Shown in pieces: positions 1 to 33,897 of a DNA stretch of 33,897 nt (the stretch's first letter is position 1; every line of letters begins with the position of its first letter). The notes beneath the pieces were generated by a model that saw only the letters and a list, made by a program, of their open reading frames with translations, made no database searches and was not told where the DNA came from. Source of the stretch: a virus; IMG/VR virus record IMGVR_UViG_3300044635_002359, positions 1-33,897 of that record. One strand, written 5' to 3'. The translations under genes and the position numbers were made by a program.

Positions 1-79
1 AAGGTCGATCTTGCAAGCCATGTACCTTTGACGGCTCTGGGATGAGAGCGCTTGCACAATCTCATTGAATGATATCTGG

Positions 80-113
80 GGCACTCACTGAATTAGCTAC
101 TCAGTAGAGTGCC
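80..113 (+). other. Perfect stem-loop upstream of the tRNA-Cys
   Basis: Seven perfect pairs (GGCACTC at 80-86 with GAGTGCC at 107-113) are followed by five more (ACTGA at 87-91 with TCAGT at 101-105) across a one-base bulge. There is no T-run after it, so it is not a typical terminator. The rest of 1-153 shows no gene that I recognise. It may be the end of an RNA gene or a processing signal for the tRNA array. Confidence 0.4.
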
Positions 114-153
114 ATAAATTTTCAAAAGGCCATTGAGTCAGCTGGTGTGAAAC

Positions 154-242
154 GGACATAGAGCGAGCTAGTGAACGCAGCGGTCTGCAAAACCGCATAG
201 ATTAAATTCTTATGCAGAGTGCGATCCTCTGTATGTCCTCCA
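154..242 (+). tRNA. tRNA-Cys(GCA) with a long variable region
   Basis: The acceptor stem GGACATA pairs perfectly with TATGTCC (232-238), followed by discriminator T239 and an encoded CCA. The anticodon arm is GCGGT / CTGCAAA / ACCGC with anticodon GCA at 187-189. The T-arm is CAGAG / TGCGATC / CTCTG. The D-stem has only three pairs (GCG/CGC), and the variable region is 18 nt (197-214) with a weak internal stem. Those two traits belong to class II tRNAs (Ser, Leu, bacterial Tyr), not to normal tRNA-Cys. U73 plus GCA are the main cysteine identity elements, so charging with Cys is still likely. Confidence 0.82.
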
Positions 243-248
243 TAAATA
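241..248 (+). promoter_or_regulatory. T4-late-type promoter box for the HNH gene
   Basis: CATAAATA, five bases, then ATG at 254. The box overlaps the CCA end of the tRNA-Cys. T4 late geometry would place +1 on the A of the ATG. Confidence 0.6.
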
Positions 249-253
249 TATGC

Positions 254-1120
254 ATGAATAAGAAACTTGAAATGCATAGAGAATTAATTGAAGATTGCAT
301 AGCTAAAGAAATGCCGATAGAGCATGCAATGAATATAACTTCAATTTCGTTCTCAACGATCAAGAAATACTTCCCACACTACTGTGGTAACAAAAGACGA
401 ACTAAAGATTTGCTAGCAGAAAGAGAATACAATAAAAATCCAAAATGCTGTTTGACATGCAATAAGCAAATACCATGGCAAATGCGAAAAAGATTAAAAT
501 ATTGCAACCACTCATGTGCAGCAAAAACAACTAACATTGTCAGAAATGTAGACATCGTCTACCGAGAGATGCAGTGCTGTGAATGTGGTAAATCAGTAAT
601 GATACCGCCTTCAAACATTAGAAAGACGATTTGGTGTAGTGATTGTGATGTAAATAGAGTTAAAATATCGCTACAACCAAGAAAAATAATTTCATGTGCT
701 TGTTGTGGAAAGAAGACAAAAAATGCAAAGTTTTGTACGACAGCATGCTGGCTATCAAATATCAATCAAACAAAAACAGATTTTGAGCAGTATGCAAAAC
801 AGTGCAAATTCAAATTTAATGTTTATGAGTATCCTAATTTTTTTGATTTAATGTTAATAGAGCAACATGGATGGTATTCACCAAGCAATAAAAATAACAA
901 CTTAAATGGAGTAAGTAGAGATCATTGTTTTTCTATTAAACGTGGTTTTGAAGAAAGTGTTGATCCTGCGATTATATCGCACCCAGCTAACTGTAAGTTA
1001 GTTCTGCATAAAGATAATCAACGTAAAAATCGCAATTGTTCAATAACATTAGATCAATTAAAACAAGATATTCAGGATTTTAATGAGCTATACAGCTATA
1101 ATATGATTTCTAAATTCTAG
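254..1120 (+). CDS. Zinc-finger HNH endonuclease
   Basis: Probable homing-type DNA endonuclease of 288 aa. Three Cys-rich zinc-ribbon-like modules lie in the first half: CLTC..CNHSC, CCEC..CSDC and CACC..CTTAC. The C-terminal part has an HNH-like core, SRDHCFSI followed by SHPANCKLVLHKDNQRKN, with the DH pair, a central Asn and a closing H..N motif. An earlier in-frame ATG at 212 lies inside the tRNA-Cys gene. ATG 254 follows a promoter box at the standard distance and is preferred. HNH genes often invade phage tRNA arrays, and this one sits directly behind a tRNA. It appears intact. Family assignment is good, but target and mobility are unknown. Confidence 0.75.
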   Translation: MNKKLEMHRELIEDCIAKEMPIEHAMNITSISFSTIKKYFPHYCGNKRRTKDLLAEREYNKNPKCCLTCNKQIPWQMRKRLKYCNHSCAAKTTNIVRNVDIVYREMQCCECGKSVMIPPSNIRKTIWCSDCDVNRVKISLQPRKIISCACCGKKTKNAKFCTTACWLSNINQTKTDFEQYAKQCKFKFNVYEYPNFFDLMLIEQHGWYSPSNKNNNLNGVSRDHCFSIKRGFEESVDPAIISHPANCKLVLHKDNQRKNRNCSITLDQLKQDIQDFNELYSYNMISKF

Positions 1121-1138
1121 TACGCGTATCCAGCGCTT

Positions 1139-1205
1139 GGTCCGTCGCTGGTTAATTCTAGACACCTGATCTTCCAACGTTGCAGGTGAAGTTAACGGAC
1201 CGCCA
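1139..1205 (+). ncRNA. tRNA-like element lacking a normal T-arm
   Basis: GGTCCGT (1139-1145) pairs perfectly with ACGGACC (1195-1201), followed by G and an encoded CCA, exactly as in a tRNA acceptor end. The element is only 67 nt. A D-arm-like hairpin CTGG/CTAG follows the acceptor. CTTCCAA could be an anticodon loop (UCC, Gly) but lacks a proper 5-bp stem, and the region is enclosed instead by CACCTG/CAGGTG. I find no 5+7+5 T-arm. It is either a degenerate tRNA or a tRNA mimic. A competing hairpin, CCAGCG/CGCTGG, overlaps its 5' end. Confidence 0.35.
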
Positions 1206-1224
1206 TTTTTAAATTAATTTGCAC

Positions 1225-1232
1225 ATTAAATA
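1225..1232 (+). promoter_or_regulatory. Late-type promoter box
   Basis: ATTAAATA, five bases, then ATG at 1238. This is one mismatch from TATAAATA plus a variable first base. Confidence 0.5.
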
Positions 1233-1237
1233 ATGAT

Positions 1238-1762
1238 ATGTATAATTCGCAGTATAACCAGGAACTAACTAACATCGTTGCTATGATGTATGAAAACTAT
1301 GACTGGCACGACGAATTAAGTCGTTTTCATGACAGAGCTACAGACAAAAGTGTGCCTAATTTAGTAGGCAATTTTACATTTACTAAACTAAAATCCATGC
1401 CAATGGTAAATGCCTTTAAAGCTGTTTTGTCCAAAAAACGTGCATTTGATCCTCGTTCCAGTGCAGGCTATGAACAACGATTTGCATCACATTTTGGTAC
1501 TTTTGCGCAAGCTCAACATAGATTCGAACTAATGGAAGAAGATGACTGGCATATTTTTCGTTATACAATAAGCTTAGATAATTTGTACCCTAAACTTTTG
1601 AAGGACAAAGGCGGCTATTTTGAAGAAGAGAATGCAGCAGGCATTGAATTGGCTCGCAAAGCAGGTTACAAAGTTCTTGCATATCGCAATGTTGGTGAAG
1701 GTGAAATTGAAATGAAAGATAATATTTCACTTGTAGTACTTGACCCTGACGCAATTTTGTAA
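1238..1762 (+). CDS. Hypothetical protein, 174 aa
   Basis: I do not recognise this protein. It is soluble, moderately acidic, with no signal peptide and no membrane segment. Aromatic and charged residues are spread evenly, and a MEEDDW segment lies near residue 100. The start at 1238 is supported by a promoter box five bases upstream. It stands alone between a tRNA-like element and the tRNA-Arg, with about 60 nt of AT-rich spacer after its stop. Such single small genes inside phage tRNA arrays are often early or host-interaction genes, but nothing in the sequence shows that here. Confidence 0.7.
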   Translation: MYNSQYNQELTNIVAMMYENYDWHDELSRFHDRATDKSVPNLVGNFTFTKLKSMPMVNAFKAVLSKKRAFDPRSSAGYEQRFASHFGTFAQAQHRFELMEEDDWHIFRYTISLDNLYPKLLKDKGGYFEEENAAGIELARKAGYKVLAYRNVGEGEIEMKDNISLVVLDPDAIL

Positions 1763-1822
1763 CTCATGAATTTTTCAGTTGATTGTTAGTAGATAGTGTT
1801 TATATTGCAATTGTTACTAAAT

Positions 1823-1899
1823 GCCCTTGTAGTCTAATGGATCAGGCAACAGATTTCTACTCTGTAACGATGCAGGTTCGAGTCCTGTCAAGGGTACCA
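1823..1899 (+). tRNA. tRNA-Arg(UCU)
   Basis: The acceptor GCCCTTG pairs with CAAGGGT (one G-U at the end), with discriminator A and an encoded CCA. The anticodon arm is ACAGA / TTTCTAC / TCTGT, anticodon TCT. The T-arm is GCAGG / TTCGAGT / CCTGT (one wobble) with a canonical loop. It reads AGA and AGG. AGA is a common arginine codon in this AT-rich genome, so it plausibly supplements the host pool. Confidence 0.9.
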
Positions 1900-1908
1900 T
1901 TTTCAAAA

Positions 1909-1985
1909 TCCCTGCGTATCATAATTAGCTAATGTCCTCGCCTGTGAAGTGAGCTAAGACGGGGCAGAACCGTCCCAGGGAACCA
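1909..1985 (+). tRNA. Probable tRNA-His(GUG)
   Basis: TCCCTG pairs with CAGGGA near the ends, followed by discriminator A and CCA. The anticodon arm is CTCGC / CTGTGAA / GTGAG, anticodon GTG. The T-stem GACGG/CCGTC is perfect, but its loop (GGCAGAA) departs from the usual TTCRANN. The D-stem is short (CAT/ATG), and the last acceptor pair is C-C. No encoded G-1 is visible; the base before the acceptor is A. It is separated from the tRNA-Arg by 9 nt, so both are probably processed from one transcript. Confidence 0.65.
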
Positions 1986-1993
1986 TTTTCATC

Positions 1994-2239
1994 ATGACAT
2001 TACACAATAAAATAAACGAAGACTATGCATGGGAGTTTACAATGTTTCACAAGTATCGATCATTAGATGATGGCTTGTCATTGTTTGAATTCAAAAGCGA
2101 CATTGATTGGTATAATGGTGATCATTGTCCAAAAGCAGATATCAGCTTGAGATTATTCAATTGGACCATTTTTGAGTTCAATGTTTATAATGTGCATCAT
2201 GCAGAAGATTTATCTATTTGCAGTTACCATGAGGTATAG
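1994..2239 (+). CDS. Hypothetical small protein, 81 aa
   Basis: I do not recognise it. It is an acidic, Trp/Tyr/Phe-rich soluble protein with several His residues in the C-terminal third (VHHAEDL). It starts 8 nt after the CCA of the tRNA-His, with no promoter box and no Shine-Dalgarno. If real, its mRNA would be released by tRNA 3' processing. Its last 30 nt overlap a minus-strand micropeptide gene. The composition looks like a real protein, but there is no homology support. Confidence 0.5.
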   Translation: MTLHNKINEDYAWEFTMFHKYRSLDDGLSLFEFKSDIDWYNGDHCPKADISLRLFNWTIFEFNVYNVHHAEDLSICSYHEV

Positions 2240-2287
2240 ACCGAAAGCAACGCCAAATAGACCAAAAATTAAAAGTAAAGTGCTCAT
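2210..2287 (-). CDS. Membrane micropeptide, 25 aa
   Basis: ATG at 2287 reads a 25-residue peptide that is almost one hydrophobic helix (STLLLIFGLFGVAFGLYLMV), ending in TANR. It starts 17 nt after the stop of another membrane micropeptide on the same strand, which suggests one short two-gene transcript. Its 3' end runs antisense into the end of the gene at 1994-2239. Lysis-modulating or superinfection-exclusion peptides can look like this, but function is unknown. Very short, so the call rests on hydrophobicity and context. Confidence 0.4.
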   Translation of the reverse strand: MSTLLLIFGLFGVAFGLYLMVTANR

Positions 2288-2304
2288 AAGTATCGCATTC
2301 ACTG

Positions 2305-2391
2305 CTATTGGAAAATTTTCGCAATGGCAATGAAAAGAACCGCAAGGGCGATTATTCCTGAAAATGTGTTGATTAATTCAAGAAGGTTCAT
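2305..2391 (-). CDS. Membrane micropeptide, 28 aa
   Basis: The peptide is 28 aa. The first residues are amphipathic (MNLLELINTF), followed by a single hydrophobic helix (SGIIALAVLFIAIAKIF). The start is well supported. On the minus strand a perfect TATAAATA lies exactly five bases before the ATG, the same geometry as the clear phage genes. A longer minus-strand frame through this point is not a gene because it runs back through the tRNA-Thr and tRNA-Val. Probably the first gene of a two-peptide unit with 2210-2287. Role unknown. Confidence 0.5.
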   Translation of the reverse strand: MNLLELINTFSGIIALAVLFIAIAKIFQ

Positions 2392-2396
2392 ATAAT

Positions 2397-2404
2397 TATT
2401 TATA
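2397..2404 (-). promoter_or_regulatory. Perfect late promoter box for the micropeptides
   Basis: TATAAATA on the minus strand, then ATTAT, then ATG at 2391. It is the only element that explains transcription against the tRNA array here. Confidence 0.6.
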
Positions 2405-2409
2405 GAAAT

Positions 2410-2497
2410 GCTGGTGTGGCTGAGCGGTCTATAGCACTGGTTTTGTAAACCAGCGAGAGAAATCTCATCGTCAGTTCGAATCTGACCACCAGCTCCA
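2410..2497 (+). tRNA. Class II tRNA with Thr(UGU) anticodon
   Basis: The acceptor GCTGGTG pairs perfectly with CACCAGC, with discriminator T and an encoded CCA. The anticodon arm is CTGGT / TTTGTAA / ACCAG with anticodon TGT (2444-2446). The T-arm is GTCAG / TTCGAAT / CTGAC. The D-arm has three pairs (GCT/AGC) with GG in the loop, and the variable arm holds a perfect GAGA-GAAA-TCTC hairpin (55-66 of the 2400s). The body is that of a tRNA-Ser, but the anticodon is threonine. Discriminator T matches the second tRNA-Thr in this array, supporting Thr charging. Confidence 0.85.
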
Positions 2498-2500
2498 TAT

Positions 2501-2574
2501 GGGGAGTTAGTATAGAAGCAATACACTGGCTCGACACGCCAGAGAAGAAGGAGCATTACCTTCACTCCCTACCA
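2501..2574 (+). tRNA. tRNA-Val(GAC)
   Basis: The acceptor GGGGAGT pairs with ACTCCCT (end pair G-U), followed by A and CCA. The D-stem is GTAT/ATAC. The anticodon arm is CTGGC / TCGACAC / GCCAG, anticodon GAC. The T-arm is GAAGG / AGCATTA / CCTTC. Two oddities: position 33 is C instead of the near-universal U, and the T-loop is not TTCRANN. It follows the tRNA-Thr by 3 nt. The 78 nt after it contain GAGC/GCTC and CATGT/ACATG hairpins, but no tRNA that I can fold. Confidence 0.78.
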
Positions 2575-2652
2575 TAACGAGCTATCGCTCCGCCCGACAG
2601 CTAGCCATGTGCGACGGTACATGTGACCCTGAAAATCGCAAGGAGCTCAATT

Positions 2653-2727
2653 GGTCTCAAAGCATAGAAAGCGATGCACACGATTGGTATTCGTGATAGA
2701 AGAGTGCAAATCTCTTTGAGACCTCCA
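2653..2727 (+). tRNA. tRNA-Thr(GGU)
   Basis: The acceptor GGTCTCA pairs perfectly with TGAGACC, with discriminator T and an encoded CCA. The anticodon arm is CACGA / TTGGTAT / TCGTG, anticodon GGT. The T-arm is AAGAG / TGCAAAT / CTCTT. This is an ordinary class I body with a short variable loop, in contrast to the other threonine tRNA at 2410, so the phage carries two structurally different Thr isoacceptors. Confidence 0.88.
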
Positions 2728-3312
2728 TTTTTTAGTTGATATACATGATAAAGACGTTAAAGTATATTCACAAGAGCGAAAAAGCTCATTTGATCTTTGA
2801 AATTTTTTGAATTCGTGGTGGCAGAATAATGGGTCGCCAGCCCATAATGCATCGTGTAGTGTCTGAAAAGACATCAAGCGGGTTGTGATAGCCATGCTGT
2901 GTAAGGTTGAAATAACCAGAGAGTACAACTCTGAGTGACGTAAGAAGACAACAAATCGTATTATATACTGATGGCTGTATTGTCTTGGAGGTAACCATTC
3001 CTCTCTATCATTAACAGTGAGAGTAATTAACTCATTGGATAGTGACCGAATAACATAGCATGTAGGCTAGCTTGTGAGTAATCAGTAATCTCACCCACAT
3101 TAATTTCTAAAAATGGTCGGCGTCTGAAAAGGCAAGAGAAACCTCTCACTGCAAACGTTAAGCAGCTGTAAGTTTTGAGCTTTCATAACGACGAATCGAT
3201 CCGGCCACCAATTTCGGCCATGAATTCTGTATGCCGTTGCCGAATAGGCATTCTAGAAAATACAGAATACGTTTGTAGGAGTCGGCAAAACCTTCAGTCA
3301 TTTTCTAAAAAC
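2728..3312 (+). other. 585 nt with no recognised gene, rich in stem-loops
   Basis: No convincing reading frame lies here; open frames on either strand have tRNA-shadow composition. I see many short inverted repeats: GAGC/GCTC near 2774, ATGGG/CCCAT at 2829-2845 around a tRNA-like loop TCGCCAG, TGTC/GACA near 2860, GGTT/AACC near 2905, CAGAG/CTCTG near 2919, and AAGACAA/TTGTCTT near 2946-2986. At 3115-3210, GGTCGG and CCGGCC followed by ACCA resemble a tRNA acceptor end, but no D- or T-arm folds cleanly. The stretch may hold divergent tRNAs or another structured RNA. The clearest element is listed separately at 3224-3288. Confidence 0.4.
3224..3288 (+). ncRNA. Candidate H-type pseudoknot RNA
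   Basis: ATTCTGTAT (3224-3232) pairs perfectly with ATACAGAAT (3260-3268). Inside that hairpin lie ATGCC/GGCAT (3231-3235 with 3247-3251) and the heptamer TTGCCGA (3237-3243). The heptamer is a perfect complement of TCGGCAA (3282-3288) downstream of the hairpin, so the two stems can form an H-type pseudoknot. It sits 24 nt before the tRNA-Ile. Seen in sequence only; I know no family that it matches. Confidence 0.35.
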
Positions 3313-3407
3313 ACCTCCGTACTTTAATGGTAGAAGAGCGGTTTTATACACCGTATTAGCTGGGCGACACTGGCATAGTGTGGGTTCGAGTCCCACCGGA
3401 GGTACCA
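3313..3407 (+). tRNA. tRNA-Ile(UAU) with a long variable region
   Basis: The acceptor ACCTCCG pairs perfectly with CGGAGGT, then A and CCA. The D-stem is CTT/AAG with GG in the loop. The anticodon arm is GCGGT / TTTATAC / ACCGT, anticodon TAT. The T-arm is GTGGG / TTCGAGT / CCCAC. Between anticodon arm and T-arm lie 25 nt (3355-3379) with an ACT/AGT hairpin, a class II length. UAU reads AUA directly. Most bacteria use a lysidine-modified CAU tRNA for that codon, so this tRNA would not need TilS. Confidence 0.82.
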
Positions 3408-3421
3408 TTTTTCTACACTGA

Positions 3422-4054
3422 ATGTATCTAAACCACAATATCCCAGTAATAACCTGTTTTATCCGCAATGAATATCTCTACAATTTTACAAAAGGTCATG
3501 CAGAATATACGCTGTGTGATGTGCATAGTGTTGCTTCAATTGAAAAGCGTACACCTTTGTTTGAAGCATTTATTGAAAATGGAGTAAATTGGACACGTCG
3601 TCCCATCACAGCTTTTTGCTGGAAAAAAGATGCACCCATTCGCAAACTCAATGAATGCATGTATTGGGATTGCTTTTCACCTTACATTGATGTCCAGGTG
3701 CGTCAAAGACTTGCAGGATTGAGAGCAGATTTAATTGCACCCAACAATTGCAAACTGCAAGGTGAGTACTTGTTTACACTTGATTGGTCATGGGAAAACA
3801 AAGCTGGCAGCTGCAATGTAAACTTTTCTGAAACACCAGAACACAAATGTGCACATGTTTTTAAAATGGATGAAGGCAACTTTTTTGCTTACCCCAACAA
3901 CAGAATCATTTGGTATGACAAAGCATGGACTAAGAATCGCATCAAAAGCAATCCTGGCTATTTGATAGATGAAAACATTTACTCAGTTGAAAACTGCAAT
4001 GCATTTGAAACTTCAAATGAATACATAACAACATTTGCATCTGCATCAGGATAA
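3422..4054 (+). CDS. Hypothetical protein, 210 aa
   Basis: I do not recognise this protein. It is soluble, Trp- and Cys-rich (for example FCWKKDAP, MYWDCFSP, LDWSWENK), with no signal peptide or membrane segment. The even Cys spread and many aromatics suggest a compact fold. The start at 3422 lies 15 nt after the tRNA-Ile CCA and lacks a promoter box, so it may be expressed from a read-through transcript cut at the tRNA. It is followed after 8 nt by the matrixin-like protease, whose promoter box covers its last bases. Confidence 0.7.
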   Translation: MYLNHNIPVITCFIRNEYLYNFTKGHAEYTLCDVHSVASIEKRTPLFEAFIENGVNWTRRPITAFCWKKDAPIRKLNECMYWDCFSPYIDVQVRQRLAGLRADLIAPNNCKLQGEYLFTLDWSWENKAGSCNVNFSETPEHKCAHVFKMDEGNFFAYPNNRIIWYDKAWTKNRIKSNPGYLIDENIYSVENCNAFETSNEYITTFASASG

Positions 4055-4057
4055 ATA
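4050..4057 (+). promoter_or_regulatory. Late-type promoter box
   Basis: GATAAATA, five bases, then ATG at 4063. It overlaps the stop codon of the preceding gene. Confidence 0.6.
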
Positions 4058-4062
4058 TATGC

Positions 4063-4542
4063 ATGACAACTATGCATTGGATGTATCTGCCGCTCATGAA
4101 GCCTCACAACATAAGCCATGATGAAATTTCAGAAATTTTATACAGGGCAGCCAATGAATGGAACAAAACCATGCAAAATTTGGTATCTTTTGAGAACGGT
4201 GCAGGAGATTTGCAAGTACGATTGTTTTTTGGCAATGCCATTGACAAGGTTAAATATCCACACCGCGTAGCAGAATGCCGCAATAAAAAAGGGGCTTGGG
4301 AGATAGAATTTGATATCAGAACAAAATGGCACAAAGGAAAAGGTTGGAGAAGAATTTTAGGAATTGGTGAAAACCTTGTGTCTGCTGCAATCCATGAGTT
4401 TGGACATGTCATGGATTTGCCGCATTCTTCAGATTATGGTCACATTATGCATGCTGAAATACGTGATTTAAATGCATTATCATCTGGAGAATCAGCAAAA
4501 TATAAACAATTTTATCTCGAAAGAGAGAAATTTAATGACTAG
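4063..4542 (+). CDS. Matrixin-like zinc metalloprotease
   Basis: The protein is 159 aa and carries the metzincin signature HEFGHVMDLPH (His111, Glu112, His115, His121), with a Met-turn-like HIM (Met129) eight residues later. It is therefore a minimal M10/matrixin-type peptidase domain. There is no visible signal peptide or propeptide, unlike secreted cellular relatives, so it acts in the cytoplasm, in the virion, or is released at lysis. It sits between an unknown gene and a probable holin, which allows a role in lysis or entry (inference). The start is fixed by the promoter box five bases upstream. Confidence 0.82.
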   Translation: MTTMHWMYLPLMKPHNISHDEISEILYRAANEWNKTMQNLVSFENGAGDLQVRLFFGNAIDKVKYPHRVAECRNKKGAWEIEFDIRTKWHKGKGWRRILGIGENLVSAAIHEFGHVMDLPHSSDYGHIMHAEIRDLNALSSGESAKYKQFYLEREKFND

Positions 4543-4575
4543 TGTTTTTATAGGCAATTTTTAAACTAAATATCT

Positions 4576-4914
4576 ATGATTAACATGGAGGACAAAAAGA
4601 ACATCATATTAGAGTTTACCAATGGTGGCTGGATTATTCTAGTAGTGGGTGCTGCTGGAATGGCTGCTCGAATAATCTACAGTGGTGCCAAACACTCTAT
4701 CATTGACATTGTTAAAAAAATGTTTGCAGCAATGCTTTGTTCAGGAATTGCCTGGTTTGTTTTGGAGCAAACAGAAATTTCAAGCTTAACAAAAGCAATT
4801 AGTTATGGTGTTGTTGGTGTTGTTAGTCCAGAGATTGTAAATGGTCTCATCAAAATTGCTGCAAGATTTGCTAAAAATCCCATCAAGTTTTTCAACGACA
4901 ACAGATCAAATTAA
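4576..4914 (+). CDS. Probable phage holin
   Basis: A small membrane protein of 112 aa with a charged N-terminus. Three hydrophobic stretches lie at about residues 18-37, 49-66 and 75-95, followed by a basic tail (RFAKNPIKFFNDN). Size, three membrane segments and a polar basic C-terminus fit holins; the last segment (YGVVGVVSPEIVNGLI) resembles LydA-type holins. No endolysin is adjacent in this window, but a zinc protease is directly upstream. An imperfect ACTAAATA box lies three bases before the ATG, so Met4 (4585) is a possible alternative start. Confidence 0.6.
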   Translation: MINMEDKKNIILEFTNGGWIILVVGAAGMAARIIYSGAKHSIIDIVKKMFAAMLCSGIAWFVLEQTEISSLTKAISYGVVGVVSPEIVNGLIKIAARFAKNPIKFFNDNRSN

Positions 4915-4949
4915 GTTGATTTATTCAATCAATACACAATAATAGCAAT

Positions 4950-6209
4950 ATGAACAGACGTGATTTTATTCGCATCGGTGGTGCAGGCAGTGTATCTCTT
5001 GCCCAGCTACTAAAAGCTCAGCAACAAGAGAAGCAAGCAAAAGCAAAAGCAGTTATTCAGATTTACTTGCCAGGTGGCATGAGTCATCAAGATTCATGGG
5101 ATTACAAAATGAATGGCTCTCCTGAATATCGTGGTCCGTTCAATGGAATAAAAACAAAGATTGATGGAGTATTTTTTGGTGAGTTGCTTGCACGCACCGC
5201 ACAAATTAGCAATAATCTCACCATCATACGTTCCATGACACATGGTGAAGCTGCACATGAGCGCGGCACTCACAACATGCTCACCGGATACAGACCAAGC
5301 CCCGCTTTGCAGTATCCTTCTTTTGGAAGTGTTATAAATCACGAACTTGGCAGTCAAAATAATTTGCCAGCATATGTGCTGATTCCTAATCAGTTTGCAC
5401 CAGAAAATGGCACAGGATATTTGTCAACAAAATATGGGGCATTTGCCATTGGTAGCAATCCAGAAGATCCAAGCTTCACAGTCAAAGATCTCTCACCTTC
5501 TGCAGATGTATCTCAGCAAAGCTTTGATCGCCGCAAATCACTGCTGGATGCAGTTGACAATCACTTTTTCGAGAAAGAAAAAGGCGTTGATGCAGTCAAG
5601 GCCATGGATACATTTTATAAAGATGCATACAGCATGGTCACCTCACAAAAGGCACGTGAAGCATTCTTGCTCAAAAATGAACCAGAGTCTGTAAGAGAAT
5701 TTTACGGCAAAAATGCAGCTGGTCAACGCTTGCTGTTGGCACGCAGATTAATTGAATCTGGTGTAAGAATGGTTACTGTATCTTATGGTGGTTGGGATCA
5801 TCACTCCAACTTAAAAGAAGCATACATTCAAAACATGGTCAATTTTGACAAAGCATTTGCAGCTCTCATCACAGATTTGAAGCAGCGTGGTTTGTTGGAA
5901 TCTACTCTGGTGATGGTTACATCAGAGTTTGGCCGCACACCAAAAATTAACAGTACAAATGGCCGAGATCACTGGCCTCGTGTGTTTAGCACAGTTGTAG
6001 CAGGTGGTGGCACAAAAGCTGGATATGTGCATGGAGGCAGTGATGCACTGGCTTCAGAACCAGATTCTGATCCAGTATCTCCAGGAGATCTTGCCACAAC
6101 AATGTTCAGTCTCATGGGCATTGATACAGAGAAAAAACTCATGACACAAGATTTGCGCCCAGTGCAGATTACTTATGATGCTTCCATCATCAAGGCTATT
6201 TTAGCCTAA
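4950..6209 (+). CDS. DUF1501 exported protein (first copy)
   Basis: The protein is 419 aa of the DUF1501 family, related to the alkaline phosphatase/sulfatase fold and abundant in Planctomycetota and Verrucomicrobiota. The N-terminus has a twin-arginine motif (NRRDFIRIGG) with a short hydrophobic stretch. Family hallmarks in order: LPGGMSHQDSWDYK near 40, IIRSMTHGEAAHERGTHN near 90, VSYGGWDHHSN near 275, SEFGRTP and NGRDHWP near 325-340, VSPGDLATTMFSLMGID near the end. Length and order match the family. Catalytic activity has not been established for the family. It starts a module with a PSCyt2-PSD1 protein and a second DUF1501 gene, the usual cellular pairing. A weak CAATAATA box lies five bases before the ATG. 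Confidence 0.9.
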   Translation: MNRRDFIRIGGAGSVSLAQLLKAQQQEKQAKAKAVIQIYLPGGMSHQDSWDYKMNGSPEYRGPFNGIKTKIDGVFFGELLARTAQISNNLTIIRSMTHGEAAHERGTHNMLTGYRPSPALQYPSFGSVINHELGSQNNLPAYVLIPNQFAPENGTGYLSTKYGAFAIGSNPEDPSFTVKDLSPSADVSQQSFDRRKSLLDAVDNHFFEKEKGVDAVKAMDTFYKDAYSMVTSQKAREAFLLKNEPESVREFYGKNAAGQRLLLARRLIESGVRMVTVSYGGWDHHSNLKEAYIQNMVNFDKAFAALITDLKQRGLLESTLVMVTSEFGRTPKINSTNGRDHWPRVFSTVVAGGGTKAGYVHGGSDALASEPDSDPVSPGDLATTMFSLMGIDTEKKLMTQDLRPVQITYDASIIKAILA

Positions 6210-6536
6210 TCAAGGTCTTTGAATGGCAAGAGAGAAGAATTGTGTTCTTATGCTAACATTGCCGGTGCCTGCAGTAGTCTTGGCACTCACTTGATTGCTG
6301 TTGGTTATTCCGCGAAAAGTAAATTCATCATTCGCTGACAATGCAAATGCATTGACATTATCAAAATTATTCTGATCATATACCAGGATGCCTTGACCAG
6401 TTGTATTTTTTACAATCACTTCTGAACAAACTTGACTAGGAAATGATGATAATGTAGTTGCAAGAGATAATGCAAATGATTTGCATTCATTTACATTGTA
6501 GTATGTTGTTCCGTTGTTTGTTGTTGGAGCGGGCAT
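6210..6536 (-). CDS. Small virion-type protein, 108 aa
   Basis: The protein is 108 aa, rich in Thr/Asn/Ser and probably all beta. The core VIVKNTTGQGILVYDQ and DEFTFRGITNSNQVSAK resembles small head-decoration or fibre-associated proteins of T4-like marine phages; I recognise the pattern, not a named family. It lies on the opposite strand inside the DUF1501/PSD1 module, and its stop directly abuts that of the first DUF1501 gene. Its start follows a CCTAAATA box at the standard five bases. Its presence shows the exported module is embedded among phage genes. Confidence 0.6.
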   Translation of the reverse strand: MPAPTTNNGTTYYNVNECKSFALSLATTLSSFPSQVCSEVIVKNTTGQGILVYDQNNFDNVNAFALSANDEFTFRGITNSNQVSAKTTAGTGNVSIRTQFFSLAIQRP

Positions 6537-6541
6537 GCAAT

Positions 6542-6549
6542 TATTTAGG
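6542..6549 (-). promoter_or_regulatory. Late-type promoter box
   Basis: CCTAAATA on the minus strand, then ATTGC, then ATG at 6536. Confidence 0.5.
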
Positions 6550-6612
6550 GCTAGACATTATTTTTTATAAAAAATGTTGAACTTGCCTAAATATAATGCA
6601 GATTCAATTGAT

Positions 6613-8400
6613 ATGAAAAATATACTTGCTTGTATACTGTTATTCTGCACTGCTCTTTTTAGTGCCCCCATTGCACAACTCAATGAGTTTAGCGATAAAA
6701 TCGATGGAATAATTCAAAAGCAAGCAACAACTATTAATGTTAAACTCAATGACATTGTTGATGAAGATGCATTCATACGCCGTGCATACCTTTCAATCAT
6801 AGGCAGATCTCCCACATATGAAGAGTATGAGCTTTACAGCAAAGCACCTGCAGAAACAAGACGTCAGCAGGTGATAGCATTCTTAATGAAGCATCCCGGC
6901 CATGTGTCTCACATGTTTAATTTTTGGTCTGAATCTTTGCGCTTGAGAGATCGTCTCACCAGCATCAACAATTTCTCTGGAGGCCCGTACATTGATTACA
7001 TCAAAGATTCACTTGCATCCAACAAGCCCTACAACAAGTTTGTTAGTGACTTGTTGACTTCAACTGGATCTTATTATGACAATCCAGCCACTGGTTATTT
7101 CTACAGAGACTTGGGAATGCCCCTGGACAATCTCATTGCCACAGGCAAAGTATTCATGGCAACAGACATTGGTTGCGCTCAATGTCATGATGATCCTTTT
7201 CAAGATTTTACACAAATGCAGTTTTATAAAATGGCTGCAATGTTCACTCAAGTGGAGTTGAGAGGCAGAGGCAAAGACAAAGATGCAGCAGTTGCTGCTC
7301 GCCAAAAAGCATTGAGAGAAGAAGTTGATGCGCTTATCAAAGCTGATCCAATGAAGAATAGAGGACTCAATAATCAAATCAACAATTTTGTTGCAGCAAT
7401 GAGGGCCAATTTGGAAGTTGACGAAAAGCGCACTCTTAATTTGCCTCATGATTACAGCTACAAAGATGCTAAACCAAATGAGGCAGTTGAACCAGCTGTG
7501 TTGCAAGGAAAAACTGCCATCAACAATAAAAGTGACATGCGCAAAGATGTTGTTGCATGGTTAGTAAATCCGGAACACCCCACATTCACTAAAAACATAG
7601 TGAACCGTTACTGGAAATGGGTATTTGGAAAATACATCATTGATGATTATGACAATATTCATGACAGCGATAAGCTCAATGGTGAGTTGATGAATGCATT
7701 GGCTAAAATTTTCATTGCTGTTAATTATGATAGCAGACAGTTTTTGTATGTGCTATACAACACCAAATTGTTTCAGCGCAAATTGTATGATGGAGCTTAT
7801 TCCAATTCAGACAAATTTGTATTCATTGGCCCAGTGAAGCAGCGCTTGAGTGCCGAGCAGCTTTGGGATTCAGTATTATCCATTGCTGTTATTCATCCGG
7901 AATCATTTAAACTTTCATTTCAAGATGAATATGTCAAAGTGATGCAATACACCATTGAGGATTTAACCATTGATAAGCTCAAAGCTAAAAATGAACTGTA
8001 TCAAAACATCGTGAGAACCAAGTATGATGCTGCTTTGAAATATCGCAATTATCCATTGGTAAGAGCATCAGAAGTAAATGATAACAGCACGGTGAATACT
8101 ATTCTTGAACAGCTTGGCAGAGGTGATAGAGAGCTCATTGACACTTCTTCACGAGAAGGATCTGTTACACAAGTCATTTCATTTATGAATGGACAATTGG
8201 CTGAAATAGCCATCAACAAAGACACACATCTTGCAAAAAATATAGCTGGCAAAGCTTCTGCTGATGTTGTGGAGATTATTTTTAAATCAGTATTATCTAG
8301 GAAGCCAACACTTGAAGAAAAAAGTAAATTTGCTGGCGTGCAGGATGATGACATCATTTGGGCACTCATCAACTGCTCAGAGTTCAAATTTAATAAATAA
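6613..8400 (+). CDS. PSCyt2-PSD1 (DUF1549/DUF1553) exported protein
   Basis: The protein is 595 aa. A Sec-type signal peptide (MKNILACILLFCTALFSA) favours Met at 6613 over the in-frame ATG at 6574. The N-terminal DUF1549/PSCyt2 domain shows DAFIRRAYLSIIGRSPT near residue 50, and a c-type heme motif in CAQCHDDPFQDFTQ near 185. The C-terminal DUF1553/PSD1 domain shows HPTFTKNIVNRYWKWVFGK near 335, LSAEQLWDSVLS near 415 and the closing DDDIIWALINCSEFKFN. All family landmarks are present, so it looks functional. In PVC bacteria this family is paired with DUF1501 genes, exactly as here. It would act outside the cytoplasm. Role unknown. Confidence 0.9.
   Translation: MKNILACILLFCTALFSAPIAQLNEFSDKIDGIIQKQATTINVKLNDIVDEDAFIRRAYLSIIGRSPTYEEYELYSKAPAETRRQQVIAFLMKHPGHVSHMFNFWSESLRLRDRLTSINNFSGGPYIDYIKDSLASNKPYNKFVSDLLTSTGSYYDNPATGYFYRDLGMPLDNLIATGKVFMATDIGCAQCHDDPFQDFTQMQFYKMAAMFTQVELRGRGKDKDAAVAARQKALREEVDALIKADPMKNRGLNNQINNFVAAMRANLEVDEKRTLNLPHDYSYKDAKPNEAVEPAVLQGKTAINNKSDMRKDVVAWLVNPEHPTFTKNIVNRYWKWVFGKYIIDDYDNIHDSDKLNGELMNALAKIFIAVNYDSRQFLYVLYNTKLFQRKLYDGAYSNSDKFVFIGPVKQRLSAEQLWDSVLSIAVIHPESFKLSFQDEYVKVMQYTIEDLTIDKLKAKNELYQNIVRTKYDAALKYRNYPLVRASEVNDNSTVNTILEQLGRGDRELIDTSSREGSVTQVISFMNGQLAEIAINKDTHLAKNIAGKASADVVEIIFKSVLSRKPTLEEKSKFAGVQDDDIIWALINCSEFKFNK
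8392..8399 (+). promoter_or_regulatory. Late-type promoter box
   Basis: AATAAATA, five bases, then ATG at 8405. It overlaps the last codons of the PSCyt2-PSD1 gene. Confidence 0.5.
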
Positions 8401-8404
8401 TTTT

Positions 8405-9640
8405 ATGAATACAATAAACAGACGCGACTTCATGCTTAATCTTGCATCAGCAGGGTTGGGCGTAACAGTTCTACCACATGTAGTTGCTGCTCCTGCAGCT
8501 AAAAAAGCAGAACACATCATTTATCTTTTTATGAATGGTGGCATGAGTCATTTGGATACTTTTGATCCAAAAACAAATGCAGAAGTAAAAGGTGAATTCA
8601 ATTCCATTGCAACAAATGCTGATTATCGTATTTCTGAACATTTGCCTCTCATGGCCAAGCACGGTGATAAAATGGCCATTGTTCGCTCCATGATGGTTAC
8701 AACAGGTGATCATGCAGGTGCACAATACATGCAGAGAACATCTTTTAAAAAGATTGGAACAGTCATTCACCCCAACATGGGTGCTTGGATGTGCCATTTT
8801 ACAGAAGATGGCAAGCCAAAAGTTATTCCACAAAATGTATTGATTGGTGGTGGTGCTGATCACCCTGGTGCTGGCTGGATGCCCAAAAAGTATTCTCCCA
8901 TTCCTGTTGCTGATCCTATGAGGGGTCTTGATAATACTAAACTCAAAAATTCAGCTGAATTTTCCAAGAGGGTTGCAATTCTTGATAAGCTTGAAAAAGA
9001 TGCCGACAAAATCATTAATCCGGCTCAAAAGTCATATGCTGAGTTTTATGATCAAACCATTCGCCTTCTCAACTCAAAAGATTTAGATGTATTTGATCTT
9101 TCCAAGGTGGATCAAACAACCAGAGAAAAATACGGCAATAACCGATTTGGTCAAGGTGTTTGCCTGGCAAAGCGCTTGATTGAACAAGGCAGTTGCAAGT
9201 TTATTGAAGTATCTGATGGTGGCTGGGATACTCATGTGAATAACTTTGAGTCTCTTGAAAATAAACTCAAGATTCTTGATCAGGCTGTTAATGCTCTCAT
9301 CGAAGATCTCAAATCATCTGGCTTGTTTGAAAAGACACTCATTGTGATTGCAACAGACTTTGGTAGAACGCCAAACATCAACATCAACAATGGCAGAGAT
9401 CACCACCCTGGCGCTTTTTCAGGCGTTCTCATTGGTGCAGGCATCAAAGGTGGTCAAGTGTATGGCAAATCTGATGACAAAGGCATGAGAGCCATTGACA
9501 ACATTGTGAGCCCTGCAGATTTTAATGCTACCATTGCTGCAGCTGCAGGATTGCCTGTTGAGGAGATAGTCATATCTCCAGAAGGCAGACCATTTAAAAT
9601 TGCTGACAAAGGTACTCCAGTCAAGCAATTGCTTGCATGA
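8405..9640 (+). CDS. DUF1501 exported protein (second copy)
   Basis: The protein is 411 aa. A clear twin-arginine signal (NRRDFMLNLASAGLGVTVLP) ends in VVAAPA, a plausible cleavage site. DUF1501 landmarks: MNGGMSHLDTFDPK near 45, GEFNSIATN, AIVRSMM, HPGAGWMPKKY, VSDGGWDTHVN, ATDFGRTPN, NGRDHHPGAFSG and VSPADFNATIAAAAGL. It is only distantly similar to the first copy, so the two are not a recent duplication. An upstream in-frame extension overlaps the PSD1 gene and is excluded by the signal peptide and promoter box. Its stop overlaps the next start (ATGA), which suggests translational coupling to the kinase gene. Confidence 0.92.
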   Translation: MNTINRRDFMLNLASAGLGVTVLPHVVAAPAAKKAEHIIYLFMNGGMSHLDTFDPKTNAEVKGEFNSIATNADYRISEHLPLMAKHGDKMAIVRSMMVTTGDHAGAQYMQRTSFKKIGTVIHPNMGAWMCHFTEDGKPKVIPQNVLIGGGADHPGAGWMPKKYSPIPVADPMRGLDNTKLKNSAEFSKRVAILDKLEKDADKIINPAQKSYAEFYDQTIRLLNSKDLDVFDLSKVDQTTREKYGNNRFGQGVCLAKRLIEQGSCKFIEVSDGGWDTHVNNFESLENKLKILDQAVNALIEDLKSSGLFEKTLIVIATDFGRTPNININNGRDHHPGAFSGVLIGAGIKGGQVYGKSDDKGMRAIDNIVSPADFNATIAAAAGLPVEEIVISPEGRPFKIADKGTPVKQLLA

Positions 9641-10089
9641 AAGATATAATATTAATCTTTGGACTGCCTGGAAGCGGCAAAACTACTTTGAGCAGCATGT
9701 TGAAAAACATGCTGCCTCATTGTATACATTTAAATGCAGATGAAATTAGATCAAAATTTAATGATTGGGATTTTTCTAAGCAAGGGCGATTGAGACAATG
9801 CAATCGCATGAAGCAATTGGCAAATGAAGCTGCGACAAGATTTGTAATATGCGATTTTGTATGCCCAACAATTGAATTTAGAAAACATTTTGATGCATCT
9901 TATGTAATTTGGTGCAATACACTTGGAGAAAGCAGATATAGTGATACAAATAAAATTTTTGAGACACCATCATCATCTGATTGCAATCTCATTGTTAACA
10001 GTTTTGAAAAAATGAAAGACGCAGCAATGCAGGTGCAAAATTATTTTTTTTATAAATACATGAGTGAAGAATCAAGCATATCACTTTGA
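9637..10089 (+). CDS. cysC: APS-kinase-like P-loop kinase
   Basis: The protein is 150 aa. The Walker A motif is GLPGSGKTT (residues 9-17). LNADEIRSKFNDWDFSKQGR, then ..NRMKQLA, and later FVCPTIEFRKHFDASYVIW match the order of adenylylsulfate kinases, which phosphorylate APS to PAPS. It is shorter than typical CysC (about 200 aa), lacking part of the C-terminal region, so another small-molecule or nucleotide kinase activity is possible. It is coupled by ATGA to the second DUF1501 gene. Its last codons overlap the gp15 gene and carry that gene's promoter box. Confidence 0.62.
   Translation: MKDIILIFGLPGSGKTTLSSMLKNMLPHCIHLNADEIRSKFNDWDFSKQGRLRQCNRMKQLANEAATRFVICDFVCPTIEFRKHFDASYVIWCNTLGESRYSDTNKIFETPSSSDCNLIVNSFEKMKDAAMQVQNYFFYKYMSEESSISL
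10051..10058 (+). promoter_or_regulatory. Perfect late promoter box for the tail terminator
   Basis: TATAAATA, five bases, then GTG at 10064. The box lies inside the kinase gene. By the window's rule the start of the next gene is the GTG and not the in-phase ATG at 10060, which belongs to the kinase frame. Confidence 0.65.
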
Positions 10090-11212
10090 AATAGAAGATT
10101 TAATTACGCAATTTATAACTGCGTTTGATGATTGCATAATCAAGCGCTTTGCTGGTGATAGAACTTCCAAAGATCAAATATCAGTGAGGTATGTGTATGC
10201 ACCCAAGCAGCGTGTAATTTATGACATTGTGAATGCTGGCAAAAATCTCACTCTCCCAGCAGTATCAATCAGCATTGCATCCATAACAAGAGATGCATCA
10301 AGAGTGTTTAATAAACTTGATGGCTTTCATTACCCATCAACAACTGTAGCATCACCTGCAGCATTTTCCAATCTAGTTGGTTCACCTGTTCCAGTTAATG
10401 TTGCAGTTAACATGAGCATCATTGCCAAATATCAGGCAGATATTGAGCAAATTATATCAAATTTTGCAGCATACTCCAATCCATACATTGTACTAGTTTG
10501 GAAAATACCTGCTGCATTTAATTTGAGTCAAACGTATGAAATACGTTCAGAAGTAGAATGGAGCGGCAGCATTGCTCTAAACTATCCAGGAGACATGGCT
10601 GCAACTGACAAATACAGATTAACTGCTGATACATCCTTTACCATCAAGGGTTGGTTGTTTCCTCAAGCACCAGTTGATCCCGTTAAGAACATATTCTTCA
10701 TTGATGCTAATTTTTACGCAACCAACAAATTATCTGGAAACCCAATTAATATGTCATATGCAAAATATGATGATTATGCTGCACTCAGTGCAGCTAATTT
10801 CAACGGATTTACAGAATCTGTTTTTATTTCTGCAGCACCAACCATTACTGATGTATATTACAGCAATTACATTGGAATTGGTGATCGCATGGTTAGCAAT
10901 GTAAGCATAACACCATTTATATCTGGGGGAGTGGTTACAATTTTCGGCAAAAGATTCAATGATACAAAGTATGTTGCACTGTGCAGTAATAAGTTGAACA
11001 GTTTTTATGGAGCATTAACAAGCTTCAATTTTACATACTATGATGCAATAAGTTGTTATCTTGTGAAAGATTATAACATACTCAATGATAACGTCATTAC
11101 CATCAACATACCTTCCATTTCTGCAACAGGGGCGTTTAATTTTGTTGTTTTAAATGAAGCTGGCTACGATACAACGTATAGTGCTGAGGGTGCTACCTTC
11201 ATTATAAAATGA
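10064..11212 (+). CDS. Tail sheath stabiliser / tail terminator, gp15-like
   Basis: The protein is 382 aa. The first 210 residues follow the T4 gp15 layout: IIKRFAGDRTSKDQISVRYVYAP, YDIVNAGKNLTLPAVSISI, a central VNMSIIAKYQADIEQIISNF, and a strand pair ending IKGWLFPQ. In T4, gp15 caps the tail and joins it to the neck. T4 gp15 is about 270 aa; here some 170 residues are added at the C-terminus, including a TIG/Ig-like beta segment (VSNVSITPFISGGVVTIFGK). The start is GTG, chosen from the perfect promoter box. It opens the head and neck gene run. Confidence 0.82.
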   Translation: MKNQAYHFEIEDLITQFITAFDDCIIKRFAGDRTSKDQISVRYVYAPKQRVIYDIVNAGKNLTLPAVSISIASITRDASRVFNKLDGFHYPSTTVASPAAFSNLVGSPVPVNVAVNMSIIAKYQADIEQIISNFAAYSNPYIVLVWKIPAAFNLSQTYEIRSEVEWSGSIALNYPGDMAATDKYRLTADTSFTIKGWLFPQAPVDPVKNIFFIDANFYATNKLSGNPINMSYAKYDDYAALSAANFNGFTESVFISAAPTITDVYYSNYIGIGDRMVSNVSITPFISGGVVTIFGKRFNDTKYVALCSNKLNSFYGALTSFNFTYYDAISCYLVKDYNILNDNVITINIPSISATGAFNFVVLNEAGYDTTYSAEGATFIIK

Positions 11213-11261
11213 TGGCAACCATTTGTGTAGCTGTCTTGTTATAAATAACTAAATAAACGCA

Positions 11262-13052
11262 ATGAATTCTACTTACAGCAGCCAGACCAACGTGCAGCAA
11301 ACTTTTGGAAGACAGCTCATGTCATACATTTCTTCTAAGCTGCCATATGCTGGTTTTAACATTCTTGATTTTACAGAAAAAGAAAATCCTAAATTTAAAA
11401 CATTTGAAGAAACAGGAATTCGTCGCAATGAAGCGCTTTCTAACAATTCTGTATCTCAGTCCAATTTGTTTTCTGGAGGATACGGTGAATTTAAAGAAGT
11501 GGGGTTTTCGGATCTCATGTATGCAAACGTACAAAATGATAAAGGAGCACGTTTGCAGGATTATAGAGTCATGGCAGCATTTGCAGAAGTTTCAAATGCA
11601 TTGGATGAAATTTGTGATGAAATGATTAATAGAGATGCGCAAAATAATGTAATGAATTTGCGCATCAAAAACAAGCAACTTGATCCGATACAGCTTGAAA
11701 CATTGCAGCTTGAATTTCAAAAATATGTTCAATTTTTTGATTTGGAAAACAAGGGTTGGATATATTTTAGAGATTTGCTGACAGAAGGTGAATTGTATTT
11801 TGAACATATTATTCACAAAGATTACACCAATCAAGGCGTGTTGGGTGTTGTTAGAGTACCAACAGAATTGGTAGATACAGTTTTTAACAATGTTCAGAAC
11901 ATGATAATAAAAGGCTTTTTGTACAGAAAGCCTATTTTTGATGTTGCAAATCCCAAGAAAAAGATTGAGGAAAAAATGATTCCAATGCAGGAGAATCAAA
12001 TTGTGTACATCAATAGTGGCATCTGGAACCAAAACAAAACAGTGAGACTTCCTTTCATTGAAAATGCAAGACGTGCTTACAGACAGCTTTCATTGATTGA
12101 AGATTCCATTGTCATATACAGACTTGTGAGAGCACCTGAGCGTCTCGTTTTCAATGTTGATGTAGGCAACATGGCTCCACCCAAAGCAGAGGCGTATTTG
12201 CGCAAACTTATCACACAGTATTGGAGCAGCAAGACTTTTGACGTTGATCAAAATGATGTAGCAAAGAAATTTAACCCGCAAAGCATGCTTGATAGCTTTT
12301 GGTTTGCAAAAAGAGCAGGTTCAGAAGGAACAAGCGTGACGCAATTGCCTGGTGGTCAAAATTTGGGTGAATTAGCTGATCTCATGTACTTTGTTAAAAA
12401 GTTGTATGAATCATTGAAGGTGCCAGTCAACAGACTTGATCCACAATCACAAATTGCTGATGGCAGCACAGTGCTGCGTGAAGAACTTAAATTTGCTAGA
12501 TTCATTATTCGCATGCAGCAATTGTTTGCATCTGGAATTAAAAAAGGCTTCATGACTCACTTGATGCTCAAAGGCATCTGGAAAGAATTGGAACTCAAGG
12601 AATATTTCATTGACATTGAGTTTAATCCACCTACAAATTATTATGAATTGAGACAAAGCCAGCGCATGGAACTTAAGGTTACTAACTTTAATAATCTTGC
12701 TTCAAATGCAACTGTTTCACCAACTTACCTGCAAAAGAAAATTCTACAATGGACAGACTTGGATATCAAAGTCAACAGAGAGTACTTGCGCAAAGACAAA
12801 GAATTTGAGTGGGAGCTTGCACAAATTCAACAGTCTGGACCATACTGGAAGATTGCAATGGGCAGTGCACCTGCTGGTGAAGGTGGCGGTGACATGGGAG
12901 GCGGTGGTGGTGCTGGTCCTGGTGGAGCTCCACCAGCATTTGCTGGAGGTCCAGCTGCACTTGAAGCACCACCTGAAGCTGGTGCACCGCCTGAAGCTGG
13001 TGCTGTAGAAACTCCTCCTGAAGCTGGTGCTCCGCCACCAGCAGGAGCTTAA
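11262..13052 (+). CDS. Portal protein gp20
   Basis: The protein is 596 aa and forms the dodecameric portal through which DNA is packaged. The gp20 core is unmistakable: YRLVRAPERLVFNVDVGNM, the segment SVTQLPGGQNLGELADLMYF, then KLYESLKVPVNRL. T4 gp20 is 524 aa. The excess is a C-terminal low-complexity tail of about 60 residues made of Gly-rich and EAGAPP-type repeats. A TATAAATA box lies at 11240-11247, and a second ACTAAATA lies six bases before the ATG. It is followed after 10 nt by the neck gene. Confidence 0.95.
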   Translation: MNSTYSSQTNVQQTFGRQLMSYISSKLPYAGFNILDFTEKENPKFKTFEETGIRRNEALSNNSVSQSNLFSGGYGEFKEVGFSDLMYANVQNDKGARLQDYRVMAAFAEVSNALDEICDEMINRDAQNNVMNLRIKNKQLDPIQLETLQLEFQKYVQFFDLENKGWIYFRDLLTEGELYFEHIIHKDYTNQGVLGVVRVPTELVDTVFNNVQNMIIKGFLYRKPIFDVANPKKKIEEKMIPMQENQIVYINSGIWNQNKTVRLPFIENARRAYRQLSLIEDSIVIYRLVRAPERLVFNVDVGNMAPPKAEAYLRKLITQYWSSKTFDVDQNDVAKKFNPQSMLDSFWFAKRAGSEGTSVTQLPGGQNLGELADLMYFVKKLYESLKVPVNRLDPQSQIADGSTVLREELKFARFIIRMQQLFASGIKKGFMTHLMLKGIWKELELKEYFIDIEFNPPTNYYELRQSQRMELKVTNFNNLASNATVSPTYLQKKILQWTDLDIKVNREYLRKDKEFEWELAQIQQSGPYWKIAMGSAPAGEGGGDMGGGGGAGPGGAPPAFAGGPAALEAPPEAGAPPEAGAVETPPEAGAPPPAGA

Positions 13053-13062
13053 ATAAAATAGT

Positions 13063-14232
13063 ATGAGTTGCACCATCACACCTGTATCTGCTTTTCAATC
13101 TACAAATCTCAACAGCAGAATTGATTCTTATTGTAGATTGGCTGATAGAATTGTTCGCTCACTTGGGGCTCCTTTGGTTTCTGTTGAAGTACATCAAGAT
13201 CAAATTTATGAAAACATAAGCATTGCTTGTGAACTTTTTACAAAATATGCAGGATACACACAAGAGTATCTAATTTTTGATTCTAATCTTTATGAAAAAA
13301 ACAAAGGTATTAGACTAGATGTTCTGTTTACTTTGTCAAATCCTAACTTGACATTGGATAGAAAAATTAAATCAGAAACAACATCTCGCTCAACATCACC
13401 ATACATTGAGCCACCACCTACAGAATATGTGTGCACCAGCGCTGTGCCTGCAGGTTATTTTGCACAATTATCATCTCTTTCAGCTAATTTTACAGATGGA
13501 ATATTTGCGTTTCAGTTGTTTGATTATTCAACATACAATGCAATTTTGACATCATTCAGCACTTCTTTAAATATTTCTTTAAGTGATGCATTTCGCTCCA
13601 CTCAACGCGCCTCCAATAAGCTTACAATTCAAGGCAACTGTGCAACACAAAGCGCTGAAGAATACAACAACATGTTTGATTATGATGTTATGGATTATCG
13701 CAAAGTTATTGCTGTGACAGATTTCGAAGAAGGTAGCTCAACAGGAGTTAATACATTATTTACCATTGAACAAACACTTGCCCAGCAAACATATTTCTCG
13801 TATGCCATGGGCAATTACGGCTTTGATTTAATATCTTGGTACACTCTCAAAGAATGGATTGATACACGTGAAAAGATGTTGGCTACAAAGAGAGATATGA
13901 AATTTGATGAGCGTACACAATACATGGTGATGTATCCACAGCCAAATGGCACCAGCAGGTTTTATGGAATCATATCTGCATACATTGAAAGGCCTTTGAG
14001 AGACATTATTAAAGAATTTTGGGTGTATGAGTATGCACTTGCTTTAACAAAAATATCAGTTGGATATGTTCGCAGCAAGTACGGTCAAATGCCTTTATTT
14101 GGTGGACAAGTGTTTTCTAGTGACATTATGACTCAAGGAATGGAAGAGAAACGACGTCTTGAGGAGCAACTTTACACTGGAGCTGCTCCAGGTGTTGGTG
14201 CTGTAGAGCCTGTTATGTTTCTTGTTGGCTGA
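13063..14232 (+). CDS. Neck / head-completion protein, gp13-like
   Basis: The protein is 389 aa. The N-terminal part (IVRSLGAPLVSVEVHQDQIYENISIACELF) is the pattern of T4-like neck proteins that sit under the portal. The middle and C-terminus (TREKML, MYPQPNGTSRFYGIISAYIE, KEFWVYEYALALTKISVGYV, RSKYGQMPLFGGQ, GMEEKRRLEEQL) match the long neck proteins of marine T4-like phages. It is longer than T4 gp13 (309 aa). It lies between portal and prohead protease, as expected for a head-neck module. I am sure of the virion-neck role, less sure of gp13 versus gp14. Confidence 0.75.
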   Translation: MSCTITPVSAFQSTNLNSRIDSYCRLADRIVRSLGAPLVSVEVHQDQIYENISIACELFTKYAGYTQEYLIFDSNLYEKNKGIRLDVLFTLSNPNLTLDRKIKSETTSRSTSPYIEPPPTEYVCTSAVPAGYFAQLSSLSANFTDGIFAFQLFDYSTYNAILTSFSTSLNISLSDAFRSTQRASNKLTIQGNCATQSAEEYNNMFDYDVMDYRKVIAVTDFEEGSSTGVNTLFTIEQTLAQQTYFSYAMGNYGFDLISWYTLKEWIDTREKMLATKRDMKFDERTQYMVMYPQPNGTSRFYGIISAYIERPLRDIIKEFWVYEYALALTKISVGYVRSKYGQMPLFGGQVFSSDIMTQGMEEKRRLEEQLYTGAAPGVGAVEPVMFLVG

Positions 14233-14270
14233 TAAAAGTTAATATATAAGTATAAATTAACACTAGACAT

Positions 14271-14278
14271 TATAAATA
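14271..14278 (+). promoter_or_regulatory. Perfect late promoter box for gp21
   Basis: TATAAATA, five bases, then ATG at 14284. Confidence 0.7.
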
Positions 14279-14283
14279 CCATT

Positions 14284-14952
14284 ATGGCTTTTAAACTAGT
14301 TGTAGAGAACCCAGCAGCTCAAGACGAATATGAATATATCCTCGAAGAGAAGGATCGCAATGCACCATCTACTCTTTTTATTCGTGGACCCTACATGATG
14401 GCAAATGGTGTCAATCGCAACAAAAGAGTATATCCTTTGGAAGAAATGACTCGTGAAGTTGCTAGATATACTGATGAAATGATCAAGACTGGGAGAGCCA
14501 TGGGAGAACTCAATCACCCAACTAATGCTGATGTTAATCTTGAAAGAGCATGTCACATTGTAACAGAAATGTGGCAAGATGGCAATGTTTTTCATGGCAA
14601 GAGCAAAGTGCTCACTACACCTTGCGGTCTCATTGTAAAAGCTCTTGTAAATGACGGCGTCAAAGTTGGCATGAGCTCAAGAGCACTTGGTCAACTTGTT
14701 AATGAGAGCTCTGATGGAGTTTCACGTGTTAAAGAAATGCGCCTTGTTGCCATTGATTGTGTAGCAGATCCATCTTTTCCCAAAGCATTTGTAAACGGGA
14801 TCCTGGAAAGCAAACAGTGGGTAATAGCTACTGATGGCACATACGAAGAAGCCTACAACAATTTCGAAAAAAGAATTAAAACTCTGCCCAAAAAGAATAT
14901 GGATATATTTTTGCGTGAGCAGATCATAAAATTCATACAGTGCATTAAATAA
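14284..14952 (+). CDS. Prohead core protease gp21
   Basis: The protein is 222 aa, close to T4 gp21 (212 aa). The catalytic His lies in GELNHPTNADVNLERACHIV (His78) and the Ser in GMSSRALG (Ser131 or 132). The N-terminal RGPYMMANGVNRNKRVYP is the typical prohead-protease opening. It matures the prohead by cutting scaffold, capsid and internal proteins after (I/L)xE. Candidate sites are visible in this window, for example INE|A at residue 60 of the capsid protein. A perfect promoter box drives it. It is followed by a 48-aa gene and the scaffold, as in T4-like head clusters. Confidence 0.92.
   Translation: MAFKLVVENPAAQDEYEYILEEKDRNAPSTLFIRGPYMMANGVNRNKRVYPLEEMTREVARYTDEMIKTGRAMGELNHPTNADVNLERACHIVTEMWQDGNVFHGKSKVLTTPCGLIVKALVNDGVKVGMSSRALGQLVNESSDGVSRVKEMRLVAIDCVADPSFPKAFVNGILESKQWVIATDGTYEEAYNNFEKRIKTLPKKNMDIFLREQIIKFIQCIK
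14944..14951 (+). promoter_or_regulatory. Late-type promoter box
   Basis: ATTAAATA, five bases, then ATG at 14957. It overlaps the stop codon of the gp21 gene. Confidence 0.5.
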
Positions 14953-14956
14953 TAAT

Positions 14957-15103
14957 ATGCAGAGCAATAAAAAAATAGTTCAATTTATTGGCAACGTGGT
15001 TAATAAAAATTACCACGGGGCAAATAAATACTTACGTGCACTTGTAGAAGATCGCATCAAGAACAAAATTGCACACGCTGTTAAGACCACAAAGCTTTTC
15101 TAA
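14957..15103 (+). CDS. Small basic prohead-region protein, 48 aa
   Basis: A 48-aa frame fills the gap between gp21 and gp22: MQSNKKIVQFIGNVV at the start, ALVEDRIKNKIAHAV near the end. It is basic and helical, with no cysteine. Support comes from the promoter box exactly five bases upstream, and from the next ATG (scaffold) beginning one base after its stop. T4 encodes small prohead-core proteins (gp67, gp68) next to gp21, so this may be a counterpart. That is positional inference; sequence similarity is not clear. Confidence 0.65.
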   Translation: MQSNKKIVQFIGNVVNKNYHGANKYLRALVEDRIKNKIAHAVKTTKLF

Positions 15104-15104
15104 T

Positions 15105-15998
15105 ATGGATAAATCCCAACTCAACATCATATCAGTAATCAAGGAAGCAACTGAAGGTTTGCTCTCTGATGACTCATTGACCGCAATTGAAACAGCATTT
15201 AACAGCGCTGTAGAAGAAAAAACATCTCTCAACGTTGAATCTGCGCTTGTTAAGCAAGATGCAGAGTACGCTGATAAACTCAAAGCACTTTTGGAAGCAA
15301 TTGACAAAGATCGCGCTACCAAGCTTGTAAAAGTTGTAGAAGCAGTTGATAGCAACAATGCTGCTAAGCTCAAGAAAGTTGTTTCTAAATATAAAACAGC
15401 TCTTGCAAAAGAAGCAAACGAATTTAAAAGGTCACTTGTTGGCTCCATCAGCAAGTATCTTGAAGTGTATCTTGAACAATCACTTCCACAAAACTTTATC
15501 AATGAAGCTGTCCTTGAGCGCAAAGCTCAAACAGTTCTTGAAAATCTCCGCCAACACCTTGCAGTTGACTCAGCTCTCATGAAAGAGTCTGTGCGCACTG
15601 CAGTAGTGGATGGCAAGAAACAAATTAATGAAGCTCATGATGAGCTTGAGAAAGCACAACAACGCATTAAGATGCTTGAAGGAAAGCTTGATAAAGCACA
15701 AGCTAATCTTGTCTTCGCTGAGAAGACACAGAATCTTCCATCCAAGAAGCGTGAGTATGTGAAGAGAGTATTGTCTGGCAAGACAAGTGAATTCATTGCA
15801 GAAAACATTGATTACACACTTGGCCTTTTTGACAAATCTGAATCACAACAAGTTGACTTTCTCAGAGAACAAGCAATGAAGGATGTTGTTGCAAATGATG
15901 ATGTTCCAGTGGAACAAGAAATCATTGCAGAATCTGCTAATGAAGCAGGCAGCAGCGATGTCAAAAGCATGTATCTCAATGAACTTTCCAAGTACTAA
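15105..15998 (+). CDS. Prohead scaffold protein gp22
   Basis: The protein is 297 aa and forms the assembly core that is degraded by gp21 after head shaping. It is highly charged, helical and rich in Lys/Glu/Ala, with a long coiled-coil-like stretch (ALMKESVRTAVVDGKKQIN, HDELEKAQQRIKMLEGKLDK). The C-terminal part NLPSKKREYVKRVLSGKTSE and IAENIDYTLGLF is typical of gp22 in T4-like phages. T4 gp22 is 269 aa. I start at ATG 15105, just after the stop of the 48-aa gene; an upstream in-frame start at 15069 would overlap that gene. It lies between gp21 and gp23 as in T4. Confidence 0.9.
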   Translation: MDKSQLNIISVIKEATEGLLSDDSLTAIETAFNSAVEEKTSLNVESALVKQDAEYADKLKALLEAIDKDRATKLVKVVEAVDSNNAAKLKKVVSKYKTALAKEANEFKRSLVGSISKYLEVYLEQSLPQNFINEAVLERKAQTVLENLRQHLAVDSALMKESVRTAVVDGKKQINEAHDELEKAQQRIKMLEGKLDKAQANLVFAEKTQNLPSKKREYVKRVLSGKTSEFIAENIDYTLGLFDKSESQQVDFLREQAMKDVVANDDVPVEQEIIAESANEAGSSDVKSMYLNELSKY

Positions 15999-16072
15999 AA
16001 TGGTACAAGCGGAAATTTATTTGTCGAGGCAAATTGCCTGAGTCGATAAGAAATGAAAGTTATAATAAAGGT

Positions 16073-17551
16073 ATGAAACAAATCAAACCTACACAGGCTT
16101 ACATTGATCAAAATCGTGCAAAGCAGCTTCTTGAGAAGTGGGGTCCAGTATTGGATTACACATCTAAGAATGTTTCTGCTATTGAAGACGAACACACTCG
16201 TTTGAATACAGCTATGCTCCTTGAAAACCAAGAAGCATGGTGCATCAACGAAGCTGGAAACCTTGCTGGTCAAGGTGGTGCGTTCGGTGCAAATGCTGGT
16301 GGCCAATATGGACCACCAACAGGTATTACCTCTGGTGATACATATGCTCCAGGCGACAGCCGTCTTCCGAAGATTTTGATTCCAATGATTCGCCGTACTT
16401 TCCCTGAACTTATTAGTAACGAGATTTGCGGTGTTCAGCCAATGAGCGGCCCAGTTGGTCTTGCATTTGCCCTTCGCTACAAGTATAGCAACACTACACT
16501 TGGCGGCGGCAACTACATTGACAACGGAGCCGGAAGCTCATCAGCTTACCCACATGAACAAGTACAAGTTGGCTATGGCTCTGGAAACGGTGCAAATGAA
16601 TTGGGTTACCAATTCATTGATACTCGCTTCACTGGCACTAGTGCTACTGTACTCTCCGGTGCTGCTGGCGTTTGGACATTTGCTGATCAAGACCGTGGTG
16701 TCGCTGAAATTTTGAAGAACTTCGAAATTAACAGCAACATTCCTACAGTTGAAGTCAGCTTCGAGAAAACAGCTGTTGAAGCTGGTACTCGTCGTCTTGG
16801 CGCACGCTGGTCTGTTGAGCTCGAGCAGGATCTTAAGAACATGAACGGCATCGATATTGACGCTGAGATTACAAATGCTATGGCATATGAAATCCAAGCC
16901 GAAATTGACCGTGAAATGATTGTTCGCATGATTCAAGCTGCTCTCAACGCCGGATCCGGCGCTGGCTACTCCACATGGAGCCCTGCTTCTGCAGATGGCC
17001 GTTGGATGGTTGAACGCAATCGTGACTTCTATCAGAAACTTATTATTGAAGCAAACAGAATCGCTGTGAGAAATCGCCGCGGTGCTGCAAACTTCATTGT
17101 TGCTACACCACGTGTTTGCGCAATCCTTGAAATGCTCCCTGAATTCCAGTGGGTACCTGTTCAAGGCAATGTGAATACACAACCAACTGGTGTTGCTAAA
17201 GTAGGTTCTCTTGGTGGTCGTTTCAACGTATATCGCGATACTCGTACAGAAGTGCAGAACTCATCAATCTATGGTAACAATGGCTACACCAGCCAGACTT
17301 CCGGAGTTGAGTACGCACTTCTTGGCTACAAAGGCAGCGAATTCTACGACACTGGTATCATCTATTGTCCGTATATTCCTGTCATGGTACAGCGCACCAT
17401 CGGTCCAAACGACTTTGCTCCACGCGTAGGCTTGCTTACACGTTACGGCGTCGTTGACAACATCTTTGGCGCTAATCTGTACTATCACGTGGTCATTGTT
17501 CAAGGATTGGGCGTTGCGTTTACACCAGCCTCAAAATCTATTTACTTCTAA
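16073..17551 (+). CDS. Major capsid protein gp23
   Basis: The protein is 492 aa and forms the hexamers of the head. T4 gp23 landmarks: AMLLENQEAW near 50, MIRRTFPELISNEICGVQPM near 115, ARWSVELEQDLKNMNGIDID, NRIAVRNRRGAANFIV, and YHVVIVQGLG at the end. A probable gp21 cleavage site, INE|A, lies after residue 60 (T4 cuts after Glu65). The start is ATG 16073; a TTG at 16034 would add 13 residues. A TTATAATA box lies five bases before the ATG. Codon use is visibly richer in C-ending codons than in neighbours, as for a highly expressed gene. A strong terminator follows. Confidence 0.97.
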   Translation: MKQIKPTQAYIDQNRAKQLLEKWGPVLDYTSKNVSAIEDEHTRLNTAMLLENQEAWCINEAGNLAGQGGAFGANAGGQYGPPTGITSGDTYAPGDSRLPKILIPMIRRTFPELISNEICGVQPMSGPVGLAFALRYKYSNTTLGGGNYIDNGAGSSSAYPHEQVQVGYGSGNGANELGYQFIDTRFTGTSATVLSGAAGVWTFADQDRGVAEILKNFEINSNIPTVEVSFEKTAVEAGTRRLGARWSVELEQDLKNMNGIDIDAEITNAMAYEIQAEIDREMIVRMIQAALNAGSGAGYSTWSPASADGRWMVERNRDFYQKLIIEANRIAVRNRRGAANFIVATPRVCAILEMLPEFQWVPVQGNVNTQPTGVAKVGSLGGRFNVYRDTRTEVQNSSIYGNNGYTSQTSGVEYALLGYKGSEFYDTGIIYCPYIPVMVQRTIGPNDFAPRVGLLTRYGVVDNIFGANLYYHVVIVQGLGVAFTPASKSIYF

Positions 17552-17581
17552 TACTTGCTTGCAAGTTTGGGAGAAGATTAC

Positions 17582-17616
17582 ACTGCCGAGGGATTGCTAC
17601 CTCGGCAGTTTTTTTA
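17582..17616 (+). terminator. Strong intrinsic terminator after gp23
   Basis: The 10-bp perfect stem ACTGCCGAGG / CCTCGGCAGT has an 8-nt loop and is followed by a run of eight T. It ends the head-gene transcript 31 nt after the capsid stop. Confidence 0.93.
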
Positions 17617-17639
17617 TGTAATGGTAACATCATCAAAAG

Positions 17640-17647
17640 CATAAATA
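17640..17647 (+). promoter_or_regulatory. Late-type promoter box
   Basis: CATAAATA, seven bases before ATG 17655, so a two-base leader is expected. An ATG at 17651 opens only a four-codon frame. Confidence 0.5.
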
Positions 17648-17654
17648 TGTATGT

Positions 17655-17933
17655 ATGATTACATTTGAGCAATTTTATACTGAACTCCTGGAAGAAGCTA
17701 AAAAAGGTGCTCGTTGCACCAAAGTAACGGGGCAGCAATCTTCTTCTCGCAGCGATAAAAAATACATGCGCTGTGCAAGTGTAGATGGCAAGCTCAAACG
17801 CATACATTATGGAGATCCAAATTTGCGCATTAAGAAATCTAATCCTAAAAAGCGTAAATCATTTAGAGCTCGACACAAGTGCTCTTCTGCAAAGCCAGGT
17901 ACTGCCAAGTACTATTCTTGCAAGAATTGGTAA
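17655..17933 (+). CDS. Small basic protein with capsid-targeting-like N-terminus
   Basis: The protein is 92 aa and strongly basic. The N-terminus MITFEQFYTELLEEA resembles the T4 internal-protein capsid-targeting peptide (MKTYQEFIAEA) and offers an LLE|E site for the gp21 protease. The rest (KRIHYGDPNLRIKK, KKRKSFRARHKCSSAKPGTA, YYSCKNW) is a pattern common in small basic T4-like marine phage proteins; four Cys may bind a metal. A packaged, DNA-bound internal head protein is plausible (inference). It is framed by terminators on both sides and has its own promoter box. Confidence 0.65.
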   Translation: MITFEQFYTELLEEAKKGARCTKVTGQQSSSRSDKKYMRCASVDGKLKRIHYGDPNLRIKKSNPKKRKSFRARHKCSSAKPGTAKYYSCKNW

Positions 17934-17946
17934 TTAAACAATAAAA

Positions 17947-17975
17947 AAGCCCACCGGAGTGGGCTTCTTTTTTTA
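17947..17975. terminator. Bidirectional intrinsic terminator
   Basis: The 8-bp stem AAGCCCAC / GTGGGCTT has a CGGA loop, an A-run before and a T-run after. It therefore works for the plus-strand gene ending at 17933 and for the minus-strand gene ending at 17982. Confidence 0.93.
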
Positions 17976-17981
17976 TTGCTA

Positions 17982-18524
17982 TTAAATATACCCTAGTGCC
18001 CAAAGCCTGCGAGCTTCAGCATCACAGGTTACTGTGCCTGTATCATTTGCTGTATTGACTGCTGTAACTGGAATGTTAATTGTAGAGCTTGTCTCTGCAT
18101 CAACGCGTACTGCAGCTCCGGTGAGTGCCACACTTGAAAGTGTAAGTGTAATTGTACCAGTTTGAACGCCTTGTGCACACTCTGCACCAACTGCTGTAAG
18201 AGCAAAAGCAATTGTCTGAGACTGATTGCTAGCTATTTTGATTGGTGTTGCAAAAGATTGGCTAGAGTTAAATGTAAAGACTGTGCTGTCTTGTCCTTGA
18301 GCTGTAAAAATTGGTGCACCATTGATGGTTTGTGAAAATGCTGCATTAGTCACATATGCTGTTACTGCAGGAGATTGAGTTGAATCACTGACGATGTTGA
18401 GTACGTTGTTTGCAACACTGCCAATGCCACCAGTAATGCGTTGACTAGCAGCAAGTGCGCTGCCTGCTGTTGTGAATGTATTGAGACCTGCTCCAGATGC
18501 TACAAAAGAAATTGTTAATGCCAT
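17982..18524 (-). CDS. Probable virion surface protein, 180 aa
   Basis: The protein is 180 aa, very rich in Ala, Thr, Ser, Asn and Val, with almost no Lys, and reads as a series of beta strands (TITLTLSSVALTGAAVRVDA, SSTINIPVTAVNTANDTG). Such composition is typical of decoration, fibre or neck-whisker proteins. I know no named family for it. A perfect-distance promoter box (AATAAATA) supports the start. It ends at the bidirectional terminator shared with the plus-strand unit. Confidence 0.6.
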   Translation of the reverse strand: MALTISFVASGAGLNTFTTAGSALAASQRITGGIGSVANNVLNIVSDSTQSPAVTAYVTNAAFSQTINGAPIFTAQGQDSTVFTFNSSQSFATPIKIASNQSQTIAFALTAVGAECAQGVQTGTITLTLSSVALTGAAVRVDAETSSTINIPVTAVNTANDTGTVTCDAEARRLWALGYI

Positions 18525-18529
18525 GCATT

Positions 18530-18537
18530 TATTTATT
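18530..18537 (-). promoter_or_regulatory. Late-type promoter box
   Basis: AATAAATA on the minus strand, then AATGC, then ATG at 18524. Confidence 0.55.
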
Positions 18538-18553
18538 CTTTAATGCATCCTTT

Positions 18554-18847
18554 TTACAACAGCTGCATTGTTTCTTTTATGCATGCATCCATGAACTGCT
18601 CCATGGATAGTTCTTTTTTTAAATTGCCAAAAAATGATGAGTTTGATGAATGAGCACCTCTGCGTTCTTTGTTAAGATTATGTGCTGCTGCATCAGCAAT
18701 ATCTTTTTCATCTCTATCATATACTCCCACAATTTTTGCAGGAGAATAAGAAGTATCCAGCACAGCATACCGGCCATCTTTTGTTATTTTCACCTTGAAT
18801 GGATCAACAACAACATTCATTGTAACATGTTTATTTTTAGCTTTCAT
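18554..18847 (-). CDS. Hypothetical protein, 97 aa
   Basis: I do not recognise it. It is a small soluble protein: a beta-rich first half (VVDPFKVKITKDGRYAVLD, KIVGVYDRDE) and a helical end (MEQFMDACIKETMQLL). I start at 18847, where the ATG overlaps the stop of the upstream gene as ATGA; an earlier in-frame ATG at 18862 would add five residues. It is the last member of a three-gene minus-strand unit starting at 19394. Confidence 0.65.
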   Translation of the reverse strand: MKAKNKHVTMNVVVDPFKVKITKDGRYAVLDTSYSPAKIVGVYDRDEKDIADAAAHNLNKERRGAHSSNSSFFGNLKKELSMEQFMDACIKETMQLL

Positions 18848-18999
18848 TTTTTCTTGCGGCATTTAGCCATATACGCACCAGCATACAAGCTCGGAAATTT
18901 TTTAAACTTGCGCTTTGCTTTGCGATAGCAAGCATCATGTTTAGGCTTGTTTGCAGCTTCAGTTAAAATTCTTACAAAAACTTGCTCAAACAGATTCAT
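18844..18999 (-). CDS. Small basic virion-type protein, 51 aa
   Basis: A 51-aa frame fills the gap between two genes and overlaps both (TAATG upstream, ATGA downstream), the usual sign of coupled phage genes. The N-terminus MNLFEQVFVRILTEA resembles a T4 capsid-targeting peptide with an LTE|A cleavage site. The remainder, DACYRKAKRKFKK..SLYAGAYMAKCRKKK, matches a motif (DACY-KVK-RY--WPSAYAS) repeated in many phage proteins. It is strongly basic. Probably an internal head protein bound to DNA (inference). Confidence 0.65.
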   Translation of the reverse strand: MNLFEQVFVRILTEAANKPKHDACYRKAKRKFKKFPSLYAGAYMAKCRKKK

Positions 19000-19394
19000 T
19001 ACTTATGTTTGTGCATTGCTTTTTTAATGGCTTTGTCTTTGGAGCCAAAGTATTCATCCTTTTTAGATTCTACTTCGCCATCACCATCATAATCTTTGTC
19101 AGCTGTTTCTTCTTCATCTTCATCACATGCACAATCTTCTTCATCTTCATCCTTGCAAGCAGCATAAGATGCACGTGTTGATTCAGTTACATAAAATTGT
19201 GACATGAATGTTTCAAATAGCTCATCAAACATTTCCCCTGCTTCATACGATTCTTTTTTGAGAAACTTTTTGATCTCTTTTTCAGGCATGTCTTTGGCAA
19301 CTTTTTTTGCTGCACCCTTGACACCTTTTTGATGTTTTTTGGCACCCATGACTGCACCAAAGAATTTGCGCTGTTTTTCAGATTTTGCTGGCAT
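18999..19394 (-). CDS. Basic-acidic small phage protein, 131 aa
   Basis: The protein is 131 aa. The first 50 residues are basic (MPAKSEKQRKFFGAVMGAKK and the following GAAKKVAKDMP) and match the opening of small DUF3008-like phage proteins. Residues 80-110 are a dense Asp/Glu run with Cys (CKDEDEEDCACDEDEEE), and the tail is basic again. A FETFMSQFYVTES segment in the middle resembles the capsid-targeting peptides of its neighbours. A CATAAATA box lies eight bases before the ATG. First gene of a three-gene unit. Confidence 0.65.
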   Translation of the reverse strand: MPAKSEKQRKFFGAVMGAKKHQKGVKGAAKKVAKDMPEKEIKKFLKKESYEAGEMFDELFETFMSQFYVTESTRASYAACKDEDEEDCACDEDEEETADKDYDGDGEVESKKDEYFGSKDKAIKKAMHKHK

Positions 19395-19405
19395 AATGCT
19401 TTTAT

Positions 19406-20323
19406 TTATGCATATGCCAGCATTTTTGTCATCATTTTTTCAATGGCTAAATCTTTCATTTTGAGCTCCACTTCATAATCAACTTGTTTGCCATAATCAA
19501 TGGGAAGGTGTTGAGCATAATCTGCATGCTTGCGGGTATTATCAATGCCTTCACTATAATGAAACACTGGACGACAAGGCCAAGTGCTGTATGCTAGCTC
19601 AAATGCATCTTGGTGTGACATTGCATCATTAATCATTTCATGATGCAGATTGTCATAAGTAACAGGAATTTGCTCTGTTTTGTACAACTGATTATATAAT
19701 TCTTGAATAGTCCATTGACCATTTTTGTTGTCATTTACTTCTACAACCAATCGCTTGCGAACAGATTCACTGCACTTGCCAAGGTTTTTGCGAAACGTTT
19801 GCCCTAGTTCTACAACGTTGCCCTGTTGTCTAATATGAATATTGAGAGGAGACTCATACCCCTGGGGCAACCCAAGAAGATCAAAGATCTCACCATGTTG
19901 CTCCAAGTCTCTAATGGAGTTGTTGATTACATTTTCATCTACACTTGTGAGTGATATAAATTCAGAAGGATGTGCACCAGTTCGAATGTTGGTATCAATG
20001 ATGGTTTGTTTGGCTTCATCAATTGCAGAAAAGATTTGCTCACTTTCATCAAAATCAGTTAGTGCAAGATTAACTTTGGGATGATTAATCACTGGTACCA
20101 AATCTGAGGACAGGCGATAGCGTTGAATGCCCATGCTTTTGCACATGCGAACAATCTTTGCAACCACCTTGAAGTTGTTGATGATGCGATTTGCAAGAAT
20201 GCTTTTGGCTTGCATCAAAGGCAGTTTTGCAAACTGCGTGTATGTCATGGTTTGGAATTTAATTCCTTGTTCTTTGCATTTGAGAGAAATGCAGCAAAGT
20301 CCGAGTGCGTAGTTATATGTCAT
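19406..20323 (-). CDS. uvsE: UV-damage endonuclease UvdE
   Basis: The protein is about 305 aa, the usual size. It nicks DNA 5' of UV photoproducts in an alternative excision repair path. UVDE landmarks: NYALGLCCISL at the N-terminus, YRLSSDLVPVINHP near 80, TGAHPSEFISL near 135, VVELGQTFRKNLGKC, RLVVEVNDNKNGQW, VTYDNLHHEM and FHYSEGIDN, which carry the His/Glu/Asp metal ligands of this TIM-barrel family. I start at ATG 20323, which puts YALGLCC at the normal distance; an upstream TTG at 20347 is less likely. A few phages carry uvdE, consistent with sunlit waters (inference). Confidence 0.93.
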   Translation of the reverse strand: MTYNYALGLCCISLKCKEQGIKFQTMTYTQFAKLPLMQAKSILANRIINNFKVVAKIVRMCKSMGIQRYRLSSDLVPVINHPKVNLALTDFDESEQIFSAIDEAKQTIIDTNIRTGAHPSEFISLTSVDENVINNSIRDLEQHGEIFDLLGLPQGYESPLNIHIRQQGNVVELGQTFRKNLGKCSESVRKRLVVEVNDNKNGQWTIQELYNQLYKTEQIPVTYDNLHHEMINDAMSHQDAFELAYSTWPCRPVFHYSEGIDNTRKHADYAQHLPIDYGKQVDYEVELKMKDLAIEKMMTKMLAYA

Positions 20324-20362
20324 GTTGCATGATGCAATAAAAAACAATGATAATCAACTTGT

Positions 20363-20965
20363 TTATAACATAATTTTTATGGAATTATAAATCCACTCAT
20401 TAATGTCATTTATGTTGTCCAATTTGTGCTGCTTTACTGCATTGCGCACGCGGTGAATATGGCCAAGCAATTGTGCATCTGATGTGCTAGCATAAAAACC
20501 CCTCACATCAGATGCATCGTTGCTAAATCTTTTTAGGATTTGTTTGCATTTTGCAACTGCATATCTATCTGCTGTGAGTTCTATTTTTCTGAGCAGTTGA
20601 GCTAGTTGCTGATCAGATAAGTTATCTAAAAAAAGCGCTTGTGCAAAGTCTTCTCCATGTTTAGAATATTGCATTTGATGTGCAATTTCATGTAAAATTA
20701 CATAAAGAGCATATTTAAAGCTACTTCTTAATACGCTTGTATTTACAATGCATGCGTCATGTTTTGATATTCCAAGAGCTTTAATGTGTTCAAAACGTAC
20801 CTCTGGACATTTTGAAGCTAAAATAATATGCTCAAGTTCTTTTATTTCTAGAGCTTTATCAGGAAAACTTTGTTGTAATTCTTGAATAAATTTTTCTAGC
20901 CCTTGTGTGCGCTCTGCATCACGCAAACGCATCTCAAAAATTAAACATTCGGCTTCAAATTGCAT
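20363..20965 (-). CDS. HExxH zinc peptidase-like protein
   Basis: The protein is 200 aa. The zinc motif HEIAHQMQYSKHG has His92, Glu93, His96, and IELTADRYA supplies a probable third ligand (Glu129), an arrangement seen in M48- and ImmA/IrrE-like peptidases. There is no membrane segment or signal peptide. The start at 20965 is preferred to an upstream ATG that would lie inside the hairpin at 20972-21000. Substrate unknown. Confidence 0.65.
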   Translation of the reverse strand: MQFEAECLIFEMRLRDAERTQGLEKFIQELQQSFPDKALEIKELEHIILASKCPEVRFEHIKALGISKHDACIVNTSVLRSSFKYALYVILHEIAHQMQYSKHGEDFAQALFLDNLSDQQLAQLLRKIELTADRYAVAKCKQILKRFSNDASDVRGFYASTSDAQLLGHIHRVRNAVKQHKLDNINDINEWIYNSIKIML

Positions 20966-20971
20966 AATAAT

Positions 20972-21000
20972 AAACACGCTAGTTTTTGACTAGCGTGTTT
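20972..21000 (-). terminator. Stem-loop after queF
   Basis: An 11-bp perfect stem, AAACACGCTAG / CTAGCGTGTTT, with a 7-nt loop. Read on the minus strand it lies 16 nt past the queF stop and is followed by TTTATTATT, a weak T-tract. It probably ends the deazaguanine operon, and may also affect the start of the downstream peptidase gene. Confidence 0.65.
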
Positions 21001-21015
21001 ATTTATGCAAAGATA

Positions 21016-21930
21016 TTACTGCTTAGGTGTTTTCAAATGACAGAATTCTGCATTTGAGAGTACACCATGATACAATGTCTCACTTGAGACTCGCTGTGGA
21101 TTAATGTCAATGCCGCCACGACGAGCATACAAACACATGACACTTAATTCTTTAGGTTTGATAATATCATGCAAGCGCTTGTAAATGGTTTCACAAATTT
21201 CTTCATGAAAGTGACATTCATCTCTGAATGAAATTATGTACTTGAGAAGAGATTTTTCATCTACATCATGTTCGTTGGGTGTATAATCTATAAACACATC
21301 ACCCCAATCTGGCTGTGAAGTTACACGACAATTGCTCTTGAGCAAAGCACTATGATACTGCTTTTGCTTTTTATCGCCTGGTTTGAGTTGAAGCAATGCA
21401 GGAGTTTCCTGATACACATCAACAATTCCAACATCGTTGAGTGTATCTTCCAGTGTTGTGTATTCACTATAATATTCTGAAAATACATCAGTGACTTCTG
21501 AAACAATTTCCGAATTTGTAAATACCCTTGCTTCAACTTCAGTTTCAAGCAACTTGCTAAGATCTTCAACAACATGAGCTTGCAAAGCATTAATAACATC
21601 TTTTGATGTCTTGCCAAGCTTGGTCATGTTGAATGAATTGAAATAAAGCTTCAGAGACTTTGATTCAACAATGTATTTGCTGCTGCACGGGTATACAATT
21701 TTTGCTACACCAACAACTGGCATGCCATCATCTGTTAATGCTGATACTTCATATGCATTCCATGCATCATATCCATAAAATGGCAAATCATCATCATTAA
21801 TATCAAGATGTTTGCGATTGTTGCATCTTGGCTCTCTAACCAAGAGAGCTGCATCATATTGAGATTTATATTCTGATGTTTTGCCGAGGTGAACAGCGAT
21901 GTTGCTGTTGTCTAGTTTATTGTTTGACAT
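21016..21930 (-). CDS. queF: 7-cyano-7-deazaguanine reductase QueF
   Basis: The protein is 304 aa of the long, two-domain (E. coli-type) QueF, which reduces preQ0 to preQ1 with NADPH. The NADPH-binding QueF motif lies at residues 89-101 (ESKSLKLYFNSFN). The catalytic Cys201 sits in SNCRVTSQPDW with Asp208. The substrate-binding His-Glu is in RDECHFHEEICETI (242-244). All key residues are present. It is the last gene of a four-gene operon with a kinase, a formyltransferase and a DpdA-like enzyme, so its product preQ1 is likely destined for phage DNA and not for tRNA queuosine (inference). Confidence 0.95.
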   Translation of the reverse strand: MSNNKLDNSNIAVHLGKTSEYKSQYDAALLVREPRCNNRKHLDINDDDLPFYGYDAWNAYEVSALTDDGMPVVGVAKIVYPCSSKYIVESKSLKLYFNSFNMTKLGKTSKDVINALQAHVVEDLSKLLETEVEARVFTNSEIVSEVTDVFSEYYSEYTTLEDTLNDVGIVDVYQETPALLQLKPGDKKQKQYHSALLKSNCRVTSQPDWGDVFIDYTPNEHDVDEKSLLKYIISFRDECHFHEEICETIYKRLHDIIKPKELSVMCLYARRGGIDINPQRVSSETLYHGVLSNAEFCHLKTPKQ

Positions 21931-22477
21931 AATTGTTTATTGTTTGTTTGATTGTCTGCATGCGTTCTTCTACTGAGCCAGTTAATATTACAACTTTACC
22001 TTGCAGAGGTTCTATCGTTGCATTAACCAAGATTTTATTCATCTTCTGTTCAATCTCATCACGAAATTTTTCATTTGAAGATCGCTCACCATCTTCAACA
22101 AGGTCAAAGTCTGCTTGACAATAGAAAACAATGTCAAGCTTTTTCATAAGCATATCAGCTATGCGTGCAGCATATTCTGCAACCCAGTAATTTACTTTGT
22201 TTTGAAACAATAGCCATTCTGTATACACATAACCATCAATGCAACACCTGTCCATGATTACATTTTCAGTATATTTGATGCTGTTTGCAATGTGCTGATT
22301 CATAATGAGCAGCTGAGTAATATTACCAGCATCTTCGTTAATTGGTACATTGTGCTGTCTTTTGACAAGACGAGTAACCTCCTCTACATACGAAAATTTC
22401 TCACCAAATTCCTCTTTGCAGAGTTTAAGAAGAGTTGACTTGCCAGTGGATTGAGCTCCAGTAAAACTAATGATCAT
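21917..22477 (-). CDS. P-loop kinase/ATPase of the NadR / AAA_28 type
   Basis: The protein is 186 aa. Walker A is GAQSTGKSTL (residues 7-16). VIMDRCCIDGYVYTEW near 75 is the Asp-Arg segment of deoxynucleoside- and nicotinamide-riboside-kinase-like enzymes, followed by IVFYCQADFDLVEDGERS. This pattern fits AAA_28 / NadR-type kinases. It overlaps queF by 14 nt and ends the formyltransferase unit 4 nt downstream of its stop, so it belongs to the deazaguanine operon. It could phosphorylate a nucleoside or base intermediate, or be an unrelated passenger; the substrate is not visible. Confidence 0.7.
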   Translation of the reverse strand: MIISFTGAQSTGKSTLLKLCKEEFGEKFSYVEEVTRLVKRQHNVPINEDAGNITQLLIMNQHIANSIKYTENVIMDRCCIDGYVYTEWLLFQNKVNYWVAEYAARIADMLMKKLDIVFYCQADFDLVEDGERSSNEKFRDEIEQKMNKILVNATIEPLQGKVVILTGSVEERMQTIKQTINNYVKQ

Positions 22478-22481
22478 GCTT

Positions 22482-23027
22482 CTATAATAACGCTTTTAAT
22501 GTATTAATCCACATATCAATGGATGTTTTTCTCAACTTATTTACCACATCATCAATGCATTTGCAATTCATGATGTTTACTTCTTCACGAGCAATGATTG
22601 GACCACCATCCAATTCTTTGGTGCATCTGTGCAAAATGCATCCAGAGAATGGCAATTTTAATTCAAATGCTTTCTTTTGTGGATCTTTGCCTTTGAGTTG
22701 AGGGTACTTGACGATGTCTCCAGGATGACCATTATAAATTTTATACTGCTCACAAACATCATCAGGAATTATTTTTAACCAGCCATGAAGAGTCACAATT
22801 ACATCATCAACATCTTTGTTGTGGTGCATATCAAAAATGCTCTTATAAAATGAGCTTTTTAATTTGCCTGATGAAAAGTGTATTATTTTCGTCTCCCGCC
22901 ACTTGTCAAAGTCAACCTGCTTTGCATTGGTTATTACCACATCAGGCCATTTGTTCAAACGCTTGCATACTTCTTGCAGCTCACTACCAGTCTGACTAAA
23001 CAGTGCAATCCATTTTGTATTATGCAT
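22482..23027 (-). CDS. Formyltransferase, candidate dPreQ1 formyltransferase
   Basis: The protein is 181 aa of the PurN/Fmt-type formyltransferase fold. The catalytic triad is conserved: Asn99 and His101 in YNGHPG, and Asp140 in KELDGGPII; spacing is close to E. coli PurN. The opening FSQTGSEL resembles the phosphate-binding loop of this fold. A stand-alone GAR formyltransferase makes little sense here. It is wedged between DpdA and QueF-kinase genes and overlaps dpdA by 8 nt. Phages with formylated preQ1 in DNA carry a formyltransferase named DpdN, and this gene is a good candidate. Activity is inferred. Confidence 0.78.
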   Translation of the reverse strand: MHNTKWIALFSQTGSELQEVCKRLNKWPDVVITNAKQVDFDKWRETKIIHFSSGKLKSSFYKSIFDMHHNKDVDDVIVTLHGWLKIIPDDVCEQYKIYNGHPGDIVKYPQLKGKDPQKKAFELKLPFSGCILHRCTKELDGGPIIAREEVNIMNCKCIDDVVNKLRKTSIDMWINTLKALL

Positions 23028-23859
23028 CTTTAAGAATATCTGAAAATTTGCTGATGTTGTATTTGATTAGTTCCAATTCATCAGTCGAAACTTCATGATC
23101 AATGAATTCAATTAATTTTTGAGATGGTTTAATTTCAAGTCCAAAAGTACCATTGTACTTGAATCCTTTGATTCCTGCTACAACAGGATTGCTTGTATCA
23201 GCAGAATAAATGCTGTGATACATGTATTTATCTTTTGCATAAATTTCAAATTCTTTTGCAAGGGAACATCCCAACAGGTGATGCGGTTTGCGTTCATTCC
23301 ACACCCCATCATGAATCAGATCTCTAATGAGCTTGATGCGACCATTCATCTGACGTTGCAGTTTATTGTTGCCAGTAGCAGTGATTTGATAATAAGACAA
23401 GTCAAAGCTGATGGCAATCATATCTGCATGTTCAGACATGAATTTATAACAATCTACAAGCTCATCATATGTCTTTCCTTGAACAGTGCCAATTTTCATT
23501 CCTGGTAAATCATTGTATTCATCAACAAATTTAGCAAAATTATTAATGGTTGCATAACCATCCTCAAGTACATCTGGCAAAACATAATAATTGGGCTGCA
23601 ATTCTTTGATCCAATGCACATATCGCTTTGGATCAAAGGCTGTTCCAAGCTCAAAAATAGAATTATCCAACAATACATCCCTATCATAAATGTGACGAGC
23701 TGCATGAAAATGCTTGTAATATTTTGGATGCGTTTCAAACAAATGAACAAGTGCATATGAATAATCTGTGACTTTATCCACTTGATCAAGAATGCTGATG
23801 GGTGCTTCGTGTGCTATTTTAATCATTTTGTAATGTAAAGGCAAATCTCTGTAACTCAA
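23020..23859 (-). CDS. dpdA: DpdA-like DNA deazaguanine transglycosylase
   Basis: The protein is 279 aa of a compact tRNA-guanine-transglycosylase-like fold. Visible: LLDNSIFELG near 65 (equivalent to the TGT DSGGF loop), YYVLPDVLEDG near 95, GMKIGTVQGKTYDE near 120, ADMIAISFDLSY near 150, HHLLGCSLAKEFE near 195, and SADTSNPV near 220. The C-terminal zinc site of tRNA TGT enzymes is absent, as in phage DpdA, which swaps guanine in DNA for preQ0 or preQ1. A TTG start at 23859 is chosen because a TGTAAATA box precedes it by exactly five bases; ATG 23826 is the alternative. First gene of the operon. Confidence 0.8.
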   Translation of the reverse strand: MSYRDLPLHYKMIKIAHEAPISILDQVDKVTDYSYALVHLFETHPKYYKHFHAARHIYDRDVLLDNSIFELGTAFDPKRYVHWIKELQPNYYVLPDVLEDGYATINNFAKFVDEYNDLPGMKIGTVQGKTYDELVDCYKFMSEHADMIAISFDLSYYQITATGNNKLQRQMNGRIKLIRDLIHDGVWNERKPHHLLGCSLAKEFEIYAKDKYMYHSIYSADTSNPVVAGIKGFKYNGTFGLEIKPSQKLIEFIDHEVSTDELELIKYNISKFSDILKDA

Positions 23860-23866
23860 CTAAATA
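23859..23866 (+). promoter_or_regulatory. Late-type box, plus-strand half of a divergent promoter
   Basis: ACTAAATA, five bases, then ATG at 23872. It overlaps the minus-strand box (23865-23872) within the palindrome TAAATATTTA. Confidence 0.6.
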
Positions 23867-23872
23867 TTTACA
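23865..23872 (-). promoter_or_regulatory. Late-type box, minus-strand half of a divergent promoter
   Basis: TGTAAATA on the minus strand, then TTTAG, then TTG at 23859, the proposed dpdA start. Confidence 0.5.
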
Positions 23873-24462
23873 TGGGTTTAGAACAAGCAAAAGTAGGAAG
23901 TTTTCTCAACAATGCAACCAGTGTATTTGACCAGCTTACACGCGTTGCACAAGGATTGCTGTGTATTCCATCACTGTTGGGCAAATTTCTAACTGGCAAA
24001 TCTTCTTTATCAGGTCTTGCAACTGCACTTGCTGGTGCCATTGGAGATACAGTTTCAAACATTGTAGGAACAATTGTTCAAAATGAAATTGCATTTGTTG
24101 GCAATTTAGTAGCTCAAACTCTAAGACAGCAATATCAAAACATCATAAGCATCTTAAACACCTTTGCACAAATTTTTAATACTGCAAAGAGCTTATTTTC
24201 CAAATCCTTGGATACATTGGATTTCATTAAATCTTCTGAAAATTGTGCATATGCTGCTTCAGCAATGCTGTCATGCATAATCTCTTCTGCAGCTAATTTA
24301 CAGAAAAAAATCAAAAACCCTGCCAACAAGTTAGCAGAATTTAATAGTCAGCTAACAAGCTCAATTGCTGGCAAAAGCGGAATAATCAATAATTATGTGC
24401 AGAGCAATTTGCGTGGCTTGGACAAAGCAAAAATGCAACTGAATTTACAGAATTTTCTATGA
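23872..24462 (+). CDS. Baseplate-associated hypothetical protein, 196 aa
   Basis: I do not recognise a named family. The 196-aa protein is mostly helical, with Ala/Leu/Ser/Asn-rich stretches and several weakly hydrophobic segments (LSGLATALAGAIGDTVSNIV, ASAMLSCIISSAANL) but no signal peptide. Its stop overlaps the start of the gp5-like spike gene (ATGA), a tight coupling that suggests a partner in baseplate hub assembly. The start is supported by the promoter box. The composition resembles tape-measure-like or hub-interior proteins. Confidence 0.65.
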   Translation: MGLEQAKVGSFLNNATSVFDQLTRVAQGLLCIPSLLGKFLTGKSSLSGLATALAGAIGDTVSNIVGTIVQNEIAFVGNLVAQTLRQQYQNIISILNTFAQIFNTAKSLFSKSLDTLDFIKSSENCAYAASAMLSCIISSAANLQKKIKNPANKLAEFNSQLTSSIAGKSGIINNYVQSNLRGLDKAKMQLNLQNFL

Positions 24463-26957
24463 GCAATTATCACCAGCATTTACTATCAGGCAAAGAACCA
24501 ACTGATATTAAACAATTTGTATTAGATCCTAACTTTTACAACCAATCACTTCCAGGTTTTTACAGAGGCATAGTTTTGCAAAACAATGACCCAGAGCGCC
24601 GCGGGCGTGTTAAAATTTTTATACCTGCATTTTCGCCACACATTTATGATCAATGGCTAAGAGGCACCAAAGAAGAAGGTCAGGATGAGGTGAATTTTAC
24701 AAACAAAAAATTTAGATTTTCACAAGGATCCAACATCAATAAAGTTGATTGCACTGATGAAGATAGGCCATCTCTCATACAAATTGCTGAAGAGGCAAAA
24801 AAAGTTTTAGAGTGGGCTGAACAAGCATCTTGCTTGTTTGGTTCTGGATCAAGTGGGCTCTATGGATTAGAAGAAGACAAATGCACTATATCTGATGCTT
24901 CAACTAGTGAAAGATTTCCTGCTGCAAACAATGCACAATGTGCAAAGCAGGCAAGTGCAGGCAGCGTAAATGTTGATAATATCGGTGAAAAGGGTGGATA
25001 TAAATTTGAAATTGATAGCCCAGAAACAGATCTTCAAGATGGTTATGTGAGCCTTAATGAAGATAAAATGCCTGATGTCAATGCATTTGCTAAAACATAC
25101 AAGCCTTCAACATACAGCAATAAAACCAAGGGCATTTTTACAGTTCCTAATGTTGGTGCCACCGTTTGGGTATTTTTTGAAAATGGAGATGTTATGCGCC
25201 CTGTTTATTTTGCATACAGTTATGACAAAAGAGATTGGCAGAGCATTTATGAAGTTGGCGCAAACAATGGACCTGATTATCCTGGTGCTTTTGAAAATAC
25301 TGTAAATAGTGCTGATAACCAAAAAATAAAAAAAGGCAAAACAGTTTTTAATTCCAAAGCTGGAGCCATTGAGTTTATAGATACTGATGAATTTGAACAA
25401 ATAAAAATTACACAAGCTGGTGGATCATTTATTCAACTCAGCAACAAAGCAGCAGTGTATTATGTTGATAAGAATGAACAAAAACTTGTGAGCGGTGATC
25501 AATTTGAGACTGTTAATCAAGTTAAAAATTTGCGAGTCAAAAAAGGATACAACATAGGTATAGATGAAAGCAGATGGACTCGCATTGGCTTTTGGAACGC
25601 TGATGCTTACAATGGCTGGAAAGAAGAAAACAGAATCATTGCAGATACGCGTGCCAGATTTGCCATCAAGCGTGCCACTGTGCAACCATCAACTAGCATC
25701 TCATTGCCTGCAGGCAGTATCAAGCAAGAACAGGCTGGAAAATTTGCAAGCAATCCTGTTCTATCTGATATCACAACTGCCATAACATCACCTGCAATTA
25801 ATCAGGTGTATAATCAAATACCTGCATCAAGCACAGCCAAGGGCAATCAATGTTCTACACTGGAAACTGCAACAAATTCTGTGCAGGGCAATTCTTCGAT
25901 GGCAGCAAATGTATCACCATCATCTGAAGAATTTCAACAAGCTGCTGGTGCCAATGGATCAAATAATTTCAGCGGAGATCCTGCCAAGTCGTCTTCAACT
26001 GAAAATGGTTCGTGGGATTTTGACAATGATTATGCAGCAATTAATGATTTAGAAACAAAACAAGCAAGCAAAATGCTTGAGTTTGAAACAAAATTTGGCA
26101 ATGGTGGTGATGATCTCACAGAAATAACTCGTCACAAAATTGAAATAATAGGTGCTGCTTTCAATGATGCTCCAAGTGTAAGAGTTGATGCAGTTGGTAG
26201 ATCCAATTTCAATGAAGTTCTCGTTGGTACCAAAGGTGCCTTTGCATCTCGCAAGCCTAGTTCGCTGGTGGAACGAGTTGCAAATGATGGTAAATTCCCA
26301 TGCGGAAATTATACACTTGTAATTGGCAATACCCTCAGCGTTAGTTCTGGTGCAGGTGGTATTAAACTGATGACCACTGGGTGCATAGACATATGCGGCT
26401 CACAAATTCTTGTGGCTGGTAGCAATGAACTGTTGCTGAGCAGCGGCGGAGATATCAATGTAACAAGCCAGGGCAAATTTTCTGTAACTGCTGATATTAT
26501 TACTTTTAGACAATCAAATGGCAAACAGGTTGCCATTGATGGTAGTTTGGGGGTGAATAATAATCTTGTGGTTGCTGGTGGTGCATACATTGAAGGTGAA
26601 TTGTGCATCAACCACATAACTGCTCCAGTGGAGATACAAGAAACTGAAACAATGCAGTTGTTTGGCAGCACAAGAATTGAGCCAAATCAATTCATCGTTG
26701 GATATGTTTATGCAGACCAAGGCGGTGATAGTCCTGATTGGCGCCCAGTTTATTCAGCTGTTGTTAAAGATGGGACGCTCTTGCAAAGCACTCCAGATTG
26801 CATAATCAATGTGCCTCATTCACACAACTTTAAAAATATTCCATTGACGCTCAAGCAAAACAATGAAGGCGTAAGAACTGCTGCATCTGCAATGAACAAA
26901 GGCAGCAATCGTTTGCCTGCATCACCAATTCGCAATGGAATGAAACAGTTGAGTTAA
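24459..26957 (+). CDS. Baseplate hub spike, gp5-like
   Basis: The protein is 832 aa. An N-terminal OB-fold of the gp5/VgrG type is visible in GFYRGIVLQNNDPERRGRVK (residues 33-52). It continues after an insertion with FTVPNVGATVWVFFENGD and VMRPVYFAY near 230-260. The last 250 residues are a repetitive beta region (GGIKLMTTGCIDICGSQILV, GGDINVTSQGKFSVTAD) like the gp5 needle. The lysozyme domain of T4 gp5 is not evident. It pierces the outer membrane during tail contraction. It is coupled to the upstream gene by ATGA. Its stop overlaps that of the convergent clpP-like gene. Confidence 0.85.
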   Translation: MSNYHQHLLSGKEPTDIKQFVLDPNFYNQSLPGFYRGIVLQNNDPERRGRVKIFIPAFSPHIYDQWLRGTKEEGQDEVNFTNKKFRFSQGSNINKVDCTDEDRPSLIQIAEEAKKVLEWAEQASCLFGSGSSGLYGLEEDKCTISDASTSERFPAANNAQCAKQASAGSVNVDNIGEKGGYKFEIDSPETDLQDGYVSLNEDKMPDVNAFAKTYKPSTYSNKTKGIFTVPNVGATVWVFFENGDVMRPVYFAYSYDKRDWQSIYEVGANNGPDYPGAFENTVNSADNQKIKKGKTVFNSKAGAIEFIDTDEFEQIKITQAGGSFIQLSNKAAVYYVDKNEQKLVSGDQFETVNQVKNLRVKKGYNIGIDESRWTRIGFWNADAYNGWKEENRIIADTRARFAIKRATVQPSTSISLPAGSIKQEQAGKFASNPVLSDITTAITSPAINQVYNQIPASSTAKGNQCSTLETATNSVQGNSSMAANVSPSSEEFQQAAGANGSNNFSGDPAKSSSTENGSWDFDNDYAAINDLETKQASKMLEFETKFGNGGDDLTEITRHKIEIIGAAFNDAPSVRVDAVGRSNFNEVLVGTKGAFASRKPSSLVERVANDGKFPCGNYTLVIGNTLSVSSGAGGIKLMTTGCIDICGSQILVAGSNELLLSSGGDINVTSQGKFSVTADIITFRQSNGKQVAIDGSLGVNNNLVVAGGAYIEGELCINHITAPVEIQETETMQLFGSTRIEPNQFIVGYVYADQGGDSPDWRPVYSAVVKDGTLLQSTPDCIINVPHSHNFKNIPLTLKQNNEGVRTAASAMNKGSNRLPASPIRNGMKQLS

Positions 26958-27487
26958 ATAATCTCGTCAACTAAGCCATATTCAAGACAAGTCTTTGCAT
27001 CAATCCACAAATCAGATTTGAGCAATTCATCCATTTTTTTGTCTTTGAGCTTGGTGTGCTTTTTGTAAAGACCTTTGATCATTTGCATGAATTGACGAGT
27101 GTTGATGATTTCATCTTCCATCTCTTCTAATTTGCCTCCACTTTCTCCACGCACTTGGTGAATAAGCATATAGGAATGCTCACCAATTAATCTTTTGCTT
27201 GCAACGCAGCTTATCAATGTTGCTGCACTTGCAGCACCACCATCCACATACGTATATACTTTGCATTTGAGCTGTCTCATTGTATCAATGGTTGCAAGTG
27301 CAGCAAGAACAGAACCTCCAAAAGAGTTGATGTGCAGATGAATAATGGGCTCTGGATGGTGCGCTATTTCCATATCAATCTTTTTCAAGAGAGCGTTGAG
27401 ATGCAAACACGTTTCTACATCAATGTCAGCGTAAAACCAAATTTGGTTATCACGATGTAATAAAAATTCTTTTGTGAAGTCTGTCAT
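26954..27487 (-). CDS. clpP: ClpP-like serine protease
   Basis: The protein is 177 aa of the ClpP fold. With the start at 27487, the catalytic Ser87 lies in GGAASAATL, His110 in YMLIHQV and Asp163 in LWIDAKTCLEYGLVDE; the GGSVLAA substrate loop is at about 57. All three catalytic residues are present. A longer frame to 27544 exists, but ATG 27487 overlaps the stop of the upstream 55-aa gene (ATGA) and matches the ClpP N-terminus. Phage ClpP-like proteases act in head maturation or on host proteins; here a gp21 protease is also present, so the role is open. Confidence 0.9.
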   Translation of the reverse strand: MTDFTKEFLLHRDNQIWFYADIDVETCLHLNALLKKIDMEIAHHPEPIIHLHINSFGGSVLAALATIDTMRQLKCKVYTYVDGGAASAATLISCVASKRLIGEHSYMLIHQVRGESGGKLEEMEDEIINTRQFMQMIKGLYKKHTKLKDKKMDELLKSDLWIDAKTCLEYGLVDEII

Positions 27488-27651
27488 ATATTTTGTATGT
27501 CGTTTATAATTAGTTCTAACAATTCTTGCTTTTCTTGCAAACACTGAGAGAGCATCTCATCATCATTATCCATGATTATAAGATGATCTTGCTGCATATC
27601 TAGTTCAATCAATTTTTGCTTCCATTTATTGATTAGAGGTGCACTTTTCAT
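27484..27651 (-). CDS. Small helical protein upstream of clpP, 55 aa
   Basis: A 55-aa frame beginning at ATG 27651, exactly five bases after a perfect TATAAATA. It is helical and acidic (WKQKLIELDMQQDHLIIMDN, LQEKQELLELIINDI), probably a short coiled coil. Its stop overlaps the clpP-like start, so the two are translated together. It could be an adaptor or regulator of the protease by position only; no known family recognised. Confidence 0.6.
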   Translation of the reverse strand: MKSAPLINKWKQKLIELDMQQDHLIIMDNDDEMLSQCLQEKQELLELIINDIQNI

Positions 27652-27656
27652 GTTTG

Positions 27657-27664
27657 TATTTATA
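27657..27664 (-). promoter_or_regulatory. Perfect late promoter box for the clpP unit
   Basis: TATAAATA on the minus strand, then CAAAC, then ATG at 27651. Confidence 0.65.
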
Positions 27665-27665
27665 T

Positions 27666-28667
27666 TTAGAAATCATCATCAAGAGCTCCAGCAGATTGAT
27701 ATTCTGTCACCCTAGTCTCAAAGAAGTTTTTGCATTTGAGTAAATCTTGAACTTCAGACAAGAAGTCAAAAGGATTTTTATCACTAGGAAAACGATAATT
27801 AATTCCTACTCCTTCTAATCTACGATTGCCAATGTAATGCATATAATCAATGAACATATTGGCATTCAAACCAAGCACTCCTTGAGACAATACATCTTTT
27901 GCATATGCAATTTCAAGGTCCACTGCTTCTTTGATGTATGAGATGAGGTCTTGTTCAAATTCAGCATTCCATACTTCTGGATACTGCTCTTTGATTTTGG
28001 TAATCAATGCTGTACCAAATTGAATATGCAGAGATTCATCGCGCAGAGTGTATTCAATTTGCTCACCAATGCCAGGAATTTTAGATTTCATAGCAAGCAA
28101 CATTGCAAAGCCGCTAAAGAAAAATGTACCTTCACAAACAATCCAATACAAGAATGCAGCACGCGTAACTGCACGCTTACCTTCAATTGTTGAAATATCA
28201 ACCTTGCTGTTGATTGTATTTGTAACACGCATCAAAAAGTCATCCTTGGCTTTGATGCTTGGAATGTTAACATATGCTTGATATACTTCATCCAATTCTA
28301 ACTTGAGTGAATCACAGATGTAAACAACAGTATCATTGTGCAAACATTCTTCCCAAATCTGACGAGCCATGTACTGGCGGCATTCTGGATCTGTAATGTG
28401 TTTAAACATTGTCACCAAGTTGTTGCCAACTAGTGATTCAGAGCCAGCAAAAAATCCTAAGCATCGCTTTGCTACTAATTTTTCAGCCTCAGTTAGTTTA
28501 TCACTTTTCCAGTTTTGAATATCTGTTGTCATTGGAACTTCTTCAGGATTCCAATGATTATTCTTGCCCTTGCGGTACAAATCCCATGCCCATTTATTAA
28601 CATGCGGCAAAATTTGATTTACACCTTCATTATTCTTACCAAATATCTCTCCCGTTTTTTTATGCAT
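27666..28667 (-). CDS. nrdB: Ribonucleotide reductase small subunit, class Ic-like
   Basis: The protein is 333 aa and provides the radical for ribonucleotide reduction with NrdA. The ferritin-like metal ligands are all present: Glu77 (GSESLVGNN), Glu107 and His110 (EECLHND), Glu179 (CEGTFFFSG), Glu211 and His214 (RDESLHIQF). The position of the E. coli radical Tyr122 (four after the His) is Val114, and the first ligand is Glu instead of Asp. Both traits mark the Chlamydia-type class Ic, which uses a Mn/Fe centre in place of a tyrosyl radical. An AGTAAATA box lies six bases before the ATG. The large subunit is nearby at 29814. Confidence 0.95.
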   Translation of the reverse strand: MHKKTGEIFGKNNEGVNQILPHVNKWAWDLYRKGKNNHWNPEEVPMTTDIQNWKSDKLTEAEKLVAKRCLGFFAGSESLVGNNLVTMFKHITDPECRQYMARQIWEECLHNDTVVYICDSLKLELDEVYQAYVNIPSIKAKDDFLMRVTNTINSKVDISTIEGKRAVTRAAFLYWIVCEGTFFFSGFAMLLAMKSKIPGIGEQIEYTLRDESLHIQFGTALITKIKEQYPEVWNAEFEQDLISYIKEAVDLEIAYAKDVLSQGVLGLNANMFIDYMHYIGNRRLEGVGINYRFPSDKNPFDFLSEVQDLLKCKNFFETRVTEYQSAGALDDDF

Positions 28668-28676
28668 ATGTTGTAT

Positions 28677-28922
28677 TTACTGTAGCTTGAAGTTTTCAAA
28701 TTCAAGGATTTTATTTTTTAAAGTTTCTAAAACTGCTGTTCCTTGTTCATTTACAAGGGGTTGAATCTGCATAAATTTTTGTGAAAAAATGTGCGGTTTT
28801 ACAGCTACCATTGTATCCAAATCAAAATTTTTGTATTGTGAATTGAGCGACACAATGTTATAAAACATTAGAAGTTCATCTTCTGTTAAATTTGTTAGCA
28901 ACCATCTTTGATCGATATTCAT
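28677..28922 (-). CDS. Hypothetical protein, 81 aa
   Basis: I do not recognise it. It is a small helical soluble protein (LTEDELLMFYNIVSLNSQY, VLETLKNKILEFENF), mildly acidic. It starts back to back with the gene at 28933, only 10 bases between the two start codons, and ends 9 nt before nrdB on the same strand, so it probably shares the nrdB transcript. The box before its ATG (CATATAAT, then TATTT) matches the late consensus only in part. Confidence 0.6.
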   Translation of the reverse strand: MNIDQRWLLTNLTEDELLMFYNIVSLNSQYKNFDLDTMVAVKPHIFSQKFMQIQPLVNEQGTAVLETLKNKILEFENFKLQ

Positions 28923-28927
28923 AAATA
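28920..28927 (+). promoter_or_regulatory. Late-type box overlapping an opposite-strand start codon
   Basis: CATAAATA, five bases, then ATG at 28933. The first three bases of the box are the complement of the minus-strand ATG at 28922. Confidence 0.6.
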
Positions 28928-28932
28928 ATTAT

Positions 28933-29820
28933 ATGATCTTATTCGAAAATTTCTACTACGATGTTATTAAAAAGACGTACAGAGCTGCTGAGCACATGCG
29001 CAGTGAATTTCAAGCTGAAAAACATACTTTTGTAGATGTGGGCATAAAATTAGTGACTACTTTTGAGGACGTGCAGTATTTTCTGCGTTTAGTCTTCATG
29101 CCACCAGAGCCTGTTGCAGATTTAGCATCTATTTTAGAAGTACCATGGAGAACAACGGTTAAGATAAAAAGCGGTGAATCTCGTCGCAGACAAATGCCTC
29201 AAGGCAATTCTGCAATTATAGATATGAATATTGCAAATATAATAAATAAATTTGAAGTATTGCAAAAAATTATAGTGAGACAAATAGGAGCAGATGCATT
29301 AACCTATATTCACAAAAATGACGGCGCAGGATATACGTTTGATAGTGATACACCAAGAGATCTTATAGTAAATATTGCACAGGTATTTGTTGATTCGCAG
29401 TTCTTTTATAGAGAATTAGCTCATGAAATGCAACATTACTATGATCCACGTGAACACAATTGGATGCCTAAAATTCGCAAACAGACAATACAGCCTGATG
29501 CATTAAAATCAAATATTGAATCAAAAAATAGAATAACAAAAAGACAATTGCAAAAATATGTAAATTATTTAGCATCTGATGCTGAATTGAATAGTGCAAT
29601 TGCAGAGACAGCGATGCATGTAATGAGAGTCAAGGACCGCAAAGAATTGTTTAAAACATACAATCCAACTCAATTCGTTTCACAAAGTATAGCTTTTCTT
29701 AGAGAGATAGGCAAGTGGCAGCAATATTCTCCACGAATTAAGAAAAAGGTTATGTCTAAGCTCACCCTCATTTACAATGAAATGAGGGATGAGCAGCCCC
29801 TAAAGCCATCAAATCACTGA
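28933..29820 (+). CDS. HExxH-containing phage protein, 295 aa
   Basis: The protein is 295 aa. A zinc-peptidase motif lies in RELAHEMQHYYD (His164, Glu165, His168). The downstream third ligand is not obvious; SDAELNSAIAET near 215 has candidate Glu residues. The N-terminus MILFENFYYDVI resembles the capsid-targeting-like starts of other small genes in this window, so it may be a virion-packaged peptidase (inference). No membrane segment. The stop overlaps that of the convergent nrdA gene by a few bases. Confidence 0.6.
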   Translation: MILFENFYYDVIKKTYRAAEHMRSEFQAEKHTFVDVGIKLVTTFEDVQYFLRLVFMPPEPVADLASILEVPWRTTVKIKSGESRRRQMPQGNSAIIDMNIANIINKFEVLQKIIVRQIGADALTYIHKNDGAGYTFDSDTPRDLIVNIAQVFVDSQFFYRELAHEMQHYYDPREHNWMPKIRKQTIQPDALKSNIESKNRITKRQLQKYVNYLASDAELNSAIAETAMHVMRVKDRKELFKTYNPTQFVSQSIAFLREIGKWQQYSPRIKKKVMSKLTLIYNEMRDEQPLKPSNH

Positions 29821-32303
29821 CAGCTCTCACAACCTGGATCATTGATCAAACAAGCTTTCATTGGCAGTTCTTGTGAGTCTCCTATGGAGCTAACAATGGA
29901 TTCAACACTCTTTGAACTTGATACAGAAGCTTTCTCAATGTCACTTGCACCACGATTTCTCAAATAGTATGTAGTTTTGAGTCCTAGCTTCCATGCTGCA
30001 ATGTATATATCATTGAGGTATTTCAAGCTAGTCTTATCATTGAACAAATTAACTGACATGGCTTGATCAATCCACTTGCCTCGAGCAGCAGCTGCTTCAA
30101 GCAACTTGAACTGATCTTGCTGAAATGCAGTCTTATATTTTGCACAAAGATATGCTTTTTGCTCAGCATCAGCAAATGCAATTTGCGTTAAATCACCATT
30201 TGCACGCTTGAGGTCATTGAGCATGTTGTAATTCCACAGATTAAATTTCTTTAAATCTTCAACCAATGGTTCACAAACAACTGTAAAATCACCGCTCAAT
30301 GTGGAACTTACATAAATTGGATTATAATATGGCTCGGTGCAGCTGCTGCAACCAACGATGACACTGATGGTTGCAGTTGGAGCAATTGCCATGGTATTGC
30401 TGTTGCGCATGCCATATTCTTTGACAAGATTTCTCACGTGCAGCCATTCACCAAGAGTTTCTTTGCTTGGAGACATGAGCGTATCACCGCTGGCCCTCAT
30501 TGAAGCAAGCTTGTTGTATGTATCAATGGGAAAAATATCTTGGTCCCAAAGAGAGCCTTTGTATGTGCTGTATGCTCCACGCTCTTTGGCAAGCAGTGCA
30601 CTTGCTTTGATGCTCTGCATGCTCATGAATTCATACAATTCATCGCTCAATTTTACAGCTTCATCACTGTCATAATTGATGTCAAGTGCATAGAACATAT
30701 CATGCCATCCCATGCTCCCCATTCCCACTGGACGGTGACGAGTATTGGATAGTTTTGCTTCTTGTGTCGGGTAGAAGTTGATGTCAATGACATTGTCAAG
30801 CATGCGTGCACCAGTGACAATTGTATCTGCCAACAGTTCCCAATTGATGCACATCTTGCCATCAACTGCATGCAAATGCGCATCAACATTAACAGATCCT
30901 AAATTGCATACAGCTGTTTCGCCATATTCTTTAATGCATCTATCATTGTTGCGTTCAAAAGAAGTTGGCTTGTTATGCAATATAATTTCTGTGCAGAGAT
31001 TGCTGCTATGAACAACGCCAACATGTTGATTTGAATATCTAATGTTGCTTGGATCTTTCCAAGTCATCCAAGGATGACTGGTTTCAAACAGCATCTTGAG
31101 CATCTTCTTCCACAAATCTTTTGCAGCAATTTCTCTAAATAATCTAAGTTCACCGTTTTTACCTTTTTCAACATACTGCCAATATTTGCTCTCAAATGCT
31201 TCACCCCACAATTCATGCAAGTCTGGTGTTTCATCTGGGCTAAACAAATACCACAAACCATCATTCTCAACCTGCTTCATAAACAAATCAGGTATCCAGT
31301 TGGCTGTATTCATGTCATGGCAACGCCGGCGATCATCACCAACGTTTTTGCGAAGATCCAGAAAGTCTTCAATGTCATAATGCCATGTCTCAAGATAACC
31401 GCACCCAGCGCCGCGGCGCTTGCCGCTCTGATTGATGGCTACAAGCATGTCATTGAAAAGTTTCAAGATGTAAACAAGCCCTTGAGTCCTGCCACTAGTT
31501 GAATTAATGACTGCATTGCCTGCACGAAACGGTGTAAAATCCATTCCCAACCCACCAGCAAACTTACTCTTTTGAGCCTCTTGATGAAGACCATCAAAAA
31601 TACCTTCTAGAGAATCTTCAAAGGTGTTGAGGAAGCAAGATGACAGCTGATTGCGAACACCACCAGCATTGAATAATGTTGGAGTACTGGTCATGTATCT
31701 GAATGTGCTTAGCACTTCATAAAACTTAATGGACCATTCTGTACGATCTTCTGGCTTTTCACCCAATGCTAGTCCCATGGCAACGCGCATGAGCCAGGAT
31801 TGAGGAGATTCAACAATCTTGCCTTCAATGCGATAGAAGTATCTATCGTTAACAGTCTGCAGCCCTTGATATGGGAACAAATAGTCTCTATCAAGCTTAA
31901 TTGCATTGCTCAATCGCTTCAAATCGTATTTGAGCAAGTCTTTGTTGACAATGCCTGCCTTGGCAAGCTTTTTGAGATTGGTAATAAATGATTTGCGATA
32001 TTGCAGTTCAAAAGCATCGCTATCTACACCTTCTTCAAACACCTCTTTGTAGATGTTTTGCAGCAAAAGTCGAGCAGCAACGTATTTGTATTGTGGCTCT
32101 TGTTCAATGAGAGCTCGAGCAGACTTGATCAAAGATTCATCAATGAGCTGAGTAGGAATACCATCATACAGCTTCAGTGTGGCATTATAAACTACTTGCT
32201 TATGATCAGTTTGATCCAAACCTTTGCAAGCTCGCTTTGCGCAATTATGCACTTTCTTATCATTAAAATCTTCAACTTTACCAGAGCGTTTTTGTACTTT
32301 CAT
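29814..32303 (-). CDS. nrdA: Ribonucleotide reductase large subunit NrdA
   Basis: The protein is 829 aa and reduces ribonucleoside diphosphates to deoxy forms. An N-terminal ATP-cone (residues 1-90, KVQKRSGKVEDFNDKKV) implies allosteric activity control. Active-site residues: Cys223 in SSCFL; Asn435, Cys437 and Glu439 in NLCTEI (E. coli 437, 439, 441); the radical-transfer Tyr pair in TTYYLRNRG. The C-terminal redox pair is in CESCQ at the very end. All are intact. It pairs with the class Ic NrdB at 27666, separated by two other genes. No clear promoter box at its start. Confidence 0.97.
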   Translation of the reverse strand: MKVQKRSGKVEDFNDKKVHNCAKRACKGLDQTDHKQVVYNATLKLYDGIPTQLIDESLIKSARALIEQEPQYKYVAARLLLQNIYKEVFEEGVDSDAFELQYRKSFITNLKKLAKAGIVNKDLLKYDLKRLSNAIKLDRDYLFPYQGLQTVNDRYFYRIEGKIVESPQSWLMRVAMGLALGEKPEDRTEWSIKFYEVLSTFRYMTSTPTLFNAGGVRNQLSSCFLNTFEDSLEGIFDGLHQEAQKSKFAGGLGMDFTPFRAGNAVINSTSGRTQGLVYILKLFNDMLVAINQSGKRRGAGCGYLETWHYDIEDFLDLRKNVGDDRRRCHDMNTANWIPDLFMKQVENDGLWYLFSPDETPDLHELWGEAFESKYWQYVEKGKNGELRLFREIAAKDLWKKMLKMLFETSHPWMTWKDPSNIRYSNQHVGVVHSSNLCTEIILHNKPTSFERNNDRCIKEYGETAVCNLGSVNVDAHLHAVDGKMCINWELLADTIVTGARMLDNVIDINFYPTQEAKLSNTRHRPVGMGSMGWHDMFYALDINYDSDEAVKLSDELYEFMSMQSIKASALLAKERGAYSTYKGSLWDQDIFPIDTYNKLASMRASGDTLMSPSKETLGEWLHVRNLVKEYGMRNSNTMAIAPTATISVIVGCSSCTEPYYNPIYVSSTLSGDFTVVCEPLVEDLKKFNLWNYNMLNDLKRANGDLTQIAFADAEQKAYLCAKYKTAFQQDQFKLLEAAAARGKWIDQAMSVNLFNDKTSLKYLNDIYIAAWKLGLKTTYYLRNRGASDIEKASVSSSKSVESIVSSIGDSQELPMKACLINDPGCESCQ

Positions 32304-32339
32304 TCTATGAATATATGCTATTTTAGATGGAAATCAATG

Positions 32340-32561
32340 TTATAAAGCAACAGAATTGATTTGATTAAAATGTGGCAGCTTATATGTATACAAGTATCTT
32401 GTATGTGGTGACAACTGAATAGTTACTGTGAGTACATCTCCTGCACATACACATGTTAAAACAGGATTTCCCATGTTGCGTGTATTTACTAGGGTTCCGT
32501 TGAGTGCATTGTATATGCGTACATAGTTTCCATCACCTACTGCAGTGTATGTATTATTCAT
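32340..32561 (-). CDS. Small beta-rich protein, 73 aa
   Basis: The protein is 73 aa with alternating hydrophobic and polar residues (NYVRIYNALNGTLVNTRN, DVLTVTIQLSPHTRYLYTY), most likely a small beta sandwich. It is similar in style to the minus-strand protein at 6210-6536, which suggests a small virion protein. Its ATG overlaps the stop of the upstream gene (ATGA). No family assignment. Confidence 0.6.
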   Translation of the reverse strand: MNNTYTAVGDGNYVRIYNALNGTLVNTRNMGNPVLTCVCAGDVLTVTIQLSPHTRYLYTYKLPHFNQINSVAL

Positions 32562-32767
32562 TTTTTTGCTTTTTTTCGTTTTTTGGTTTTTAAAGATGGC
32601 CAGTTTAACTGCAAATCTTCAGGTGCGCCATAACCTTCATTTCCCTTGAATCCACTTTTTGGAGGTCGTGTAATGGTGCTTATTGAATTGGGCTGATTGA
32701 GAAGTGGACCCGAGCCTTTTCTCGCATATTCAGAATCATTGTTGTAAAAAGTCTCAAATAGTTCCAT
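32558..32767 (-). CDS. Small basic-tailed phage protein, 69 aa
   Basis: The protein is 69 aa. It starts MELFETFYNNDSEYARKGSG, again like the capsid-targeting-type starts in this window, continues with a Pro/Gly/Asn-rich middle (GSGPLLNQPNSISTITRPP) and ends in a basic tail (KTKKRKKAKK). Probably disordered and nucleic-acid binding. A perfect TATAAATA lies five bases before the ATG, and its stop overlaps the next start. No named family. Confidence 0.6.
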   Translation of the reverse strand: MELFETFYNNDSEYARKGSGPLLNQPNSISTITRPPKSGFKGNEGYGAPEDLQLNWPSLKTKKRKKAKK

Positions 32768-33226
32768 TCAACTATTTATATTCTCCCAAGGGAACACGAC
32801 GTAGTTTTCAGTGCGCATAGCATAGTAATCTGGTACTATTTTTGCTGTTGGTTTGTAATATAGTGTGGCAAATTTAGGCGGAACTGTTGTGCATCGACTG
32901 AACAAGTCTTTGAGAATTAATATGCTTTGTCCTGAATCACAAATGTCATCAACAATTAAAATTCGTTTGTTTTTGCAGTTTACATAAAATACTGGATCAA
33001 GTCCATAAATTTCAATTTTATCTGTCTGCGTCTCACCTTCATATGTTTTGAGGCCAATGGTATATAAATTGATTTTCAATTTATGCGATAAAATTACTCC
33101 TGGAATTGCACCACCACGGGTGACTCCAATTATCTTATCAAATTTTTCATCTTTTATCTGGCTGCAAATGCTGTTGCAATGCTTTGTAATTTCATCCCAA
33201 TGCACGTGTTCGTATCTTAATCCCAT
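32768..33226 (-). CDS. Phosphoribosyltransferase, Gpt/Xpt-like
   Basis: The protein is 152 aa from ATG 33226. The PRPP-binding signature is ILIVDDICDSGQS (about residues 89-101), and VTRGGAIPG near 35 is the first PRTase loop. Sequence style is that of small xanthine/guanine phosphoribosyltransferases (base salvage to nucleotide). A longer frame to 33334 adds an unlikely hydrophobic leader. In a phage that may alter guanine in DNA, a guanine salvage enzyme would recycle bases released by DpdA (inference). It abuts the next gene on the same strand. Confidence 0.82.
   Translation of the reverse strand: MGLRYEHVHWDEITKHCNSICSQIKDEKFDKIIGVTRGGAIPGVILSHKLKINLYTIGLKTYEGETQTDKIEIYGLDPVFYVNCKNKRILIVDDICDSGQSILILKDLFSRCTTVPPKFATLYYKPTAKIVPDYYAMRTENYVVFPWENINS
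32773..32780 (-). promoter_or_regulatory. Perfect late promoter box
   Basis: TATAAATA on the minus strand, then GTTGA, then ATG at 32767. It lies inside the last codons of the phosphoribosyltransferase gene. Confidence 0.65.
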
Positions 33227-33231
33227 AAATA
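33224..33231 (+). promoter_or_regulatory. Late-type promoter box with a normal leader
   Basis: CATAAATA, 28 bases before ATG 33260. Here, unlike most boxes in this window, a leader of about 23 nt is expected. Confidence 0.4.
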
Positions 33232-33259
33232 ATGTTATACACAACCCACCAAATATCAA

Positions 33260-33583
33260 ATGACAAATTCCGACATCAATAAAATTCATGATCTGGTGCT
33301 GGAGCAGCAGTATCGCAACATGGAAACAATGCAACCCACTGCAAATATGCTCAAGGTTAGTGATCAGAAAAGAAATCCACGCCTCAGTACACCTGAATGG
33401 GATGGTTTGGTTAATCCATCCAAAGGCAACATGCTGAATTCCTTCTCTGTGGATGAAGAGCAGTTGGATGCAACAGGCAAGCTTAAAAAACTAATTCAAC
33501 AAGAAATAGATGTTGCTCCCAAGAAAATGACTTATGCTAAGAGAGTATTAAAGAAACTTTTGGATCAAATTGATTCACTTTAA
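33260..33583 (+). CDS. Hypothetical protein, 107 aa
   Basis: I do not recognise it. It is a soluble protein: helical ends (NSDINKIHDLVLEQQYRNM, YAKRVLKKLLDQIDSL) and a polar, Pro/Asn-rich middle (LSTPEWDGLVNPSKGNML). It resembles small internal or head-vertex proteins in size and composition only. Convergent with the membrane protein at 33580, with overlapping stops. Confidence 0.65.
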   Translation: MTNSDINKIHDLVLEQQYRNMETMQPTANMLKVSDQKRNPRLSTPEWDGLVNPSKGNMLNSFSVDEEQLDATGKLKKLIQQEIDVAPKKMTYAKRVLKKLLDQIDSL

Positions 33584-33897
33584 TCTTTTTTTCGATGTGA
33601 CATGAGATACACATCAATGGCTTGAATCATTTGTACAAGGCCATCAATGCCCCAGCAAACTGCTGCACTCACCAATGGCATTAGCACATATTTGAATTCA
33701 AATGGCTCAAACAAACATAGAGCAAAAAAGTGCAATGCACCAGCCCAGAATCCCAAGCAAAGCGAGCATTTGAAAAGCTCTGCGAAGAAATTACATTTGC
33801 TCAATGCATTGCGTACTGATTTGAGAATGCTTCCATACTTGAGTATGAAAACTAAACCAATGCAACTAGCCAAATAATAGCTCATCTTTTTTGGCAT
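33580..33897 (-). CDS. Membrane protein with a CxLC-GFW motif, possibly partial
   Basis: The protein is 105 aa from an ATG at the very edge of the window; the frame may continue beyond it. Hydrophobic segments lie at about 5-20, 45-62 and 70-85. The motif KCSLCLGFWAG is typical of small phage and bacterial membrane proteins with the CxxC-x-GFW signature (DUF1360-like). The tail SHRKKD is basic and cytoplasmic by the positive-inside rule. Function unknown. Confidence 0.65.
   Translation of the reverse strand: MPKKMSYYLASCIGLVFILKYGSILKSVRNALSKCNFFAELFKCSLCLGFWAGALHFFALCLFEPFEFKYVLMPLVSAAVCWGIDGLVQMIQAIDVYLMSHRKKD

Follow-up and report, generated by a model that had tools for sequence, protein, structure and literature searches.

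The window analysed here is the whole of the viral record IMGVR_UViG_3300044635_002359, complete at 33,897 bases, and within it lies a module of three genes in which two DUF1501 proteins (A and B) flank a PSCyt2-PSD1 (DUF1549/DUF1553) protein, with a small gene on the opposite strand between the first two (Table 1).

Table 1. The module, its late-promoter cores and its neighbours, with positions in the window
Feature	Positions	Strand	Remarks
M10/matrixin-type metallopeptidase, small	4063–4542	+	Pfam E 7e-9; own late box
Holin-like protein, weak match	4576–4914	+	directly upstream of DUF1501A
DUF1501 protein A, 419 aa, twin-arginine leader MNRRDFIRIGGAG	4950–6209	+	PF07394 E 2.1e-109
Small conserved ORF, 108 aa	6210–6536	-	in the DUF1501A–PSD1 gap; own late box at -11
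TAAATA late core of ORF 6210–6536	6542–6547	-	-11
TAAATA late core of the PSD1 gene	6588–6593	+	-22 from the ATG at 6610
PSCyt2-PSD1 (DUF1549/DUF1553), CAQCH haem motif, Sec-type leader	6610–8400	+	PF07583 E 9e-33, PF07587 E 4.8e-27
TAAATA late core of DUF1501B	8394–8399	+	-11; overlaps the final codons of PSD1
DUF1501 protein B, 411 aa, twin-arginine leader	8405–9640	+	PF07394 E 1.6e-96
T4-type tail/head cluster: gp15 (10064), gp20 (11262), gp21 (14284), gp23 (16034)	10064–17551	+	downstream context

Both DUF1501 proteins match PF07394 over the full profile length (366.7 bits for A and 324.3 for B, against a cut-off of 27), and the PSCyt2 and PSD1 domains score 114.4 and 95.4 bits against cut-offs of 29.8 and 28.5. 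DUF1501A is the orthologue of a DUF1501 protein conserved in PVC bacteria; DUF1501B is of the type that partners PSCyt2-PSD1 in operons. PHROGs and NCBIfam offered no named family for any of the three, and PADLOC assigned them 0 families, i.e. no match to a known anti-phage defence. The PSD1 reading frame is also open from 6574 (the Pfam matches were made on 6574–8400), but its start is most likely at 6610, which is where homologues begin; moreover, the two ATGs have the late box at 6588 between them; DUF1501B starts at 8405, within a longer listed ORF beginning at 8264. The leaders, judged by eye and without a trained predictor, read MNRRDF in DUF1501A and NTINRRDF in DUF1501B and are hydrophobic in PSCyt2-PSD1. 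RR at positions 3–4 was counted in 58/61 and 59/61 DUF1501 sequences, export itself being inferred. The haem motif is intact, with C201, C204 and H205 invariant in 26/26 aligned family members, and the covalent attachment of a c-type haem is an inference that rests on this CxxCH motif.

The surrounding genome is that of a T4-like phage, in which gp15, gp20, gp21 and gp23 were all found near the module. Since the best cultured match of its divergent gp23 is only ~34% identical, the lineage is remote from cultured phages. Downstream, a kinase gene overlaps the module by 4 bases, with the four structural genes further on. Upstream, the holin-like protein is supported by PF05106 (E 0.0045), phrog_126 (E 1.1e-4) and TIGR01594 (E 6e-4, under the TIGR01594 cut-off). 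The metallopeptidase gene directly precedes it, and a role of the peptidase in lysis is possible. Elsewhere in the genome a ClpP-like protease (26954–27544, minus strand) matches head-maturation-protease PHROGs; the phage encodes the T4 gp21 protease as well.

Of the 36 gene starts in the window, 19 have the T4-late core TAAATA in the 45 nt before them, mostly at -11, against a mean of 1.0 and a maximum of 5 for random positions; in the tail/head cluster TATAAATA occurs at 10051, 11240 and 14271. No late box lies directly upstream of DUF1501A in the window, so that, inferring from sequence alone, this gene would need read-through from the holin promoter. Among the orthologues listed, a box is found upstream of DUF1501A in 11/13, of PSD1 in 12/13 and of DUF1501B in 11/13 (34/39 in sum). 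TAAATA at -11 is also seen for the starts at 4063, 8405, 10064, 14284 and 28933 on the plus strand and at 6536 and 18524 on the minus strand; with T4 geometry, a box at this distance would have late mRNAs begin at or beside the ATG, suggesting near-leaderless transcripts in this phage group.

Most of what the earlier note had read in the letters was borne out, namely a PSCyt2-PSD1 protein with CAQCH and a Sec-type leader, set between two DUF1501 proteins of Tat type in a T4-like phage, phage-type promoter boxes, and a position between a holin-like gene and the tail/head cluster, the holin match being weak. Its description of the opposite-strand gene as 'virion-type' found no support, no family match having been obtained in Pfam or PHROGs, but the ORF is a real gene, as shown by its own late box and by its conservation (homologues 37–97% identical, those at the same place in related phages 54–97%).

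The module is not peculiar to one contig. In IMG/VR, 19 viral contigs carry a PSCyt2-PSD1 relative and DUF1501 relatives occur in at least 161 places. In two contigs from other metagenomes (L003 and L022) the gene junctions of the window are repeated, with 97–99% protein identity for most genes, and in four more (L004, a 224-kb contig with the same gene set, and L012, L016 and L017) the block is retained, whole or in part, ahead of gp15–gp20–gp21–gp23. A second group (L005, L006, L008, L009 and L018) has the PSD1–DUF1501B pair among helicase, SSB, RNase-H-type exonuclease and primase genes, with DUF1501A on the opposite strand ~6–7 kb away. The set has therefore moved or been split, yet is still retained. 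At this second position the module and the structural genes carry a late box whereas the replication neighbours do not, excepting a weak TAAATA match at -19 from an ATG internal to the SSB gene, and the box is therefore the module's own. No other evidence points as strongly as the late boxes to a function in late infection, a timing inferred in the absence of transcript data.

Across 51 viral records DUF1501 is present in 51/51, PSCyt2 over the cut-off in 16/51 and gp23 in 10/51. All 16 PSCyt2-bearing records have a DUF1501 gene within ~2 kb and 13 of them a second one, and 35/51 (some of them fragments) have DUF1501 without PSCyt2. Marine contigs lacking gp23 contain three or four DUF1501 paralogues in arrays and no PSCyt2; one of these (G036, 145 kb) carries rII, NrdAB, DnaB and pol genes. 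When 50,697 phage records were searched by tblastn, no relative of DUF1501A or PSCyt2-PSD1 was found, and DUF1501B gave one weak partial match, on a 6.9-kb record. An automatically annotated 'DUF1501 domain-containing protein' of an uncultured phage (A0A6J5M742) is already in the viral database, and a search of the open-licence literature found DUF1501/DUF1553 in phages nowhere except for one weak 61-aa CDD match in a Pseudomonas phage. The domain is thus present in phage databases, but within that literature we found neither it nor the module described in phages.

All three module genes are under strong purifying selection: compared with the nearest relative, L003, dN/dS is 0.03 for DUF1501A, 0.06 for PSD1 and 0.06 for DUF1501B, with no stops, and more distant pairs give 0.04–0.16, dS often being near saturation. 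In DUF1501, the active-site-like residues G42, H103, D283, H285, D300, R329 and H341 are identical in 61/61 phage and cell sequences; only D or E occurs at position 48, and E or D at position 326. The DUF1501A model (pLDDT 91) matches sulfatases and LtaS in Foldseek (E 5e-8 to 1e-6, prob 1.0, TM ~0.4), and weak sequence matches to Sulfatase, Phosphodiest and LtaS were also obtained. The protein is accordingly predicted, by model, to share the sulfatase/LTA-synthase fold, distantly. From its spacing to the TG motif, and without superposition, we infer that H103 falls at the position of the sulfatase formylglycine Cys. A canonical FGly-type sulfatase can be rejected, as the C/S-x-P-S-R motif is absent at the nucleophile site and His103 stands there in all 61 sequences; with His at this site, DUF1501 may be a non-canonical enzyme or merely a binding protein. 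The AlphaFold model of PSCyt2-PSD1 (pLDDT 86) has no solved relative (best Foldseek E 0.69), and a sequence search for structural kin matched only the haem segment of other cytochromes; a confident model without a solved relative could represent an undescribed c-type haem fold.

Among cellular DUF1501A proteins, those of freshwater Verrucomicrobiota come closest (55–61% identity), with Planctomycetota next; the closest cellular identity is 49% for DUF1501B and about 31–39% for PSD1. In careful trees DUF1501A forms a phage-only clade (100/99) beside Verrucomicrobiaceae/Opitutae sequences, and PSCyt2-PSD1 a phage-only clade (95/95) beside a clade drawn from largely the same bacterial genomes as the sisters of DUF1501B, which in a quick tree itself forms a phage-only clade (100*) beside Verrucomicrobiaceae. 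In those Verrucomicrobiaceae genomes the PSCyt2-PSD1 and DUF1501B genes are adjacent, and PSD1 and DUF1501B were thus likely taken up as a pair. The trees demonstrate that phages captured both this pair and the DUF1501A gene, the nearest cellular relatives being of Verrucomicrobiaceae type; that the transfer ran from cell to phage is inferred from the nesting of the phage copies among PVC sequences. Taking all phages together, PSD1–DUF1501 pairs were gained at least three separate times, one contig (L034) having a second, separately acquired pair, both genes of which group with genome G083, and L036-type contigs a third. A single phage origin of DUF1501A was rejected, as the tree forces at least five changes on well-supported branches.

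DUF1501A is the first gene of a conserved operon in most PVC genomes, and this operon also encodes a PPC-domain protein and a PSCyt1-PSCyt2-PSD1 protein (the annotated contig adds a PSCyt1-WD40 protein); no homologue of the PPC protein was found in the phage loci examined. In seven Verrucomicrobiaceae-type contigs (L105, L106, L107, L109, L111, L120 and L101) DUF1501A adjoins an S11 D-Ala-D-Ala carboxypeptidase gene, and in L101 it is also near ftsQ–ftsA–ftsZ. The latter is a Prosthecobacter chromosome contig with the PSD1–DUF1501B pair and DUF1501A within 8 kb; that it might be a mis-binned phage contig was ruled out by these cell-division genes and the DD-carboxypeptidase gene. Host genomes have 8–72 detected DUF1501 relatives each, and R. 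baltica has 41 of each PSC2/PSD1 domain (PMC2754498). That the phage infects Verrucomicrobia/Planctomycetes-type bacteria is inferred only from the donor, and 388 sampled genomes of the phylum contained no convincing T4-like capsid gene that would provide a host link via gp23.

Five independent lines support the earlier note's main claim, that the set has a kept phage function: wide viral occurrence, phage-only clades, purifying selection, conservation of the set at two genome positions and late boxes belonging to the module. Its expectation that phage copies would form their own clade held, gene type by gene type, in this phage group, while several independent captures are seen across all phages, and neither of the outcomes it had named as refuting (homologues limited to one bacterial genome, or a chimeric contig) was met. 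Among the functions it had listed (surface remodelling, electron transfer, cutting of a sulfated or phosphorylated polymer) sequence data cannot decide.

We propose that these genes, which are maintained under purifying selection and have a T4-type late box upstream in most relatives, constitute a host-derived, phage-maintained, late envelope module that remodels the host surface; without data on substrate, activity, localization or infection, this proposal could in our judgement equally well prove right or wrong. In this view the infected cell would make the module proteins late in infection; DUF1501 would leave folded via Tat and PSCyt2-PSD1 via Sec, the host attaching haem, and the proteins would work in the periplasm or on the cell surface, where DUF1501, as a metal-site enzyme, and its redox partner may modify an envelope polymer that is phosphorylated, sulfated or glycosidic. 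The likeliest benefit would be removal or masking of the receptor, so that progeny do not re-adsorb or other phages are kept out; alternatively, the envelope may be loosened for exit. The Tat/Sec leaders together with late timing favour an envelope role, and the carboxypeptidase and ftsQ–ftsA–ftsZ genes beside cellular DUF1501A are a further point for it.

The nearest competitor, which remains possible, is an auxiliary metabolic module whose exported enzymes help the infected cell to obtain more phosphate, sulfate or sugar from outside polymers. PVC bacteria are thought to use such enzymes in this way, host genomes keep DUF1501 relatives in the numbers given above, PSCyt genes lie near sulfatase genes, some with carbohydrate-binding modules (PMC5615132), the donor lineage is a saccharide-degrading group and phages captured the pair several times. 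The cellular derivation required of an auxiliary metabolic gene is met, the module genes being nested among PVC sequences. The function of the cellular families is not known, and the published guesses, redox and carbohydrate metabolism (PMC2754498, PMC5615132), may fit this role too. Against it, late-promoter control would come late for feeding a cell, phages carry only one to four of the tens of host copies, and the partners of DUF1501A in the cell operon (the PPC protein and PSCyt1-WD40) were left behind. Less plausible, and in our view unlikely, is envelope electron transfer, in which the c-type haem protein would be the working part, sustaining an envelope redox chain or disulfide/haem chemistry late, with DUF1501 as accessory. 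CxxCH is invariant in phage and cell copies, and a Rhodopirellula PSD protein is stress-linked with a proposed redox role (PMC2754498); however, in the records without PSCyt2 DUF1501 works without a haem partner, at least there, and window-type phage copies lack the PSCyt1 domain of the cellular DUF1501A-operon relatives.

A virion-associated depolymerase, with DUF1501 on the particle cutting the host surface at entry, would account for late boxes like those of structural genes, for the adjoining head/tail genes in the window and for the sulfatase-like fold. We hold it to be very unlikely, as Tat/Sec leaders direct proteins away from the cytoplasm, where virions are assembled, and the second genome position lies among replication genes. 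Accident or artefact, i.e. bacterial DNA that inserted recently or a chimeric assembly, could be argued from the typically cellular nature of these families and the want of a convincing relative in the 50,697 phage records. It is all but excluded by junctions that recur almost unchanged in independent assemblies, the same genes in contigs of 40–225 kb, phage-only clades, purifying selection, two genome positions and late boxes owned by the module.

With regard to known systems, the phage set resembles the cellular DUF1501 and PSCyt-PSD operons of Verrucomicrobiota and Planctomycetota in families, leaders, haem motif and the order of PSCyt2-PSD1 with DUF1501 downstream, and its pair is sister to a Verrucomicrobiaceae pair. 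Unlike those operons it is minimal, without PSCyt1, PPC and WD40 partners, joins one DUF1501A to a PSD1–DUF1501B pair and has phage late boxes. DUF1501A resembles the sulfatase/LTA synthase/alkaline phosphatase superfamily in fold, in weak sequence matches and in a TG-motif helix as in sulfatases, but DUF1501 has no formylglycine motif and the invariant H103 replaces the Cys/Ser/Thr nucleophile. T4-like phages keep host-derived auxiliary metabolic genes such as cyanophage psbA; in contrast to these, the module comprises three genes with late boxes, and its products are predicted exported envelope proteins whose function is unknown. Phages also have superinfection-exclusion and receptor-modifying proteins, and exported proteins that alter the host surface would work likewise; to our knowledge none of these uses DUF1501 or PSCyt-PSD.

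Returning to surface remodelling, a bolder reading is that the module belongs to a new class of phage envelope-remodelling system, an enzyme pair of Tat/Sec-exported DUF1501 and c-type haem PSCyt2-PSD1 with an unusual His-centred sulfatase-fold site, that chemically alters a PVC-specific surface polymer late in infection and has been repeatedly captured by unrelated large phages. We think it clearly more apt to fail than to hold; were it true, it would reveal what one of the largest sets of paralogous proteins in Planctomycetota and Verrucomicrobiota does. DUF1501 and PSCyt/PSD are present in tens of copies per genome there, with no known role, and a phage with two or three late-boxed copies provides a small, testable set. 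The set adds a predicted exported envelope module, haem-containing as inferred from the motif, to those known to be kept by phages, and may serve as a marker for phages probably infecting abundant, poorly cultivated PVC bacteria. More broadly, large viruses of aquatic bacteria appear to have taken over a predicted sulfatase-fold enzyme, exported together with a putative haem partner, from Verrucomicrobia/Planctomycetes-type bacteria on at least three separate occasions.

As for the marine arrays, DUF1501 genes in L047, L061, L078, L085, L087–L089, L096, L098, L099 and similar contigs (of up to 145 kb) often adjoin nrdA/nrdB, and each paralogue type is largely its own phage clade. In the same genome as the array of G036, four proteins match a nucleotide-sugar epimerase family and four a glycosyltransferase family (L300–L307), which may be another hint at surface-glycan remodelling.
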